A stretch of 64,000 nt of DNA, from positions 620,001-684,000 of the forward strand of contig NZ_JAJUKH010000002.1 in assembly GCF_021538675.1 (NCBI RefSeq), read 5' to 3'. The notes under the pieces are model-generated. The model searched no databases, was not told the DNA's origin, and was given only the letters and a program-made list of their open reading frames with translations. The DNA comes from Paenarthrobacter sp. AR 02 (GTDB lineage: Bacteria; Actinomycetota; Actinomycetes; Actinomycetales; Micrococcaceae). The translations under genes and the position numbers were made by a program. This document shows positions 1 to 64,000 of the stretch, in pieces (within the stretch, counting starts at the first letter, position 1; the number at the start of each line of letters is the position of its first letter).

Positions 1-386
1 AGCCGCAGTCGTGGTGACATCCCGCCGTCGGACGCTTTGTCTGCAGCCAGCAGCGCTGCCAATGGCGCGAACAGCGCCTGCCCCGCACTGTGGAAGGCGC
101 TCACGCTGACAGGCGCGTCCGGAGCGTCGTGGTAGGCGCCGATCGCGGCCCGCGCATCTGCCATGGCGTTGACGACGGCGGCACCCGCCTCAGCGAGTAC
201 GCGGCCGGCGTCGGTCAGCACCAAAGCCCTGCCCTCCTTGCGGGTCAAGGGCACATCCACCGACCTCTGGAGGAGCGCGAGCTGTTGGGATACGGCGGAC
301 GGGGTGACCATGAGGGTCTCCGCCACGGCCTTCACGCTGCCGAGGTCCCCAAGTTCGCGAAGCATCTGCAGCTGATGAATTTCCAT
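1..386 (-). CDS. LysR-family transcriptional regulator, N-terminal part (cut by window edge)
   Basis: Only the first 128 codons are visible; the rest lies outside the window. The ATG at 384-386 opens a typical LysR winged helix: residues 1-60 hold a helix-turn-helix with the segment TPSAVSQQLALLQ, followed by the start of the linker helix and effector domain. It is divergent from tdh-kbl with about 110 bp between the start codons, the usual arrangement for a LysR protein that controls its neighbour. Two 11-bp direct repeats lie in that gap. Family assignment is firm from the HTH. Control of threonine degradation is inferred from position only, and the effector is unknown. Confidence 0.9.
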   Translation of the reverse strand, partial: MEIHQLQMLRELGDLGSVKAVAETLMVTPSAVSQQLALLQRSVDVPLTRKEGRALVLTDAGRVLAEAGAAVVNAMADARAAIGAYHDAPDAPVSVSAFHSAGQALFAPLAALLAADKASDGGMSPRLR

Positions 387-395
387 TAGCAAATC

Positions 396-438
396 CTAAA
401 TCGTTGATTGAGAAGAATCTAGTTGTGCTAAATCGTTG
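396..438. promoter_or_regulatory. Direct repeats in the LysR/tdh divergent promoter
   Basis: CTAAATCGTTG occurs exactly at 396-406 and again at 428-438, a 32-bp offset or about three helical turns. Both copies lie between the divergent LysR and tdh starts. They may be binding sites for the LysR protein. This is inference from repetition, phasing and position. Confidence 0.5.
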
Positions 439-495
439 GCGGAGCTTCAATGGACTCAGCAGCAGCGAAGCAGCCCTAAGCCAGTGAGGAATCCC

Positions 496-1542
496 ATGAA
501 GGCTCTCTACAAATCCGGACCCCACGCAGGGTTTGAACTCGTCGACCGTCCCGAGCCCGAAGCCGGCCCCGGCGACGTCAAGATCCGGGTCATGACCACC
601 GGCATCTGCGGCACCGACCTCCACATCCAAAGCTGGGACGCCTGGGCGCAGGGGATCATCGAGGCACCCCTCATCGCGGGCCACGAGTTCTACGGTGAAG
701 TGGTGGAAATCGGCGAGGACGTCCGCGACGTCAAGGTAGGGGACCGGGTCTCCGGTGAAGGCCACGTGGTCTGCGGAATTTGCCGCAACTGCCGTGCCGG
801 ACGCCGCCAGATGTGTATCCACACCGTCTCCGTCGGCGTGCAGCGCGATGGCGCATTCGCAGAGTACGTTGTCATCCCGGAAACGAACGTTTGGGTCCAC
901 CACGACGAATCCGTTACCCCGGAACTCGGCGCTATCTTCGACCCCTTCGGCAACGCCGTGCATACCGCATTGAGCTTCCCGTTGGTCGGCGAAGACGTGC
1001 TCATTACCGGTGCCGGACCCATCGGACTCATGGCCATCGCCGTCGCCCGCCACGCCGGTGCCCGCAAGATTGCCATCACCGACGTCTCCGCACCCCGGCT
1101 GGAACTCGCCCGGCAGATGGGCGTGGACCTCGCGGTTGACGTGTCCAAGATGCGTGTCCGCGAAGCGCAGCAGGAACTGGGTATGCGTGAAGGGTTCGAC
1201 ATTGGACTGGAAATGTCCGGACACCCCACGGCACTGCCTGAGATGATCGACAACATGAACCACGGCGGACGCATCGCCATGCTGGGCCTGCCCAGCCAGT
1301 CCATCGACATCGACTGGGGCAAGGTAGTCACCCACATGCTCACCCTGAAGGGCATCTATGGCCGTGAAATGTTCGAGACCTGGTACGCCATGAGTGCCAT
1401 GCTCTCTTCCAACCCGGTGCTCCACCGCAGTATCTCCGCAGTGGTCACCGACAAGCTCTCCGCATCCGACTGGGAAAAGGGCTTCGACATCGCCCGCAAC
1501 GGTACCGGCGGAAAAGTGGTCCTCGACTGGACCGAACTCTAA
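496..1542 (+). CDS. tdh: L-threonine 3-dehydrogenase
   Basis: Zinc-dependent medium-chain dehydrogenase that oxidises L-threonine with NAD to 2-amino-3-ketobutyrate in the cytosol. Length is 348 aa, close to the E. coli enzyme. Cys38 in GICGTD and the GHE motif at 62-64 are catalytic zinc ligands. Cys93, 96, 99 and 107 form the structural zinc lobe with the same spacing as in E. coli Tdh. A Rossmann GAGPIG motif follows near residue 172. The start is the ATG at 496, preceded by GTGAGGA. An in-frame ATG at 436 is less likely because it adds residues the family lacks. The next gene, kbl, follows after 34 bp and consumes the product. Confidence 0.96.
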
Positions 1543-1576
1543 CCGGACCGACTTTCCCTCACCCTTAGGAGCACCC

Positions 1577-2770
1577 ATGTACTCAGCCATCAAAGACCAA
1601 CTGCAGGGCGAACTCGACGAGATCCGCAGCGCCGGACTCTTCAAGACCGAACGCCACATCGACTCCCCGCAGGCCAGCCACATCGCTGCCGGCCAACTCG
1701 GCCAGCCCGCCAACAAGGTCCTGAACTTCTGCGCGAACAACTACCTGGGCCTGGCCGACCACCCGGACATCATCGCCGCGGCCAAGTCCGCCATGGACGA
1801 GCGTGGCTTCGGCATGGCTTCCGTACGTTTCATTTGCGGTACCCAGGACCTCCACCTGGAACTGGAGGCCCGCGTTTCGGCGTTCCTGGGCACCGAGGAC
1901 ACTATCCTGTTCTCCAGCTGCTTTGACGCCAACGGGGGTGTTTTTGAGTCGCTGTTCGGTCCGGAAGACGCCATCATTTCCGACTCCCTGAACCATGCCT
2001 CCATCATTGACGGCATCCGCCTGAGCAAGGCCAAGCGCTTCCGCTACGCCAACCAGGACATGGCTGACCTGGAAGCGAAGCTCGTTGAGGCCTCCGGTTC
2101 ACGACGCAAGATCATCGTCACCGACGGCGTCTTCTCCATGGACGGCTACCTGGCACCCCTCGAAGCCATCTGCGACCTCGCCGAAAAGCACGACGCCCTG
2201 GTCATGGTGGACGACTCCCACGCCGTTGGCTTCATGGGACCCACCGGTGCCGGCACCCCCGAGCACGCCGGCGTTTCCGACCGGGTGGACATTTACACGG
2301 GTACCTTCGGCAAGGCCCTGGGCGGCGCCTCCGGCGGCTACGTTTCCGGCCGCGGCGAGATCGTTGCCATGCTCCGCCAGAAGGCGCGCCCGTACCTGTT
2401 CTCCAACTCCTTGGCCCCGGCCATTGTTGCCGCCACCATCAAGGCGATCGAACTGGTCCAGGAATCGGGCGAACTGCGCACCCGTCTCTTCGAGAACGCT
2501 GCGCTCTTCCGCCGCCGTATGAGCGAGGAAGGCTTCGAACTCCTCGACGGCGAACACGCCATCATCCCGGTCATGTTCGGCGACGCCGTCATGGCGGCAC
2601 GCGTGGCGGACCAGATGCTCCAGCACGGCGTCTTCGTCACCGCTTTCAGCTTCCCCGTCGTGCCCAGGGGCGCCGCCCGGATCCGCGTTCAGCTTTCGGC
2701 TGCCCACAGCTCGGACGACGTCGAAGCGTGCGTTCAGGCGTTCGTCAAGAGTCGCGCCGCAGTCGCCTAA
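1577..2770 (+). CDS. kbl: Glycine C-acetyltransferase (2-amino-3-ketobutyrate CoA ligase)
   Basis: PLP enzyme of the alpha-oxoamine synthase family that cleaves 2-amino-3-ketobutyrate with CoA to glycine and acetyl-CoA. With tdh it completes threonine catabolism. The 397-aa length matches E. coli Kbl. The PLP lysine is Lys246 in [10 protein letters not shown], and the upstream DDSHAVGF and [11 protein letters not shown] segments are typical of the family. The start ATG at 1577 follows a TTAGGAG ribosome site. An open frame reaching further 5' runs into tdh out of frame and is not used. It is almost certainly co-transcribed with tdh. Confidence 0.96.
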
Positions 2771-2778
2771 GCCCGACG

Positions 2779-2905
2779 CTCTCTCACGTCCCGCCTGTTT
2801 GGGCCCAACCCTCGCTCACGTCCTTCAGGAAATTGAGTGAGGGTTTGGGTTTTGTGGGTGGGGTGTGAGTGAGGGTTTGGGTTTTGTGGGTGGGATGTGA
2901 GAGAG
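2779..2905. repeat. Intergenic repeat element: 32-bp tandem copies inside an imperfect inverted repeat
   Basis: Two near-identical 32-bp units occupy 2834-2865 and 2866-2897; each contains GAGGGTTTGGGTTTTGTGG. The element is bracketed by 14-bp arms, 2779-2792 and 2892-2905, that pair with one G.T wobble. Inner segments (2806-2823 against the tandem units) are also complementary. The composition, G/T-rich on one strand, differs from the flanking genes. It may be a REP-like palindromic element or a terminator for kbl. Copy number in the genome cannot be seen here. Confidence 0.6.
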
Positions 2906-2929
2906 GATCTGTTCTGACAGGATGGAGCC

Positions 2930-4027
2930 ATGGCTTCGAATTATGACGTGGTAATCGTTGGCGGCGGCATCGGGGGGCTTTCCCTGGCCGCGGCGCTGGC
3001 AGGCAAATGCACGGTTGCATTGGTTGAGGCCGAACAGTCCTTGGCTTTTCACACGTCTTCGCGATCCGCAAGGCAACTCATCCCCAGCTATGGTCCCGCC
3101 GTGGTACAGGACCTGACCGTCCGGACACTGGAGATGCTGGGGGAGAGGGACGCGCAGTCAGCGGAACCAATCCTCACGCCCCGGGGCTTCATGCTGGTGG
3201 GTGACGAGGAGACCGTCCGGGCCGAAGCCAGCGGCAACATGCACCCTATTTCCCACGACCAGGCCATGCAGCTGTGCCCGGCGCTTAACCCTGATTCCTT
3301 CACGGCCGCGGGCCTGGATAATGGGTCGTTCGGCTGCAACGCCCCGCTCCTTCTCGAGGAACACCGCCGTACGGCCGAAGCTGCCGGCGTGGACATCATC
3401 ACCGGAGCAAAGGTGCACTCGGCCCAACGGTTGGGGAGCGGCTGGCAGGTGGGGGCAGGAACCGAAGGATTCCAGTCCGGCGTCGTGGTTAATGCGGCCG
3501 GCGCATGGGCGGACGAATTGGCCGTCATCAGCGGGGTGGAGAAGCTGGGACTTCAGCCGTACCGGAGGACCGCGGCGATCGTGAACGTGGACAACCCCCT
3601 GACGCCGGAGACGCCCATGGTTTGCGCCGCGGACGATTCCTTCTATTTCCGGGCCGAGGGGCGGCAAGTCCTGATTTCGCCGTCGGAAACGGTGCCGAGC
3701 GGTGCCGAAGATGCCAAGCCGTACCCTGGTGACGTTGAGGCTTTGATCACCAGGCTCAACGCCGTGACGTCGTTGGGAATCCGGTCGGTGGACCGCGCCT
3801 GGACGGGGCTGAGGACCGAAGCCGCGGACGGAATCCCGGTGGTGGGATTCGACGCCGAAGCGCCCGGCTTCTTCTGGCTCGCCGGACAGGGCGGGTACGG
3901 TTTCCAGACTTCGTCCGCCATAGCGCAGCTGGCCGCAGCACTCATCCTGGGGGACGTTGAAGCCGACAGTCCGGAATCCCGGACAGCGGAGCAACTCGCG
4001 GCAGTACGCTGGTCCATCCGGCGCTGA
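2930..4027 (+). CDS. FAD-dependent oxidoreductase, DAO family
   Basis: A 365-aa flavoprotein of the D-amino-acid-oxidase/glycine-oxidase fold. The dinucleotide-binding motif GGGIGG lies at residues 11-16, and a C-terminal GQGGYGFQTS segment is typical of the FAD-contacting end of DAO proteins. There is no signal peptide or membrane helix, so it is cytosolic. The substrate is probably an amino or hydroxy acid but cannot be read from sequence. hutI follows after 11 bp on the same strand, so the two are likely co-transcribed, which hints at amino-acid or imidazole catabolism. The gene begins directly downstream of the repeat element. Confidence 0.8.
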   Translation: MASNYDVVIVGGGIGGLSLAAALAGKCTVALVEAEQSLAFHTSSRSARQLIPSYGPAVVQDLTVRTLEMLGERDAQSAEPILTPRGFMLVGDEETVRAEASGNMHPISHDQAMQLCPALNPDSFTAAGLDNGSFGCNAPLLLEEHRRTAEAAGVDIITGAKVHSAQRLGSGWQVGAGTEGFQSGVVVNAAGAWADELAVISGVEKLGLQPYRRTAAIVNVDNPLTPETPMVCAADDSFYFRAEGRQVLISPSETVPSGAEDAKPYPGDVEALITRLNAVTSLGIRSVDRAWTGLRTEAADGIPVVGFDAEAPGFFWLAGQGGYGFQTSSAIAQLAAALILGDVEADSPESRTAEQLAAVRWSIRR

Positions 4028-4038
4028 ACAATAGGGTC

Positions 4039-5271
4039 ATGAGCGGAAACAGGAACAGCGGCAGCACACTCATCACCAACATCGGCGAGCTGATGACCCA
4101 GGACCTGGAGCACCGGGTCCTCAAGGATGCGGCGATCGTCATCGAGGGGGAGCGCATCGCATGGCTGGGGTCCAGCGCGGATGCCCCGTCGGCCGATGAA
4201 ATGATCGACGCCGAGGGCCGCGCCGTCCTGCCCGGCTGGGTGGATTCGCACTCGCACCTGGTCTTCGCAGGTGACCGCACTGCCGAGTTCGAGGCCCGGA
4301 TGGCCGGCGAAAGCTACAGTGCAGGCGGAATTGCCGTCACCACGGGAGCCACACGATCAGCCAGCGACGACGAACTGACCCGCCTTGTGCGGGACCGCGT
4401 GGCCGAGGCAGTCTCCCAAGGCACCACCTACCTTGAAAGCAAGACCGGTTACGGGCTGGACGTGGAAAACGAGGCCCGCAGCGCCCGCATCGCTGCTGCG
4501 GAAGTCGATGAAGTCACCTATCTCGGCGCGCACCTGGTCCCGAAAGGATCCGACCCGGAGGAGTACACGGACCTGGTCTGCGGTCCCATGCTCGACGCCG
4601 TCCTGCCGTACGTCCGCTGGGCCGACGTTTTCTGCGAGCGGGGTGCCTTCACGGAGGACCAGTCCCGCCGCGTCCTGACTGCCGCCCGCGATGCCGGCCT
4701 GGGCCTCCGGGTGCACGGCAACCAGCTGGGCGAGGGCCCCGGCGTTGCCCTGGCTGTCGAGTTCGCGGCTGCGAGCGTCGACCACGTTAACTACCTTTCG
4801 GACAAGGACGTGAAAGCGCTCGCGGAAACATGGGCCGGCTGGGATCCGGCGACGGGACAGGGGACGAAGGGGACGGTGGCAACCTGCCTCCCCGCCTGCG
4901 ACCTGTCCACCCGCCAACCACTGGCACCCGGCCGCGAACTGATCGATGCCGGGGTGCAGATTGCGCTGGCGGCCAACTGCAATCCCGGCACCTCCTACAC
5001 CAGTTCCATGGCGTTCTGCGTCACCACGGCCGTGCTCCAGATGCACCTGAGCGTCCATGAAGCCGTCCGCGCGGCAACGTATGGCGGCGCCTTGGCGCTG
5101 GGCAGGGAGTCAGGGAACGACGCCGACGGCGAACGGGCGGTGGGTTCGCTCGCCGTCGGCCATCGCGCTGACCTGCACATGCTCAAGGCGCCGTCGGCCA
5201 CGCACCTGGCCTATCGTCCCGGTATCCCGCTGACGCATTCGGTGTGGCGGGCGGGCATACGCGCCGTCTAG
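4039..5271 (+). CDS. hutI: Imidazolonepropionase
   Basis: Metal-dependent amidohydrolase that opens 4-imidazolone-5-propionate to N-formimino-L-glutamate, the third step of histidine degradation. Length is 410 aa, normal for HutI. The metal-binding HSH lies at residues 71-73, followed by the family segment GDRTAEFEARMAGESY. Later motifs are RVHGNQLG, DHVNYL and an NCNPGTSYTSSM loop. The other histidine-utilisation genes (hutU, hutH, hutG) are not in the window. An FAD oxidoreductase precedes it by 11 bp. The gene ends immediately before a perfect 22-bp inverted repeat that probably terminates transcription. Confidence 0.93.
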   Translation: MSGNRNSGSTLITNIGELMTQDLEHRVLKDAAIVIEGERIAWLGSSADAPSADEMIDAEGRAVLPGWVDSHSHLVFAGDRTAEFEARMAGESYSAGGIAVTTGATRSASDDELTRLVRDRVAEAVSQGTTYLESKTGYGLDVENEARSARIAAAEVDEVTYLGAHLVPKGSDPEEYTDLVCGPMLDAVLPYVRWADVFCERGAFTEDQSRRVLTAARDAGLGLRVHGNQLGEGPGVALAVEFAAASVDHVNYLSDKDVKALAETWAGWDPATGQGTKGTVATCLPACDLSTRQPLAPGRELIDAGVQIALAANCNPGTSYTSSMAFCVTTAVLQMHLSVHEAVRAATYGGALALGRESGNDADGERAVGSLAVGHRADLHMLKAPSATHLAYRPGIPLTHSVWRAGIRAV

Positions 5272-5277
5272 TTAAAG

Positions 5278-5340
5278 CAACGCGGGGTCACTTACGGCCC
5301 ATTCCGGTGCCCCGGATCGGCCGTAAGTGACCCCGCGTTG
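5278..5340. terminator. Perfect 22-bp inverted repeat between convergent hutI and GH101 gene
   Basis: The arms 5278-5299 and 5319-5340 are exact reverse complements of 22 bp with a 19-bp loop. There is no T-run. It sits between convergent genes, so it could be a bidirectional terminator or a copy of a dispersed palindrome. Confidence 0.7.
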
Positions 5341-5373
5341 GGCCTCCCGCGTTGGGCCTCCCGCGTTGGGCCT
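5337..5373. repeat. 14-bp tandem repeat at the 3' end of the GH101 gene
   Basis: The unit GTTGGGCCTCCCGC is repeated about 2.6 times. It starts in the right arm of the neighbouring inverted repeat and ends in the stop codon of the GH101 gene. Its function is unknown; it may be a slippage product. Confidence 0.7.
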
Positions 5374-8300
5374 AGGCGCAGCTGAACTTCGCGTCGGCCC
5401 AGTCGCCCCAGTCATCGCCTGCGTCGTCGCCGTTCTTGTCGGCGATCAACTCGATAGTGCGAACACCGGTGATGTCCACGTTGAGGGGCAGTGCTGCCGA
5501 GTCGGCGCTGAGGACGGGGGTGCGCAGAAGCTCCCGCTCGTCGCCCTTCACGATGAACACCACTGAGCCGTGCAGGCCCTTGTTCAGCTTGGCGTCGTCG
5601 ACTCCCACCACGGCGGTGAAAGCGTTGCACTTGGCTTCCGTGGCGATGCTGATCTTCGAGTCGGCATGGACGCCGATTCCCTTGGAGTACACGACGCCGT
5701 CGAGCCGCAGCGCTGGCCCGTCGCCGGCGTTCTGCTCACCATTCGCCCGGTCCCGTTCCGCAGGTCCCCAACCGTTGGTGCTGCCGGTCCAGGGCAGGTC
5801 GGAGGCGAACACGGTGCCCGACAACACGGGTGCCGGGGGCTCTTGCGCGGTGGAGGAACACGTGAACTTTGCGTCTGCCCAGTCGGCGTGGTCGTTGCCA
5901 TTGGAATCGCCGGCGTCGTTGGCCACCAGTTCCACGTACTGGGCCCCGGTGACGTCGACGGTGAGGGGGAACGGTGCACTGGTCGCTCCCAGCACCGGGG
6001 TAGCGACCTTGGTGGTGCCGTCAGCAACGACGGAGAACTTCACGCTGCCCCGGGTCGCTTGCGCATCATCGATGCCTACGGTCGCGGTGAAGGCAGTGCA
6101 GTATCCGCCAAGGTAATACCGGATATTACCGTTGGCGTGGGCACCGAGGCCCTTGGCATAAACGGTGCCGTTCAGGGTGAGCGGCGTCCCGTCGCCGGCC
6201 CCGGTCCCGCCGTTGGACTGGTCCTTCTCCACGGGTCCCCAACCGTTGGTGGCGCTGACCCAGGGATGGTCGGTGGCGTACACCGTGGCCTGGGGAGGTT
6301 TAGGTAAAGTCCGCACCGTGGTGGTGGTGCTGAGGGCCCGGGTCCCTGCTGGCTCTGTGGTGGTTGAATACTTGGCCCTCGCGGTGATGGGGTAGTCGCC
6401 GTCCGCCGAAGCCGGTGCGGTGATCTTCCACGTGGTGGTCAACGTACCTCCGGCGGGCAGGGTTGCAGCCGTGGCGGGAGTGGCCGGGGTTGCCGTCCAC
6501 CCGTCGGGCAGCGCAAGGGAGATATCCAGCCCGTTAATGGGGGCCGGTTCATCCGAGGTGAAGGTGGTGACGAAGTCCTGGGCCTTGCCCTGCTGGATCA
6601 CGTCGCCTTGAAGGGCCGCTGAGAGTTGCGCGCAGGCGGGGACCGCTTCGGAGGCTCCGAGGTCTTCGACCAGGAGGTTGTCCAGGGTGAAGTCCGAACC
6701 GTTGGAGCTGCCCGTTCGCTGCAAACCGACGAAGTAGTCCCCGCAGAAGCCGGTGTCCAGGGTCTGCTCGAACCGGGTGGTGGAGGTGGCGGCGTCGATC
6801 GCCTGGCTGCCTGTCACTGCCGGGCCGGCTTGTGAGTCGTAGCCTGCGACCCAGGCGTATTGCCCGGCCTTGGAGTTCTGGTAATCGAACGACACCTTGT
6901 ACTTGTGGCCGGCCTGGAACGGCATGGTTGCCTCGGTGGAGCGGTACACCATGCCCGGTCCCCCGTTCGGGCCAAGGTTTTCGTCATGGGCGATCAGTGA
7001 CCAGTTTCCGCCCAGCACTTCGTCGATCACGTTGGTGTTCCAGCCCTTTTGGGTGAAGGGTTCGTGGCGCTCGGTGATGTGGGTTCGCGGGTCCGTGGAG
7101 CCGCCGGCGTCGCCCTTGACGAACGGTCCCCATCCTTGGTCCACGTTTTCGAAGTCCTCGCTGAGCACCCCTGTTGTGGCCACCCGGGTGGTTTTCACCG
7201 CCCGGAAGTCGTCGACGCGCACTGTGGCATCGCCGTCGGCGGCTGTGACGGCGACTGTGGCCTTGGTGTTGTTCTGGGGAACGTCCACCAGCACGCGGAT
7301 GCGCTGGAACGAGGTCCCGTGTTTCTCGTCGCCGGCCACGAAGTTCTCGGCGTTGGAAGAATCGATGGTGGTCTTTTCCGTTGTCCCGTCAACAGTGACG
7401 GAGAGCGTCGTGGTCCGGGTTTTACCGGGTTCAATTTCCACCCAGGCGCTTACGGATTGGGTTCCGGCGTCCAGCTTCACGTCCTGGCTGATCGACGACG
7501 GCGTTGCCCCCAATGCGGCGAAGCGGCGGCCCTTGTCGTCGCGGACCTGCGTGACGGTGCCGGTGGGGTTCCACGGGGAGAGGTCTGCGCCGTTGAAGCC
7601 GGGGTCGTTGAAGGATGTGCCCTCACCAAAGTCCGCCTTCTTGGGAAGAGCGTTGTCCTTGGCGGTGAGGACGTAGGGCTGCTTGGCATCGGCCGTGACG
7701 CTGACCTGGCCGTTGACCACCGGGACATCGGCAACCTTGACGCGGCCGTTGTCGGTCAGTTTGAACAGCTCAAGCGTGCGGGACCTGGCGAACTCCTTGG
7801 TCAGGGTCCACGTGCTGGCTCCGCCTGCGGGGTTGTAGTGGTAAAGCTTGTCTGCCTTGCCGTCCTCCTTGGAAGCCCACGGCAGAAGGTACGTTCCACC
7901 CTGGAGGACCGATGCGCCGCCAACGGTGATGGTGCGCTCGGCAGCGGTGTTTCCAGTCACGGCCACGCCATCGGCAAGATCGATGCGGTCGGGCGTCCAC
8001 TTGGTGATCTGGTGATGCTGCAGGAATTTGGCCGGCAGGTTGGCCGTCCACACGTTCTCGCTGAACGCATTGAAGTCGTTCTGCCCGGTCCACCCTTCGA
8101 ACTCCACAATGTGGCTCACACCGAGCTTGGGGTCCGGGTTCCACACGTCTGATTGGGTGTTGTTGATGAAGCGCAGGATTTGGGAATTGATGCCCTTGTT
8201 GGTGGAGCCGCCGTATTTCTCGTCGTTGGCCCAGTGCGACCAGGTGTTGTTCCTGGACAGGTGGTCCGCCCATTCGGACCCCACCCTGAAGCCATTCTTG

Positions 8301-9754
8301 ACGAGTTCCTGCTGCAGCCGTTCGGCGAGCCAACCGAACTCGTAGTAGACGTCCACGTAGACGAAGTCCAGGTTTTTGTCGGTGGCGTCGCGCAGTTCTT
8401 TGATGCGTTGGGCGAGCTTGCCGGAGTTGATGTCATGGCGCTGGTTGATGTAGTAGGACTGGTCCAGCCAGTTCCAGCCGAGGCCCTTGTCCGCCCTCAG
8501 GAGATCTTCGCTGAAGGATTTGGCTTCGGGGTAGATTTCCGTGGCATTGATGTGGACACCGAAGCTGGCGTTCCAGTCCTTGCCTTCCTTGACCAGCTTG
8601 TTGAGGTCCTCGAGCCCACCGGCCCGGGTGTTGAAGTTGTTGCCGTAGTCCGTGTTGGCCGAGTCGTGGCCCTCGCTGGTGTAGCCCTTGAGCATCGCCA
8701 CCTGCCCCAGCCCATCCGTTGCCAGGGAGATGCGTTTGACGTCGTCAAGGGTGCGGAGGAAGGGATGGGTTGCCTGGGAGGCGAAATTGAAGGGGATGTG
8801 GGTGATGACGTTGTCCGGGGTCTGTTCGCCCTTGTTGGCGCTGACCTGGATGGACCTCATGGCGATGGCCGCGTCCTGCCAGTCCACGCCGCCGTCCGCG
8901 TTGGCATCTGCTGTGATTGCCACCCGGGTCCACGGCAGTTCCTCTGTACGCTCGGAGCCGTCGGCCCGGTAGAGCCATTGTCCGCTCGCCAGGCCCATGG
9001 AAACCCCTCCGGCGCCGTCGCTCACTGCCTGGCGCCAAAAGCGTCCGCGGTCTTTGGCGCCCGGCCCGGACGATGTGTCGTAGAGGGCGTTGGATTCAAC
9101 GGCCGCGCCCAGCGATGCGGTGTTGGCCAGCGCATATGCGGAGCTCTTGGCCGCAGCATCAAGAGGGGTCGAGGCCGTGATGGGTGTGAACTCATCGCCG
9201 GTGACGCTCCGGTCCACGGAAAGGTTTGCCGTGGACACCTGGGCGCCTGGCTGCGTGGAGCTGACGGTCACCAGGTTCAGCCGGGGGAGTTGCAGTGTTT
9301 TTACTTGGTGCTCCGCCGTGTCCTTGATCTCCGTGACGTTGAACGAGACCACGTTCTTCTTCACGGACAGCCGGGCTTTGATCACGGTATTGCCGAACCC
9401 GGGCACGGTGAGGACGTAGTCCCTTGCATCTTTGCCGGAGGCGGTCGAGGTGCCGCTGACGCTGTACTCCGTGCCGTTGATGGTGATGGAGGCAAGCCGT
9501 GTGGTGGTTCCGTCCAGGCGGGCCTTGGTGGCTGTGTCGGTGTAGCCGAGGACTTGAGGAAAGGTGGTGGCCACGTCCACCCGGAGTTGTCCGGAGGTGA
9601 TGGTGGTGGTGTCGGACGCGCTGATGGTTTCGGCGGGTTGGGTGGTGGCAGAGGCCGCTGCGGGTGGGAGGGCCATGAGGCCCAGCGATGATGAGGCGAC
9701 GACGCACGCCAAACTGAGCGAGGCGAGCCGTCCGGGGGATGACAAGCGGGGCAT
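5372..9754 (-). CDS. Secreted endo-alpha-N-acetylgalactosaminidase (GH101) with NEW3 and two NPCBM domains
   Basis: A 1460-aa exported glycosidase predicted to release Gal-beta-1,3-GalNAc from serine/threonine-linked mucin-type glycans. Residues 1-35 form a signal peptide ending in an Ala-rich stretch. The catalytic region (about 250-600) has GVHINATEIYPEAKSF and FVYVDVYYEFGW; the Asp in YVDVY (about 468) aligns with the family nucleophile, and the Glu in VGSEWAD (about 494) with the acid/base. A NEW3-like Ig domain lies near 1060-1165. Two homologous NPCBM/NEW2 carbohydrate-binding domains follow, near 1165-1310 and 1315-1460, each ending in DWADAKF-C. There is no LPXTG or membrane anchor, so it is probably released. 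The ATG at 9754 is preferred because AGAAGGAG lies just upstream; an in-frame ATG at 9793 lacks this. It is divergent from the GalNAc catabolic operon. Confidence 0.9.
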   Translation of the reverse strand: MPRLSSPGRLASLSLACVVASSSLGLMALPPAAASATTQPAETISASDTTTITSGQLRVDVATTFPQVLGYTDTATKARLDGTTTRLASITINGTEYSVSGTSTASGKDARDYVLTVPGFGNTVIKARLSVKKNVVSFNVTEIKDTAEHQVKTLQLPRLNLVTVSSTQPGAQVSTANLSVDRSVTGDEFTPITASTPLDAAAKSSAYALANTASLGAAVESNALYDTSSGPGAKDRGRFWRQAVSDGAGGVSMGLASGQWLYRADGSERTEELPWTRVAITADANADGGVDWQDAAIAMRSIQVSANKGEQTPDNVITHIPFNFASQATHPFLRTLDDVKRISLATDGLGQVAMLKGYTSEGHDSANTDYGNNFNTRAGGLEDLNKLVKEGKDWNASFGVHINATEIYPEAKSFSEDLLRADKGLGWNWLDQSYYINQRHDINSGKLAQRIKELRDATDKNLDFVYVDVYYEFGWLAERLQQELVKNGFRVGSEWADHLSRNNTWSHWANDEKYGGSTNKGINSQILRFINNTQSDVWNPDPKLGVSHIVEFEGWTGQNDFNAFSENVWTANLPAKFLQHHQITKWTPDRIDLADGVAVTGNTAAERTITVGGASVLQGGTYLLPWASKEDGKADKLYHYNPAGGASTWTLTKEFARSRTLELFKLTDNGRVKVADVPVVNGQVSVTADAKQPYVLTAKDNALPKKADFGEGTSFNDPGFNGADLSPWNPTGTVTQVRDDKGRRFAALGATPSSISQDVKLDAGTQSVSAWVEIEPGKTRTTTLSVTVDGTTEKTTIDSSNAENFVAGDEKHGTSFQRIRVLVDVPQNNTKATVAVTAADGDATVRVDDFRAVKTTRVATTGVLSEDFENVDQGWGPFVKGDAGGSTDPRTHITERHEPFTQKGWNTNVIDEVLGGNWSLIAHDENLGPNGGPGMVYRSTEATMPFQAGHKYKVSFDYQNSKAGQYAWVAGYDSQAGPAVTGSQAIDAATSTTRFEQTLDTGFCGDYFVGLQRTGSSNGSDFTLDNLLVEDLGASEAVPACAQLSAALQGDVIQQGKAQDFVTTFTSDEPAPINGLDISLALPDGWTATPATPATAATLPAGGTLTTTWKITAPASADGDYPITARAKYSTTTEPAGTRALSTTTTVRTLPKPPQATVYATDHPWVSATNGWGPVEKDQSNGGTGAGDGTPLTLNGTVYAKGLGAHANGNIRYYLGGYCTAFTATVGIDDAQATRGSVKFSVVADGTTKVATPVLGATSAPFPLTVDVTGAQYVELVANDAGDSNGNDHADWADAKFTCSSTAQEPPAPVLSGTVFASDLPWTGSTNGWGPAERDRANGEQNAGDGPALRLDGVVYSKGIGVHADSKISIATEAKCNAFTAVVGVDDAKLNKGLHGSVVFIVKGDERELLRTPVLSADSAALPLNVDITGVRTIELIADKNGDDAGDDWGDWADAKFSCA

Positions 9755-10028
9755 GATGCTCCTTCTTGATTTTTCCAAGCTATTAACAGTCATGTTCTTG
9801 CGGACTCAACCAAGACTGCTGCATCGGACAGAAGTTGACAAGAGTTAACAGGTAGTTAACTAAAATGCACACGAAACCACATGATTTTCGTTGTCCGACA
9901 CACATCGCACCAATGCGCGGTTCATGAGCAGTCTTCTCCCATGGATGATCCTTGTGAGATCGAAAATGATCGTTTAGTGTTTCTATAGATCAGAAAACGT
10001 CATTAACTTGAGCGGGAACGGGAACACG
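9755..10028. promoter_or_regulatory. Divergent promoter region of the GalNAc module with candidate operators
   Basis: This AT-richer gap separates the GH101 gene from the sugar operon. It contains a perfect palindrome AGTTAAC-aggta-GTTAACT at 9843-9861. It also holds a spaced inverted pair, ATGATTTTCG at 9881-9890 and CGAAAATGAT at 9961-9970 (one mismatch). These are candidate sites for the DeoR-family regulator encoded at the end of the operon. Both transcription directions must start here, but no single promoter stands out clearly. Confidence 0.5.
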
Positions 10029-10946
10029 ATGAGCGAGAACACACTGGGCGCCTTCATGGAGGAAGAGCTGGTTTCCCAGCCCGACGTTTGGCAGCGGGCC
10101 GTTGAACAGGCGGGATCGGAGCAACTGCTCCCCGCCGACGGCCAGCGCATCGCCGTCATCGGCTGTGGAACATCCTGGTTCATGGCCCAGAGCTACGCGG
10201 CTGCCCGCGAATCTGCCGGCAAGGGCGTGACCGATGCGTTCGCTGCCTCCGAGGCTTTCCTGAACCACAACAGCGCCGATCGCCAGTACGACGCCGTTGT
10301 GGCCATTACGCGTTCCGGCACCACCACTGAGGTACTTGAGATCCTGGCCGATTTGAAGGGGATCGTTCCCACCGTCGCGATCATTGGTGACACGACGTCT
10401 CCGATCATTGACTTGGCAGACACTGTGATTGGCCTGCAGTACGCCGATGAGCGTTCCGTGGTCCAGACCCGCTTCGCCACCACGGCTTTGGTCTACCTGC
10501 TCAGCAGCCTCGGGATCGACGTGCAGCAGGCCATCGAGGACGCCCGCGACGCCGTCAGCGCCCCTGTCTCCCAGGAACTGTTGGACGCGGAGCAGTTCAC
10601 CTTCCTTGGCACTGGCTGGACAGTAGGCCTCGCCCACGAGGCCGGTTTGAAAATGCGCGAGGCAGTCCAGGGCTGGACCGAGTCGTACCCCGCCATGGAG
10701 TACCGCCACGGCCCCATCTCCATCGCTGCCCCCGGTCGTGTCACCTGGTTGTTCGGTGCCCAGCCCGAAGGCCTTGACCACGACATGGCAGTAACCGGAG
10801 CCCTGTACGTCCACACGGACAAGCACCCCCTGGCCGAATTGGCCCGCGTGCACAAAGTCACCCTGGAACGCGCACGCGTCCGCGGACTCAATCCGGATCT
10901 GCCCAGGAACCTGACACGCTCCGTCATTCTCGACGCCTCAGCCTAG
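10029..10946 (+). CDS. SIS-domain sugar isomerase/deaminase (AgaS-like)
   Basis: A 305-aa protein with two SIS domains, roughly residues 25-165 and 185-300, resembling the isomerase half of GlmS and AgaS. Visible motifs are IGCGTSWFMAQ, ITRSGTTTEVLE and, in the second domain, MEYRHGPISIAAPG. In the GalNAc route an AgaS-type enzyme converts galactosamine-6-phosphate to tagatose-6-phosphate with loss of ammonia. That role fits this operon but is inferred. The ATG at 10029 is chosen; an in-frame TTG at 10008 is an alternative. It is the first gene of a five-gene operon, and the ROK gene starts 9 bp after its stop. It could instead be a fructosamine or other sugar-phosphate isomerase. Confidence 0.8.
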   Translation: MSENTLGAFMEEELVSQPDVWQRAVEQAGSEQLLPADGQRIAVIGCGTSWFMAQSYAAARESAGKGVTDAFAASEAFLNHNSADRQYDAVVAITRSGTTTEVLEILADLKGIVPTVAIIGDTTSPIIDLADTVIGLQYADERSVVQTRFATTALVYLLSSLGIDVQQAIEDARDAVSAPVSQELLDAEQFTFLGTGWTVGLAHEAGLKMREAVQGWTESYPAMEYRHGPISIAAPGRVTWLFGAQPEGLDHDMAVTGALYVHTDKHPLAELARVHKVTLERARVRGLNPDLPRNLTRSVILDASA

Positions 10947-10955
10947 GTACCCAGC

Positions 10956-11891
10956 ATGGTTCTCGGAGCCGCGGAATCACCCGTCCTGTCCTTCGACGTT
11001 GGCGGGACCGACATCAAAGCTGGTTTGGTGGATGCACGGGGTGAAGTCCTTGGCATGCGCCGGGTCCCGACGCCACTGGACTCCTCCCGGCCGGGCGAGG
11101 CAGTGCTGGACCGGCTCGCGGAGCTTGCTGCCGAGTTGGCTACCGAGTTCCCGGGATCACCCGCCCGGGCAGCCGGCATCATTGTTCCCGGCATTGTCGA
11201 CTCGGTGGCCGGTGTTGGTGTCTACTCCGCAAACCTTGGGTGGCGTGACTTCCCGTTCACAGCCGAAGCCGAGAGGCGGCTGGGCATCCCGGTCGCTTTC
11301 GATCACGACGTCCGCTCCGCCGCCGCCGTAGAACACAGCCTGGGTGGGTCCAGGGAGTTCAATGACGTTGTGGTGATGGTAGTGGGAACCGGCATTGCCG
11401 CCGCTGTCTTCTCCGGCGGCAAGCCCGTGACAGCGGGCGGGTTCGCAGGGGAGCTGGGCCACGCCCAGGTCCCGGACCCTGATGCCGCCCCTGGCACCGC
11501 GGGCTCCACGATCCTCGAAGCCGTCGGCTCGGCAGGGGCCATCGCCAAGCGCTACCACCGCGCCTCGGGCAACAGGGTGAACGGCGCCCGCGGTGTTCTG
11601 CTCCGTGCAAACGACGGCGACCAGCTGGCGGCCCGCATCTGGGCCGACGCCGTGGACGCCCTTGCCTTCACCATCTGCCAATGCGTCAACATCATCGGAA
11701 CCGAAGCCGTCGTGATCGGCGGTGGGCTCGCCGAAGCGGGCGAGGAGCTGCTGGAGCCCCTCCGCGCCCGAGTTGACCACATCCTCGATTTCCAGCGACG
11801 TCCACAACTGATCCGAGCCCAGTTGGGACAGGACGCCGGCCTGTTGGGTGCGGCCTTGAACGCCAGGGCTCTCCTGGGAGGCAAACAGTGA
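10956..11891 (+). CDS. ROK-family sugar kinase
   Basis: A 311-aa ROK (repressor, ORF, kinase) protein without an N-terminal HTH, so an enzyme rather than a regulator. The phosphate-binding motif DVGGTDIKAG lies at residues 12-21, and the catalytic Asp is expected in AFDHDVRSAA. The usual CxCGxxGCxE zinc site is absent: the equivalent stretch after GELGHAQV has no cysteine. In this operon it would phosphorylate GalNAc or galactosamine at C6; glucose or ManNAc kinase remain possible. Its TGA overlaps the GTG of the next gene (GTGA), which indicates translational coupling. Confidence 0.82.
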   Translation: MVLGAAESPVLSFDVGGTDIKAGLVDARGEVLGMRRVPTPLDSSRPGEAVLDRLAELAAELATEFPGSPARAAGIIVPGIVDSVAGVGVYSANLGWRDFPFTAEAERRLGIPVAFDHDVRSAAAVEHSLGGSREFNDVVVMVVGTGIAAAVFSGGKPVTAGGFAGELGHAQVPDPDAAPGTAGSTILEAVGSAGAIAKRYHRASGNRVNGARGVLLRANDGDQLAARIWADAVDALAFTICQCVNIIGTEAVVIGGGLAEAGEELLEPLRARVDHILDFQRRPQLIRAQLGQDAGLLGAALNARALLGGKQ

Positions 11892-12856
11892 ACCGAGCCG
11901 CCGTGAACCGCATCATTACCGTCACGCCCAACCCGGCCATCGACATGACCTACACCGTGCAGGGCATCACCGAGGGTGCCAGCCACCGCGTCCCGACCCC
12001 CTTGAGCAGGGCAGGAGGCAAAGGCATCAACGTGGCCCGCGTGACCCACCAGCTCGGATATCCGGTCCTCGCGATCGCCCCGACCGGCGGTGCGGCGGGG
12101 CAAACCCTCGCCGCTGAACTCTGGACCAGCGGGGTTCCGCACACCCTTGTGGGAGTTGCCGCCGAGACGCGGCGAAGCATCGCACTGGTGGACACCGTCG
12201 CCGGGGAAACCTCGATCTTCAATGAGGAGGGCCAAGCTCTGCTGCCCGACGATTGGCGCTCGCTCCGGATTGCGGTGGTGGAAGCCGTGAGTGGCAACCG
12301 AAACCTTCCCGCCTCGGTGCTGGTCGGCTCGGGGAGCCTGCCGCCGGGCGCGCCTGCTGATTTCTACCCGGAGTTGGTGCGGTTGGCCCACGACGCCGGT
12401 ATACCGGCCATCATCGACACCTCCGGTCCCGGGATCATCGCTGCCGCCAAAGCAGGCGCCGACATCCTGAAACCGAATCACCACGAACTTGCCGAAGCGA
12501 CCGGCGAGTCCAGCCTTGAAGCGGCTGCCCTGTCGCTGATTGCCATGGGTGCCCGCACGGTGCTGGTCAGCGCCGGCGCGGACGGCATGCTCGCCTTCGA
12601 CCATGCGGCCCCGGGCGGCTACTGGAGCGCCCGCTTGCCTGAGGCGCTCAGCGGCAACCCCACAGGGGCGGGCGACGCCGGTGTGGCGGCGGCCGCCGTC
12701 GCACTCGCCGAAGGCGTCACTGAACCACGCGAAATCCTTCGGCGGGCCACCGCCTGGTCCGCCGCGGCGGTGCTCATGCCCGCAGCGGGCGAAATTTCGC
12801 CGCGCTACCAGGAACTTCAAGACCAACTGATCGTGACATGGAAGGAGACCCGGTGA
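11888..12856 (+). CDS. PfkB-family kinase, probable tagatose-6-phosphate (or 1-phosphofructo-) kinase
   Basis: A 322-aa ribokinase-fold enzyme of the LacC/FruK group. It begins with ITVTPNPAIDMTY, typical of 1-phosphofructokinase and tagatose-6-phosphate kinase. It has LKPNHHELAEATGE in the middle and ends with the anion-hole signature GNPTGAGDAG. The predicted reaction is tagatose-6-phosphate plus ATP to tagatose-1,6-bisphosphate, judged by its place between the SIS/ROK genes and an aldolase. The GTG at 11888 overlaps the ROK stop; another GTG at 11903 is possible. The gene in turn overlaps the aldolase start by GTGA. Confidence 0.82.
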   Translation: MNRAAVNRIITVTPNPAIDMTYTVQGITEGASHRVPTPLSRAGGKGINVARVTHQLGYPVLAIAPTGGAAGQTLAAELWTSGVPHTLVGVAAETRRSIALVDTVAGETSIFNEEGQALLPDDWRSLRIAVVEAVSGNRNLPASVLVGSGSLPPGAPADFYPELVRLAHDAGIPAIIDTSGPGIIAAAKAGADILKPNHHELAEATGESSLEAAALSLIAMGARTVLVSAGADGMLAFDHAAPGGYWSARLPEALSGNPTGAGDAGVAAAAVALAEGVTEPREILRRATAWSAAAVLMPAAGEISPRYQELQDQLIVTWKETR

Positions 12857-13692
12857 CCCTGGTCAACACACGGGAGCTGATGGACTCAGCCGCAGCCAAC
12901 GGCACAGGCCAAGGCGCGTTCAACATCATCCACATCGAGACAGCCGAGGGCCTGGTTGCCGGCGCGGAAGCGGCGGGGGTCCCGCTCATCCTGCAGATTT
13001 CCGAAAACTGCGCGAAGTATCACGGCGGCTTGGAGCCCATCGCGACGGCGGCCCTTGCGATCGCACGCGCCGCTTCCGTTCCCGTCGCCCTCCACCTGGA
13101 CCACGCCGAATCCGAGGACCTCGCGCTCGCCGCCGTCGACCTTGGCTTCGGTTCGGTGATGTACGACGGCGCGCACCTCCCGTATGAGTGGAATGTCGAA
13201 GTTACCCAGCGTGTTGCCGAATACGCCCACGCAAAGGGCGTCTACGTTGAGGCCGAGCTCGGTAAGGTCGGGGGCAAGGACGGAGCCCACGCGCCAGGCG
13301 TCCGGACCGACCCTGCGGAAGCCCAGGCATTCGTTGAAGCTACGGGTGTGGATGCCCTGGCAGTGGCTGTTGGCTCGTCCCATGCCATGACCGAACGCAG
13401 CGCCGCCCTGGACCTGCATCTGATCTCCCGATTGAAGTCAGCGGTAGGTAAACCATTGGTCCTCCACGGCTCCTCCGGTGTCACAGACGAGGTGCTCGTA
13501 GCCGCTATCGCCTCGGGTATGACTAAAATCAACGTATCCACACATTTGAACGGGTTCTTTACCCGCGCCGTCCGTGAGTACCTCGATGCCAACCCTGCAG
13601 TGGTGGATTCCCGGAAGTACATCAAGGCCGGCCGGGATGCCCTGGTGCTGGAGTCCGCACGTATGCTGACGCTGTTCGCCAAAGCGAAATAG
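12853..13692 (+). CDS. Class II fructose/tagatose-bisphosphate aldolase
   Basis: A 279-aa zinc aldolase of the KbaY/GatY/FbaA type that cleaves a ketose-1,6-bisphosphate to DHAP and glyceraldehyde-3-phosphate. Metal and substrate motifs are visible: ALHLDHAES, YVEAELGKVGGKDG, the active-site HGSSGV and the phosphate-binding KINVSTHLN. The GTG at 12853 is preferred over the ATG at 12838 because GAAGGAG lies between them at the right distance and a GTGA overlap with the preceding stop results. The neighbours make tagatose-1,6-bisphosphate the likely substrate; fructose-bisphosphate cannot be excluded. Confidence 0.88.
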   Translation: MTLVNTRELMDSAAANGTGQGAFNIIHIETAEGLVAGAEAAGVPLILQISENCAKYHGGLEPIATAALAIARAASVPVALHLDHAESEDLALAAVDLGFGSVMYDGAHLPYEWNVEVTQRVAEYAHAKGVYVEAELGKVGGKDGAHAPGVRTDPAEAQAFVEATGVDALAVAVGSSHAMTERSAALDLHLISRLKSAVGKPLVLHGSSGVTDEVLVAAIASGMTKINVSTHLNGFFTRAVREYLDANPAVVDSRKYIKAGRDALVLESARMLTLFAKAK

Positions 13693-13716
13693 CAAGGAAC
13701 CCGCGAAAGGCTCGTC

Positions 13717-14508
13717 ATGACCCGCACCGATCGGCTGACCGCCATCCTCGATCTCCTGGCCGAGTCCGGCCATGTGGAAGTCGAGGACATCGTGACGCGT
13801 TTGGGCGTGTCGCCTGCAACGGCCCGGCGGGATCTCGACAGCCTAGCCAAGCAGCGGCTGCTCAGCCGAACCAGGGGAGGCGCCACCACCGGGTCCGTTG
13901 CCTACGACCTCCCCGGGCGGTACAACCGGGACGATCACGCCGAGGCCAAGCAGGAAATCGCATTGGCCGCGTCGTCGTTGATCCGCCCCGGTGCCGTGAT
14001 CGGCCTGAGTGGCGGAACCACCAACACGGCCCTGGCCCAGCTTCTCTCCACCCGTGAGGACCTCAACGCGCCGTCAAACAGGCCTACGTTGACCGTCGTG
14101 ACCAACGCCATCAACATCGCCTCCCAACTGGCAGTCCGGCCCAATATCAAGATCATGGTGACCGGCGGGATCCTGAATCCCCGTTCCTACGAACTTGTGG
14201 GCCCCTACACCGATGTCATCATGCAGAAGGTGGCGCTGGACATCGCCTTCATCGGCGTCAACGGCGTGGATCCGGACCTAGGCCCCACCATCACCGATGA
14301 AGGCGAAGCCATGGTCAACACGGTGATGGCTCGCCGGGCCACGGAGTCCTACGTCGTGGCGGACTCCTCCAAAGTGGGCAGGCGCTCTTTCGCGGCCATG
14401 TCCGGCTACGATTTCCGGCACCTCATCACCGATTCGGGCATCAGTGCCGAGCACAAAGCCGCGTTTGAGGCCAAGGGCACCGAAGTCATCGTCGCGCCTG
14501 CCGGCTAG
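13717..14508 (+). CDS. DeoR-family transcriptional regulator (AgaR/GlpR-like)
   Basis: A 263-aa DeoR repressor. The N-terminal winged helix (residues 1-60) contains VSPATARRDLDSL. The sugar-phosphate-sensing domain has the expected LSGGTTN, GGILN and the pair FIGVNGVD / TDEGEAMVN. It starts 24 bp after the aldolase, with AAGGAACCCGCGAAAGG upstream, and is the last gene of the operon. It presumably represses the operon and the GH101 gene and responds to a phosphorylated sugar. The candidate sites are the palindromes at 9843-9861 and 9881-9970. Target assignment is inference. Confidence 0.9.
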   Translation: MTRTDRLTAILDLLAESGHVEVEDIVTRLGVSPATARRDLDSLAKQRLLSRTRGGATTGSVAYDLPGRYNRDDHAEAKQEIALAASSLIRPGAVIGLSGGTTNTALAQLLSTREDLNAPSNRPTLTVVTNAINIASQLAVRPNIKIMVTGGILNPRSYELVGPYTDVIMQKVALDIAFIGVNGVDPDLGPTITDEGEAMVNTVMARRATESYVVADSSKVGRRSFAAMSGYDFRHLITDSGISAEHKAAFEAKGTEVIVAPAG

Positions 14509-14517
14509 GGTCTGCTG

Positions 14518-15210
14518 CTAGAACCGCATCCTTGGCGCGTGCAGTACCGAATCGTCCACGTCCCTGGGCACCCACTGGGTGAACGGCAGGTCCAAACTGT
14601 ACTGGTCGTCGTCGTTCTTGATCAGCGTGCGTAACTCGGCGTTCTCCGGGTTGTTCAGCGACTCGAAGTACTCCACCGTCCAGTGGAACCAGCGCATGCA
14701 AAACAGGCGCATTGTCAGGCCGTGCGTCACGAGCAGCGTGTTCGGTGCATAGGTGGGCTTCTGCCAATGGCGGTACAACGTTTCCATGAACGAGGACACG
14801 CGGTCGTACACGTCCGAGCCTGACTCACCCTCGCGGAAGCGATAGAAGAAATGGCCGTAGAGGTTGCGGAGCTCCTTTTGGTCCTCGATGTCTCCGGCTA
14901 TCTGGAAGTTGGCCCAGTCCTGTTCCCGCAGCCGGGGCTCCTCGACCACCCGCTCCACCAGTGAACCAAGGTTCATGGCTTCAAGAGTCTGATACGCCCG
15001 CAGGTACGGTGAAACGTAGACGCAGACCTGCTCGCCGTCGAGCCTCCGGCGAAGGTCCTCACCGGCGATCCGTGCCTCCTGCAGACCTTGGTCCGTCAGG
15101 GGGATCCGATAGTCCGGCACACGGTTGTAGATGGACGTGTCGGCATTCGCGGCGGACTGGCCGTGCCGAATCATGAAAATTCTCCCAGGGGCACCCATCC
15201 CACCAAGCAT
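14518..15210 (-). CDS. Histidine phosphatase family protein
   Basis: A 230-aa phosphoglycerate-mutase-fold protein. The phosphohistidine motif is RHGQSAAN near residues 15-22, and the second histidine region is VTHGLTMRLF near 165. YLRAYQTLEAM is the usual mid-domain arginine segment. The specific substrate is unknown; such proteins act on phosphosugars, phosphoproteins or nucleotides. In-frame ATGs at 15210 and 15198 are both possible starts. It is convergent with the DeoR gene (9 bp between stops) and divergent from the CPBP gene. Confidence 0.82.
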   Translation of the reverse strand: MLGGMGAPGRIFMIRHGQSAANADTSIYNRVPDYRIPLTDQGLQEARIAGEDLRRRLDGEQVCVYVSPYLRAYQTLEAMNLGSLVERVVEEPRLREQDWANFQIAGDIEDQKELRNLYGHFFYRFREGESGSDVYDRVSSFMETLYRHWQKPTYAPNTLLVTHGLTMRLFCMRWFHWTVEYFESLNNPENAELRTLIKNDDDQYSLDLPFTQWVPRDVDDSVLHAPRMRF

Positions 15211-15260
15211 AGGGCGGCGGTTCCCGGCAAAGTGGCAGGAACTGCAGGCAAGATAGGTAC

Positions 15261-16034
15261 ATGTTCCTTGCCTCCCAACGCCGGCTGCGCGCCGAAGTGC
15301 TGATTGTGCTTGGTCTTTCCCTGGGGCAGTCGGCCGTCTATTCGGTGGTGCAGCTGCTGGACAAGATGACCCGGGCGCCGTTGGCGGATGCGACCTCGAC
15401 CTTGAACAGGTCCCAAAGCACCCGCGAATACTTCGACCTCACGTACCAGTTGCTGGACATCGTGTTCGCCCTGGTGCCTGTGGCGCTGGTGTTCTACTTC
15501 CTGTCCACGCATGTCCAGGCAAACCGGAACGGCGACAACGGATCAGCGTTCGCCCGGCTGGGGTTCAATTTCGCCCGGCCCGGCAAGGACCTGCTCCACG
15601 GACTGGGACTGGCTGCAGCCATCGGTATCCCTTCGTTGGGCCTTTACACGGCAGGAAGGGCACTGGGCATCACCACGGCGATTGTACCCAGTGGCCTGGA
15701 CGCGTACTGGTGGACGGTGCCTGTGCTGATCCTGTCCGCGATCCGGCACGGGATCGTGGAGGAAGTGATCGTGGTCGGTTACCTGATGGACCGCTTCGGC
15801 AAATTCGGGTGGAGCACGCCGGTGGCCATCGCTGTCAGCGCAGTCCTGCGCGGGAGTTACCACCTTTACCAGGGCTTTGGGCCCTTCATTGGCAACGTCG
15901 TGATGGGCCTGGTCTTCGCCTGGATCTACACCAGGACCAAGCGGGTGATGCCCTTGGTCATCGCCCATGCGTTGCTGGACATCGTGGCGTTCGTTGGGTT
16001 CAGCCTCTTCGGGAAGGCAGTGGGGCTGGGGTAG
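15261..16034 (+). CDS. CPBP-family intramembrane protein (putative CAAX-type protease)
   Basis: A 257-aa polytopic membrane protein, about seven helices, of the CPBP (Abi/CAAX) family. The glutamate pair in GIVEEVIVVGYL is motif 1, but the arginine of the usual EExxxR is a valine here. Motif 2 is GSYHLYQGF and motif 3 is IAHALLDIV, so the histidine and aspartate ligands are kept. Members act as intramembrane proteases, often in bacteriocin immunity or prenyl-protein processing. The target here is unknown. Its promoter lies in the 50-bp gap to the divergent phosphatase gene. Confidence 0.8.
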   Translation: MFLASQRRLRAEVLIVLGLSLGQSAVYSVVQLLDKMTRAPLADATSTLNRSQSTREYFDLTYQLLDIVFALVPVALVFYFLSTHVQANRNGDNGSAFARLGFNFARPGKDLLHGLGLAAAIGIPSLGLYTAGRALGITTAIVPSGLDAYWWTVPVLILSAIRHGIVEEVIVVGYLMDRFGKFGWSTPVAIAVSAVLRGSYHLYQGFGPFIGNVVMGLVFAWIYTRTKRVMPLVIAHALLDIVAFVGFSLFGKAVGLG

Positions 16035-16052
16035 GCGGCCGTTAAAAATATC

Positions 16053-16100
16053 CGGCCGCCATCGGTGCGTGACGTCATTGGCACCCGCTGATGGCGGCCG
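16053..16100. terminator. Bidirectional hairpin between CPBP and VOC genes
   Basis: The arms 16053-16063 and 16090-16100 are perfectly complementary (11 bp, 26-nt loop) and lie between convergent stop codons. AAAAATA upstream supplies a U-tract for the minus-strand transcript. Confidence 0.55.
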
Positions 16101-16117
16101 AAGCTTTTGTGGAACGG

Positions 16118-16756
16118 TCAGATGGTAACGGCCCCGGAGGCTGTTTCGAAGGTCACAGCCATGATGCCCGGAGTACCCCGCGGTGCGATCCACTGGACGG
16201 CTACGTCCTCCAGCGGCTTTTCCACGGGTTCGCCCAACCACTCGGTCACACGTTCCGCCGAGCCCGCAATGGTGAGGCTGGACATCTTCACGTCACTTTC
16301 GTAGACCTTTGAAGGATGCAGGGTGGGGTCGCCCTCCCACTTGAGGAGGTAGGGGACCTGGGGATCGGCGATCAGGCCAAGGATGCCGATCTGCTGCCAC
16401 ACCAGCTCGCGGCCGTCAGGGAACTTGCGGTTACCGGGTACGGCGGCACGGCCGAGGCGCTCCTCGAAGGGGGCGAGGTCGTCAACGGCGACGCACCAGC
16501 CCATCCAGCCGCCACCGGCAGCCGAGCGTGCACGCACTGCCTGGCCAAAGGGGGCTTTGTCGGAAGCCGGGTGGTCCAGGACCTCCACGACTTCCAGGTA
16601 CTTGTTATCCGCGAGGGGAATGATCATGTTCCGGGTTCCGAAGCGCGGGTGCACTCCGCCCCGGACTGCGTCCACTCCCAATGCCGCGGAAATTCGTTCG
16701 GTAGTGGCCAAAAGGCCATCTCGTTCACAGGCGTAAGAGACGTGATCCATGCGCAT
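16118..16756 (-). CDS. VOC-family (glyoxalase-like) protein
   Basis: A 212-aa protein with a glyoxalase-like fold (VOC, glyoxalase_3-like). It opens with MRMDHVSYAC, continues with ERISAALGVDAVRGGVHP and NMIIPLADNKYLEVVEV in the first half, and has a related second half. There is no signal peptide. Function is unknown; relatives include dioxygenases and resistance proteins, but no substrate can be read. The ATG at 16756 fits the conserved domain start. An upstream in-frame ATG at 16813 would add about 19 unrelated residues. Confidence 0.7.
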   Translation of the reverse strand: MRMDHVSYACERDGLLATTERISAALGVDAVRGGVHPRFGTRNMIIPLADNKYLEVVEVLDHPASDKAPFGQAVRARSAAGGGWMGWCVAVDDLAPFEERLGRAAVPGNRKFPDGRELVWQQIGILGLIADPQVPYLLKWEGDPTLHPSKVYESDVKMSSLTIAGSAERVTEWLGEPVEKPLEDVAVQWIAPRGTPGIMAVTFETASGAVTI

Positions 16757-16985
16757 GGCATCATCTTGGCACTTTGTGATCGGCGTCTCAGCTAAGCCAA
16801 GCCTTACCAACATGGGATGTTATGGCACAAGGGTGCAACAGTGTCACAAACGTACGCCGGGGGACCGAATCATTCCACCGGCGTCACAAAGCTGTCCAAG
16901 GCCCGCAGGGTGTTCCTAGACTGGCCCCAGTTCACACCACTCCATCAATTCCGTTGAAACCATGTGCCACGAACAGGAGAACTCC

Positions 16986-18302
16986 ATGTCCCAAGGATGG
17001 TCTTTCGAAACCCGCCAGATCCATGCAGGCCAAGAGCCTGACGCCGCCACCGGTGCTCGTTCGCTGCCGATCTACCAGACCACGTCCTTCGTGTTCCCCA
17101 GCGCCGAAAGCGCAGCCAACCGCTTCGCACTGGCCGAGCTCGCGCCGATCTACACGCGCATCGGAAACCCCACCCAGGATGCCGTTGAACAGCGGATCGC
17201 CAGCCTTGAAGGGGGCCTCGGCGCGCTCCTGCTCAGCTCCGGACAAGCGGCGGAGACGTTCGCCATCCTGAACATCGCCGAGGCGGGCGACCACGTTGTG
17301 GCCAGCCCCAGCCTCTACGGCGGGACCTACAACCTGCTCGCGCACACCCTGAAGAAGTTCGGTATTTCGGTCACCTTCGTCGCGGACCCGGACAACCTGG
17401 ACCAGTGGCGTGACGCAGTGCAGCCGAATACCAAGCTCTTCTTCGGCGAAGTAGTGTCCAACCCGCGCCAGGACGTCCTGGACATCGAAGGTATCGCAGG
17501 GGTCGCGCACCAGGCCGGGGTGCCGCTCATTGTCGACAACACCCTGTCCACTCCCTACCTGATCCGTCCCATCGAATGGGGCGCCGACATCGTGGTGCAC
17601 TCCGCCACCAAGTACCTCGGCGGACACGGCTCGGCAATTGCCGGGGTGATCGTGGATTCGGGGAACTTCGACTTCGGCAAGGACCCCGAGCGGTTCCCGG
17701 GCTTCAACACCCCCGATCTCAGCTACAACGGCCTGGTCTACGCCCGCGACCTCGGCAAGGACGGGGCGCTCGGCGCAAACCTCTCCTACATCCTCAAGGC
17801 CCGCGTCCAGTTGCTCCGGGACCTGGGCTCCGCCGTCGCGCCTTTCAATGCCTTCCTGATCGCCCAGGGGCTGGAAACCTTGAGCCTTCGCGTGGAACGC
17901 CACGTCGCCAACGCCACCAAAGTGGCGGAGTGGCTTGAAGCGCACGACGACGTCGAATCGGTCGCCTACGCGGGTCTGCCGTCCAGCCCGTGGTACCAGC
18001 GCGGCAAGAAGTATGGCCCCAACGGCACCGGCGCCATCGTCGCGTTCAACATCAAGGGCGGCGTCGAAGCCGGCAAGCGCTTCGTGGACGGGCTGGAGCT
18101 TCACTCACACGTGGCAAACATCGGCGATGTGCGTTCGCTGGTCATCCACCCGGCCTCCACCACGCACAGCCAGTTGACCGCGGAGCAGCAGGAGATCGCC
18201 GGCGTCAAACCAGGCCTGGTGCGCCTGTCTGTTGGCATCGAGCACGTGGACGACATCATCGCCGACCTCGAAGCAGGCTTCAGGGCGGCCAAGGGCGCTT
18301 AG
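16986..18302 (+). CDS. metY: O-acetylhomoserine aminocarboxypropyltransferase (sulfhydrylase)
   Basis: A 438-aa PLP enzyme of the Cys/Met metabolism family that makes homocysteine from O-acetylhomoserine and sulfide. The PLP lysine is Lys209 in [12 protein letters not shown]. The N-terminal [18 protein letters not shown] and the long insert [18 protein letters not shown] mark the sulfhydrylase branch rather than MetB/MetC. The ATG at 16986 follows ACAGGAG. metX, 306 bp downstream, supplies its substrate. A 15-bp hairpin and a SAM-IV riboswitch separate the two, so metX has its own control; no riboswitch is seen upstream of metY. Confidence 0.93.
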
Positions 18303-18333
18303 TAGCCCGCCTGATCCAGTAACGAACACCCTT

Positions 18334-18383
18334 TGTGGGGCGCCGCCCCGCGCCGTCGAATATTCGAAGGGCGGCGCTCCACA
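18334..18383 (+). terminator. Hairpin downstream of metY
   Basis: The arms 18334-18348 and 18369-18383 form a 15-bp stem with one G.T pair; a CGAATATTCG palindrome sits at the top. No T-run follows, so it may be a Rho-type or weak terminator that isolates metY from metX. Confidence 0.5.
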
Positions 18384-18473
18384 GCGTCCACTCGCGAACG
18401 ATGTGACCCGAAACCGTCACAGTGTTGTCATATTCTTCGCCAGAGCGGCCCTGTTTTTCCTACACTCTTTCTA

Positions 18474-18592
18474 TAGGTCACGAGTGCCAGCATGTAGCCC
18501 CGGCTTGCTGGCCGGCAACCCTCCTCCGCGGTGGGGTGCCCCGGGTGAAGACCTGGCCCGTTCGCGCGCAAGGCGACGGGCAAGCGCGAGGA
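18474..18592 (+). ncRNA. SAM-IV riboswitch in the metX leader
   Basis: The segment from GGTCACGAGTGCCAGC through GCCGGCAACCCTCC, GGTGGGGTGCC and CCGGGTGAAGACC matches the conserved core of the actinobacterial SAM-IV riboswitch. The 5' GGTCA pairs with TGAAGACC to close the core, and a 3' hairpin CCCGT...ACGGG (about 18557-18578) follows. The metX start is only about 16 nt beyond the element, so SAM binding most likely blocks translation initiation rather than forming a terminator. Exact ends are approximate. Confidence 0.9.
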
Positions 18593-18607
18593 ATAGGTGT
18601 CAAAGGA

Positions 18608-19741
18608 ATGACCATCACTGCAACAGCCATACCCACAGCCGAGGAAGCGGACGGCACGGTTAGGTACGCCAGCATCGGTTCGCTCGAACTCGAGGCCGGT
18701 GGTTTCCTTCCGGACGTTGTCCTGGCCTACGAAACGTGGGGCCGGCTCAATGCGGATGCCTCCAACGCCGTGCTCATCGAGCATGCGCTCACGGGCAGCA
18801 CCCATGTGGCCCGCGGAGCAACCGACGAGGAAGGATGGTGGGAACAACTCGTCGGACCTGGCGCCACCATCGATACCACCAAGTACTTCGTGGTCTCCAT
18901 CAACATCGTGGGCGGCTGTTACGGAAGCACGGGCCCGTCCTCCGAAGCACCGGACGGCCAGCCCTGGGGCTCCCGGTTCCCGCTGATCACGCTGCGCGAC
19001 AGCACTGAGGCTGAAGCGCGACTCGCAGACACCTTGGGAATCAAGGCCTGGCATGCCGTACTGGGCGGATCCATGGGAGGTGCCAGGGCCCTGGAATGGG
19101 CCGTGACATTTCCCGAACGGGTTGAACGGTGCGCTGTGATTTCGGTCGGCGCCTACAGCACGGCCGAGCAGATTGCGTTCGCGCAGGCCCAAACCCTTGC
19201 CATCCGGCAGGACCCGAACTTCAATAACGGTGACTACTACGGCGGCCCAGCCCCGGAAGAGGGCCTGGCATTGGCCCGCCGGATTGCGCACATCACCTAC
19301 CGCTCGGCCCTGGAACTGGATTACCGGTTTGGCCGGGAGCCGCAGCACCAGGAAACGCCGCTTGCTGCCGCCGTCCTCGCGGAGCGGGGCCGATACCAAG
19401 TGGAGAGCTACCTGGACCACCAAGGGAACAAGCTTGTCCGCCGCTTTGACGCGAACAGCTACGTTGCCATCACCGAAGCCCTGATGTCCCACGACGTGAC
19501 CAGGGGGCGTGGCTCACTCCGAGACGCACTGTCCCGGACCACTGCGCAGTTCTTCATTGCGGCGGTGGACAGTGACAGGCTTTACTTCCCCGCACAATCG
19601 CGGGAATTGGCGGCCGCGCTTCCCGGGAAGGTTCCGGTCCACGTCATCGAAGCCCCGATTGGCCACGACGGCTTCCTGACCGAAATCGGCCAACTGTCCG
19701 CGCAACTCCACCAGGCCTTCTTTTCCCAGTCCGCCTCCTGA
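18608..19741 (+). CDS. metX: Homoserine O-acetyltransferase
   Basis: A 377-aa alpha/beta-hydrolase enzyme that transfers acetyl from acetyl-CoA to L-homoserine, the entry step of methionine synthesis in actinobacteria. The nucleophile is Ser155 in GGSMGGARALEW. The conserved HALTGSTH, GGCYGSTGP and the C-terminal GHDGFL histidine are all present. The ATG at 18608 is preceded by AAAGGA and lies just after the riboswitch; longer in-frame openings run through the riboswitch and are not coding. It works with metY upstream. Its stop is 8 bp from the stop of the convergent SHOCT-like gene. Confidence 0.94.
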   Translation: MTITATAIPTAEEADGTVRYASIGSLELEAGGFLPDVVLAYETWGRLNADASNAVLIEHALTGSTHVARGATDEEGWWEQLVGPGATIDTTKYFVVSINIVGGCYGSTGPSSEAPDGQPWGSRFPLITLRDSTEAEARLADTLGIKAWHAVLGGSMGGARALEWAVTFPERVERCAVISVGAYSTAEQIAFAQAQTLAIRQDPNFNNGDYYGGPAPEEGLALARRIAHITYRSALELDYRFGREPQHQETPLAAAVLAERGRYQVESYLDHQGNKLVRRFDANSYVAITEALMSHDVTRGRGSLRDALSRTTAQFFIAAVDSDRLYFPAQSRELAAALPGKVPVHVIEAPIGHDGFLTEIGQLSAQLHQAFFSQSAS

Positions 19742-19749
19742 AGCGGCAT

Positions 19750-20214
19750 TTAGCCGTTCATGATGTCGCCGCGCTGCTTCATGTAATCCTCCATGGCGAT
19801 TTCGCCGTTGCTGAACTTCGCGTCAAGCTCGGCCAGCTTCCGTGCCCTAAAGCCATGCGGCTCCGAAGGGGTGGGTGGGGGTGTTGGCATCGGGGATGAA
19901 GGGCTCGACGGCGGAGCCGCCTGCGGTGCCTGATCAGCCGGGCGGATGACGGCCGGGTCGGTGGGGTACCCAGGGTAGCCCTGCTGCGGATAGCCCTGGG
20001 GTGGATATCCGGTGCCGGGGAGGTTCTGCTGCGGATAGCCCTGGGGTGGATATCCGGTGCCGGGGAGGTTCTGCGGCGGGTAGCCCTGGGGTGGATATCC
20101 CGGCCCGCGGAAGCTATTGTCCTGGAGCCTGCGGGCGCGCGAGCGGTTGTACATGCGGATCCCAAAGGGAATCACCCACGAGCAGACGATGATCCAGAAG
20201 ATCAGATTGTTCAC
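19750..20214 (-). CDS. Membrane-anchored protein with PGYQ repeats and a SHOCT-like C-terminus
   Basis: A 154-aa protein with an N-terminal membrane helix (residues 3-20). A Pro/Gly/Tyr/Gln-rich segment (38-90) is built from a 15-residue repeat containing GTGYPPQGYPQQNLP. A Pro/Ser linker follows, and the C-terminal 30 residues (RKLAELDAKFSNGEIAMEDY) resemble a SHOCT oligomerisation module. Function is unknown; SHOCT modules often sit at the ends of membrane or phospholipase-like proteins. The repeat arises from a 45-bp tandem duplication in the DNA, so copy number may vary between strains. Confidence 0.72.
   Translation of the reverse strand: MNNLIFWIIVCSWVIPFGIRMYNRSRARRLQDNSFRGPGYPPQGYPPQNLPGTGYPPQGYPQQNLPGTGYPPQGYPQQGYPGYPTDPAVIRPADQAPQAAPPSSPSSPMPTPPPTPSEPHGFRARKLAELDAKFSNGEIAMEDYMKQRGDIMNG
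19981..20100. repeat. 45-bp in-frame tandem repeat
   Basis: 19981-20025 and 20026-20070 are identical, followed by a partial, diverged third copy at 20071-20100. Each unit encodes 15 residues of the Pro/Gly/Tyr/Gln region of the SHOCT-like protein. Confidence 0.9.
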
Positions 20215-20257
20215 GGTTCAGGCCTCCTAGGTCTGATCCCAGCTTAGCCCTGACGCC

Positions 20258-21412
20258 TCATGCCCTTTTGGTCGGGAGGCCAAGGAAGCGTCCGTATCGC
20301 TCCACTTCGGCGTCCAGGGCGGTTTGCTCATCCGGCGTCGTGGGCCGGTCCATCCTGATGTCGAGTTCGCAGACGCCGTTGATGAATCCGTGCCGCCACC
20401 ACCCTGCCAATCGTCCGTCCACCAGCACAACGTGCAGGGGGCTGTTGTCCGTGGAAAGGTACGGTGCCGTTCCGCCGAGGTAATGCCGTGACTGGGAGTA
20501 ACCCATCACGTACTCGTCATAGCACTGGATGAGGTCAACGCGTGGGAGTGCCGCCTCGTGGCGCGGCCCGGAAAGCCCCTCGACTTCTTCGGAGGCGAGG
20601 TGAAATTCCAACCCATCGAAAGAGGCCGACCCGAGCGTTCCGGGAGCGAGCTCTCGGGCAACATCGAGCCCCAGCTTTACGTCCTTCATGGTGAGCCCGG
20701 ACCAGGCTGCGCAGTCCTTCACGGTGGCAGGTCCGCGGCTGGCGAAGTACCGCAGGGCCAGCTGCCCGAGGGCCTGTTCACGGTCCGTGCCGGTCAGTGG
20801 CCCGCCCGTGGAACCCGTGATCCGTTCGTCGAACAGGGCATAGGTCTGTTTCAGCGCACCACCCGAGGATCGGACGGGGGTGCCGCTGACCAGTATCCGG
20901 CTGATTTCCGCGTGCATGAGTTGATAGATGAAGGGCAGCCCCTTGTTGGGTAAACCGGCGGCACCGAGGATCGTGGCGAGTTCTTCGCGGGTTTTGTGGG
21001 CCCCGCCTTCCACCGCTTGTGCCAGGATCTGCCCGCTCCGTGCTGTGGCTTCCTGGTCAAGGCCGGTTTGCCGGTACATCCCCTTGTTTCCCTGATGGAG
21101 CCGATCGGCGGACAGCCCCATCAGCCAGCCGAGATCGTCCCGGTGAACAAAATGCCAGGTGGGACGGAGGATGTGGGTGCGCAGGATGGCGCCGTCCGCC
21201 ACCGCCTGCTCGACATCGGCTGCGGTGGCGGCCGCGTGGGGTTGGCACCTTTGGGCGAGCGTCCACCGCGCGTAGGGAAATTCCTGTGACTGGACTGCCA
21301 GCAGGTTGCGGAGGGCTTCGGCCGGCGAACCGGCATGGGGAGCACGTAGCTGCTGCCGCCTCAGGCGCAACTGCCGGACCTTTCCCGTCAGGGGAGAACC
21401 GTCATCTGACAT
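20258..21412 (-). CDS. Winged-helix DNA-binding-domain protein (HTH_42 / YcaQ-like)
   Basis: A 384-aa protein of the HTH_42 family, which includes interstrand-crosslink DNA glycosylases such as YcaQ/AlkX and the AlkZ relatives. Typical segments are LLAVQSQEFPYARWTLAQR, LRPTWHFVHRDDLGWL, RYFASRGPATVKDCAAWSGL and DEYVMGYSQSR. The C-terminal half carries the VLVDGRLAGWWRHG strand motif. Whether it is an active glycosylase cannot be judged by eye. The ATG at 21412 follows GGAGGACCCCA. It lies 29 bp downstream of the SGNH gene on the same strand and is probably co-transcribed with it. Confidence 0.78.
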   Translation of the reverse strand: MSDDGSPLTGKVRQLRLRRQQLRAPHAGSPAEALRNLLAVQSQEFPYARWTLAQRCQPHAAATAADVEQAVADGAILRTHILRPTWHFVHRDDLGWLMGLSADRLHQGNKGMYRQTGLDQEATARSGQILAQAVEGGAHKTREELATILGAAGLPNKGLPFIYQLMHAEISRILVSGTPVRSSGGALKQTYALFDERITGSTGGPLTGTDREQALGQLALRYFASRGPATVKDCAAWSGLTMKDVKLGLDVARELAPGTLGSASFDGLEFHLASEEVEGLSGPRHEAALPRVDLIQCYDEYVMGYSQSRHYLGGTAPYLSTDNSPLHVVLVDGRLAGWWRHGFINGVCELDIRMDRPTTPDEQTALDAEVERYGRFLGLPTKRA

Positions 21413-21441
21413 TGGGGTCCTCCCCGGACGCGAGCCGCACG

Positions 21442-22284
21442 TCAGTTGCGCGGCAGCAAGGTGCCGTCGGCGCCGAAGACGGGACCCGGCGTCGGGCGCT
21501 TTGGCGTTATGCCGTCGCCGGAAGACTGGTGCCGAAGCCTGCGCAAGACCCACGGGACAAAGTACTCACGTGCCCAGACGAGGTCCGAAGAGCGGGCTTC
21601 ACGCCAGGTCCGCGGCGGGAGGGCTTTGGGCATCAATGGCTCAAGGGTGTGCTCGACGTTGAGGGCGTCCAGGACCATCATGGCGATGGTGTGGTGGCCC
21701 AAGGGGGAGAAGTGCAGCCGGTCCACATCCCACATCTGGGAATCCGACAGCTGACGAAGGGACCACATATCGGCGATGATGGCGTCGTGCCGAGCGGCCA
21801 CTGTCCGGAGGTTCTCGTTGTAGATCGCCACCTTTCCCCGGATCCGGCCCAGGACAGAGGACGCAGTGTCGGGGCCGTTGAACAGGACAACCGTGGCACC
21901 GCCGGAACTGAGCTTAGCCACGGCGGCGTCAAGCTTTTCGGCCAGCAGGTCGGGGTCGCCGCCTGGCCGGATGAGGTCGTTGCCGCCGGCGGAAATCGAG
22001 ACAAGATCGGGCTGGAGCTCAAGGCAGGGGCCCACTTGTTCGTCGACGATCTGCTGCAGCAGCCGGCCCCTGATGGCGAGGTTGGCGTAGGCGAAGTCGT
22101 CGTGGCCGCGGCCCAGCTCTTCGGCCACGCGGTCCGCCCAGCCGCGGTAACCTCCGGGGTTGAGGGGCTCGGGATCGCCGATGCCCTCCGTGAAGGAATC
22201 GCCCAGCGCCACGTAACGGCTCCAGGGGTGGTTTTGTGCCGGGGCTCCCGGCTTCAGCAAAGGATTGTTCTCACTCACGCTCAT
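21442..22284 (-). CDS. SGNH/GDSL-family hydrolase
   Basis: A 280-aa SGNH esterase-like protein. Block I is YVALGDSFTEGIGD with the nucleophile Ser in GDS. Block III is SISAGGNDLIRPGGDP, and the catalytic Asp/His block is DRLHFSPLGHH. There is no signal peptide, so it is probably cytosolic. The substrate is unknown (a lipid, acetyl-sugar or ester). The ATG at 22284 follows GAGGCAGGAT; an upstream in-frame ATG at 22425 overlaps the divergent esterase gene and is not used. It heads an operon with the winged-helix gene. Confidence 0.85.
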   Translation of the reverse strand: MSVSENNPLLKPGAPAQNHPWSRYVALGDSFTEGIGDPEPLNPGGYRGWADRVAEELGRGHDDFAYANLAIRGRLLQQIVDEQVGPCLELQPDLVSISAGGNDLIRPGGDPDLLAEKLDAAVAKLSSGGATVVLFNGPDTASSVLGRIRGKVAIYNENLRTVAARHDAIIADMWSLRQLSDSQMWDVDRLHFSPLGHHTIAMMVLDALNVEHTLEPLMPKALPPRTWREARSSDLVWAREYFVPWVLRRLRHQSSGDGITPKRPTPGPVFGADGTLLPRN

Positions 22285-22354
22285 ATCCTGCCTCGTGTCC
22301 CCCACCCTACGCGACCGTAAGTTGTTACTTGTGGGTAACTGCAAGAATAGACCC

Positions 22355-23005
22355 ATGACTGAAGCTCCCGCATTCCCCGCGCCCGTTGTCCTGTGGTCCC
22401 ACGACGAAGCCGACCGTGCCGGCAAGCCTTTGCTGGTCCTGCTGCATGGCTACGGTTCCAACGAGGAAGACCTCTTCAGCCTTGCCGGGATGCTGCCGGA
22501 CGGTTTCGTGGTGGCGGCCCTCCGCGCCCCCATGCCGACAGGGCCCGGCTATACCTGGTTCCCGCTCACGGCGTCCATCGACTACTCCATCGATGCCGTC
22601 AAGCTTGCTGCCGAGTACGCCTTGGAGTGGCTCGACTCAGTCAAGGCCAACCACTCCTCAGTGACGCTCCTGGGGTTCTCCATGGGCATGGCCATGGCGA
22701 CCACGATGCTCCGGTACCGGCCCGCGGACTTCGCGGCCGTCGTCGGGCTTTCCGGTTTTGTCATCGACGCCGGCGCTGACGCGGCCTTCCGCGACGACGA
22801 ACTGGACGGAACCCTGCCGATGTTCTGGGGCCGCGACCAGCAGGATCCCGTCATCACCCCGGACAAGATCGACTACACCATGGGCTGGGTGCGCAAGCAC
22901 GTGGACCTCACCAAAGTGCTTTATACCGGGATGTGGCACGGGATCAACCAGCAGGAAATCGGGCATGTGGGGGAGTTCCTCACCCACAAAGTGCTGACGG
23001 CTTAA
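22355..23005 (+). CDS. Phospholipase/carboxylesterase family alpha/beta hydrolase
   Basis: A 216-aa serine hydrolase of the carboxylesterase/thioesterase group. The oxyanion segment is LLVLLHGYGSNEEDLF, the nucleophile elbow is LLGFSMGMAMA (GFSMG), and an Asp near RDQQDPVI and a His in MWHGINQQE complete the likely triad. There is no signal peptide. The ATG at 22355 fits the family start. It is divergent from the SGNH gene. A 16-bp palindrome lies directly after its stop. Confidence 0.85.
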   Translation: MTEAPAFPAPVVLWSHDEADRAGKPLLVLLHGYGSNEEDLFSLAGMLPDGFVVAALRAPMPTGPGYTWFPLTASIDYSIDAVKLAAEYALEWLDSVKANHSSVTLLGFSMGMAMATTMLRYRPADFAAVVGLSGFVIDAGADAAFRDDELDGTLPMFWGRDQQDPVITPDKIDYTMGWVRKHVDLTKVLYTGMWHGINQQEIGHVGEFLTHKVLTA

Positions 23006-23021
23006 GTTTTTGTACAAAAAC
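23006..23021. terminator. Perfect 16-bp palindrome GTTTTTGTACAAAAAC between convergent genes
   Basis: It lies immediately after the esterase TAA and before the S4 gene stop. A/T-rich arms could give U-tracts in both directions, but the stem is weak and lacks a GC core. Confidence 0.4.
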
Positions 23022-23028
23022 CCCCGGG

Positions 23029-23256
23029 CTAGGCGGCGGTGATCTTCACAGTCTGACCGTTGACCGTCACGGTATCGCCGGGGTGGAGTTGGCGGCCGCG
23101 GCGTTCGTCGATCTCACCGTTGACCTTGACCAGGCCGTTCTTGATGAGCTCCGCGGCCTCCACGCCGTCCTCCACCAGGCTGGCAAGCTTCAGCAGCTGG
23201 CCAAGGCGGATCATGTCGTCGCGGATAGGGATCTCTTCGGTTTCCGGGTTGCTCAT
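23029..23256 (-). CDS. Small RNA-binding S4-domain protein
   Basis: A 75-aa protein made almost entirely of one S4 domain: IRLGQLLKLASLVEDGVEAAELIKNG, then VKVNGEIDERRG and GDTVTVNG. It belongs to the YaaA/RlbA type of stand-alone S4 proteins linked to rRNA or ribosome binding. The ATG at 23256 is preferred over an upstream ATG at 23352, which would overlap the divergent transporter gene. Confidence 0.85.
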   Translation of the reverse strand: MSNPETEEIPIRDDMIRLGQLLKLASLVEDGVEAAELIKNGLVKVNGEIDERRGRQLHPGDTVTVNGQTVKITAA

Positions 23257-23279
23257 ACAGCAATGATGCCTGAAGTAGT

Positions 23280-24284
23280 GTGGTGACAGTGCCGCAGCCT
23301 TCTTCCCGTTCCGCCTTTCCGCTTGCCCTTGGGCTCCCGATTGCAGTAGCAACGGGCCTGGTCATTCCGCTTCAAGGAAGGATCAATGGTGCCCTTGGCG
23401 CCACACTGAACGACGGCATAGCAGCTGCCGTGGTGAGCTTCACCACAGGCCTGATTCTCATCAGCGCGATTTCGTTGGCGACCCCCAAAGGCAGGGCCGG
23501 TCTTCAGCGCATCGTCCCAGCGATCCGGAACCGCAGCTTTCCCCGTTTTTACGTGATGGCAGGCGCCATCGGTGCGCTGTTCGTTTTTGCCCAGTCGTTC
23601 ACGGTGGCACTCCTCGGCGTGGCACTGTTTACTGTTGCCGCAGTGACGGGGCAGACCCTCAGTGGACTGCTCGTGGACCGCATGGGCATCGGGCCCGGCG
23701 GGAAACGCGCCATTACCGGCGTCCGCGTCCTGGGCAGTGTCCTGACCGTCGCCGCCGTCGCGTGGGCTGTTTCGCCGCGGTTCGGGGCTGACGCGGATGT
23801 TGCCTCGCTGCTGTTGCCCGTGCTGCTTCCGCTGGCCGCCGGATTCCTGATGAGCTTCCAGCAAGCGATGAACGGAACCGCGACCGTCCACTACGGGACG
23901 CCCGTCGCCGCCACGTTGGTCAATTTCATCGCCGGCTCCGCGATTCTTTGGATCGCCTGGCTCATCAAACTGGCAGTCGCCGGTCCCGGAAATCCGCTTC
24001 CGTCGGAGTGGTGGTACTACCTCGGTGGTCCCATGGGCTGCCTTTTCATTGGCCTGGCAGCGCTGCTGGTCCGCAGCCTCGGGGTACTGATCACCGGGCT
24101 GGGCATGATTGCGGGCCAGTTGGTGGGCTCTCTGGTGCTCGACGTCGTGATCCCCAGTCCCGGCGCGGTGGTCGCCTTGCCCACGGTGCTGGGAACCGTG
24201 CTGACGCTTGCCGCGATCATCGTGGCCACCCTGCCTTGGCCCAGGGGAGCTTTCGCACGAAGGGGTGCGGCCAAAGGCCGGTAG
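23280..24284 (+). CDS. DMT-superfamily transporter with two fused YdcZ (DUF606) domains
   Basis: A 334-aa integral membrane protein with about ten hydrophobic helices. It splits into two similar five-helix halves: PLQGRINGALGATLNDGIAA in the first and SFQQAMNGTATVHYGTPVAA in the second are equivalent motifs. Single YdcZ proteins are about 150 aa, so this is a tandem fusion. The substrate is unknown. Possible starts are GTGs at 23280, 23283 and 23289. It is divergent from the S4 gene with only 23 bp between starts, so promoters must overlap. Confidence 0.8.
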   Translation: MVTVPQPSSRSAFPLALGLPIAVATGLVIPLQGRINGALGATLNDGIAAAVVSFTTGLILISAISLATPKGRAGLQRIVPAIRNRSFPRFYVMAGAIGALFVFAQSFTVALLGVALFTVAAVTGQTLSGLLVDRMGIGPGGKRAITGVRVLGSVLTVAAVAWAVSPRFGADADVASLLLPVLLPLAAGFLMSFQQAMNGTATVHYGTPVAATLVNFIAGSAILWIAWLIKLAVAGPGNPLPSEWWYYLGGPMGCLFIGLAALLVRSLGVLITGLGMIAGQLVGSLVLDVVIPSPGAVVALPTVLGTVLTLAAIIVATLPWPRGAFARRGAAKGR

Positions 24285-24395
24285 GGTAGGAGACAGCAAT
24301 TTCCCCAACCTCCCCGCCGGACAACCACGTCCGGAATCCGGGGCTAACCACCGCGGACCGCACCCAGCGGCCCTGTAGAACAAATGGAGTTACCC

Positions 24396-25781
24396 ATGGC
24401 AGCAAAATCCGTCCTTGACCAGGTCATTTCCCTCTCCAAGCGGAGGGGCTTTGTCTTCCAGGCCGGTGAAATCTATGGTGGCTCCCGTTCCGCGTGGGAT
24501 TACGGCCCCTTGGGTGCGGAGTTGAAGGAAAACATCAAGCGCCAGTGGTGGCAGAGCATGGTCCGCGGCCGTGAAGACGTAGTGGGCCTGGACTCCTCGG
24601 TCATCCTGCCCCGCCAGGTCTGGGAAGCCTCCGGCCACGTCGAGGTGTTCTCCGACCCGCTGGTGGAATGCCTGTCCTGCCACAAGCGCTACCGCGCCGA
24701 CCACCTCCTTGAAGAGTTCGAGGAAAAGAAGGGCCGCCCCGCCGAGAACGGCCTCGCGGACATCGTCTGCGCCAACTGCGGCACCCGCGGCCAGTGGACC
24801 GAACCCCAGGAATTCTCCGGCCTGCTGAAAACCTTCCTGGGCCCGGTGGCCAGCGAGGAAGGCATGCACTACCTGCGTCCGGAAACCGCGCAGGGTATTT
24901 TCGTGAACTTCAACAACGTGCTGACCACTTCCCGGAAGAAGCCGCCGTTCGGCATCGGCCAGATCGGCAAGTCCTTCCGCAACGAGATCACCCCGGGCAA
25001 CTTCATCTTCCGTACCCGCGAGTTCGAGCAGATGGAAATGGAATTCTTCGTCGAGCCAGGCACGGATGAAGAATGGCACCAGTACTGGATGAAGGAGCGC
25101 ATGTCCTGGTACACCAACCTGGGCATCCGTGAGGAGAACCTGCGTTTCTTCGAGCACCCGCTGGAGAAGCTCAGCCACTACTCCAAGGGCACCACGGACA
25201 TCGAATACCGCTTCGGTTTCCAGGGCTCCGAGTGGGGCGAGCTTGAGGGCATCGCCAACCGCACCGACTTTGACCTCTCCACCCACGCCAAGGCTTCCGG
25301 CACGGACCTGAGCTACTTCAACCAGGCCACCAACGAGCGGTACACCCCGTACGTTATTGAGCCGGCCGCTGGTTTGACCCGTTCCTTCATGGCCTTCCTG
25401 ATCGATGCGTACACCGAGGACGAGGCCCCCAACGCCAAGGGTGGCGTGGACGTGCGCACCGTGCTGAAGCTTGACCCCCGCCTCGCGCCGGTCAAGGCCG
25501 CCGTCCTGCCGCTGAGCCGCAACGAGGACCTTTCCCCGAAGGCCAAGGCCCTGGGCGCGCAGCTGCGCCAGAACTGGAACATCGACTTCGACGACGCCGG
25601 CGCCATCGGCCGCCGTTACCGTCGCCAGGACGAAATCGGTACCCCGTTCTGCATCACCGTGGACTTCGACACCCTCGAAGACCAGGCCGTCACCATCCGC
25701 GAGCGCGACACCATGAGCCAGGAACGTGTGTCCCTGGACAAGGTTGAGGGCTACCTGGCCGCACGCCTGATCGGCGCCTGA
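24396..25781 (+). CDS. glyS: Glycyl-tRNA synthetase (class II, single-chain alpha2 type)
   Basis: A 461-aa class II synthetase that charges tRNA-Gly in the cytosol. Residues 1-60 carry [15 protein letters not shown] and WDYGPLG, the family start. A zinc-like cluster ([16 protein letters not shown]) follows near 95-130. Motif 2 is [25 protein letters not shown], and motif 3 lies in [14 protein letters not shown]. The ATG at 24396 has a GGAGTTACCC leader; the in-frame ATG at 24384 contains this site and is unlikely. The GNAT gene begins 2 bp after the stop. Confidence 0.96.
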
Positions 25782-25783
25782 CC

Positions 25784-26746
25784 GTGGCTCTGGAATACCG
25801 CGAATGGAAGGAGGGCGACGACCTCGCCCTCCTGGAGATCTGGGGTGGTCCGGAAACCCTGCCCGCTGAGCAGTTCCGGGCGGCCCTGGCCCCGTCCAGC
25901 AACCAGCCATGGCGGCGTTGCATCGTGGCCGAAGACGTCGTGGACGGTGGGCGCATTCCCGTTGCCGCCGGCGTCGTCCATGAAGCTTCGCTGCACCCGG
26001 AACGCCTCTGGGCGTACATCGAGGTTGCCAAGGACCATCGGCGCAGCGGCGTTGGTTCCACCCTCCTGGCCATGCTGCGCCGCGAAGCCGGGGACTCGCC
26101 GTCGGGCGTTTCAAAGCTTCGCAGCAAAGTGGAACCGGATACTCCCGGCGCGGCATTTGCCGCTGCAGCGGGACTTGCCCCCATCCAGCGTTCGCAACTG
26201 GTTGTGGTGGAACCCGAGCCGCTGAAGCTGCCGCGTTTCGGGGATGGTTCCGAGGAAGCGGCGTCGGAGCGCGTGGAGGACCTGGCAACAGGTTCGGTGG
26301 AGCTCAGCGACGTGGTGGGTAAGTACTACTCGCATGTCCACCACTGGGACAGCCCGGGGGAGCTTAGCATCGCGACGGTCCAGCGCTTGTTCTTGCATGA
26401 CCTCGCGGGCGCCCACGGTGCGATCGTCCTGCGGGCGCCGAAAGCCAGTGCCTTTGGCCAGGGCGTTCCGGCGAGCCGCAAGGGCAAAATCCAGGCGTTT
26501 GCCGTCAGCTACGCCCAGGGCAACTCCGATGAACCATCGGATGTCTTCCTGGGACACGATCCCAGTCTTTCCGATGGGGACGCGGAAGCGGCAGTGCGTG
26601 ACCTCCTGGCTCTGATCGCCTACCAGCACCCTGTGCTGCTGGAAGTCGACGAATCGATGACGGCGCTGCGCTCGGTCCTGGGACCACTGTTCGAGTCCGG
26701 GAAAGCCCACGTTCGTGGTGCAGATACGTTGATCGTGAGCGACTGA
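25784..26746 (+). CDS. GNAT-family acetyltransferase (double domain)
   Basis: A 320-aa protein with an N-terminal GNAT domain: the acetyl-CoA loop is RRSGVGSTLLAMLRREA near residues 84-100. The C-terminal half (about 180-320) looks like a second, degenerate GNAT domain with VSYAQGNSDEPSDVFLGHDPS. The start is a GTG two bases after the glyS stop, so it is translated from the glyS transcript. The substrate is unknown. Co-expression with a tRNA synthetase is an arrangement seen for several GNAT proteins but is not proof of a role in translation. Confidence 0.8.
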   Translation: MALEYREWKEGDDLALLEIWGGPETLPAEQFRAALAPSSNQPWRRCIVAEDVVDGGRIPVAAGVVHEASLHPERLWAYIEVAKDHRRSGVGSTLLAMLRREAGDSPSGVSKLRSKVEPDTPGAAFAAAAGLAPIQRSQLVVVEPEPLKLPRFGDGSEEAASERVEDLATGSVELSDVVGKYYSHVHHWDSPGELSIATVQRLFLHDLAGAHGAIVLRAPKASAFGQGVPASRKGKIQAFAVSYAQGNSDEPSDVFLGHDPSLSDGDAEAAVRDLLALIAYQHPVLLEVDESMTALRSVLGPLFESGKAHVRGADTLIVSD

Positions 26747-26776
26747 CCGGAATCCACGTACGACTTTGGAGCACTG

Positions 26777-26827
26777 CGAATCCTGTCTGGCCCTGTTTCC
26801 AGGGGCAGGCAGGATTCGTTGTTTTCT
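26777..26827 (+). terminator. Rho-independent terminator after glyS-GNAT
   Basis: The arms 26777-26794 and 26801-26818 form an imperfect 18-bp stem with a short loop, followed by TTGTTTTCT. Confidence 0.75.
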
Positions 26828-26953
26828 GGTCCTTATCAGAGGTTCTTGACGCGGCCGAGGCTCAGAAGTAGGTCCATCGAAGTAAGCCCCCACGCCGTCA
26901 CATCCGGGAGGAGAGGCGTGTGGAAAGTCCGGTCTCACGTCTGAATCGATGGT

Positions 26954-28224
26954 ATGCACTATGAACAAGATCGCCCTCGACGGCTGCGGGAACAGTTGCG
27001 TGGGCAACTCGTCACTCCTGAAGATCCTGACTACGACGCGGCACGCGCCGTTTTCAACGCGATGGTGGACAAACGTCCTGCCGGGGTCATCCATGTAGCG
27101 CAGGTCTCCGACGTCATCGCCGGCGTGAACTTTGCCCGCGAGAGCTCCATGCCGCTGGCCATCAGGGGCGGCGGGCACAGCGCTCCTGGTTTCGGGACGT
27201 GGGACGACGCTCTGGTGTTGGACTTCGTTAATCGCACGGGGGTCCGGGTGGATCCCCAGAAGTCCAGGGCCCGGGCCGAAGGCGGTACGACCTGGGCCGA
27301 CTTCAACCACGCCACGCACGCTTTCGGGCTTGCGACCACCGGTGGAATCGTTTGATCCACGGGTGTGGCGGGCCTGACCTTGGGCGGCGGGATCGGGTAC
27401 CTCGCAAGGAAGTACGGACTCTCCTGCGACAAACCTTGTCCCGGCAGATGTCGTGACGGCAAACGGCAAGTTCCTGATCGCCAGCGAGGAACAGAATGAA
27501 GACTTGTTCTGGGCGATCCGGGGCAGGGGAGGCAACTTCGGGGTGGTGACATCCCTTGAGTTCGCACTCCTTCCTGTGGATATTGTCCATGCGGGCATCA
27601 TCATTTACGGCGCGGAGAACATTCCCGCAGTGGCCAGGTTCTACCGTGACTACATAGCTTCCGCACCCGAAGAGTTCGGGGCATTCCTGGGCTTCCATCA
27701 AGGGCCGCCTGTGCCTTTCCTTCCGGAGGAATGGCACGGAAAGGCCGTACCCGGCGCTGAACGTCGCCTTCGACGGGCTTAATCCAAAGGGCATGCAGGG
27801 GTATTGGAAGGCCAACTTCCTGCGCGAACTCAACGACGGCGCGATCGCCGCCCACACCCAATTCGGGGCCACCGTGACCAGCATGAACACCGCCGTTCAC
27901 ATCTATCCCATCGATGGCGCTGTGTCCCGGGTAGCCGTAGAGGACACTGCCTTCGCCCACCGGGACATGAAGTTCTCTCCGGTCATTGCGACCCAGTGGC
28001 CCGATCCTGCAGATAACGAAGCCAACATCGCCTGGGCCCGCGCGTACGCGGCCGCATTGGCACCGCACTCGGAGGCTGGTGGATACATCAACTTCATGGA
28101 CTCGGAGGACCAGAACCGGGTCGCGGACAACTACGGACCCAACTGGGAGAAGTTGGTATCGGTCAAAGCCAAATACGACCCCGACAACCTCTTCCGCGTC
28201 AACCAGAACATCCCGCCACGCTGA
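26954..28224 (+). pseudogene. Broken FAD-linked oxidase (berberine-bridge-enzyme type)
   Basis: The remains of a BBE-like flavoprotein, readable in three pieces. Piece 1 (26954-27355) holds the FAD-binding start with IRGGGHSAPGFGTWDD and TTGGIV, then hits TGA at 27353 where the family has Ser/Thr. The same frame continues with GVAGLTLGGGIGYLARKYGL until an extra A in 27431-27433 shifts the frame. Piece 2 continues as [31 protein letters not shown] to about 27745. An out-of-frame deletion there joins EEWHGK to PYPALNVAFDGLNPKG. Piece 3 runs to 28224 and ends with YDPDNLFRVNQNIPP, the BBE C-terminal motif. One stop, one insertion and one deletion together indicate a dead gene rather than one sequencing error. 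Full-length relatives would be about 40-60 residues longer. Confidence 0.9.
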
Positions 28225-28277
28225 GCCGGGAGTCCACCGGATCCACGTAGGCTTAAGCCCATGAGGTTTTGCAGCTG

Positions 28278-29768
28278 ATGGGCCACAGTCACTCCCACGG
28301 TCATCCTGAGGGTTCGGAACCAACCCCGCAGGCGGTCGCTTCCCGTAAAAGGGCCAACTTGCTGCTGGCGGCAGTCCTGGTTCCCTTGGGCGTATTGACC
28401 CTTGTGGCGATGGTGCTCATGTGGCCCTCGGGCAGCCGGGAGGGGATCAACTTTTCAAGTCCCTACCAGGCTGCCCCGGGGGTCACGTTCGACACCGGCA
28501 AGATACAAAGCGTTGTGGTGGAAAGCTGCACCCAGACGGGGCAGTCAGACACGGGTCAACCCACCACAGGTCAGCCCAGCACAGGCCAGAACCAGGCCGG
28601 CGGCTCCCAGTGCACCTTCGCTTTCACTGTGCCGGACAAGGGCGGTGAGGCGGTCAAAGTCGTCATCAACCCTGATGTCGCGATGTCCCATGGCGTGGAC
28701 GTTGGTGACTCCATCCGGTACCTGAATCTTTCGGGCGTGCAAGGCAACACGGCTGGCAGTGGCGCGCCGTCGTACGTTTTCGTCGACTTCGTGCGCAACA
28801 TCCCCATAGCGGCCCTGGCTGTGCTGTATGCCGTGGTGGTGATTGCGGTGGCCCGCTGGCGCGGTTTCCGTGCGCTCCTGGGCCTGGTGGGAGCCTACTT
28901 TGTCCTGGTCAGCTTCATCCTGCCCGGTCTGGTGGAGGGCAAGCCGCCGCTCTTGTTGGCGCTGGTGGGGTCCACGGTGATCATGATCGGGGTCCTGTAC
29001 TTTGCCCATGGATTCTCGGCGAGGACGTCCACGGCCTTGCTGGGAACCATTTTCGGGCTGGCGATCACGGCGCTCCTGGCGGCGTGGGCCACTGACGCGG
29101 CCAACCTGGCCGGCGTGGGCAACCATGATGCTTCCACGCTGGTGAACATGTCACCCCAGATTTCCATTTCCGGAATCATCCTTTGTGGCCTCATCATTTC
29201 CGGCCTGGGCGTCCTCAACGACGTCACCATCACCCAATCGTCGGCGGTGTGGGAGCTGTACGAGCTGGCACCCAACACCAGCGCCCGGAAGCTGTTTACT
29301 TCTGCCATGAGGATTGGGCGGGACCACATCGCCTCGACGGTCTACACCATCGCGTTTGCCTACGCCGGTGCGGCACTTCCCATTCTGATCATTGTGATGT
29401 TGTACGACCGCCCGTTGGCAGAGGCTCTCACCAGCGCTGAATTGTCCGAGGAAGTCATCCGCACCCTGGTGGGCTCCATCGGGCTGGTCCTAGCGATTCC
29501 GGTCACTACCCTCATCGGTGTCCTGGTGGTCAAAGCCACCGGCATGAAGCGCCTTGCCGCTGCCGGGGGACCGGCCGTAAGTGCCGACGGCCTTGAGGAT
29601 ACCGGCGCGCTGGCCGCGGCCGCCGTCGTCGTCGGTTCCGGGCAGGACGAAACGAACGACGCCGGCGTCCGGCAAGGCGCCACCCCGGAACCGGCTGCCG
29701 GTGCCAGGACCGCCCGGCCAGGGAGTCGTCGGGCGCAGCGCGAAGCGGAGCGCCGAAGCAGCGATTGA
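28278..29768 (+). CDS. YibE/F-family multi-spanning membrane protein
   Basis: A 496-aa membrane protein of the YibE/F family. A His-rich N-terminus (HSHSHGHPEG) is followed by one helix near 28-52 and an extracytoplasmic region of about 110 residues with a TGQ-rich low-complexity stretch. About seven helices follow (residues 175-415), including GLGVLNDVTITQSSAVWEL, the most conserved part of the family. The cytoplasmic tail is long and Ala/Arg-rich. Function is unknown; a transport role is often supposed. The ATG at 28278 is used; a TTG at 28269 is in frame. Confidence 0.82.
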   Translation: MGHSHSHGHPEGSEPTPQAVASRKRANLLLAAVLVPLGVLTLVAMVLMWPSGSREGINFSSPYQAAPGVTFDTGKIQSVVVESCTQTGQSDTGQPTTGQPSTGQNQAGGSQCTFAFTVPDKGGEAVKVVINPDVAMSHGVDVGDSIRYLNLSGVQGNTAGSGAPSYVFVDFVRNIPIAALAVLYAVVVIAVARWRGFRALLGLVGAYFVLVSFILPGLVEGKPPLLLALVGSTVIMIGVLYFAHGFSARTSTALLGTIFGLAITALLAAWATDAANLAGVGNHDASTLVNMSPQISISGIILCGLIISGLGVLNDVTITQSSAVWELYELAPNTSARKLFTSAMRIGRDHIASTVYTIAFAYAGAALPILIIVMLYDRPLAEALTSAELSEEVIRTLVGSIGLVLAIPVTTLIGVLVVKATGMKRLAAAGGPAVSADGLEDTGALAAAAVVVGSGQDETNDAGVRQGATPEPAAGARTARPGSRRAQREAERRSSD

Positions 29769-29772
29769 CCGG

Positions 29773-29801
29773 ATGACATTTGTCATGCTGAACCGATGAC
29801 A
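29773..29801. promoter_or_regulatory. Candidate operator upstream of the ABC/two-component operon
   Basis: ATGACA-TT-TGTCAT (29773-29786) is a perfect inverted repeat, and a third ATGACA half-site follows at 29796-29801. It lies about 70-95 bp before the ABC ATPase start. It is a plausible site for the NarL-type response regulator encoded at the end of the operon. Confidence 0.5.
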
Positions 29802-29868
29802 CCCGCTACGGGTGCGCGGAAGGTTCCCCGGCTTGTATGGGTGTACAAGACCTATTCCAGGGAGAGCA

Positions 29869-30807
29869 ATGACAACACCCGGAGTGCCGGCCGTTCGCGC
29901 CGCCGGACTGCATAAGAATTTTGGCAAGGTCCAGGCGGTGCGCGGCCTGGACCTGACCGTGGAGCAAGGCGAAGTGGTGGCTTTCCTGGGCCCGAACGGC
30001 GCCGGCAAGACCACCACCATCGACATGATCCTGGGCCTCAGCGCTCCGGACGCCGGGGAGGTGTCCATCTTCGGGCATGCGCCCCGGGGAGCCATAGCCC
30101 GTGGGCAAGTAGCGGCCGTCATGCAGACCGGAGGCCTGCTGCGGGACATCAGCGTCAGGGAAACAGTGCAGCTAACGGCGGCCATGTTCGATTCGGCCCG
30201 GCCCGTGGACGAGGTCCTGACCCGCGCAGGGATTCTGGACATCGCCGATCGCAGGGTTGAAAAATGCTCCGGCGGCCAACAGCAAAGGCTACGTTTCGCC
30301 ATGGCGCTGGTCTCGGACCCCGGGCTTCTGATCCTGGATGAGCCAACCACCGGAATGGACGTCGCCGGACGCCGCGACTTCTGGTCAGCCATCCGCGACG
30401 ACGCTTCGAGGGGGCGAACAGTCATTTTTGCTACGCACTACCTCGAAGAAGCAGACGCCTACGCTGACCGGATCGTGCTGGTGCGCCAAGGGAAAGTGGT
30501 TGCCGACGGCACCGCAGCCCAGATCAAGAACCTGGCTTCCGGAAGAACCGTCCGGGCATCACTTCCCGCAGATGACCGAGTCTTGCTGGCAGGCCTGCCT
30601 GCGGCGGATCAGGTGGAGTTCGACGGCGGTCGGGTCACCGTCCGCTCTGCCGACTCGGATTCCGTGGTCCGTTTCCTGCTCACCAATACCGGCGCCCACG
30701 ACCTTGAGGTCGTCGCGAACAACCTTGAGGAAGCCTTCGTGGCCCTCACCGCAGACGAGGCCGGGCCGGCCACGGCCCCCACAGCCATGGAAGGGGACCG
30801 GATATGA
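29869..30807 (+). CDS. ABC transporter ATP-binding protein (ABC-2 exporter type)
   Basis: A 312-aa ATPase with all nucleotide-binding motifs: Walker A GPNGAGKTT near residue 45, Q-loop in VMQTGGLL, signature CSGGQQQR, Walker B LLILDEPTTGMD and the H-loop in IFATHYLEEAD. The C-terminal extension after residue 220 resembles the DUF4162 tail of drug-export ATPases. The ATG at 29869 follows GGGAGAGCA. Its stop overlaps the permease ATG (ATGA). With the permease and the two-component genes it forms an exporter operon like those that respond to antibiotics or membrane stress; the substrate is unknown. Confidence 0.92.
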   Translation: MTTPGVPAVRAAGLHKNFGKVQAVRGLDLTVEQGEVVAFLGPNGAGKTTTIDMILGLSAPDAGEVSIFGHAPRGAIARGQVAAVMQTGGLLRDISVRETVQLTAAMFDSARPVDEVLTRAGILDIADRRVEKCSGGQQQRLRFAMALVSDPGLLILDEPTTGMDVAGRRDFWSAIRDDASRGRTVIFATHYLEEADAYADRIVLVRQGKVVADGTAAQIKNLASGRTVRASLPADDRVLLAGLPAADQVEFDGGRVTVRSADSDSVVRFLLTNTGAHDLEVVANNLEEAFVALTADEAGPATAPTAMEGDRI

Positions 30808-31580
30808 GCCAGGGAACAGCAATTCAGGACCGCAAGCCCTCCGCGGGCGGCGTCAACGCCACATTCCTCTGGATTGAGATTAAACGCATGCTCCGCAACC
30901 GGCGGACCATCATGTTCACGGTGCTCATGCCGGCGATCTTCTTTTTCATCTTCGGCTTGTCCAATAAGAACCAGCAACTGCCCAATGGACACAGCTACGG
31001 TCAGTACATCCTGATCAGCCTCACCGTCTATGCGGCCATGACAGCAGCCACGGGTGCGGGCAGCCAGGTGGCCGTGGAACGTGCCCAGGGCTGGAGCAGG
31101 CAGTTGCGCCTCACACCCCTGTTGCCCGGTGCGTACATAGCCGTCAAGGCCGCGGCCGCGCTGACCCTCTCCTTGGTTGCAGTGATCGCCCAGTTCGTGA
31201 TCGGTGCCCTCGCCGGGGTAACCATGGACGCCCAGACATGGCTGACCGCCGGCCTGGTGGCCTGGGTGGGTTCCTTGGTATTCGCCGCACTCGGTCTCTT
31301 CGTGGGTTACCTCATGCCAAGCCAGAACGTCATGCAGATCCTGGGCCCGGCCCTGGCCATTCTGGCCATGCTCGGAGGGCTCTTCATGCCGATTGAGATC
31401 ATGGGCGATACTTTTGGTGCCATCGCCAAATTCACCCCGGCCTACGGGATCGGACAGCTGGCACGAAGCCCCATCACCGGGGAGTTCGATGCCCTGTGGA
31501 TCGTGAACGTCCTGGTCTGGCTGGCGATATTCGTGGGCGGGGCAGCCATGGCCTTCCGTCGCGACACCAACCGTGTCTGA
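30804..31580 (+). CDS. ABC-2 type transporter permease
   Basis: A 258-aa permease with six predicted helices. It starts with a cytosolic segment and RMLRNRRTIMFTVLMPAIFFFIFG. GLFMPIEIMGDTFGAIAKFTPAYGIGQLARSPITGE near residue 205 is the typical ABC-2 pattern before the last helix. It pairs with the ATPase upstream (ATGA overlap) in a homodimeric exporter. The substrate cannot be read from sequence. Confidence 0.9.
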   Translation: MSQGTAIQDRKPSAGGVNATFLWIEIKRMLRNRRTIMFTVLMPAIFFFIFGLSNKNQQLPNGHSYGQYILISLTVYAAMTAATGAGSQVAVERAQGWSRQLRLTPLLPGAYIAVKAAAALTLSLVAVIAQFVIGALAGVTMDAQTWLTAGLVAWVGSLVFAALGLFVGYLMPSQNVMQILGPALAILAMLGGLFMPIEIMGDTFGAIAKFTPAYGIGQLARSPITGEFDALWIVNVLVWLAIFVGGAAMAFRRDTNRV

Positions 31581-31609
31581 GCCGCTGGGCCGTGACTAAG
31601 GTGGGATCC

Positions 31610-32719
31610 ATGAGCAGCCCGTCCTTGTGGGAAACACTCCGCGGTCCAGGTCCCCGAAAATGGTTCATCGGCGCTGCGTTCTCCATCGTGTTGTGGGCCT
31701 GGCCCACCTGGAACCTCGTATGGTCCGTGGACGAGCCCGTGAGCTGGAAGGTTCTCGCCTCGGCGTCGTTGGTGGCTTTCTTTGCGGCTTACGCCCTCCT
31801 GCCCATGATCAGCCGGGGAAGGAACGCCCGGACGGGTTTGGCCTGCGTCACGATCCTCCTGGCCCTGAACGGACTCGTCATCCTGCTGGTGGGCAAGGAA
31901 GCACTGTGGACCTGGCCATTCCTTGCATGCGCCATTGGAATGACCACGCTGCCGCCCCGCGTCGACTTCGCCTTGATCATGGCACTGTCCGGTATCTCCC
32001 TGGCCTCCGAACTGGCAGAGGGCAGCCCGGAGCAGGCATTCTTCCAGCCGGCGCTGATCCTGTCCCTCGGCTTCATGATGTCCTCTTTCGCGCGCCTGAT
32101 CCGCCAGACAACAGCGCTGCGGGCCGCCCAAACAGAACTCGCAGACGCCGCTGTGGCGGCCGAACGCAGCCGCGTAGCCCGGGACATGCACGACATCCTG
32201 GGACATTCCCTCACCGTCATTGCCGTCAAAGCGGAACTGGCAGGCCGATTGATGGAAGCCATCCCCGGCGGCCCGGCAAAGGACAGGGCAGCAGGGGAGA
32301 TCAGTGAAGTCCAGGAGCTTGCCCGTGGTGCGCTCGCCGACGTCCGGGCCACGGTGGCCGGATACCGCTGGGTCAACGTCCTTGCCGAACTTGCGGCGGC
32401 GAGGACCGCCTTGGAATCGGCCGGCATCCAAGCCGACCTTCCCCGGACAGTGGAGCAGGTGCCGGCCAAGTATCGGGAACTGTTCGGCTGGGTGCTGCGG
32501 GAAGGCGTCACGAACGTTGTGCGGCATTCAGGCGCCGTCCAGTGCCGGGTCCGGTTGACGGCGTCGACCGTCTTGGTGGAGGACGACGGCGTGGGGCCGG
32601 GGCCGGGCGTCCCCGGCAGCGGGTTGGCAGGGATCCGGGAGCGTGCCGCCACGGCCGGCGGAACGGTAAGTATTGGTGCGAGCGACCTGGGAGGGTTCAG
32701 ATTGGCAGTTGACGTATGA
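31610..32719 (+). CDS. Sensor histidine kinase (HisKA_3 / DesK-LiaS type)
   Basis: A 369-aa membrane kinase. Four or five N-terminal helices (residues 17-160) have no large extracellular domain, suggesting sensing within the membrane. The dimerisation/phosphorylation segment is RVARDMHDILGHSLTVI with His194. The ATPase domain has REGVTNVVRHSGA (N-box) and VEDDGVGPGPG, then GSGLAGIRERAATAGG. The ATG at 31610 follows AAGGTGGGATCC. It overlaps its response regulator by ATGA. With the ABC genes it likely forms a feedback circuit. Confidence 0.9.
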   Translation: MSSPSLWETLRGPGPRKWFIGAAFSIVLWAWPTWNLVWSVDEPVSWKVLASASLVAFFAAYALLPMISRGRNARTGLACVTILLALNGLVILLVGKEALWTWPFLACAIGMTTLPPRVDFALIMALSGISLASELAEGSPEQAFFQPALILSLGFMMSSFARLIRQTTALRAAQTELADAAVAAERSRVARDMHDILGHSLTVIAVKAELAGRLMEAIPGGPAKDRAAGEISEVQELARGALADVRATVAGYRWVNVLAELAAARTALESAGIQADLPRTVEQVPAKYRELFGWVLREGVTNVVRHSGAVQCRVRLTASTVLVEDDGVGPGPGVPGSGLAGIRERAATAGGTVSIGASDLGGFRLAVDV

Positions 32720-33327
32720 GCATTCGGTTGGTGATCGCGGACGACCAAGCCTTGGTCCGGGGTGCCCTCGCTGCCTTGTTGGGCCTTGAAGCGGACATCG
32801 AAGTAGTGGCTGAGCTGGGGGATGGGACCGGTGTGGTTGCGGCCGTGGTGGAGCATGCGGCTGACGTGGCCATGCTGGATGTCGAAATGCCGGGCCTGGA
32901 CGGTATTTCCGCAGCGGCCGCCGTTCGCCGTGCGGCACCGTCGTGCCACGTCCTGATGGTCACGACGTTCGGCAGGCCGGGATATCTCAGGAGGGCCATG
33001 CAGGCCGGAGCGTCCGGGTTCGTGGTCAAGGACACCCCGGCGCGGCAGCTGGCCGAGGCGGTTCGGCGGGTGCACCAAGGGCTGCGGGTGGTGGACCCTT
33101 CGCTCGCAGCCGAGTCGTTGATGTCGGGAGACAGTCCGTTGACCGAACGCGAGGCGGAGGTGCTGAAGGCGGCGTCCGACGGCGGTACGGTGGCCGATAT
33201 TTCCAAGGCCGCGATGCTTTCCGAAGGCACGGTCCGAAACTATCTCTCGGCGGCCATGGCCAAGACCGGTGGGCGGACGCGGGCCGAAGCCGTGCGGTTG
33301 GCCCATGAGAACGGGTGGCTTCTCTAA
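32716..33327 (+). CDS. Response regulator, NarL/FixJ (DesR-like) family
   Basis: A 203-aa regulator. The receiver domain spans residues 1-120 with acidic DD at 9-10, phospho-acceptor Asp55 in MLDVEMPG and Lys in VVKDTPA. The C-terminal LuxR-type HTH starts at LTEREAEVLKAASDGGTVADIS and continues with LSEGTVRNYLSAAMAKTG. It is the last gene of the ABC/two-component operon and starts inside the kinase stop codon. A likely target is its own operon through the ATGACA/TGTCAT site at 29773-29801. Confidence 0.92.
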   Translation: MSIRLVIADDQALVRGALAALLGLEADIEVVAELGDGTGVVAAVVEHAADVAMLDVEMPGLDGISAAAAVRRAAPSCHVLMVTTFGRPGYLRRAMQAGASGFVVKDTPARQLAEAVRRVHQGLRVVDPSLAAESLMSGDSPLTEREAEVLKAASDGGTVADISKAAMLSEGTVRNYLSAAMAKTGGRTRAEAVRLAHENGWLL

Positions 33328-33370
33328 GGGCCCGCCTCCCCGATTTGCCCGCGTTTGCAACAATGGATGG

Positions 33371-34552
33371 GTGACTGTAGTAGCAACGCCCCCCGCACCG
33401 AAGCTCGAGCTCCCGCCTTTGAAGCTCGGCGGGATCACCGTCGACACCCCGGTGATCCTTGCCCCGATGGCCGGGATCACCAACTCAGCCTTCCGCAGGC
33501 TCTGCCGTGAATACGGCGGCGGCCTGTATGTGGCAGAGATGGTGACCTCGCGTGCCCTGGTGGAACGGACACCGGAATCGTTGCGCATCATTTCCCACGA
33601 TGATGACGAGAAGGTCCGCTCCGTACAGCTGTACGGGGTGGATCCTGTGACAGTGGGCGCGGCGGTGCGGATGCTGGTGGAGGAAGACCGCGCCGACCAC
33701 ATCGACCTCAATTTTGGCTGCCCGGTTCCCAAGGTCACCCGGCGAGGCGGCGGTTCCGCCCTGCCCTGGAAAATTGATCTCTTCACGTCCATCGTCCAGA
33801 CGGCGGTCCGGGAAGCGTCAAAGGGAGATATTCCGCTCACCATCAAGATGCGCAAGGGCATCGATGATGACCACCTGACGTACCTCGACGCCGGCCGCAT
33901 CGCCCGCGATTCGGGCGTGGCTGCCGTTGCCCTGCACGGGCGCACCGCCGCCCAGTTCTACTCCGGACAGGCCGACTGGTCAGCCATCGCCCGGCTCCGC
34001 GAAGCGCTTCCCGACATCCCGGTCCTGGGCAATGGCGACATCTGGTCAGCGGAAGACGCCGTTCGCATGGTCCGTGAAACGGGAGTCGACGGCGTGGTGG
34101 TGGGTCGTGGTTGCCAGGGCCGGCCCTGGCTCTTCGGTGATCTGCAGGCAGCCTTTGAGGGCAGCGAAGAGCGGCACCGCCCTGGACTGCGCGAAGTTGC
34201 CGAGGGTGTGTACCGGCACGCCGAACTGATGGTTGAGACGTTCGGCAACGACGAATACAAGGCCCTGCGCGAGATCCGCAAGCACATGGCCTGGTACTTC
34301 AAGGGATATGTGGTGGGCAGCGAACTGCGCACCAAACTCGCCACCGTCCCCACCCTTGAAGTCCTCCGCGGATACCTCGACGAACTGGACATGGACTCGC
34401 CTTATCCTGGCGTCGATTCCGAGGGCCCCCGAGGCCGGGCAGGCTCGCCCAAGAAGCCCGCACTCCCCAAGGATTGGCTGGAAAGCCGTCAGCTGAACGC
34501 TGAACAGAGCGCCGATATCTCGGCTGCGGAGCTGGACGTGTCGGGCGGCTAG
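33371..34552 (+). CDS. dusB: tRNA-dihydrouridine synthase (DusB-like)
   Basis: A 393-aa FMN enzyme that reduces uridine to dihydrouridine in the tRNA D-loop. The TIM-barrel opens with LAPMAGITNSAFRRLCREYGG. The catalytic Cys117 lies in NFGCPVPKVTRRGGGSAL, and KMRKGIDDDH, HGRTAAQFYSG and GNGDIWS are flavin or tRNA contacts of the family. The start is the GTG at 33371 with a weak TGGATGG site; longer in-frame openings overlap the response regulator. dgt and dnaG follow on the same strand. Confidence 0.93.
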   Translation: MTVVATPPAPKLELPPLKLGGITVDTPVILAPMAGITNSAFRRLCREYGGGLYVAEMVTSRALVERTPESLRIISHDDDEKVRSVQLYGVDPVTVGAAVRMLVEEDRADHIDLNFGCPVPKVTRRGGGSALPWKIDLFTSIVQTAVREASKGDIPLTIKMRKGIDDDHLTYLDAGRIARDSGVAAVALHGRTAAQFYSGQADWSAIARLREALPDIPVLGNGDIWSAEDAVRMVRETGVDGVVVGRGCQGRPWLFGDLQAAFEGSEERHRPGLREVAEGVYRHAELMVETFGNDEYKALREIRKHMAWYFKGYVVGSELRTKLATVPTLEVLRGYLDELDMDSPYPGVDSEGPRGRAGSPKKPALPKDWLESRQLNAEQSADISAAELDVSGG

Positions 34553-34615
34553 CCTCACACGTGTAAGACTGGCCCAAGAAGCACCACACCCGGCGCTTGA
34601 AGGAGGCAGATACCC

Positions 34616-35932
34616 ATGGGAACCGAAGCGATGGTCGGCCACAACGGAACCGCACACGATTACGTGCAGGCAATTCCCGGCTACGTCGACGCCGATTCCG
34701 CGCGTTGGGTCGAAGAACCCCGCAAGAGCAATTACCGCTCGGACTTCGAACGGGACCGGGCCAGGGTCCTGCATTCCTCGGCCCTGCGCAGGCTCGGAGC
34801 CAAGACCCAGGTCGTGGCTCCTGACACTGACGACTTTGTGCGCACCAGGCTGACCCATAGCCTTGAAGTGGCCCAGGTGGGCCGGGAGCTGGGGCGTTCC
34901 CTGGGCTGCGACCCCGACGTCGTGGACACCGCGTGCCTCAGCCACGACCTTGGCCACCCGCCCTTCGGCCACAACGGCGAGTCCGCCCTCAACGAAGTGG
35001 CGCACACCATCGGCGGGTTCGAAGGCAATGCGCAGACGCTGCGGTTACTGACCCGGTTGGAACCCAAGGTACTGGCCGAGGACGGCCGCCCAGCGGGCCT
35101 GAACCTCACCCGCGCAAGCCTGGACGCGGCGTCCAAATACCCGTGGTCAGCCGTGGACGCCCCCGTCATCCACGGGCACCGCACCAGCAAATTTGGCGCC
35201 TACGAGGACGACCTTCCTGTGTTCGAATGGCTCCGTGAGGGTGCGCCCGGAAACCGTTCCTGCATCGAAGCGCAGGTCATGGACCTGGCAGACGACATCT
35301 CCTACTCGGTGCACGATGTGGAAGACGCGATCGTTGCCGGCCACTTCCAGTTGAAGTGGATGGAGAACCCTGACCACCGTGCCCGCGTGGTGGGCTACAC
35401 CAAGCAGTGGTACTTGCCGCACCACGATCCTGCGGAAATCGATGCCGCCCTTGCCCGGCTCGAAGCCACCAAGGTCTGGGTCCGTGAAGCCGATGGCAGC
35501 CGGAAGTCGATGGCGGCGCTGAAGGACATGACCAGCCAGCTGATTGGCCGCTTCTGCCAGAGCGCCATGGAGACAACCCGCGGACATTTCGGGCCCGCCA
35601 ACCTGACCCGGTACGACGCCGAACTCATGGTCCCGGATGAAACGGTGGCGGAGATCGCTGTCCTCAAGGGCCTGGCCACCACTTTCGTTATTTCCACGGA
35701 CCACCGCCAGCCGGTGTACGAGCGTCAACGCGAGGTCCTCCACGCGCTGGTGGGCGTCCTGAACGCGACAGGCGACCGTCACCTGGAGCCGATGTTCGCG
35801 TCCGACTGGCGTGACGCCGTCGACGACGGCGCCCGGCTTCGTGTGGTGGTCGACCAGGTTGCCTCACTGACCGATGCCTCTGCCTTGGCCATGTACGAGC
35901 GCCTGGTGGGCAGCCTGCCGTCACTCTGGTGA
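34616..35932 (+). CDS. dgt: Deoxyguanosinetriphosphate triphosphohydrolase-like protein (HD domain)
   Basis: A 438-aa HD-superfamily dNTPase. The metal-binding residues are visible: His81 in RLTHSLEVAQ, His110-Asp111 in LSHDLGHPPFGHNGE and a later Asp in DLADDISYSVHDVEDA. It would hydrolyse dNTPs to nucleosides and triphosphate; substrate preference (dGTP or several dNTPs) is not determined. The ATG at 34616 follows GAAGGAGG. It lies between dusB and dnaG, an order often seen in actinobacteria. Confidence 0.92.
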   Translation: MGTEAMVGHNGTAHDYVQAIPGYVDADSARWVEEPRKSNYRSDFERDRARVLHSSALRRLGAKTQVVAPDTDDFVRTRLTHSLEVAQVGRELGRSLGCDPDVVDTACLSHDLGHPPFGHNGESALNEVAHTIGGFEGNAQTLRLLTRLEPKVLAEDGRPAGLNLTRASLDAASKYPWSAVDAPVIHGHRTSKFGAYEDDLPVFEWLREGAPGNRSCIEAQVMDLADDISYSVHDVEDAIVAGHFQLKWMENPDHRARVVGYTKQWYLPHHDPAEIDAALARLEATKVWVREADGSRKSMAALKDMTSQLIGRFCQSAMETTRGHFGPANLTRYDAELMVPDETVAEIAVLKGLATTFVISTDHRQPVYERQREVLHALVGVLNATGDRHLEPMFASDWRDAVDDGARLRVVVDQVASLTDASALAMYERLVGSLPSLW

Positions 35933-35969
35933 AGCCGGGAGCCCACGGCCGAGCGACTAGGATGGTGAC

Positions 35970-37853
35970 GTGGCTGGCCTGATCAAACGTGAAGATATCG
36001 ACGAAGTACGCCAGCGCACGGATATCAAGGAAGTCGTTGACGGTTACGTCACCTTGAAGGGCGCCGGGCTGGGCAGTTTCAAGGGACTGTGCCCCTTCCA
36101 CGATGAACGTTCGCCCTCCTTCACAGTCCGACCGCAAGTGGGCCGGTACCACTGCTTCGGCTGCGGCGAGGACGGCGACGCCATTTCCTTCATCCAGAAG
36201 ATGGACCACAGCTCGTTCCATGAAGCTGTTGAGAAACTCGCTGCCAGGATCGGGTACGAGCTTCGCTACGAAGACGGCGGAACAGGGCCCAGCCGCGAGG
36301 AAGTCGGCAAGCGGCAACGGTTGCTGGACGCCCACAAGATCGCTGACGAGTTCTTCCGTGCCCAACTGTTGACGCCCGGGGCGGCCGAGGGCCGCAACTT
36401 CCTGGACGGCCGCGGCTTCGACCGTGCCGCTGCTGAGCACTTTGGCGTCGGGTACGCCCCTCAGGGTTGGGACGCGCTGCTGAAACATTTGCGTGGCCGG
36501 GGCTTCACCGATGCGGAGCTGAAACTTACCGGCATGTTTTCCGAGGGTAACCGCGGTATTTATGACCGCTTCCGCGGGCGGCTGATCTGGCCAATCCGCG
36601 ATATCGCGGGGGACACCATCGGCTTTGGTGCGCGCAAGCTCTACGAAGACGACCAGGGCCCCAAGTACCTGAACACACCCGAAACCGCGCTCTACAAGAA
36701 ATCCCAGGTCCTGTACGGCATCGACATCGCCAAGAAGAATGTCGCCAAGGAACGGCAACTGGTGGTGGTGGAAGGCTACACAGACGTCATGGCCTGCCAC
36801 CTGTCAGGAGTAGCGACGGCGGTGGCCACCTGCGGTACTGCTTTCGGTACCGAGCACATCAAGATCGCACGTCGCCTGATTTCCGACGACGGGACCGGCG
36901 GGGAAGTGGTCTTCACTTTCGACGGCGACGCGGCCGGACAGAAAGCGGCGCTGCGGGCCTTCGAAGAGGACCAGCGGTTCCAGGCCCAGACGTACGTGGC
37001 GGTTGAGCCCAGCGGCGCCGACCCCTGCGACCTGCGCCAGCTCAAGGGCGACGCCGCTGTCAGGGATTTGATCCTTAGCCGCAAGCCACTCTTCGAATTC
37101 GCCATCAAGGCATCCTTGCGCCGGCACAACCTCGACACCGTCGAGGGCCGCGTGGCAGCACTGCGGGAGGCTGCTCCGGTGGTCGCGCAGATCCGCGACT
37201 CCGCCACGAGGCCCGGCTACACCCGCGAACTTGCGGGCTGGCTCGGAATGCCCATCGAGGAGGTCAGCCGGTACGTTGGTGCCGCCATCAAGCGCGGTGG
37301 ACCTGTCAGTGGCGCGCCAGGCGGCAACGAACAACCGACGACGGCGGCAGCCCCGCCGTCGTCCGGTCCTGTTTTCCAGCGTCCCGACCCGCGGGACCCC
37401 GTTGCCGGCATGGAGCGCCAGGCCTTGGAGGTCGTCCTCCAGGATCCCGCCGTACTGGGCGGCGGAGCCTGGGAACGTTTCGAGGCTTCGCACTTCTCCA
37501 CCCCTGCCTACGGGGCGGTCCATGCGGCCATCAGGGCCACAGGCCTGGCGCACGCAGGGGATCCTGTGGCGTGGGTGGAGCAGATCCGCCAGGAAGTTCC
37601 CGAGCCGCTGCGGTCGCTGGTCTCGGAACTGGCAGTAACACCGTTGCCGGCCAGCACTCCGGAGGCCATGCAGCGGTATTGCCGGGACATCCTGGCCCGG
37701 CTCTTTGAACTCCAGATCACCCGGATCAAAGCGGACAAGATGGGGCAGCTCCAACGGCTCGATGCCGCGTCCAACCCCGAGGAGTTCCAGCGCCTGAACC
37801 GGGAGCTGATGCAGCTGGAGATGGAGCGCAGGGCGCTCCGGGCGGACGGCTGA
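35970..37853 (+). CDS. dnaG: DNA primase
   Basis: A 627-aa primase that makes RNA primers at the replication fork. The N-terminal CHC2 zinc finger has Cys41, His44, Cys62 and Cys65. The TOPRIM domain shows VVVEGYTDVMA and FTFDGDAAG, and the RNA polymerase core has FGARKLYEDDQGPKYLNTPET. The C-terminal 150 residues form the helicase-binding region. The start is the GTG at 35970, 37 bp after dgt. It is followed by the first tRNA-Asn gene. Confidence 0.96.
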   Translation: MAGLIKREDIDEVRQRTDIKEVVDGYVTLKGAGLGSFKGLCPFHDERSPSFTVRPQVGRYHCFGCGEDGDAISFIQKMDHSSFHEAVEKLAARIGYELRYEDGGTGPSREEVGKRQRLLDAHKIADEFFRAQLLTPGAAEGRNFLDGRGFDRAAAEHFGVGYAPQGWDALLKHLRGRGFTDAELKLTGMFSEGNRGIYDRFRGRLIWPIRDIAGDTIGFGARKLYEDDQGPKYLNTPETALYKKSQVLYGIDIAKKNVAKERQLVVVEGYTDVMACHLSGVATAVATCGTAFGTEHIKIARRLISDDGTGGEVVFTFDGDAAGQKAALRAFEEDQRFQAQTYVAVEPSGADPCDLRQLKGDAAVRDLILSRKPLFEFAIKASLRRHNLDTVEGRVAALREAAPVVAQIRDSATRPGYTRELAGWLGMPIEEVSRYVGAAIKRGGPVSGAPGGNEQPTTAAAPPSSGPVFQRPDPRDPVAGMERQALEVVLQDPAVLGGGAWERFEASHFSTPAYGAVHAAIRATGLAHAGDPVAWVEQIRQEVPEPLRSLVSELAVTPLPASTPEAMQRYCRDILARLFELQITRIKADKMGQLQRLDAASNPEEFQRLNRELMQLEMERRALRADG

Positions 37854-37905
37854 GGGCTCGATTTCGTTTTCCAGCGAGGCCCTGTTAAGCTAGTAACCGC
37901 TTCAT

Positions 37906-37978
37906 TCCTCCGTAGCTCAATTGGCAGAGCATTCGACTGTTAATCGAAGGGTTACTGGTTCAAGTCCAGTCGGAGGAG
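37906..37978 (+). tRNA. tRNA-Asn (GTT), copy 1
   Basis: A 73-nt cloverleaf. The acceptor TCCTCCG pairs with CGGAGGA, the anticodon loop CTGTTAA gives GTT, the T-loop is GGTTCAAGTCC, and the discriminator is G. CCA is not encoded. Confidence 0.97.
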
Positions 37979-37983
37979 CGCGC

Positions 37984-38023
37984 AATACCCTCGTTCCGGT
38001 CGGCCGGAACGGGGGTATTTTTT
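37984..38023 (+). terminator. Rho-independent terminator after tRNA-Asn copy 1
   Basis: The arms 37984-37999 and 38004-38019 form a 16-bp stem with one T.G pair, with TTTTTT running out of the stem. Confidence 0.9.
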
Positions 38024-38094
38024 ATACCCCGGGTGGGTATCTTGCGCCGATTTCGCATTGGGTAAAACCTTTGCTAAAGTCATAGGCGCTTCAT

Positions 38095-38167
38095 TCCTCC
38101 GTAGCTCAATTGGCAGAGCATTCGACTGTTAATCGAAGGGTTACTGGTTCAAGTCCAGTCGGAGGAG
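38095..38167 (+). tRNA. tRNA-Asn (GTT), copy 2
   Basis: Identical over all 73 nt to the copy at 37906, including the CGCTTCAT just upstream. It has its own terminator, so the two are separate transcription units 189 bp apart. Confidence 0.97.
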
Positions 38168-38172
38168 CATCA

Positions 38173-38217
38173 GGACCCCGTGCCGGCTTATAGCTGGTGC
38201 GGGGTCCGCCTTTTTTT
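38173..38217 (+). terminator. Terminator after tRNA-Asn copy 2
   Basis: GGACCCCG at 38173-38180 pairs with CGGGGTCC at 38200-38207, followed by seven T. The run reaches the stop codon of the convergent gene. Confidence 0.88.
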
Positions 38218-38624
38218 CAGACGAAATCCATTTCCACTTGCAGGAAGCGCGCAGCTTCCGCCACGGCCGCCACAAAAGATTCCTGCTCGGTGGGCGGGGT
38301 CCTGGGTTCGCGGGGATGCCATTCGTGGGGAGCGGAATAGACGCGGGTGAAGCCCCCTCCAGAAGGCGCATAGAAGATGCCGAACCTTTGGACAGGCCAC
38401 TCAGGCGAGGTTTCAGGAGCAACGAGCAACGCGGCGTCGGTTACCGGGTTGTACCACTGGGCAATGGGTCTCCGGCGATCGTCCGTGAAGAGTCCCGCAG
38501 CGTAAAGGGCTGCCGACTGCGGACTGGTCACTGAACACAGGCGATCCCACCACAGGGGCAGGATGCGGTCATCCCGCCGCTGCCATGGTGCCGGAAGCGG
38601 CTGCAGTTCTTGCCAATGTGGCAC
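38217..38624 (-). CDS. Hypothetical protein, 135 aa
   Basis: I do not recognise this family. The protein is soluble and rich in Trp and Pro, with RDDRILPLWWDRLCSVTSPQSAALYAAG near the start, WYNPVTDAALLVAPE in the middle and a C-terminal acidic helix EQESFVAAVAEAARFLQVEMDFV. The frame is bounded by plausible signals: a GTG at 38624 and a stop in the T-run of the tRNA terminator. The predicted secondary structure looks like a compact alpha/beta domain. Coding status is likely but not certain. Confidence 0.6.
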   Translation of the reverse strand: MPHWQELQPLPAPWQRRDDRILPLWWDRLCSVTSPQSAALYAAGLFTDDRRRPIAQWYNPVTDAALLVAPETSPEWPVQRFGIFYAPSGGGFTRVYSAPHEWHPREPRTPPTEQESFVAAVAEAARFLQVEMDFV

Positions 38625-38662
38625 ATCTCAATTTTATCGTCCGGGAGGTGCCCGGAAAAGGG

Positions 38663-39946
38663 CTAACGGGACAGCCCGAGTCGGGGATAGAGGACTTCGA
38701 AGCCCTTGGCGAGGCCCTCGTTCAGGGCCATTCCCACGTGTCCGCCATTAGGCACCTCGTAGTAGGTGACAGACATCCCGGAAGCCTGGGCCGCAGCGGA
38801 GACGGCCTTGGCCGCCGCCACATAGTTCAGGTCATCGGAGCCGGCCGTGAAGACCGCTGTCGTATCCGGAAATTTCTTGCCGTTCATGATGTTGATGGGC
38901 TTCTGTGCCTCATAGTCGGCCTGGTTGCCGCCGAAGATCTCAGCCAGGTTGCCGGCAGGGTCCTCGGCCCCGGGAAACTCTTCGCCTGAAATGTCCACGA
39001 CGTTGCCCCAGATGCCGGGGTACTTGAGCGCGAAGGAGATGGCGCACTGGCCTCCGTTGGAGTACCCGGCAATGGTCCAATGGTCGCGGTCGGTAAGGAT
39101 GTTCAGGTTGGCCTTGGCCCAATTGACGACATCCTCGTTGATGTACTTCTGGACGTTCCCGTACTTGGCGGTATCCAGGCAGAGCGTGTCATCCTGATCC
39201 GGGCCGATTTGGTCCGCAACGATGGCGATCGGAGCCAGGCCGTTGTTCTGTGCAGCGAACTCGTCCAAGGCCGCAGCGACGTATTGCGGATCAGGGAGCC
39301 CCGGTTGACCCATCATCAGGACAAACAGGGGCAGCTTGGGCGGATTCTTTGTCAAAGCTGCAGGAGGCAGGTAGATCCCCGCCGGACGTGCGTTGAATCC
39401 CGACGCCGTGGCGGGGATGACCTCGGTGCCGACTTTGCCCTGGGCGGGCATGTCTGCCGGTGGTTTCCAGTTTTGCCACAGGGGACCGGCCGGATTGGAG
39501 GCGTCCGGGTCGGGTTTGCTCAGGTGGATAGCGCCTTCGGTGGAAATACCCAGCGCCGAGCCCAACGTTTTGTTCAGGCCGAACTCGGTATTGATGCCCA
39601 GCGCCGCCACCAAGGCGAACACGGGGATGGATACAGCTGCCACCGCCTTGCGCCAGGGCCGGCTATGACGGAAGTTCACGGCGGCCAGGCCCAGCCCGCC
39701 GAAGCAAGCCAGAGCCCAGAACCATACCCGTGGCGTGAGTCCAACGTGGAAGACATCCATGACGTCCTCCACGATCCAGACCGTCAACCAGCCCACCAGG
39801 ACGGCGACGGCGACAGCGAGCACCGCAGTTAGCGCCCACCGGGCCGATGGCTTGAGGAAAAGTACCAGGAAAAAGGCAAAGCCGATCAGCGCAGCCGTTG
39901 TCATCACAACAGGACCGCTGATTTCGATCTTCAGGATGGTATTCAT
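38663..39946 (-). CDS. Membrane-anchored esterase (esterase D/mycolyltransferase-like), possible aminoacyl-lipid hydrolase
   Basis: A 427-aa protein with four N-terminal helices (residues 10-130), then an extracytoplasmic alpha/beta-hydrolase domain of the esterase-D/PF00756 type. The nucleophile Ser lies in AGYSNGGQCAISFAL, and a His in VPNGGHVGMAL is the likely triad base; an Asp in AGSDDLNY may complete it. It begins 22 bp downstream of the DUF2156 aminoacyl-lipid synthase gene and is surely in its operon. Membrane esterases paired with such synthases in other bacteria remove the amino acid from phosphatidylglycerol, so that role is a reasonable inference. A mycolyltransferase-like or general esterase role is the alternative. 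Confidence 0.8.
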   Translation of the reverse strand: MNTILKIEISGPVVMTTAALIGFAFFLVLFLKPSARWALTAVLAVAVAVLVGWLTVWIVEDVMDVFHVGLTPRVWFWALACFGGLGLAAVNFRHSRPWRKAVAAVSIPVFALVAALGINTEFGLNKTLGSALGISTEGAIHLSKPDPDASNPAGPLWQNWKPPADMPAQGKVGTEVIPATASGFNARPAGIYLPPAALTKNPPKLPLFVLMMGQPGLPDPQYVAAALDEFAAQNNGLAPIAIVADQIGPDQDDTLCLDTAKYGNVQKYINEDVVNWAKANLNILTDRDHWTIAGYSNGGQCAISFALKYPGIWGNVVDISGEEFPGAEDPAGNLAEIFGGNQADYEAQKPINIMNGKKFPDTTAVFTAGSDDLNYVAAAKAVSAAAQASGMSVTYYEVPNGGHVGMALNEGLAKGFEVLYPRLGLSR

Positions 39947-39968
39947 GTTCGTGCTGCCTGCCTCAACG

Positions 39969-42467
39969 TCATGCTACTGGCTCCCTTGCCACCATTTGGC
40001 GGAGAAGACCCGCGCTTTGGGTGGGGGAAAGTCCCGGGAGGTAAGCCGAGCCGACGGCGATGCCGATGGCCGGCAGAGCCAGCGTGTCCGGGTAGTACAT
40101 ATACAAAGTCCGGTGGTGGGGCTGGAACCTGGACTTGAAAGCGGCCAACGACTTGAAGCCGTACATGGGTTCCAGTGCATTTCCCAGCAGCGCAAGGACC
40201 CGGTCCAGCGCGCTGTGGTCGCCGTCGTCCGTGCCCGCGCCGCTGTTGGCGAGGGGCGACCCGGACAGCGAAATGCTGGGGACGTTCTCCTTGAAATGGG
40301 TAACTGCAGAGGCGATGAGGAACTCCATGACGCCCTTGAACCCCGTGGTGCGGCGCCGCATGAAGTCCAGGGTCCACCCGGAGATGGAACCGTTGCTGAA
40401 CACCGGCAGCCAGCTGGTCACTCCATGGACCAGTCCGTCGTCGTCCACGGCTACGCAGCAGAGGACTTCCGGATCCTTGAGTTCGTTCAGGCCGCCAAGG
40501 GTAAAGCCCATCTCGGGGAGGGCTTTGTCGGCAACCCATTCCTCGGAGATCTCTGCCAGTTGTGCCCTGATCCCGGGAGGCATGTCCCGGTAGTGGTACC
40601 AATAATCCTTAATGGACAGCTTGTCCGCGCGGTTCAGTGCCGTGCGGACGTTTTGCCACTCTTTGCCTTTGAAGGTCATGGCCTGCACGTTGAGCAGCGT
40701 CTCCTCCGCCACGTCCAGTTTTTTGAAGCCCTGCGGCAAAAGCGCTGCGTCCAGTTCATCCGTTGCCGAGTAGAAGCAGGGGATCAGCCCCAGCCTGGAG
40801 CAATGGCCCAGGAATCCCGCGGCTGCCTCCACATGATGTTCCGGGGCTCCGATCGGACCTGCTACCGTCAGGGCGACCCCGTTATGGACCTGGTAGGCCA
40901 CTCCTGCGCGCCGATCCGGAGTGAACCAGTACTGGTTGTTGTCCCACAGGGTCATCCACGACAGGGTCCCGCCACCGGCATGCAACAGCTCACGGGCATG
41001 GCCCAGATCCGCGGCAGGATCAGTGGCTATGTCCCGGAACCGCCGGAAGTTGTTCAGGACCAGCACCAGGATGCACAACCAAATGATGACTCCGCCCAAG
41101 CCGTAGAGCACGGTGCTCAGCAGTCCCTGGGGCAAGTCAACAACGAAGGGCACGGGAAACGGAACCAGGATATGGGTCAGTTGCCCGGCCAGGTCCAGCA
41201 GGGTGGAACGGCCAGGGTTGCCCTCCAGGAACCAAAAAACGACGTACAGCACGACGGCGGCGACCGCCAGGGCCAGCGAGGTCCGCCCCAGGGTGCGGTA
41301 TCCGGCATCGCTGGACTCCACCCGGAACTTGTGCCGGTTTCCCACGAGCAGCGTCAGGATGATGACCGGGGCCAGAACCGCCGGTACGGCGTACAGCAGC
41401 AGGTAACCGAAGTCCTCATCGCCCAGGGTGACATCGGGATCGGTCACGTATTGAAGAATCGACAGGACGGTGACAGCGGCCAGGTATGCCTGGATGACCA
41501 ACGTCAGCCGGTAGGCGAGCCGACGGCCACGCCTGAGCCCTTCAGCGCAGACCAGCAGAAGCAGGACCGGGATCAGGGTCAGGATGGCTGCGCCGAAGCT
41601 TCGGACCCCCACGATTCCCTGGAGGGTCACACAGTTGGGATCGTTCCCGCAGGCTTCCTGGACTTCGTCTGCGTCCGGGCTTGCCTGAAGCATGACTTCT
41701 GCGACCACTGAGAGCGGCCCGACCTCCCAGGTACCGGTCAGTTGCGTCAGTAAAGGCCCGACGGCGAAGACCCCCACCACAGTGCCGACCAGGAACCGGG
41801 TTTCCCGAAGGCTGGACGAATGAAACGATCCCTCCCTCCGGCGGCGCGCCAGGGACTGGATGGCCCAGCCGGCCAGAATGCCAATCACGGCACCCGCAAG
41901 GGCCTGGAGGGTCTGGGCGACGCCAACAAAAAGCACGAACATCAGCGTGGCGGCCAGCAACCACGTCCGGAGCCGCCGACGCCACAGGGAGCCCAGGGGC
42001 GCCGTCGAACATCCCAAGGCAGCGGCAGCCCCGCCATAGGCGCCCACCGCGTATTCACCGCCGAGGAAGCTCAGCCACTGGTCGCTGGAGTCGGTACCGA
42101 AGGTCACCAGCCCCACCAGCACCAAAGCGCTGAGGGCCGAACCCGCAACGAACGCTGCAAGGGCGAGCCACGGTCCCATGACGCGCTCGGCGATTCCTAC
42201 GCCCAGCAGGATCGCGGCTGTGCAGGCAACGTAATCAAGCAGGGATGAGGCAAAGAACCCGGACGTAAACACGGACCACCAGGGACCGGGCTCCACGGCC
42301 AATCCGAGACCCACCTGCTTCAGGAGGTCAACGCTGGGCCCGTTGAGCAGGCTCCCAGTAGCGATACCCACGAGCCAGGGCAAGGCTGCGAGAGCCAACG
42401 TCAGTGGCAACCTGCGCACAGCGGTCACGCCGCGAAGGCTACCCCTGAATGCCCCAGCCGTGCTCAT
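39969..42467 (-). CDS. DUF2156 aminoacyl-phosphatidylglycerol synthase-like protein with an inactive rhomboid-like N-domain
   Basis: An 832-aa membrane protein. Residues 18-205 resemble a rhomboid fold (PWWSVFTSGFFASSLLDY, then GEYAVGAYGGAAAALG), but the catalytic GxSG is GAYG at 142-145 and the second-site His is missing, so protease activity is unlikely. About seven more helices span 215-510. The C-terminal domain (about 515-832) is DUF2156, the MprF catalytic fold: WFTPDRRAGVAYQVHNGVALTVAGPIG, then FYSATDEL, GFKKLDVAEETLLN and the late YMYYPDTLALPAI. It should transfer an amino acid from aminoacyl-tRNA to a lipid such as phosphatidylglycerol; whether Lys, Ala or another cannot be told. The ATG at 42467 follows AAGGGGACACTAC. 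The esterase gene follows in the same operon. Confidence 0.85.
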   Translation of the reverse strand: MSTAGAFRGSLRGVTAVRRLPLTLALAALPWLVGIATGSLLNGPSVDLLKQVGLGLAVEPGPWWSVFTSGFFASSLLDYVACTAAILLGVGIAERVMGPWLALAAFVAGSALSALVLVGLVTFGTDSSDQWLSFLGGEYAVGAYGGAAAALGCSTAPLGSLWRRRLRTWLLAATLMFVLFVGVAQTLQALAGAVIGILAGWAIQSLARRRREGSFHSSSLRETRFLVGTVVGVFAVGPLLTQLTGTWEVGPLSVVAEVMLQASPDADEVQEACGNDPNCVTLQGIVGVRSFGAAILTLIPVLLLLVCAEGLRRGRRLAYRLTLVIQAYLAAVTVLSILQYVTDPDVTLGDEDFGYLLLYAVPAVLAPVIILTLLVGNRHKFRVESSDAGYRTLGRTSLALAVAAVVLYVVFWFLEGNPGRSTLLDLAGQLTHILVPFPVPFVVDLPQGLLSTVLYGLGGVIIWLCILVLVLNNFRRFRDIATDPAADLGHARELLHAGGGTLSWMTLWDNNQYWFTPDRRAGVAYQVHNGVALTVAGPIGAPEHHVEAAAGFLGHCSRLGLIPCFYSATDELDAALLPQGFKKLDVAEETLLNVQAMTFKGKEWQNVRTALNRADKLSIKDYWYHYRDMPPGIRAQLAEISEEWVADKALPEMGFTLGGLNELKDPEVLCCVAVDDDGLVHGVTSWLPVFSNGSISGWTLDFMRRRTTGFKGVMEFLIASAVTHFKENVPSISLSGSPLANSGAGTDDGDHSALDRVLALLGNALEPMYGFKSLAAFKSRFQPHHRTLYMYYPDTLALPAIGIAVGSAYLPGLSPTQSAGLLRQMVAREPVA

Positions 42468-42579
42468 GTAGTGTCCCCTTCACCGGTCAGGCACCGGTTA
42501 AGCCCGGTTCGCCACCATTCTGCCTTGCGGGAAGGCGCAGGGGGAGAGGGAGGGGTGTCGGGGCCGGTGGTTATCGGGT

Positions 42580-42759
42580 CTAGTCACGCTTCCACGGGCC
42601 CGGATTGACGCGGTACAGCACGGCAGCGCCGATGACTGCCCCGAGGATCGCGCCGAACAGCGGGCTACCGGCGGCGCGCCCGAGGAGCGCACCAGCGACT
42701 GCGCCAAGCATCGCGCCGAGGAAAAGGCCACGGCCGTTACGGTGCGGTTTCTTGGTCAT
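42580..42759 (-). CDS. Small glycine-zipper membrane protein
   Basis: A 59-aa protein with a basic N-terminus (MTKKPHRNGRG) and two short Gly/Ala-rich helices (FLGAMLGAVAGALLGRA and FGAILGAVIGAAVLY) joined by a short loop, then NPGPWKRD. The glycine-zipper pattern suggests a small oligomeric membrane protein. Function is unknown. The ATG at 42759 is used; a GTG at 42765 is in frame. Confidence 0.6.
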   Translation of the reverse strand: MTKKPHRNGRGLFLGAMLGAVAGALLGRAAGSPLFGAILGAVIGAAVLYRVNPGPWKRD

Positions 42760-42818
42760 GCTCACAGCCTACGGTCTCATTGCCAGTGGAGGGCTCGTTG
42801 TTAGTGGATGGCTTGTTG

Positions 42819-44048
42819 TTAGTGAATGGAGGGGACCGTGCGGGGACGGACCACAAGCCATAGGGCGGCAGTGGATAAGCTGAGGCACACCGCCATCACC
42901 GATCCCATGGGCACAGCGGAGCCCACACCGAGCCAGCCGACGATGGGTGGGACAATTCCCGCCATCATGAACTGCGAGGCCCCCAGGAGCGAAGCTGCCG
43001 TTCCGGCCCGGGCGCCGTGGTTGGCCAAGGACAGCACCTGGACGCAGGGGAACATGAAACCAGTTGCGCAGATATAGAACCACAGCGGTATCAGGATGCC
43101 CCACAGGCCAACGTGGGACAGATCAAGGACGATGATCACACCGGCCATCAACACCATGAAGAGGGTTGCTCCGGCCACAATCCACTGCGGAGCCACCCGT
43201 CGAATGAGGCGCGAGCTGATCTGGACACCTGCAACGATGCCCAAGGAGTTGATGCCGAACAGCAGGCCGTACTCCTGCGGGGAAAAGCCGTAGACATTCT
43301 GGAACAGGAAAGTGGAGGCCGACAGATACGCGAAGAGGCCACCGAAGTTCAGGCTTCCCACCATCACCATGCCCACGAAGATCCTGTCGCCCAGGACCGA
43401 TTTGTAGCGCTGGAACACGGTGGTGCTGGACTTACCCCGCTGCTCTGCCGGGAGCGTCTCACGGATGAAGAAGATCGATGCCAGGATCACCAGGAGGCCG
43501 TAACACGCGAGGAAGTAGAAAATCCCCGGCCACGGAAATGCCAACAGCAGCTGGGAGCCGATAACGGGCGCGAGGATGGGGGCCAATCCGTTGACCAGGG
43601 ACATCCGCGAAAACATCTTCACCATTGAATAGCCGTGGAAAAGGTCGCGGACCATGGCCATGGCCACGACGCCGCCGCCGGCGGCACCTATTCCCATCAG
43701 GACGCGGAACAGTGACAGCATCCCGATGTCCGTCGACAAGGCGGCACCCAGGGATGAACCAATATGGACGGCCGTTGCCAGGATCAGCGGCAGGCGGCGT
43801 CCCACCTTGTCGCTGAAAGGGCCCACCACCAACTGGCCAAGGCCAAAACCCACAGTGGTTCCGGTCAGGGTGAGCTGGATGGCAGCTGCTGAGACGTCAA
43901 AGCTCTTTTCGAGGGCGGGGAAAGCCGGGAGATAGAGATCGATCGTGAAAGGGCCCAAGGCGGTCAGGGCACCCAGCAGGAGAATGTAGACGAGTTTTTC
44001 GCGTCGGCTCAGAGAATCGCCCGGAGCTGTTGGAGGGGTCACGATCAT
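42819..44048 (-). CDS. Bcr/CflA-type MFS multidrug efflux transporter
   Basis: A 409-aa major facilitator with 12 helices. The N-terminal LLLGALTALGPFTIDLYLPAFP is the hallmark of the Bcr/CflA drug:H+ antiporter group. Motif A is GPFSDKVGRRLPLI in loop 2-3, and motif C-like GIGAAGGGVVAMAMVRDL follows. It would export small hydrophobic drugs; the true substrate is unknown. The ATG at 44048 follows CATAGGATTG. The open frame extends much further 5' across the divergent gene, but that part is not coding. Confidence 0.9.
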   Translation of the reverse strand: MIVTPPTAPGDSLSRREKLVYILLLGALTALGPFTIDLYLPAFPALEKSFDVSAAAIQLTLTGTTVGFGLGQLVVGPFSDKVGRRLPLILATAVHIGSSLGAALSTDIGMLSLFRVLMGIGAAGGGVVAMAMVRDLFHGYSMVKMFSRMSLVNGLAPILAPVIGSQLLLAFPWPGIFYFLACYGLLVILASIFFIRETLPAEQRGKSSTTVFQRYKSVLGDRIFVGMVMVGSLNFGGLFAYLSASTFLFQNVYGFSPQEYGLLFGINSLGIVAGVQISSRLIRRVAPQWIVAGATLFMVLMAGVIIVLDLSHVGLWGILIPLWFYICATGFMFPCVQVLSLANHGARAGTAASLLGASQFMMAGIVPPIVGWLGVGSAVPMGSVMAVCLSLSTAALWLVVRPRTVPSIH

Positions 44049-44219
44049 CAATCCTATGGCCAAGATCATATTTATTGGGCCTATCTCAGGCGCGCCGTAT
44101 CGCGCTCCGAAAGTTGAGCAGGAACCTGAATGATAGTTTTGTGGACAGGTGCGCGCGGCGATCCTTATCCGGCCGCGTTCGCCCTCACGATGCCCAGAGG
44201 AAGCAGTTAGGCGGAACCC

Positions 44220-45068
44220 ATGAGTGGACGTCACACCGGCCGGACCAGTCAAGGACCAGCCATTCGTACTTTGCCGAAGACCCTCAAGCTCGTTGCGCGG
44301 TTGGCCCCACGGCAAATAAATGACGAAATTGCCCTGGCCAAGGTGGAACTCAAGCGCAAGGCCACGCAGGTCGGCGTCGCAGGTGCCTTCTTTGGTGTGG
44401 CGCTGGTTTTCCTGGCCCTGTTGGTGATCGCGCTGGTGGTCGCTGCGATTCTGGGCCTGGCCACCATCATGCCCGGTTGGCTCGCCGCCCTGATCGTCGC
44501 TGCGTTCTTCCTGGTGGTCATTGCCATTGCATCCTTGATCGGCATCGCCAAGTTTAAGAAGGCCATGCCGTTGGTGCCTGAAGACACCATCCGCGGCATC
44601 AAGCATGATCTCGGTATCGCCAAGGAAGGCTCGGATTTCGACGAGTCCATCCTGGACCCGAACTCCCCGGCAGCAAAGGCTGCCAAGGCCGAGAAGGAAG
44701 CCGCCGCGCAGAAGGCCAAGGCAGAAAAGGCGGCCAAGGAAGCTGCCAAGGAAGCCGACGCCGTCAAGGCTCCCACGGAGGCCGAACTTCGTTCCCGCCT
44801 CAACAAGCGCCGTCAGCACCTGACGGGTGTACGCGACGAGCTGGGCGAGCAGTTGGACGTCAAAAAGCAGGCCCAGGCCTTGCTGGAAAGCGCCAACGGC
44901 AAATTCCAGGAGGGCAGGGAATTCGCTGCTGCCAAGTTCGCGGACATCAACGCCTCAATACCGGAGAGCCTGGGCGAACGGTTCGCCGCACGCTGGAAGG
45001 ACCTCGCAGCGTTCGCCGCGGCCGCCGTGGTGTTCGTCGTTGCACTGCGGAAGTTGCGGCAGAAATAG
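44220..45068 (+). CDS. Holin-superfamily-III/DUF3618-like membrane protein with an Ala/Lys-rich coiled tail
   Basis: A 282-aa chromosomal membrane protein. A DUF1469-type (phage_holin_3_6-like) part at residues 25-115 has two long helices in a hairpin. A charged Ala/Lys/Glu segment (about 150-190) predicted to be helical follows, then a DUF3618-like end (about 190-282) with RSRLNKRRQHLTGVRDELGEQ and a last helix AAAAVVFVVALRKLRQK. Despite the family name there are no phage genes nearby. It may be a structural envelope protein; function is unknown. A GGAAGCAGTT site lies upstream of the ATG. Confidence 0.78.
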   Translation: MSGRHTGRTSQGPAIRTLPKTLKLVARLAPRQINDEIALAKVELKRKATQVGVAGAFFGVALVFLALLVIALVVAAILGLATIMPGWLAALIVAAFFLVVIAIASLIGIAKFKKAMPLVPEDTIRGIKHDLGIAKEGSDFDESILDPNSPAAKAAKAEKEAAAQKAKAEKAAKEAAKEADAVKAPTEAELRSRLNKRRQHLTGVRDELGEQLDVKKQAQALLESANGKFQEGREFAAAKFADINASIPESLGERFAARWKDLAAFAAAAVVFVVALRKLRQK

Positions 45069-45115
45069 CAGCAGCCGGCAGCGCTGAACACTGGACATGA
45101 GGAAAGGGGGACAGG

Positions 45116-45739
45116 ATGAAATTGATCGGTGCTGGCTCGCACCCGGATCGACCCCAAGTCGACCACGATTCCATCGTCACCGTCCCCAACATCGTCACTG
45201 TCCTGCGTTTCATGGGTGTGCCCCTGTTCGTGTGGCTTGTCCTCTCCGAACAGGAATACGGCTTCGCTGTCCTCGTGCTGGTGATCATGGGCAGCACGGA
45301 CTGGGTGGACGGCTACATTGCCCGGCGCTTCGACCAAACGTCAAAGCTGGGCAGGATCCTCGATCCCATGGCGGACCGGGCCGCGCTCCTGGCCGTCGCT
45401 TTGACTTTGGTAATCGCGGGCGTCGTGCAGTGGTGGTACCTCGCGGCGTTGCTGATTCCCGACGCGATATTGGCTACTGTGTCGCTGATCTATTTCCGCA
45501 GCCACCCCGACCTGCCAGTCAGCATCATCGGGAAGATCCGAACGGCACTGTTGTTGGTTGGAACGCCGCTGCTGGTCCTGTCCAAGCTGCCTGTCCCGTA
45601 CACGGAGGTCTACCTCGTGGGGGCGTGGACGTTCCTGGGCCTCGGACTGGCAGGTCACTGGATTGCTGCTTACAACTACTTTTGGGCCATCTTGCGTAAG
45701 GGTAAAGAACTGAAAACCAACGACGGCGGACACGGCTGA
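45116..45739 (+). CDS. CDP-alcohol phosphatidyltransferase
   Basis: A 207-aa membrane enzyme. The signature DxxDGxxAR(8)GxxxDxxxD is complete: Asp62, Asp65, Gly66, Ala69, Arg70, Gly79, Asp83 and Asp87. It joins a CDP-diacylglycerol to an alcohol such as glycerol-3-phosphate or inositol phosphate; which one cannot be decided. About five helices are predicted. The start ATG at 45116 has GACAGG upstream. The next gene starts in its stop (TGATG), so the two are co-translated. Confidence 0.88.
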   Translation: MKLIGAGSHPDRPQVDHDSIVTVPNIVTVLRFMGVPLFVWLVLSEQEYGFAVLVLVIMGSTDWVDGYIARRFDQTSKLGRILDPMADRAALLAVALTLVIAGVVQWWYLAALLIPDAILATVSLIYFRSHPDLPVSIIGKIRTALLLVGTPLLVLSKLPVPYTEVYLVGAWTFLGLGLAGHWIAAYNYFWAILRKGKELKTNDGGHG

Positions 45740-46644
45740 TGGTGTGGCTTGCCGTTTTCCTGGCGGTACTCGGCGCATTCTTCCTGGCCATTGGTGCCCA
45801 GAGGCAGGGCAGCGCGGTCAAGGCCGATACTGGCGGCCTGGCCCTCAGTTCCAACGGCTTCCTGAGGCTCCTGCGCAACCCACGCTGGATGTTGGGCCTG
45901 CTGTTCCTTGCCCTGGGTATGGTGATGAATGCGATAGCGCTGGTATCCGCGCCGCTGACGGTGGTCCAGCCGATCGGTGCCATCGCGCTGGTCATCACCA
46001 CGGTGGTCAACGCCAAAGACCAGGGCCTCACCATCAACCGTGCCACCGTGGTTGCCATCAGCGCATGCGTCACCGGTTCCGCGCTCTTCGTGTTGCTCGC
46101 GGTTAACGTCACCCAGGAAAACCATCACGTGAACTCCGAGGACGAGCTCACGATCGTCCTGCTGCTTGCATTGGCGGTGGGCATCTTCGGAACGCTCGCC
46201 GTGTTGTTCAAGCACCGTATGAACGCCTTTGTCTACATCCTGGGCGCCGGTGTGCTTTTCGGGTTCGTGGCCGTGCTGACCCGCATCATCGGCAAGCACC
46301 TGCTGGATCCGAACGGACTCTTCCTGCTCAACGTCCAGTGGTACACGCTGATCGCTATCGCTGCGGCCGGTGGCCTGGGCTCATGGTTCGTCCAAAGCGC
46401 ATACTCCGGAGGACCGCCGGACCTGGTGATCGCAGGGCTGACTGTAATTGACCCCATGGTGGGCATCGCCATTGGCATTGTGATCCTTGGTGAGCTTCGT
46501 CCCGACGTGCACGCCGTAATGGCGATAGCCATGGCTGCAGCGGCAACGCTTGCTATCGTTGGGGTTATTGCCCTGAGCAGGCACCATCCGGAAGTCACCA
46601 AACGCAAGAAGGACGCGAAGGCGGCGGGCAACCGGAAGGCTTAG
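45739..46644 (+). CDS. DMT-superfamily (EamA/NIPA-like) membrane protein
   Basis: A 301-aa protein with nine or ten predicted helices. The repeated VQPIGAIALVITTVVNA and GLTVIDPMVGIAIGIVILGE are equivalent motifs of the two halves, as in EamA and NIPA transporters. The C-terminus is basic (KRKKDAKAAGNRK). The substrate is unknown; magnesium or metabolite transport have been reported for relatives. It overlaps the CDP-alcohol phosphatidyltransferase by one base. Confidence 0.78.
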   Translation: MVWLAVFLAVLGAFFLAIGAQRQGSAVKADTGGLALSSNGFLRLLRNPRWMLGLLFLALGMVMNAIALVSAPLTVVQPIGAIALVITTVVNAKDQGLTINRATVVAISACVTGSALFVLLAVNVTQENHHVNSEDELTIVLLLALAVGIFGTLAVLFKHRMNAFVYILGAGVLFGFVAVLTRIIGKHLLDPNGLFLLNVQWYTLIAIAAAGGLGSWFVQSAYSGGPPDLVIAGLTVIDPMVGIAIGIVILGELRPDVHAVMAIAMAAAATLAIVGVIALSRHHPEVTKRKKDAKAAGNRKA

Positions 46645-46752
46645 GGCAACGTCTTACCCTTGCGCCACCGCTTTTGCGGGCGGCAACCCGGCGACACCGC
46701 AGCATTGCCACAAGCAACGCTGTCCGCACCGTGACCATCAGGAGTTCTCCAC

Positions 46753-47949
46753 GTGACCATTCCCGACACCAGCAAACCCCTTACGATCTTGATCGCGGCA
46801 GACACCTATCCGCCGCACGTCAACGGCGCCGCCCAATTCGGCTACCGCCTGGCCAAGGGAATGACGGCACGAGGACACAACGTACACGTGCTGGCCTGCC
46901 GGCAGGACAAGGGCAAGAGCTTCACGGAGTTCCGTGATGAGGCAACGGTGCACCGGCTTCGCTCCCACGGCGTCTTCACCCACGAGTACTTCCGCATCTG
47001 CTTCCCGTGGGAAATCAAGAAGGAAATCAGCCTGCTGTTCGATAAGGTGCAGCCGGACGTGGTCCACATCCAAAGCCACTACATGATCGGCGAGCACGTC
47101 CTGTATGAGGCCGTGAAACGTGGCATCCGCATCGTAGCGACCAACCACTTCATGCCCGAAAACCTGAACCCGTTCCTGCCCTTTCCGCAGTGGTTCAAGG
47201 ATATTGTGGGGCGAATCTCCTGGAAGGACATGGGCAAGGTCATGGGGCAGGCCGACGTCGTCACCACGCCCACGCCGCTTGCCGCCAAGGCCATGCACCA
47301 GCACGCCTTCCTCCGCAAGGTCCTGCCCCTGTCCAACGGCATCGACTCGACCGCCTACGAACTCCAGCCTGGCGAATCGATTGAACGGAACAGCTACCCC
47401 ACGGTCCTCTTCGCAGGGCGCCTGGCCGAGGAAAAGCACGTTGATGTACTGATTGACGCCGTAGCAAAGACGCCCCGCGAGCTCGATGTGCACCTGGAGA
47501 TCGTTGGCGGCGGCGAGGTGCGCCCGGCGCTCGAAGCGCAAGTGGCCAGGCTTGGGCTGGGGGACAGGGTGAAATTCCTTGGGCTTGCCAGCGACGAGGA
47601 CCTGCGCGAGGCCTACATCAAGGCCGACATCTTCTGCATGCCCGGGACAGCCGAACTCCAATCGCTCGTTACGCTCGAGGCCATGTCCGCCTCCACGCCA
47701 GTGCTCCTGGCCAACGCCATGGCACTGCCGCACCTGGTCCGCGACGGCGAAAACGGCTACCTCTTTACGCCCCACGACAGTGGCGAGCTCGCAGCCAAAA
47801 TCACCAAGCTCCTGCAACTGCCTGAAGACCAACTGAAGGCGATGGGCAAGCTCAGCCGCGAGATGGTGGAGCCCCACAGCCTCAATGGCACCCTCCAGAC
47901 GTTCGAGGACCTCTACCGGGGTGCTTCGTACGAGGACATGGTGGTGTGA
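46753..47949 (+). CDS. GT4-family glycosyltransferase
   Basis: A 398-aa retaining GT-B glycosyltransferase. The N-domain opens with ILIAADTYPPHVNGAAQFGYRLAKGM, the usual GT4 start. The C-domain has VLFAGRLAEEKHVDVLIDA and the E-x7-E element in PGTAELQSLVTLEAMSASTPVL. Neighbouring phospholipid genes make a lipid-linked mannosyl- or glucosyltransferase plausible, but the acceptor is not known. The start is the GTG at 46753 with AGGAGTTCTCCAC upstream. Confidence 0.9.
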   Translation: MTIPDTSKPLTILIAADTYPPHVNGAAQFGYRLAKGMTARGHNVHVLACRQDKGKSFTEFRDEATVHRLRSHGVFTHEYFRICFPWEIKKEISLLFDKVQPDVVHIQSHYMIGEHVLYEAVKRGIRIVATNHFMPENLNPFLPFPQWFKDIVGRISWKDMGKVMGQADVVTTPTPLAAKAMHQHAFLRKVLPLSNGIDSTAYELQPGESIERNSYPTVLFAGRLAEEKHVDVLIDAVAKTPRELDVHLEIVGGGEVRPALEAQVARLGLGDRVKFLGLASDEDLREAYIKADIFCMPGTAELQSLVTLEAMSASTPVLLANAMALPHLVRDGENGYLFTPHDSGELAAKITKLLQLPEDQLKAMGKLSREMVEPHSLNGTLQTFEDLYRGASYEDMVV

Positions 47950-48034
47950 CCAAAGCACACCCTGGCACCTATTAGAATTGCTGGAGTGCTTTGCCCGGAG
48001 CGGTCGTTTATTGGCGGCCGCGTTCGGGTTCCAC

Positions 48035-48108
48035 GGGGCTATAGCTCAGCTGGTTAGAGCGCGGGACTCATAATCCTAAGGTCCTCGGTTCAAGTCCGAG
48101 TAGCCCTA
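48035..48108 (+). tRNA. tRNA with CAT anticodon (elongator Met, or lysidine-modified Ile2)
   Basis: A 74-nt cloverleaf. The acceptor GGGGCTA pairs with TAGCCCT (one G.T pair at position 1), the anticodon loop CTCATAA holds CAT at 48069-48071, the T-loop is GGTTCAAGTCC, and the discriminator is A. CCA is not encoded. The acceptor end GGGGCTATAGCTCAG resembles tRNA-Ile, so an Ile(CAU) identity is possible. It is not an initiator, because the C1xA72 mismatch is absent. Confidence 0.93.
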
Positions 48109-48121
48109 CATTTGCACTGAA

Positions 48122-48162
48122 GCCGTGGCCCACAATCCTGGATTGTGGGCCACGGCCTTTTA
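48122..48162 (+). terminator. Rho-independent terminator after the CAT tRNA
   Basis: A 16-bp perfect stem (48122-48137 with 48141-48156) with a 3-nt loop, followed by CTTTTA. Confidence 0.9.
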
Positions 48163-48220
48163 ACGCCCTCCTTGGCGTGGGCGTGACTGGCGGCCGTTGA
48201 GATATCCAAGTCCGTGAGGT

Positions 48221-48255
48221 AAGTTACTGCTCAGTAACTTATTACCCGCCGGTAA
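48221..48255. promoter_or_regulatory. Two adjacent palindromes upstream of the acyl-CoA dehydrogenase gene
   Basis: AAGTTACTG-ct-CAGTAACTT (48221-48240) is a perfect palindrome. TTACC-CGCC-GGTAA (48242-48255) follows directly. Both lie 85-120 bp before the gene start, a pattern typical of TetR- or GntR-type operators. The regulator is not in the window. Confidence 0.6.
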
Positions 48256-48339
48256 CATGGCCGCCCAGCCTAGCTCTGGAGCCCACGGCCTCGCCGGAAT
48301 CCAGACGTGGTCGCAAGTGACCACCTTGAAGGAGCGCAC

Positions 48340-49530
48340 ATGTCCAACGCTGCATTCGACGCCACCACCCTTCCGTACGCCGATGGTGACTTCTACGCCT
48401 TTGAGCAGATGCTGACCGGCAAGGAGCAGGACCGTCTCGCTGAGGTCCGCGATTTCCTGGCCCGCGAGGTAAAGCCCATCGCGGTTGACTGCTGGAACCG
48501 CGGTGAATTCCCCATGGACCTGATTCCGAAGCTTGGTGAGCTCGACTTGGTGAGCCCGGTTCGACGCCAGGGCTACTCCAACCTGTTTGCCGGTATGCTC
48601 CATGCGGAGGTGACACGTGCGGACGCCTCCATTGCCACGTTCATGGGTGTCCACGACGGGCTCTTCACAGGGTCCATTGAGGCGCTGGCCTCGCAGGAGC
48701 AGAAGGACGCTTGGCTGCCGGATATCTATTCCCTGAAGAAGATTGGTGCCTTCGGCCTGACTGAGCCCCTGGGTGGTTCGGATGTGGCCGGTGGAACCCG
48801 CACCACCGCCCGGCGCGACGGCGATCACTGGATCCTCAACGGTGCCAAGCGCTGGATTGGCAACGCCACGTTCTCTGATTGGGTGGTCATCTACGCCAAG
48901 GATGTGGCCGACAACCAGGTCAAGGCTTTCCTGGTGGACACCACCCTGCCCGGCTACTCAGCCAGCAAGATCGAGAACAAAATCTCCCTCCGCACCGTGC
49001 AGAATGCGGATATCACCCTGGACAACGTAGTGGTTCCGGATTTCTTCAAGCTGGCCAACGGAAACAGCTTCCGGGACACCAACAAGGTCCTGAAAGTCAC
49101 CCGCCTGGCTGTCGCCTGGCAGGCAGTGGGACTCCAGATGGCAGCATTCGATGTCGCGCGCAGCTACGCCGTGGAGCGCCAGCAGTTCGGCCGCCCGTTG
49201 GCTGCGTTCCAGCTGGTGCAGAATCAACTGGTCCAAATTCTCGGCAACACCGTGGCCTCCATGGGCATGATGGTTCGCCTGGCGCAGCTTGAGGACGCCG
49301 GGGTGGCCAAGGACGAACAATCCGCTTTGGCCAAGGCCTTCGCCACCGCCCGCATGCGCGAAAGCGTTGCTTTGGGGCGGAGCATCCTGGGCGGCAATGG
49401 CATCGTCACTGACTACGGCATGGCCAAGATCTTCTCTGACGCCGAGGCCATCTACTCCTATGAAGGAACCCACGAAATCAACACCCTGGTGACCGGCAGG
49501 GCAATTACCGGCGTCTCGGCCATCGTCTAA
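48340..49530 (+). CDS. Acyl-CoA dehydrogenase, glutaryl-CoA-dehydrogenase-like
   Basis: A 396-aa flavoenzyme. FAD/substrate motifs are FGLTEPLGGSDVAGGTRTTA in the middle domain, RQQFGRPLAAFQLVQNQL, and the C-terminal YSYEGTHEINTLVTGR, where the Glu of YEGT is the catalytic base as in glutaryl-CoA dehydrogenase. It would dehydrogenate (and possibly decarboxylate) an acyl-CoA in lysine, tryptophan or branched-chain catabolism; the substrate is not certain. The ATG at 48340 follows TTGAAGGAG. The palindromes at 48221-48255 suggest repression by an acyl-CoA-responsive regulator. Confidence 0.9.
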   Translation: MSNAAFDATTLPYADGDFYAFEQMLTGKEQDRLAEVRDFLAREVKPIAVDCWNRGEFPMDLIPKLGELDLVSPVRRQGYSNLFAGMLHAEVTRADASIATFMGVHDGLFTGSIEALASQEQKDAWLPDIYSLKKIGAFGLTEPLGGSDVAGGTRTTARRDGDHWILNGAKRWIGNATFSDWVVIYAKDVADNQVKAFLVDTTLPGYSASKIENKISLRTVQNADITLDNVVVPDFFKLANGNSFRDTNKVLKVTRLAVAWQAVGLQMAAFDVARSYAVERQQFGRPLAAFQLVQNQLVQILGNTVASMGMMVRLAQLEDAGVAKDEQSALAKAFATARMRESVALGRSILGGNGIVTDYGMAKIFSDAEAIYSYEGTHEINTLVTGRAITGVSAIV

Positions 49531-49554
49531 GCAACTCAAAGAGGCGGTGGGGGC

Positions 49555-50082
49555 TCATTCCAGCGGCAGCAGGATTGATGGCCGCATGTCCTGCACGAAG
49601 TCCAGTGGATTGACGTAATCCTCGCCGCGCCGCACGCCCCAGTGCAGGCAGGTGACGGCGCCGCAGTGGCCGGGCTCCAGGGTGCCAAGGGGCTGGCCCC
49701 TGCGGACAGCATCGCCAGGCTTCAACCCGCTGGCCATGGGCTCGAAGCTGCTGCGCAATCCGTCCCCGTGATCGATCGTCAGGACAGGCCTGTCGACCAC
49801 TGTGCCGGCAAAGGTCACCACGCCGTCCTCCGGCGCGGTGACGTTGCCGCCGTCGGGCGCTGGGCCCAAATCCACGCCACGGTGCCCGCTCATCCATGGT
49901 TTGTCCGGCGGGTCGAACGTCCGCAGGACGGACGGTTTGGGGGAGAGCGGCCAGCTCCACTGTCCCTTGACCGTGGGGGCGGCGACCGTGGGTGCGGCGG
50001 CGCTGGTTCCGCCCGAAAGGGCGATGGCCAGGATTGCGGACAGTGTGAGCTTTAAGGACAGTGTGAGCTTCAAAAGGGTCAT
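49555..50082 (-). CDS. M23-family peptidase-like exported protein
   Basis: A 175-aa protein with a signal peptide (residues 1-30, ending TSAAA) and a LytM/M23 domain. Zinc ligands His67 and Asp71 in GHRGVDLG and His147 in CLHWGVRRG are present. The first histidine of the usual HxH motif is Cys145, and the usual THL-type catalytic strand reads SSFEPM. It may therefore be a reduced or altered endopeptidase acting on peptidoglycan, or a binding protein. It is divergent from rpsB with a long leader between them. Confidence 0.82.
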   Translation of the reverse strand: MTLLKLTLSLKLTLSAILAIALSGGTSAAAPTVAAPTVKGQWSWPLSPKPSVLRTFDPPDKPWMSGHRGVDLGPAPDGGNVTAPEDGVVTFAGTVVDRPVLTIDHGDGLRSSFEPMASGLKPGDAVRRGQPLGTLEPGHCGAVTCLHWGVRRGEDYVNPLDFVQDMRPSILLPLE

Positions 50083-50490
50083 GGATCAAGCCTTCCGTGG
50101 CGACGTGGGCTGGTCGATCCCCGGGGTGGCCTATGTGGACAACCGATGTGATCGGCGGTCAAAGTTGCGGGGTCCCTGTAGTACACTTGGTGGAGCAGTT
50201 TGCTGTGCCCTCAAGCTTGTTCAGGAGCATGTCTCATTCAGATATGTGGGGGTCCCAGGCTGACTACGCGTATCCAGCCCACCACCAGCGAAGCCGTTCG
50301 GCTTTAGTCTGTGGAGGATTGTGCCTCTTGCGGTCCGCTGAAGCCTCTCGGCTTGAGTCGGATGAGAAGTGCAATGGATGCCAGGAGCCAGGCCCGTCCG
50401 GGCCACAGGCTAAACAACCGTCAACTATTGGCAGGGTAAGAGCAGCCCCATGGGCTCTCTCATGAATGACCTGCCGGAAGGAGCGTCGGC
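50083..50490 (+). promoter_or_regulatory. Long promoter/leader region of rpsB with repeated hairpins
   Basis: 408 bp without a gene. Two similar hairpins occur 50 bp apart: AAGCC-GTTC-GGCTT at 50291-50304 and AAGCC-TCTC-GGCTT at 50341-50354, each followed by AGTC. A third stem, GGCCC-GTCC-GGGCC, lies at 50391-50404, and a fourth (GAGCAGCCC with GGGCTCTC) near 50440-50460, shortly before the GGAAGGAG ribosome site. GTAGTACACT near 50175-50185 could be a -10 region. The layout suggests an autoregulatory leader for S2, but no known leader family was recognised. Confidence 0.5.
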
Positions 50491-51363
50491 ATGCCCGTCG
50501 TAACCATGCGCCAGCTGCTTGACAGCGGCGTCCACTTTGGACACCAGACCCGTCGTTGGAACCCGAAGATGAAGCGCTTCATCTTCACGGAGCGCAACGG
50601 CATCTACATCATTGACCTCCAGCAGTCGCTGTCCTACATCGACCGCGCCTACGAGTTCGTCAAGGCTACTGTCGCCCACGGCGGCACCGTCCTGTTCGTC
50701 GGCACCAAGAAGCAGGCTCAGGAAGCAATTGCCGAGCAGGCTACCCGTGTTGGCCAGCCGTACGTCAACCAGCGTTGGTTGGGCGGTATGCTCACCAACT
50801 TCCAGACCGTCGCCAAGCGTATCCAGCGCATGAAGGAACTCGAAGAGATCAACTTCGACGACGTCGCAGGCTCGGCCTACACCAAGAAGGAGCTCCTGCT
50901 CCTCAAGCGTGAACTCACCAAGCTCGAGTCCAACCTCGGCGGTATCCGCAACCTAACCAAGGCTCCCTCGGTCCTGTGGGTTGTTGACACCAAGAAGGAA
51001 CACCTTGCTGTTGACGAAGCCAAGAAGCTGAACATCCCCGTTGTTGCCATCCTGGACACCAACTGCGATCCCGACGAAGTCGACTTCCCGATCCCGGGTA
51101 ACGACGACGCCATCCGCTCCGTCAACCTGCTCACCCGCGTTGTTGCCGATGCCGTAGCTGAGGGCCTCATCGCCCGTAACCAGCGCGCAACCGGTACCAC
51201 CGAAGCTCCGGAAGAGCCGCTGGCCGAGTGGGAGCGCGAGCTCCTCGAAGGCAGCAAGGCCGAAGAAGCCGCAGCAGCAGAGGCTCCCGCTGAAGAAGCT
51301 CCGGCAGCCGAGGCTCCCGCAGCAACTGAAGCTGCAGACGGCGAAGCCGAAGCAGCCAAGTAA
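50491..51363 (+). CDS. rpsB: 30S ribosomal protein S2
   Basis: A 290-aa ribosomal protein. It opens with the standard [24 protein letters not shown] and has the conserved [15 protein letters not shown] and [15 protein letters not shown]. The last 45 residues are an Ala/Glu-rich acidic tail, an actinobacterial feature. GGAAGGAG lies upstream. tsf follows after 121 bp, separated by a strong hairpin. Confidence 0.98.
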
Positions 51364-51404
51364 ATCTGGACCTTCCCTGATGTTGGAAACAGCCTCGGGG
51401 GCAA

Positions 51405-51447
51405 CTGACAGGATGGCAGCTCACGCGGTGGGCTGCCGTCCTGTCAG
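51405..51447 (+). terminator. rpsB-tsf intergenic hairpin
   Basis: A 16-bp stem (51405-51420 with 51432-51447, one T.G pair) with an 11-nt loop. No U-tract follows, so it may be an attenuator or an mRNA processing/stability site rather than a full terminator. Confidence 0.55.
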
Positions 51448-51484
51448 TCCGTAAACACACAAATTTCTAGACAGAGGGGTTCAC

Positions 51485-52321
51485 ATGGCGAACTACACTG
51501 CTGCTGACATCAAGGCCCTGCGCGAGCGCACCGGCGCCGGCATGATGGACGTCAAGAAGGCTCTTGACGAAGCCAACGGTGACGCCGAAAAGGCCATCGA
51601 GATCATCCGCATCAAGGGCCTCAAGGGCGCTACCAAGCGCGAAGGCCGCTCCACCGCTGAAGGCCTGGTTGCTGCCAAGGTCAACGGTGGCGTTGGCGTA
51701 ATGATCGAGGTCAACTGCGAGACCGACTTCGTTGCCAAGTCTGACAAGTTCATCCAGCTGGCCGACAAGGTCCTCAACGTTGCAGTCGAGTCCGGCGCAG
51801 CCGACCTCGAAACCCTGCTGGCCACCGAGGTCGACGGCAAGCCGTTGTCCGAGGTTGTCGTCGAAGAGGGCGCTGTCCTCGGCGAAAAGGTTGTTGTCCG
51901 CCGCATCTCCCGCGTTGAGGGAACCACGGTTGACGCCTACCTGCACAAGACCTCCAAGGACCTCCCGGCCCAGGTCGGCGTCCTGTTCGCTGTTGACGGT
52001 GAAGGCGAAGCCGCTGCAACCGCAGCACACGACATCGCTGTCCACGTTGCAGCCATGGCTCCGAACTACCTGACCCGCGAAGACGTCCCGGCCGAACTGG
52101 TCGAGTCCGAGCGTCGTATCGCCGAAGAGACCGCAAAGGCTGAAGGCAAGCCCGAAGCTGCTCTTTCGAAGATCGTGGAAGGCCGCGTGACGGGCTTCTA
52201 CAAGGGTGAAGTTCTGGTTGACCAGGCATTCGCCAAGGATTCCAAGAAGACTGTTGCACAGGTCCTCGAAGAAGCCGGCGTCAAGGCAACCGCAGTAACC
52301 CGTTTCCGCGTAGGAAACTAG
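51485..52321 (+). CDS. tsf: Translation elongation factor Ts
   Basis: A 278-aa GDP/GTP exchange factor for EF-Tu. The UBA-like start is ADIKALRERTGAGMMDVKKALDEANGD; the exchange core has EVNCETDFVAKSD and HVAAMAPNYLTREDVP. Length and order match actinobacterial Ts. AGAGGGGTTCAC precedes the ATG. A rho-independent terminator follows, so pyrH must have its own promoter. Confidence 0.98.
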   Translation: MANYTAADIKALRERTGAGMMDVKKALDEANGDAEKAIEIIRIKGLKGATKREGRSTAEGLVAAKVNGGVGVMIEVNCETDFVAKSDKFIQLADKVLNVAVESGAADLETLLATEVDGKPLSEVVVEEGAVLGEKVVVRRISRVEGTTVDAYLHKTSKDLPAQVGVLFAVDGEGEAAATAAHDIAVHVAAMAPNYLTREDVPAELVESERRIAEETAKAEGKPEAALSKIVEGRVTGFYKGEVLVDQAFAKDSKKTVAQVLEEAGVKATAVTRFRVGN

Positions 52322-52326
52322 TAATT

Positions 52327-52369
52327 CATGAAAAGGGGTGGTCACTTCGGTGGCCGCCCCTTTTTCATG
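52327..52369 (+). terminator. Rho-independent terminator after tsf
   Basis: A long stem (52327-52345 with 52350-52369, one bulge) with a TTCG tetraloop and five T in the 3' arm. Confidence 0.88.
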
Positions 52370-52442
52370 CACCCGTCCGGGTAGTACCTGCGCGGACCCA
52401 CAGCACGATAATCTAGCCAGAGTCCACCAACGGGAAGGCACC

Positions 52443-53180
52443 ATGGAAACCGTCAACACTGCAATCCAGCCCGAGAAGACCCGCCGACGTGTACTTCTGA
52501 AGCTTTCCGGCGAGGTCATCGGCGGAGGCAAGCTCGGCGTCGATCCTGAAACCGTCCGGGCTATCGCCAAGCAGATCGCGGCAGCCGTATCCGACGTCGA
52601 AGTTGCGATCGTCGTGGGCGGTGGCAACTTCTTCCGGGGCGCCGAACTGTCACAGAGCGGCATGGACCGTTCCCGCGCCGACTACATGGGCATGCTGGGC
52701 ACGGTCATGAACTGCCTCGCCCTCCAGGACTTCCTGGAACAGGCCGGCGTGGAGACCCGCGTCCAGAGCGCCATAACCATGGGCCAGGTAGCGGAGGCCT
52801 ACATCCCGCGCCGGGCCATCCGACACATGGAAAAGGGCCGTGTGGTCATCTTCGGTGCCGGAGCAGGCCTGCCGTATTTCTCCACCGACACTGTCGCTGC
52901 CCAGCGTGCCCTCGAGGTTCACGCTGATGTGGTCCTCATGGCCAAGAGCGGCGTGGACGGCGTCTACACCGCAGATCCCAAGAAGGACCCCTCAGCAGAG
53001 AAGCTCGACGTGCTCAGCTATGACGATGCCCTGCGCCGCGACATCCGGGTCATGGACCAGACGGCCATGACCATGTGCAAGGACAACCAGCTCTCCATGG
53101 TGGTCTTCGGCATGGAAGGCGAAGGCAACGTTACCCGGGCCATCCTCGGCGAAACGCTGGGAACCCTGGTTACTCCGTAG
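52443..53180 (+). CDS. pyrH: UMP kinase
   Basis: A 245-aa amino-acid-kinase-fold enzyme that phosphorylates UMP to UDP. Motifs are [42 protein letters not shown] and [13 protein letters not shown]. The ATG at 52443 follows GGGAAGGCACC; an upstream in-frame ATG at 52338 lies in the tsf terminator and is not used. frr follows. Confidence 0.97.
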
Positions 53181-53206
53181 CAAGGGCTAGGATATTTCTA
53201 GGACCG

Positions 53207-53230
53207 TCCGCCCCACGTGGCGGATCTTTA
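53207..53230 (+). terminator. Weak hairpin between pyrH and frr
   Basis: TCCGCC-ccacgt-GGCGGA at 53207-53224, followed by TCTTTA. The stem is only 6 bp, so it is probably an attenuator or read-through site. Confidence 0.35.
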
Positions 53231-53297
53231 CTATGCATTTCTTTACCGTGCATTGCCGCCTGACGTTGGGCAGCAACTACTTTCTGAGGAGAAACCC

Positions 53298-53855
53298 GTG
53301 ATCGAAGAGACCTTGCTCGAAGCCGGCGAGAAGATGGACAAGGCGGTTGAGGTAGCCAAGGACGATTTCGCCACGATCCGCACCGGCCGGGCCAACCCCG
53401 GTCTGTACAACAAGGTGATCGTCGAGTACTACGGCACACCCACTCCGCTCCAGCAGTTGGCTTCCTTCGGTGTACCCGACGCCCGCACCATCCTCATCAC
53501 GCCCTACGACAAGACCGCACTGCGTGACATCGAAAAGGCACTGAGCGACTCCGAGGTGGGCGCCAACCCCTCCAACGACGGCAATGTCATCCGTGTGACC
53601 ATCCCGGAGCTCACCAAGGAGCGCCGCAAGGAGTACGTGAAGATCGTCAAGGGCAAGGGTGAGGACGCCAAGGTCTCCATCCGCAGCATCCGCCGCAAGG
53701 CGAAGGACAGCCTGGACAAGCTCGTCAAGGATGGCGAAGCCGGTGAAGACGAGGGTGCCCGCGCTGAGAAGGAGCTCGACGCCCTGACCAAGCAGCACGT
53801 CGACAGCATTGACGAACTGCTCAAGCGCAAGGAAGCCGAGCTGCTCGAGGTCTGA
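53298..53855 (+). CDS. frr: Ribosome recycling factor
   Basis: A 185-aa factor that splits post-termination ribosomes with EF-G. It has the three-helix-bundle signature [23 protein letters not shown], then [18 protein letters not shown] and [13 protein letters not shown]. The GTG at 53298 follows TGAGGAGAAACCC and gives the standard length. A longer in-frame ATG opening at 53217 covers the pyrH-frr hairpin and is rejected. It overlaps cdsA by one base (TGATG). Confidence 0.97.
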
Positions 53856-54790
53856 TGAACCAGGCAGAGCCGGCGCCCGCTGAGCGGGTCCCGACACGCG
53901 ACACTCCCAAACGCGCCAGGCGTGTGCGGGCGAACCCCACTCCGAAGGCAGGGCGAAACCTTCCGGCGGCCATCGGCGTCGGGCTTGCCATGCTGTTGGC
54001 CGTTCTGGGCGGCCTGCTGTTCCTTCCGCTCGGATTCGTCCTCCTGACCACGGCGTTTGCGGTCCTGGGTGTCTGGGAAGTTTTCCGGGCACTCGAAGCA
54101 CAGGGCACCCGGATGCCGATCATCCCAGTGATGGTCGGCAGCCTGGTGATGCCGGTCTCTGCTTATTTCGGTGGCCTTGAAGGGCTGCTGTTCACCATGA
54201 CGGCGAGCTCCGTGGCCGTCCTGCTGTGGCGTTCCATCGAAAGCGCAGCGGGGGCACCGCGCAGCGTGTTCGCTGGAGTTTTCACCCTCGCCTGGATTCC
54301 GTTTCTGATCAGCTTTGCTGCGCTGCCGTTGCACGCAACAGGCGGGGCAACTCCGGTGGGTTTCTGGCCCAACGGCATCCCGGACGGCGCGTGGCAGATC
54401 GCCTCGATGTTGTTGTTGGTCGTTTCCAACGACACGTTCGGTTACATCGTCGGGGCGTCCTTCGGGAAGCACCCCATGGCGCCGAAAATCAGCCCCAAGA
54501 AGTCCTGGGAGGGTTTTGCCGGATCGGTTGGCGGGGCCATGGTGATCGGTGTCCTGGCCTGCATCTTCATCCTTGACAGGCCGTGGTGGGTGGGGCTCAT
54601 CCTTGCTCTTGGCATGGTGGCCGCAGCCACTGCCGGAGACCTCGCCGAGTCCATGGTCAAGCGCGAGCTTGGCGTCAAGGATATGAGCAGCATCCTGCCC
54701 GGCCACGGCGGCGTCATGGACCGTTTGGACTCCATCGTGTTCGCGGCCCCTGTAGCCTATGTTTTGTTCGCGCTGCTGAGCGGCGTCTGA
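53855..54790 (+). CDS. cdsA: Phosphatidate cytidylyltransferase (CDP-diglyceride synthase)
   Basis: A 311-aa integral membrane enzyme that makes CDP-diacylglycerol from phosphatidate and CTP. About eight helices follow a basic, Pro-rich N-terminus (residues 1-40). The family signature SMVKRELGVKDMSSILPGHGG-MDRLDS is complete near the C-terminus. It starts inside the frr stop codon. Its product feeds CDP-alcohol phosphatidyltransferases such as the one at 45116. Confidence 0.95.
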   Translation: MNQAEPAPAERVPTRDTPKRARRVRANPTPKAGRNLPAAIGVGLAMLLAVLGGLLFLPLGFVLLTTAFAVLGVWEVFRALEAQGTRMPIIPVMVGSLVMPVSAYFGGLEGLLFTMTASSVAVLLWRSIESAAGAPRSVFAGVFTLAWIPFLISFAALPLHATGGATPVGFWPNGIPDGAWQIASMLLLVVSNDTFGYIVGASFGKHPMAPKISPKKSWEGFAGSVGGAMVIGVLACIFILDRPWWVGLILALGMVAAATAGDLAESMVKRELGVKDMSSILPGHGGVMDRLDSIVFAAPVAYVLFALLSGV

Positions 54791-54811
54791 AAAACCAATG
54801 AAGGAAAAGTA

Positions 54812-55396
54812 GTGTCAGTGGATATTCGACGCCAGATTCCCGCAACGTTCGAACGTGTTGAGCGCAGCAAGTTCGGCTACAACGCCAAGCAGGTGGATGA
54901 GTTCCTCCAACGGGCCAGGAAGTCGTTCGAGAGTCCCGTAGGCGCCGCGGACCAGATAGCCAGTGGTGACGTCCGTAATGTGGCGTTCGATCCCGTCAAG
55001 GGTGGGTACGACGCACACAGCGTCGACGCTGCCCTGGATCGCCTGGAGGACGCTTTCGCCCGCCGCGAGCGTGACGACCTCATTAACCAGCAGGGTGAGG
55101 AGGCCTGGCTCCGCCAGATCGGCAAGCTCTCCGGCATCCTCCGGGGCAGACTGCACCGGCCCGACGGCGAAAGGTTCCGTCGCCCGTCCAAGAAGCGTGC
55201 CCGCAGCTACAACGTCCAGGACGTCGACGCCCTGTGCGCTGAACTCATTGGTTACCTGGAGCACGACCAGACGCTCAGCGTGGACACTGTCCGCCGGGCT
55301 GTCTTCCGTGCAGCCAAGGGCGACGAAGGTTATGAAGAAGCGCAGGTGGACGCGTTCCTGGCGCGTGTCGTGGAACTCATGGCTGCGATCGACTAG
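54812..55396 (+). CDS. DivIVA-domain repeat protein
   Basis: A 194-aa soluble protein with four copies of the short DivIVA N-terminal motif (aromatic/Gly-Tyr, then VD, then a hydrophobic helix): SKFGYNAKQVDEFL near 18-32, KGGYDAHSVDAALDRL near 62-77, RSYNVQDVDALCAEL near 129-143 and EGYEEAQVDAFLARV near 171-185. Classical DivIVA has one such motif and a long coiled coil; this protein has little coiled coil. It resembles the DivIVA-repeat family of actinobacteria. A role in membrane-curvature or cell-pole binding is inferred. The GTG at 54812 follows GAAGGAAAAGTA. It lies 21 bp after cdsA. Confidence 0.83.
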   Translation: MSVDIRRQIPATFERVERSKFGYNAKQVDEFLQRARKSFESPVGAADQIASGDVRNVAFDPVKGGYDAHSVDAALDRLEDAFARRERDDLINQQGEEAWLRQIGKLSGILRGRLHRPDGERFRRPSKKRARSYNVQDVDALCAELIGYLEHDQTLSVDTVRRAVFRAAKGDEGYEEAQVDAFLARVVELMAAID

Positions 55397-56109
55397 GCCC
55401 TTTTTTCGGGAGATCGCGAGACCGGCGGGTTGTTTTTCCAGACCTCAAGGTACCTGCGATGTCCCCTGGCCAGTGAGGTCACGAAGAAGGCCAGGGCGGC
55501 TAGTACTGCAATGCCAACGGACAGGGCCACCGGTAATCCGCCGACCAGCATCGCGGACCCCAGCAGCAGTGCGATGAGGGCGGAGTTGACCGTCCCCATG
55601 AACACCATGCTGCTCCCGGCCACTTGGCTGAAGTCGCGGCGGCCACCGAAGAAGTAGTAGGTCCGCTTGGCCCCTTCTTCGTCGTCGTGAAAGCTGGCCA
55701 TGAGGTAGGGCGCCACCCCTGGGTCGAGGTCCACGTACGCGGCGCGGAGCCTGTTCATGGCGATGACGTACATCAGGTCTTCCATGCCCACGCTCATCAC
55801 GCGCACGTGTGTGAGCAGTCCAACCACTACGTCGATGCTGAGTATGGTCAGCGCAAAGGCCCTGAACGCATCCGAAAACTGGGTGGCGTTACCCACCAGC
55901 GCCACGCTGAGCAGGCTGGCTGAGGTAAAGGTGAGGAACATACTGATGCGGGTGAGGACCTCGCCTTGGGTGGTGCTCCTGGAAGCGAGCAGGCTCCAAT
56001 GCTCGGTGGCCAACAACTGCGCCCGGACAGCGGGCGGAAACTCGGTCGCTGTAGCCGGCGGATCGTAGCTGACCGGCCGTGGTTCCTCGGACATGGCGTC
56101 ATTGTCCAC
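55393..56109 (-). CDS. Integral membrane protein, DUF2975-unlike, function unknown
   Basis: A 238-aa protein with four predicted helices in two pairs (about 55-75, 82-102, 168-188 and 192-212) and a soluble loop with YYFFGGRRDFSQ between them. I do not recognise the family; the layout resembles two-pair membrane proteins of unknown function found in actinobacteria. Its TAG overlaps the stop of the convergent DivIVA-repeat gene by two bases. The start may be the GTG at 56109 or the ATG at 56094. Confidence 0.7.
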   Translation of the reverse strand: MDNDAMSEEPRPVSYDPPATATEFPPAVRAQLLATEHWSLLASRSTTQGEVLTRISMFLTFTSASLLSVALVGNATQFSDAFRAFALTILSIDVVVGLLTHVRVMSVGMEDLMYVIAMNRLRAAYVDLDPGVAPYLMASFHDDEEGAKRTYYFFGGRRDFSQVAGSSMVFMGTVNSALIALLLGSAMLVGGLPVALSVGIAVLAALAFFVTSLARGHRRYLEVWKNNPPVSRSPEKRA

Positions 56110-56144
56110 CTTGAACGATCCTCGAACAACAGGGTGGTGCTGCC

Positions 56145-57611
56145 TTACCGCTCAGTCACGACAGGGCGTTCGGGCACGTGCAGCCGTGACATGATGCGGT
56201 CCACCGAGGACGGAACACGGCCCTTGGTCATGACGGACACAGCCACTGTCACGGCGAAGGCCGCCGGGACGGTCCATGCCGCCGGCTGGGCCAGCCAGGC
56301 CGGAGCGCTTCCACCGCCCATCACCGTGCCGGCCACCATGGCGCCCCCGCAGAGCAACGCGCCTGTCAGCATGCCCGCGATAGCCCCCGCATCGGTCAAG
56401 CCACGCCACCAGATTCCCAACAACAGCACCGGACAAATGGTGGAGGCCGTGAAGGCAAACACCAGGCCAACGCTTCCGGCCAGGGCAAGGCTGTCGGTCA
56501 TGAAGGCAAAACCCAAAGGCACGACGGCGGCCAGTACTGCCGCGAGCCGGAACCCTTTGACGCTTCCACCGAAGAGGTCCTGGCTGATGACGCCGGACAA
56601 GGAAACCACCAGGCCCGACGTCGTGGACAGGAAGGCGGCGAAGGCTCCTGCGACGACCAGGGCCGAGAGGACATCACCAGCCGTTCCACCGATCAGCCTG
56701 CCTGGGAGCAGCAGGACCAGGGCGTCAGCTTGGCCGGACTGTGCGAGCTCGGGCGCGTACATTCGCCCGAGTGCGCCGGAAAGCGTAGGGAACAGGTAGA
56801 AAACGGAGAGTAGTCCCAGCACGATCAACGTGGTCCGCCGCGCTGACTGGCCGTCCGGGTTGGTATAGAACCTGACCAGCACGTGCGGCAACCCGAGGGT
56901 CCCGAAGAGCAGGGCTACCAGCAGGGAGATGTGTTGGTAGGCGCCTGCGGCAGCCTGGCTGGTCGGGTTGACTGTGAGGGGTGCTTGTGGAGCCGACCCA
57001 TTACCGGCCAGCACCAAGAGGACGAACACGACCGGCACGGCCAGGGCCGTCAGCTTCAGCCAATACTGGAACGCCTGGACAAAGGTGATGGAGCGCATCC
57101 CGCCTGCCACCACCGTCAGGCACACCACCACAACCACCGCCGTCGAACCAACCCACGACGGCAGGCCCGTGGTGATCCTGATGGTGAGGGCGGCCCCGTG
57201 AAGTTGCGGGACGATGTACAACCACCCGACGGCTACCACCACCAGGCTCGTCACGCGTCGGACCAGCGCCGAGTCCAGCCGGGCTTGGGTGAAGTCCGGG
57301 ATGGTGTAAGCGCCGGAGCGCCGTAGGGGAGCGGCCACGAAGAGCAAAAGCATCAGATAGCCGGCCGTGTACCCCACAGGGAACCAGAGTGCGTCGGTGC
57401 CTGAGAGCAGGATCAGTCCGGCAACTCCCAAAAAGCTTGCCGCGGAGAGATACTCGCCCCCGATCGCCGACGCGTTCCACCATGGTGGGACGGTGCGCGA
57501 GGCGACGTAGAAGTCGCCTGTCGTCCGGGAGATGCGTAAACCGTAGAAGCCGATGACCGCCGTCGTGATGGAAACGGCGAGGAACGCGACGAGGCTGACA
57601 ACAGGGTTCAC
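56145..57611 (-). CDS. Sodium:solute symporter (SSS family)
   Basis: A 488-aa transporter with about 13 helices. DFYVASRTVPPWWNASAIGGEYLSAASFLG is the SSS helix-2 signature shared with ActP-type acetate permeases. ARLDSALVRRVTS, VAGGMRSITFVQAFQYWLK and LPHVLVRFYTNPDGQSARRT follow, as in cation/acetate symporters. It is paired with a DUF485 gene (GTGA overlap) and lies in a four-gene operon with a LytTR regulator and its kinase. A paralogous pair lies at 60082-62078. The likely substrate is a small carboxylate such as acetate or pyruvate. Confidence 0.9.
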   Translation of the reverse strand: MNPVVSLVAFLAVSITTAVIGFYGLRISRTTGDFYVASRTVPPWWNASAIGGEYLSAASFLGVAGLILLSGTDALWFPVGYTAGYLMLLLFVAAPLRRSGAYTIPDFTQARLDSALVRRVTSLVVVAVGWLYIVPQLHGAALTIRITTGLPSWVGSTAVVVVVCLTVVAGGMRSITFVQAFQYWLKLTALAVPVVFVLLVLAGNGSAPQAPLTVNPTSQAAAGAYQHISLLVALLFGTLGLPHVLVRFYTNPDGQSARRTTLIVLGLLSVFYLFPTLSGALGRMYAPELAQSGQADALVLLLPGRLIGGTAGDVLSALVVAGAFAAFLSTTSGLVVSLSGVISQDLFGGSVKGFRLAAVLAAVVPLGFAFMTDSLALAGSVGLVFAFTASTICPVLLLGIWWRGLTDAGAIAGMLTGALLCGGAMVAGTVMGGGSAPAWLAQPAAWTVPAAFAVTVAVSVMTKGRVPSSVDRIMSRLHVPERPVVTER

Positions 57612-57970
57612 TTGTCCTCCACAAGGTCCCGGTAGCGGGCCTCGTTCCGGGCCGCGGCGCGGTTATAGAGCCAGGCGCTGAGCCCAATCACCGGGTAGAC
57701 GCCCACTCCGAGGGCCAGCCAATCCAGGGGAACTCCCGCAATCCGGGTTTCAGCCACGCCCGGACCGTACACGAGGATCAATGCGAACACGGCCAGGATG
57801 ACCAGGAACCCACAGGCCACCACCAACGCGAGGCGCAGCTGCGAGCGGATCAGCGAGCGGACAAACAGGCGGCCGGAGTCGGAGTCCTCCGCTATTTCAC
57901 GGGGACTCGTCACCCGGCCCGGGGCCAGGGGAGCGGACTGCCGCGGCGCCGTGACGCGGACCCTGGTCAT
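57608..57970 (-). CDS. DUF485-like small membrane protein
   Basis: A 120-aa protein with two helices (about 45-68 and 82-102), the companion of SSS acetate-type permeases. It starts in the stop of the LytTR regulator (ATGA) and its own stop overlaps the symporter GTG. ActP operons commonly carry such a gene; its exact role is unknown. The paralogue at 60082 has the same position before a symporter gene. Confidence 0.75.
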   Translation of the reverse strand: MTRVRVTAPRQSAPLAPGRVTSPREIAEDSDSGRLFVRSLIRSQLRLALVVACGFLVILAVFALILVYGPGVAETRIAGVPLDWLALGVGVYPVIGLSAWLYNRAAARNEARYRDLVEDK

Positions 57971-58686
57971 CCTTGCGGCCGGATACGCGTGGAGTGCAGT
58001 TTGTCCCTGACAGCGGGAAGGTGGCGCCGGCTGATGGGCAGCTCCGCGCCGGACACAGCCACACTGGGGCCGGTGGCCGAAAGCCTCAAGTGCTGTACGT
58101 GGCTGAGGGCGATGAGGTACGAACGATGGATGCGGATGAAGCCGGCTTCCGCCCATTTCTGCTCCAGGTCGCTCAAGGGCACCCGGATGAGGTAGCTTGC
58201 CTCGCTGGTGTGCAGCCGGGCGTAGTCGCCTTGGGCCTGGACGTAGGTCACGTCGTCACGCCGGATCATGCGTGTGGTGCTGCCAAGATCAACCGTGATC
58301 ATTTCCGGCGCCGGTGTGCCGTCCTTGATCAGCTCGCTGATCCGGTCCACGGATCGGGTCAGCCTCTCGGCCCGCAGCGGCTTCAGCAGGTAGTCGACCG
58401 CGGCCAAGTCGAAAGCCTCAAGGGCACAATCCTCGTCCGCGGTGACGAACACGACGGCGGGCGGGTTGCTGGTGCGCGAAATGGCCCGCGCGATGTCCAG
58501 GCCCGACAAGGCCGGCATATGGATGTCGAGGAAAACTGCGTCTACAAGTTCCGTTTCAAGAGTCCTCAGGGCCTCGGCCCCCGATGATGCCCGGTGGATG
58601 GCCCCAATCCGCTCATCCCGTCCCAGGAGGAAGGCGAGTTCTTCGACGGCGGGCAGTTCGTCGTCGGCGACGAGCACGTTGATCAT
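57967..58686 (-). CDS. LytTR-family response regulator
   Basis: A 239-aa regulator. The receiver domain has acidic DDE at 8-10, phospho-acceptor Asp54 in FLDIHMPALSG and Lys in YLLKPLRAERL. The LytTR DNA-binding domain begins near residue 130 with ITVDLGSTTRMIRRDDVTYVQAQGDYARLH and continues with FIRIHRSYLIALSHV. It follows the kinase gene by 21 bp. The 9-bp repeats at 59937-59966 match the consensus this domain binds. Likely targets are its own operon and the divergent DUF485-symporter pair. Confidence 0.93.
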   Translation of the reverse strand: MINVLVADDELPAVEELAFLLGRDERIGAIHRASSGAEALRTLETELVDAVFLDIHMPALSGLDIARAISRTSNPPAVVFVTADEDCALEAFDLAAVDYLLKPLRAERLTRSVDRISELIKDGTPAPEMITVDLGSTTRMIRRDDVTYVQAQGDYARLHTSEASYLIRVPLSDLEQKWAEAGFIRIHRSYLIALSHVQHLRLSATGPSVAVSGAELPISRRHLPAVRDKLHSTRIRPQG

Positions 58687-58707
58687 CCTTATAGATTAGT
58701 CCGCGGT

Positions 58708-59901
58708 TCAGGCGTCGTGGCCCGGTTGCGACTTGGGTACACGCAGGGTGATCAGCGTCCCTTCGCCGGGTGCCGTCTCGATAACCAAACCGTGTTCGTC
58801 CCCGTAAACCTGCCGAAGCCGGGCATCCACATTCCGCAAACCCACGTGATCGCCATCCGTGTGCCCGGCCAGTACCGACCTGAGATGTTCGGGGTCCATG
58901 CCAACGCCGTCGTCCTCGATGGTGACTTCGGCGAACGCTCCGGAGTCATTGGCGCAGATAGTGATGTGGCCTGGGCCCTCCTTTGCTTCAAGGCCATGCC
59001 GCACTGCATTTTCCACCAGGGGCTGCAGGCTGAGGAACGGGATGACCGTGCTCAGTACCTCCGGCGCAATCCGCAGGCTGACCTGGACCCGCTCGCCGAA
59101 CCGGGCCCTTTCCAGGAGCAAGTAGCGGTCGATGCAGCGCAGTTCCTCCGCTACCGTGGTGAAATCACCGTGCCGCCGGAATGAATACCGGGTGAAGTCG
59201 GCGAACTCCACCACGAGTTCCCTGGCCCTGGCGGGATCGGTGTTGATGAACGAGGCAATGGCGTTCAGTGAGTTGTAGATGAAATGTGGGCTGATTTGTG
59301 CCCTCAACGCCCTGACCTCTGCTTCCATCAGGAGGGTCCGGGACGCTTCGAGTTCCGCGAGTTCCAGTTGGGCGGCAATCCAATCAGCCACTTCGCTCGT
59401 GGCGCGGACCAACCCTGCCCCTGCGGCGGGTGCCAGGGCGGCCACCGCTCCGACCACCCTGGACCCGGCCCGGATAGGCGCAATGACAGCGCTGAAGTCC
59501 TGCCCCGGTTTTTCGATGCCGGCATCGCGTGCGTGGGGGACCACCACCGTCCTGCCCGTGCTCAGCACGTCAGCCGCGAGGCGCATCAGCGACGGCCGGA
59601 GCTCTTCCCCGGCACCGTCCCATGCAAGGACGGCGTCAGTATCCGTGATGGCCAGGGCATCGCAACCCAGCAGCACCCGCAGTTGTTTACTGGCCTTGGC
59701 TGCTCCCGCGGGTTGGAGGCCGCCCCGAAGGTGCTGCCCGGCCCTCGATGCGGCGTGCAGCGTGTTGTACGTGGCACGCTCGGCGTCGGTGCCAAGGTCG
59801 CGGAACGATCGGATCACCTTCAAGCCAACACCCACGACGACGGCGACGGCCAGCACGATCACAGCGATGGCGGCGAGGCTGAAAAGCGGAGAGTCGGGCA
59901 T
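58708..59901 (-). CDS. LytS-type sensor histidine kinase
   Basis: A 397-aa kinase of the PF06580 type. One N-terminal helix (residues 8-30) is followed by a GAF-like sensor (about 70-175), then ALRAQISPHFIYNSLNAIASFI with His206 and a PLVENAVRHGLEAKEG N-box. There is no multi-spanning 5TM-LYT domain, so the signal is probably cytosolic or detected through a partner such as the neighbouring permeases. Its promoter lies in the 180-bp gap to the divergent transporter operon. It is the first gene of a kinase-regulator-DUF485-symporter operon. Confidence 0.9.
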   Translation of the reverse strand: MPDSPLFSLAAIAVIVLAVAVVVGVGLKVIRSFRDLGTDAERATYNTLHAASRAGQHLRGGLQPAGAAKASKQLRVLLGCDALAITDTDAVLAWDGAGEELRPSLMRLAADVLSTGRTVVVPHARDAGIEKPGQDFSAVIAPIRAGSRVVGAVAALAPAAGAGLVRATSEVADWIAAQLELAELEASRTLLMEAEVRALRAQISPHFIYNSLNAIASFINTDPARARELVVEFADFTRYSFRRHGDFTTVAEELRCIDRYLLLERARFGERVQVSLRIAPEVLSTVIPFLSLQPLVENAVRHGLEAKEGPGHITICANDSGAFAEVTIEDDGVGMDPEHLRSVLAGHTDGDHVGLRNVDARLRQVYGDEHGLVIETAPGEGTLITLRVPKSQPGHDA

Positions 59902-59936
59902 ACAGCCAGCGTAGTCAATGAATTTGCCAGCATCCT

Positions 59937-59966
59937 GCCGTTCGGCGCAGCGGTGCGACCGTTGAG
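59937..59966. promoter_or_regulatory. Predicted LytTR binding site (two 9-bp direct repeats)
   Basis: GCCGTTCGG at 59937-59945 and ACCGTTGAG at 59958-59966 start 21 bp apart, i.e. 9-bp repeats separated by 12 bp. The LytTR consensus is [TA][AC][CA]GTTN[AG][TG]; the second copy fits fully and the first differs only at position 1. The site lies between the divergent kinase and DUF485 genes. Confidence 0.7.
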
Positions 59967-60081
59967 CGACGCCGCACGGCTCACTACTGGAAGAGACCGC
60001 GTGCCGCGTTCGATAGTGATTGCAGTCACATCAGCGCCGAGGGTGGAGCTGATGTGGGCACATCACAACCAGGAGGAACCA

Positions 60082-60462
60082 ATGGGTAATGAGGCCCACC
60101 CCCACGACGCTGCGGCGTCCGTGGACTTCCAGGAAGTCCAACAAACGGAACAGTTCAGGACACTGCGCAAGCGGCATCGCAGCTTTGTCTTCCCCATGGC
60201 CGTCATATTCCTGCTGTGGTACTTCGCGTACGTCCTGCTGGCCGCCTACGCCGTCGAGTTCATGTCCACAAAGGTCTGGGGCAACATCAACGTCGGCCTG
60301 ATCCTGGGGCTGCTCCAGTTCGTCACCACGTTTGGCATCACGGCCTGGTACGTGAGCTACTCCAACAGGAAGCTCGACCCGATCGCTGCGGAGATCCGCA
60401 TTGGGATCGAAGGCCACCAGTTCGATAAGGATGGAAACATGATCCAAGGGGAGGCCAAGTGA
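60082..60462 (+). CDS. DUF485 membrane protein
   Basis: A 126-aa protein with two helices (about 40-62 and 74-96) and the family pattern FRTLRKRHRSFVFPMAVIFLLWYFAYVLLAAYA. The ATG at 60082 follows AGGAGGAACCA. Its TGA overlaps the GTG of the symporter gene (GTGA). DUF485 genes accompany ActP-type permeases. It is a paralogue of the gene at 57608 and opens the operon on the other side of the LytTR-controlled promoter region. Confidence 0.88.
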   Translation: MGNEAHPHDAAASVDFQEVQQTEQFRTLRKRHRSFVFPMAVIFLLWYFAYVLLAAYAVEFMSTKVWGNINVGLILGLLQFVTTFGITAWYVSYSNRKLDPIAAEIRIGIEGHQFDKDGNMIQGEAK

Positions 60463-62078
60463 ACGTCACCATGGTCCCGGCAGTCGAGGTCGCTGCCCTG
60501 AAGGACACCACGCTGTTGAACATGGGGATCTTTGCCTTGTTCGTCGCAGTCACCATGGTCATCGTGTTCCGGGCAAGCCGGAACAACAAGACGGCCGCCG
60601 ACTACTACGCTGCCGGCCGCTCCTTCACTGGCTCCCAAAACGGAACGGCCATCGCAGGCGACTACCTGTCGGCGGCGTCGTTCCTTGGCATCACCGGCGC
60701 AATCGCCATCAACGGGTACGACGGCTTCCTGTACTCCATCGGCTTCCTGGTCGCCTGGCTCGTGGCCCTGCTGCTGGTGGCCGAACTGCTCCGCAACACG
60801 GGCAAGTTCACCATGGCAGATGTCCTCTCCTTCCGGTTGCGTCAACGCCCTGTCCGGATCGCGGCTGCGCTATCCACCCTCGCGGTCTGCTTCTTCTACC
60901 TCCTGGCCCAAATGGCCGGCGCGGGCAGCCTGATATCGCTCCTGCTGGGGATCAGCGACTGGGGCGGGCAAGCGCTGGTGATTATCGTCGTCGGCGCGTT
61001 GATGATCATGTATGTGCTCATCGGCGGCATGAAGGGCACCACCTGGGTGCAGATCATCAAGGCGATCCTCCTGATCGCCGGCGCCGCAGTCATGACAGCC
61101 ATGGTGCTGGCGATCTACGGCTTCAACCTCTCCAGCCTGCTGGGATCGGCTGCAGAGGCTGCCAACAACCCGGCCGTCCTTAACCCCGGCCTGCAGTACG
61201 GCAAGACCGAAACGTCCAAGTTGGACTTCATGTCACTGGGGCTGGCTTTGGTCCTCGGTACAGCAGCCCTGCCGCACGTCCTTATGCGCTTCTACACCGT
61301 TCCCACCGCAAAAGAAGCGCGCAAGTCCGTGGTGTGGGCCATCTGGCTGATCGGCCTGTTCTACCTCTTCACCCTGGTGCTGGGTTACGGAGCAGCAGCC
61401 CTGGTGGGCGCGGAAACCATCAAGTCGGCACCCGGCGGCGTCAACTCTGCAGCACCTCTGCTGGCCTTCCACTTGGGCGGTCCGCTGCTTCTGGGCTTCA
61501 TCTCAGCTGTCGCGTTCGCCACGATCCTGGCAGTGGTGGCCGGCCTGACCATCACCGCAGCCGCGTCCTTCGCCCACGACATCTACGCGAACGTTATTTC
61601 CAAGGGCAAAGCCGACGCTACTGCAGAGGTGAAAGTTGCCCGGCGCACTGTTGTGGTGATCGGCGTCCTGGCCATCCTCGGTGGCATCTTCGCCAACGGC
61701 CAGAACGTGGCATTCCTGGTGGCATTGGCCTTCGCGGTCGCGGCATCAGCCAACCTCCCCACCATTGTCTACTCGCTGTTCTGGAAGAAGTTCACCACCC
61801 AAGGCGCCGTATGGAGCATGTATGGCGGCCTCGCCGCGGCAATCCTGCTCATCGCGTTCTCACCCGTGGTTTCGGGTGCCAAGACCTCCATGATCCAGGG
61901 CGCCAACTTCGCGATCTTCCCGCTCAGCAACCCGGGCATCGTCTCCATCCCGTTGGCCTTCTTCCTGGGCTGGCTCGGAACGGTGCTGGACAAGCGGCGC
62001 GAAGACCCGGCCAAGCAGGCAGAGATGGAGGTGCGCTCGCTGACCGGAATCGGAGCCGAGAAGGCGGTGGACCACTAA
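60459..62078 (+). CDS. Cation:acetate/monocarboxylate symporter (ActP-like)
   Basis: A 539-aa SSS transporter with 13 helices. Hallmarks are ADYYAAGRSFTGSQNGTAIAGDYLSAASFLG, VLSFRLRQRPVRIAA, LIGGMKGTTWVQIIKA and ALPHVLMRFYTVPTAKEARKS, all typical of ActP/YjcG. It probably takes up acetate or a related monocarboxylate with sodium or protons; pyruvate or glycolate cannot be excluded. It is co-translated with DUF485 upstream. It is a diverged paralogue of the symporter at 56145. A 16-bp bidirectional terminator follows. Confidence 0.92.
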   Translation: MNVTMVPAVEVAALKDTTLLNMGIFALFVAVTMVIVFRASRNNKTAADYYAAGRSFTGSQNGTAIAGDYLSAASFLGITGAIAINGYDGFLYSIGFLVAWLVALLLVAELLRNTGKFTMADVLSFRLRQRPVRIAAALSTLAVCFFYLLAQMAGAGSLISLLLGISDWGGQALVIIVVGALMIMYVLIGGMKGTTWVQIIKAILLIAGAAVMTAMVLAIYGFNLSSLLGSAAEAANNPAVLNPGLQYGKTETSKLDFMSLGLALVLGTAALPHVLMRFYTVPTAKEARKSVVWAIWLIGLFYLFTLVLGYGAAALVGAETIKSAPGGVNSAAPLLAFHLGGPLLLGFISAVAFATILAVVAGLTITAAASFAHDIYANVISKGKADATAEVKVARRTVVVIGVLAILGGIFANGQNVAFLVALAFAVAASANLPTIVYSLFWKKFTTQGAVWSMYGGLAAAILLIAFSPVVSGAKTSMIQGANFAIFPLSNPGIVSIPLAFFLGWLGTVLDKRREDPAKQAEMEVRSLTGIGAEKAVDH

Positions 62079-62098
62079 GTCCACTCCCGCGGTAACCA

Positions 62099-62136
62099 TG
62101 AAGGGCCCCTCCTGGCGCAACAGGAGGGGCCCTTCA
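62099..62136. terminator. Bidirectional hairpin between actP-like and PHP genes
   Basis: A perfect 16-bp stem (62099-62114 with 62121-62136) with a 6-nt loop between convergent genes. Confidence 0.75.
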
Positions 62137-62144
62137 GTGCGGGG

Positions 62145-63164
62145 TCACTTCTTGAGGCTGAGCCATTCAGTCAGTTGTTCCAACGGCCATGTGGTGACGA
62201 TCCGTTCCTTCGGTACACCCAGGGCTTCCGCTCGCGCAGCCCCATACTGCAGGAAGTCGAGCTGGCCGGGAGCGTGCGCGTCGCTGTCGATGCTGAACAG
62301 GCACCCGGCGTCGAGGGCCATTTTGATGAGGTTGTCCGGCGGGTCCTGCCGTTCGGGGCGGGAATTGATTTCCACTGCCACGCCCCACTCTGCGCACTCG
62401 CTGAATACCTTGGCGGCATCGAACTCGGACTCAGGCCGGGTGCCGCGGGATCCCTGGACGAGCCGTCCCGTGCAGTGGCCCAGGACATTGGTGTGTGGGT
62501 CGCTGATGCCGCCGAGCATCCTTGCGGTCATGGTTTTCTTGTCTGAGCGAAGCTTTGAATGGACGCTTGCCACCACCACGTGCAGGCGGTCCAGCATGTG
62601 CGGTGCCTGGTCCAGGGTTCCGTCCTCCAGGATGTCCACCTCAATGCCCTTGAGTAAGCGGAATCCGTCCTGTGAGGCATTGATGTCTTCCACCAGGCCC
62701 AACTGGTCTTCGAGACGTTCGATGCTCAGGCCGTTGGCAATGGTGAGGTTGGGGGAGTGGTCCGTGAGAGCCAGGTATTCGCGGCCCAGAGTGCGTGCTG
62801 CCGCCACCATGGCTTCGATGGGAGATCCGCCGTCGGACCAGTTGCTGTGACTGTGAAGATCGCCGCGCAACGCGGCCCGAAGTGTTTCGCCGCCGGCGGC
62901 CAGGGCTTCGGTGCCACGCTCCCGCAGGTCGGCCAGGTACTCCGGCACCCTGTCCTCCAGCGCCTGGGTTATGACTTCCGCGCTCCGGTTGCCGACGCCC
63001 TTAAGGCTGGTGATCCTGCCGGCACCGACCAGCTTTGCGAGGTCGTCGGGCGCCAGCTGCCGGACGGCGTCGGCCGCTTTACGGAAGGCCTGGACCTTGA
63101 AGGTGGGTGCTTGGCTGCGTTCGAGCCAAAAGGAAATTTCGTCGAGCGCCTCGATGGGATCCAT
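62145..63164 (-). CDS. PHP-domain protein with an N-terminal HHH domain (PolX-like without polymerase)
   Basis: A 339-aa protein. Residues 1-90 carry a helix-hairpin-helix region (LAKLVGAGRITSLKGVGNRSAEVITQALE) as in the 8-kDa domain of family X polymerases. Residues 100-339 form a PHP domain with DLHSHSNWSDGG, LALTDHSP, LLKGIEVDI and a late DSDAHAPGQL metal cluster. The palm/fingers polymerase domain of PolX between the two is missing, so the protein is probably a stand-alone phosphoesterase/nuclease. The ATG at 63164 is preferred (GGAGCC upstream); an ATG at 63179 is in frame. Confidence 0.85.
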   Translation of the reverse strand: MDPIEALDEISFWLERSQAPTFKVQAFRKAADAVRQLAPDDLAKLVGAGRITSLKGVGNRSAEVITQALEDRVPEYLADLRERGTEALAAGGETLRAALRGDLHSHSNWSDGGSPIEAMVAAARTLGREYLALTDHSPNLTIANGLSIERLEDQLGLVEDINASQDGFRLLKGIEVDILEDGTLDQAPHMLDRLHVVVASVHSKLRSDKKTMTARMLGGISDPHTNVLGHCTGRLVQGSRGTRPESEFDAAKVFSECAEWGVAVEINSRPERQDPPDNLIKMALDAGCLFSIDSDAHAPGQLDFLQYGAARAEALGVPKERIVTTWPLEQLTEWLSLKK

Positions 63165-63237
63165 GGCTCCATGATCCACGAACCAAGCGCACCATCAACA
63201 GTGGGCAGTGTCGATGGTGCGCCGGTCCGGTCACTAC

Positions 63238-63819
63238 CTAGTGGTGGTGACCCTGCTCCAGGGCGGGATTGGAGCCCTGGCTGTGCTCTCCGTGTGGCAC
63301 GGCGTGCTGTCCCGCCATCGACGCCGCCAGTCCCGGAGTTGCAACTGTTGCAACAACGACGGCGGCTCCGAACGCGGCTGCCAGAAGCCGCCCGGTCCTT
63401 GGCTGGCCGTGGGTGCCGCCGTCGTTGGTCTTGCGCTGCCGCCTCAGCCAGCCCGCTCCGGCGAGCGCCATCAGGGTCAGGCCGAGGGCGGCAAAGTGGC
63501 TCACATCCAAAGAGCGTTGGATGCTGATTCCGCTCGCCACCACGGCGAGGTGCGCTACACCGGCTGCGGCCAAGGCCGGAAGCGCATAGCGGGCGAAGAC
63601 CAGGGAGTTGCGGTGCAGTCCCCACAGCGACCACGCCAGGAAGGCAAGGCCGGCCAGGAGAGTCACGACACCCGAGACCATGAGTCCCGGTGCCGTGGCT
63701 CCAGCTCCGGCGATGTAGCCGGCGGCCACGGAGAGCTCGACCATTCCCGCAGCCATGGCGGCGAAATAAACGAACAACAACGTCGCTGCGCTTAGCGTGG
63801 GGTGGTTTTTGTTCTCCAT
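63238..63819 (-). CDS. Membrane protein with a His-rich C-terminus, function unknown
   Basis: A 193-aa protein with four helices (about 9-30, 37-60, 70-93 and 100-118), a linker, and a fifth segment (about 145-165). It ends in HAVPHGEHSQGSN and GHHH. The His-rich tail suggests metal binding, but no family was recognised. The ATG at 63819 follows GAGGAGCTACGACC; an in-frame ATG at 63867 is less likely. It lies 75 bp downstream of the truncated DUF4383-like gene on the same strand and may share its operon. Confidence 0.72.
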   Translation of the reverse strand: MENKNHPTLSAATLLFVYFAAMAAGMVELSVAAGYIAGAGATAPGLMVSGVVTLLAGLAFLAWSLWGLHRNSLVFARYALPALAAAGVAHLAVVASGISIQRSLDVSHFAALGLTLMALAGAGWLRRQRKTNDGGTHGQPRTGRLLAAAFGAAVVVATVATPGLAASMAGQHAVPHGEHSQGSNPALEQGHHH

Positions 63820-63894
63820 GGTCGTAGCTCCTCGCTCTCCGGAGTCGGTGATCAACTGTTCGGTCATCAGCCCGTGGGTGACGTGGCGCTGTGC

Positions 63895-64000
63895 TTAGGC
63901 GCGGGCGGAGGCTACGACGGCCTTGTCCTGCGAGAGGGCAACGCCGAGCAGGACTACGGCGCTCGCGAGGTGCAGCACGTTGTCAGCGCCGTTGAGGGCG
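63895..64000 (-). CDS. DUF4383-like membrane protein, C-terminal end (cut by window edge)
   Basis: The last 35 codons before TAA are visible: ALNGADNVLHLASAVVLLGV then ALSQDKAVVASARA. The ADNVLHL helix is typical of the last helix of DUF4383 membrane proteins. The start is outside the window. Confidence 0.6.
   Translation of the reverse strand, partial: ALNGADNVLHLASAVVLLGVALSQDKAVVASARA

Follow-up and report, generated by a model that had tools for sequence, protein, structure and literature searches.

A probable actinobacterial GalNAc/galactosamine pathway with neither AgaS nor a linked PTS, divergent from a GH101 gene in Paenarthrobacter sp. AR 02

The window analyzed here is a 64,000-nucleotide stretch of the Paenarthrobacter sp. 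AR 02 genome, and all coordinates refer to it. Five plus-strand genes at 10029-14508 encode, in this order, a SIS-domain protein, a ROK kinase, a PfkB kinase, a class II aldolase and a DeoR-family regulator, and a GH101 glycanase gene lies divergent from them on the minus strand. A preliminary description had put forward this arrangement, and it is borne out: each of the six genes is an open frame at the position originally proposed and scores above its Pfam cut-offs. The gene order is not due to chance, since a divergent GH101-SIS pair within 8 kb recurs in 36 of 395 genomes of the host family. The genes and the elements between them are:

5372..9793, minus strand: GH101 endo-alpha-N-acetylgalactosaminidase (catalytic domain Pfam PF12905, 396 bits vs. 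a cut-off of 25; PDB matches EngBF 2zxq and SpGH101 3ecq)
9843..9861: candidate operator ahead of GH101, a 19-bp palindrome (AGTTAAC-N5-GTTAACT)
9947..10002, plus strand: conserved control block ahead of the SIS gene (47 of 56 columns invariant in seven aligned loci with and without GH101)
9964..9975: AAATGATCGTTT, candidate DeoR operator in the control block, at the SIS end
10029..10946, plus strand: SIS-fold deaminase/isomerase, proposed to convert GalN-6-P to Tag-6-P (Pfam SIS; nearest solved relatives GlmD 2cb0/2dec)
10956..11891, plus strand: ROK kinase, proposed GalNAc 6-kinase (Pfam ROK, 163 bits)
11888..12856, plus strand: PfkB-family hexose-phosphate kinase, proposed Tag-6-P kinase (TIGR03168, 237 bits vs. 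216)
12838..13692, plus strand: class II ketose-bisphosphate aldolase, proposed Tag-1,6-bisP aldolase (TIGR00167, 220 bits vs. 215.6)
13717..14508, plus strand: DeoR-family regulator, likely operon repressor (PF00455 and PF08220)

Besides its catalytic domain, the GH101 protein contains a mutarotase-like domain, a C-terminal domain and two NPCBM domains at the C-terminal end (Pfam), and its N-terminus, judged by eye, resembles an export signal. Translation probably starts at ATG 9754, with AAGGAG ahead of it, rather than at 9793. When aligned with EngBF from the PDB match, YVDVYY and GSEW pair with YLDVW and TTEW, which by alignment would make D481 the nucleophile and E507 the acid/base, the roles that we take the EngBF residues to have. 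Like EngBF and SpGH101, the enzyme has the complete catalytic module with its two catalytic acids, but it comes from a soil actinobacterium, has two C-terminal NPCBM domains and adjoins a sugar-phosphate operon. It is the only GH101 copy in the genome, and its predicted role is to remove mucin-type sugars from proteins.

The SIS protein, whose most likely start is ATG 10029 rather than TTG 10008, had been described as AgaS-like. This assignment was rejected: the protein scores 19 bits against TIGR02815 (cut-off 529), is 24% identical to E. coli AgaS, and has GlmS, GlmD and NagB-II as closer relatives. The AgaS match is weak in all ten aligned members (best E 6e-10), behind GlmS and GlmD. GlmD and NagB-II are the top-ranked solved relatives both by sequence and by Foldseek, and the Lys, Glu, Glu and His kept in these deaminases correspond to K208, E211, E218 and H227, which are invariant in 80 aligned proteins (that of the window and those of 79 of the 80 named loci). 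The GlmD and NagB-II equivalog cut-offs are widely missed (NF041128, 79.7 bits vs. 580; NF046059, 48.6 vs. 430). Two differences from these enzymes are an invariant Arg297 in place of the lysine of P. furiosus GlmD, and neighboring genes that point to galacto substrates. The structure model is uninformative on Arg297 because pLDDT is below 50 at 294-305.

The GE-x-G motif of the ROK protein is invariant in 10 aligned proteins, and its best sequence matches are glucokinases. LacC is the best PDB match of the PfkB protein (2awd, 1.6e-32), followed by Pfk-2 (2.3e-28), and the LacC cut-offs are missed (NF010033, 115 bits vs. 469; TIGR01231, 111 vs. 409.55). The aldolase, for which a GTG near 12853 is a possible alternative start, is 37% identical to E. 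coli KbaY, has an FBP aldolase as its best PDB match, and falls below the GatY/KbaY cut-offs (TIGR01858, 209 bits vs. 443.55; NF009374, 225 vs. 383). The DeoR-family protein is 31% identical to E. coli AgaR, scoring 150.6 bits against NF040755 (cut-off 260). With the NCBIfam cut-offs for GlmD, NagB-II, LacC, GatY/KbaY and AgaR all missed, substrate assignments therefore rest on context; what we observe is gene content, conserved linkage and co-occurrence.

The idea that glycanase and operon share a promoter region proved only partly right. The conserved block with the candidate DeoR site is located next to SIS and persists in loci without GH101, and GH101 has a 19-bp palindrome of its own. Among 12 GH101-bearing genomes of the genus, this palindrome is exact in seven, has two mismatches in one and is missing from four. 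It is also exact in the named loci L129 and L142, and was found in no GH101-less locus (274 sequences examined). Its arms are constant, its spacer is variable, and the chance of finding it at two or fewer mismatches is 0.02 per window. The 20-kb stretches around this genome's own GH35, LacZ-ABC, C36 binding protein and nagA do not contain it. An operator common to both divergent genes was rejected, as AAATGATCRTTT has a single exact copy in the 4.42-Mb genome, on the SIS side. With up to two mismatches, 18 of 81 loci, themselves related, carry the palindrome AAATGATCATTT ahead of SIS, vs. 0.7% of 1203 control windows; the controls consist mainly of coding sequence and are therefore poorer in AT. 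A sigma-70 scan of the intergenic region returned no promoter-like sites (0.2 expected), and one terminator-like site was detected at 9748-9762 (0.4 expected).

Across the 395 host-family genomes, GH101 is present in 44 and the SIS gene in 111. Every GH101-bearing genome also has the SIS gene (44/44); 36 of them, this genome included, have the genes as a divergent pair no more than 8 kb apart, and in the remaining eight the genes are not within 8 kb. The hypergeometric probability of this co-occurrence is 3e-28 with phylogeny ignored; at the genus level, the 16 of 32 genera with SIS include all eight with GH101 (0.0012). Context supports the proposed tie between GH101 and the operon within the host family. 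Outside it the tie is rare, and none of 15 fetched GH101 neighborhoods contains the SIS gene. GH101 is optional to the operon, since 67 of the 111 SIS-bearing genomes lack it, and the histories of the two genes are not fully congruent. L130 and G1006 retain probable GH101 remnants, and the copy in G771 is broken.

The deacetylase and the transporter had been described as missing from the window. Family scans found neither among the eleven genes at 1394-16034, and genome searches for nagA and two importer binding proteins gave no good match inside the window, where the single nagA match is hutI (19.5 bits). The genes scanned at 1394-16034 also include no PTS, KbaZ or AgaA. In relatives, 28 of 80 named stretches include a NagA-type deacetylase (within 6.5 kb of SIS in 21), as do 8 of 20 further stretches with unnamed loci. 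L135 is a poor case among the 28, and was rejected as proof that the NagA type of the Paenarthrobacter sp. AR 02 genome is linked, the linked piece being a frame of only 118 aa. An SBP12-type ABC importer occurs in 28 of the 80 (23 divergent from SIS) and GH20 in 10; L109 is represented by a tblastn match only, with no genes from the gene finder. One run in Isoptericola (L177) comprises a binding protein, two presumed permeases, GH35, GH101 and then SIS-ROK-PfkB-aldolase, and G054 has a LacI-ABC-GH35-GH101 locus and, apart from it, a SIS operon that includes NagA and GH20. An FTR1-imelysin-DyP cluster adjoining the operon in two relatives was discarded as sugar transport, being of the iron-uptake type.

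A search of this genome for nagA and an importer, suggested in the preliminary description, gave unlinked candidates for both, and no second exact copy of the operator. The NagA-like protein matches TIGR00221 over nearly the full length (220.7 bits vs. a cut-off of 225.65), and a canonical NagB above its cut-off is encoded 10 kb away. An unlinked GH35 is 58% identical to the GH101-linked type, and an unlinked ABC system with LacZ has permeases 48-50% identical to the GH101-linked ones. The SIS-linked importer has no orthologue in this genome (best 24%). With candidates for import, GH35 and deacetylation elsewhere in the genome, and an operon so often found without GH101, "compact mucin locus" was an overstatement.

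The E. coli aga-gam regulon (AgaR, AgaS, KbaYZ, AgaA, PTS) resembles the operon in its DeoR-family regulator, its class II aldolase and the proposed GalN-6-P to Tag-6-P to Tag-1,6-bisP route, but the genes scanned include none for a PTS, KbaZ or AgaA, and the SIS protein of the operon falls outside the AgaS family. The linkage of transporter and GalNAc-6-P deacetylase to deaminase and aldolase, typical of aga-type operons, is absent among the genes scanned at 1394-16034 and present in some relatives. The Shewanella Aga pathway (AgaP permease, AgaK kinase, AgaA-II, AgaS), in the accessible text of PMC2996990, likewise has a separate kinase and no PTS; by description, the window differs in that its kinase belongs to the ROK family, its SIS protein resembles GlmD, and it has a dedicated PfkB as well as GH101. 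The earlier suggestion that a ROK kinase replaces the PTS fits this context, in which the linked genes scanned include none for a PTS.

We consider it likely that the five genes encode a catabolic pathway for GalNAc/GalN that lacks a linked PTS, with the divergent GH101 as an optional feeder. By family function, secreted GH101 would free Gal-beta-1,3-GalNAc from O-glycoproteins. An unlinked ABC importer, for which the LacZ-linked system at G000:C1 is the best candidate, would take up the disaccharide, and an unlinked GH35 or GH2 would split it into Gal and GalNAc. The ROK kinase would then form GalNAc-6-P, to be deacetylated by the unlinked NagA. This step is assigned to NagA because relatives keep NagA in the cluster and because S. 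coelicolor NagA, in the accessible text of PMC12680351, acts on GalNAc-6-P with a kcat/Km of 1.03e4 per M per s; nagA is also described as able to replace agaA in E. coli (PMC12118421, available portion). The GlmD-like SIS enzyme would convert GalN-6-P to Tag-6-P and ammonia, PfkB would act on Tag-6-P, and the aldolase step would yield triose phosphates. The DeoR protein presumably represses the operon. Context supports the GalNAc route via Tag-6-P, as first proposed.

Could the same genes form a complete, glycolysis-like GlcNAc operon? ROK would then make GlcNAc-6-P, SIS would be a GlmD/NagB-II GlcN-6-P deaminase yielding Fru-6-P, and PfkB and the aldolase would be a phosphofructokinase and an FBP aldolase. 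The closest characterized SIS relatives do act on GlcN-6-P, the aldolase has its top PDB match in an FBP aldolase, and the LacC and Pfk-2 scores of PfkB are close. However, this genome already has a NagB above its cut-off 10 kb from NagA, having a separate kinase and aldolase is reasonable if the ketose is not Fru-6-P, and GH101, a GalNAc-specific family, is confined to SIS-bearing genomes among the 395, leaving this reading improbable. A pathway for sulfoquinovose or another sugar phosphate is less probable still. Sulfo-EMP-like sets combine an isomerase, a kinase, a class II aldolase and a DeoR regulator, the same enzyme classes as here, but relatives have GH101, GH35, GH20 and NagA-type deacetylase as neighbors, and SIS keeps GlmS/GlmD-type residues.

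Another alternative shares the chemistry of the GalNAc/GalN pathway, is compatible with it, and differs in ecology: the operon may mainly serve galactosamine or GalNAc from microbial exopolysaccharides, with GH101 a loosely tied accessory and mucin not the main substrate. The 67 SIS-bearing genomes without GH101, its remnants and broken copy, the GH20 and importer that relatives carry instead, and the absence of SIS from the 15 outside neighborhoods are all consistent with this, as is the rank of galactosamine as second most common soil amino sugar in the accessible text of PMC11014887. Divergent placement in 36 genomes and 44/44 co-occurrence argue against a loose tie, and for one that is old and selected within the host family. 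We regard the exopolysaccharide source as a serious possibility that falls somewhat short of even chances.

Beyond this genome, we favor, with less confidence than the pathway itself, the view that Actinobacteria have their own GalNAc/GalN pathway, in which a recruited GlmD-like SIS galactosamine-6-phosphate deaminase/isomerase, non-orthologous to AgaS, works with a ROK GalNAc kinase. Such a pathway would be common in relatives, for example Arthrobacter, Microbacterium and Agromyces, occur as a reduced gene set in many Streptomyces, and serve one of the largest soil amino-sugar pools, its divergent slot holding an importer or GH101. Among the literature matches listed, none described a GalNAc pathway in soil actinobacteria by title or abstract opening, subscription papers being mostly outside reach. 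The operon described here probably degrades the GalNAc that GH101 sets free, and does so with enzymes partly unlike the textbook set. If the SIS enzyme is confirmed, annotation rules that treat AgaS as the marker gene for GalNAc utilization, as in the accessible text of PMC5583593, would miss this pathway, and galactosamine turnover could be recognized in soil genomes by a signature.

The frames and families proposed in the preliminary description for GH101, SIS, ROK, PfkB, the aldolase and DeoR were borne out by open frames and family profiles:

5372-9793, minus strand, GH101 (open frame and family match)
10029-14508, plus strand, SIS, ROK, PfkB, class II aldolase and DeoR genes (open frames and family matches)

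The operon genes are tightly packed, with neighbours overlapping or almost abutting, and the genome that contains them is 4.42 Mb. Likely start codons are at 9754 for GH101 and 10029 for SIS. GH101 has a signal-like N-terminus, a complete set of catalytic-module domains and two NPCBM domains. It matched SpGH101, and in an alignment with EngBF it keeps both catalytic acids. The upstream neighbours at 1394-5271 encode a glycine C-acetyltransferase, an FAD oxidoreductase and HutI; a hutI match was present in 15 of 80 named stretches.

The SIS protein had been described as AgaS-like, a label that the family profiles do not support: for AgaS its score is 19 bits where 529 is the cut-off, and for GlmD it is 79.7 bits (cut-off 580). 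All 10 aligned SIS members matched AgaS weakly (best E 6e-10) and GlmS (3e-24) and GlmD (1e-23) far better. By sequence, and by Foldseek with an AlphaFold model (pLDDT 83), the closest solved structures are the GlmD-type deaminases of P. furiosus and P. horikoshii. E. coli AgaS (3c3j) ranked 19 in Foldseek, with a TM of 0.74 vs. 0.76 for the top match; fold by itself discriminates little. Residues equivalent to GlmS Lys485, Glu488, Glu495 and His504 are invariant in 80 aligned proteins. Where GlmS has its Schiff-base lysine, 80/80 have Arg297, whereas P. furiosus GlmD carries Lys. GlmD-like enzyme is thus the most fitting name for the protein, and its galacto specificity is a prediction from its neighbours, the dedicated PfkB and aldolase, and a separate NagB.

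For the remaining enzymes, too, sequence does not single out a substrate: ROK is closest to glucokinases, PfkB to LacC with Pfk-2 near behind, and the aldolase to FBP aldolases with AgaY and KbaY near behind. At 11487-11519 the window ROK lacks the zinc-binding cysteine motif, reading APGTAGSTILE where others have CPC-GARGCLE. Of 10 aligned copies, five retain the motif; the five without it are L106 and the four that come from the window's family, Micrococcaceae.

GH101 was present in 31/297 genomes of an order-wide sample and in 44/395 family genomes. The SIS gene was found in 111/395 family genomes (E ≤ 1e-60; 111/394 class genomes at E ≤ 1e-30), and all 44 GH101-bearing family genomes lie inside the family's 111 (hypergeometric 3e-28, ignoring relatedness). 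At the genus level, 8/8 GH101 genera fall among the 16 SIS genera of 32 (0.0012). The two genes are ≤8 kb apart in 36/44 genomes, counting G1006 with its remnant and G770, where 6.2 kb separates the pair, and divergent in 36/36. In the other eight they are 24–37 kb (four genomes), 81 kb (G240) or 655 kb (G820) apart, or on separate contigs (G656, G785). Among the first 19 GH101 neighbourhoods fetched, the operon occurred in 3/4 from the family and 0/15 from other families, which speaks against a general rule. GH101 and SIS distances correlate across 16 genomes with both loci (r 0.66, 0/2000 permutations). Four of these are discordant, three with GH101 at 55–56% vs. SIS at 79–80% and one at 66% vs. 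82%, indicating that some GH101 exchange or duplication took place. Gain and loss are evident from probable GH101 remnants (L130, a 224-aa fragment, and G1006), a broken copy in G771, and copies in tandem in L136 and G874.

Named relatives of the locus are from Paenarthrobacter and Arthrobacter, with SIS identity of 91–93% in L127, L128, L129 and L142. In 80 named loci, the best 80 of at least 588 confirmed ones, where counts are lower bounds because some loci end at contig ends, the aldolase is found in 76, DeoR in 75, ROK in 60, PfkB in 58 and all five genes together in 50. A NagA-type deacetylase occurs in 28 (21 within 6.5 kb of SIS). An SBP12-type ABC importer is likewise present in 28, running divergently from SIS in 23 and on the SIS strand in 5, and the counts for GH20, GH101 and GH35 are 10, 7 and 2. 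Twenty further neighbourhoods held a NagA-like cluster in 8 and an importer in 6. GH101 is directly divergent in four of its seven loci (L129, L136, L138, L142); in L137 five predicted frames separate it from SIS, and L130 contributes the 224-aa fragment. SBP12 and GH101 share no stretch among the best 80. In L177 (Isoptericola cucumis) GH101 is accompanied by an importer of another type: a binding protein, two presumed permeases and GH35 precede a co-directional GH101, a single 69-aa opposite-strand frame lies between GH101 and SIS, and the stretch has no DeoR match. Elsewhere in the order (L047, L049, L054), GH101 is accompanied by GH35, an ABC importer and a LacI regulator, and genome G054 carries such a locus and, apart from it, a SIS operon that includes NagA and an importer and has GH20 nearby. 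The pathway logic is contained in this gene content: the substrate would be released, imported, split, phosphorylated, deacetylated, deaminated, phosphorylated again and cleaved.

Other arrangements were also seen. In 14 Streptomyces loci (L147, L148, L151-L153, L155, L156, L158-L160, L164, L172, L192, L203), SIS lies with the aldolase and DeoR, with no ROK or PfkB match at the threshold used; their kinases may be encoded elsewhere or be too divergent, or the substrate may differ. In Arthrobacter sp. NtRootA1 (L128:3581-9812), the hutI-SIS gap lacks GH101 and holds a DUF4118 histidine kinase, two further frames and a TrkH potassium transporter. The operon's DeoR end adjoins an FTR1-imelysin-DyP peroxidase cluster of iron-uptake type in L043 and L045, and a DyP gene with two further frames in L136.

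Candidates for the missing steps were sought in the window's genome. A search for nagA, as proposed earlier, did return a NagA-like protein, unlinked on contig C2, but at 220 bits, under the cut-off of 225.65; a canonical NagB lies 10 kb from its gene. NagA of S. coelicolor is reported to remove the acetyl group of GalNAc-6-P in vitro (PMC12680351), and agaA is replaceable by nagA in E. coli (PMC12118421), so the unlinked NagA would be a reasonable filler of the deacetylation gap. GH35 gave one strong match, on contig C11, with 58% identity to the GH101-linked type. For the binding protein linked to SIS in relatives, the genome gave no orthologue (best match 24%). The best importer candidate is an ABC system on contig C1 beside a LacZ-type GH2, whose permeases are 48–50% identical to the GH101-linked permeases.

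The preliminary description gave GH101 and SIS a common promoter region. The genes are indeed divergent, but each side has its own candidate element. Before SIS, a block at 9947-10002, containing AAATGATCGTTT (one copy in the genome), has 47/56 columns invariant across seven loci, with GH101 present or absent. This palindrome (≤2 mismatches) lies upstream of SIS in 18/81 loci; among 1203 control windows, for the most part coding and poorer in AT, the rate was 0.7%. Further upstream, adjacent to GH101, a second palindrome, AGTTAAC-N5-GTTAACT with a variable spacer, lies at 9843-9861. Of 12 GH101 genomes of the genus, 7 have it exactly, 1 has it almost exactly and 4 lack it, and it is absent from every examined locus without GH101. 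With separate elements, the two promoters look separately controlled.

Among the titles and abstract openings listed by literature searches, none describes such a pathway in soil actinobacteria. The locus arranges known chemistry in a new way, and at least one enzyme has probably been replaced.
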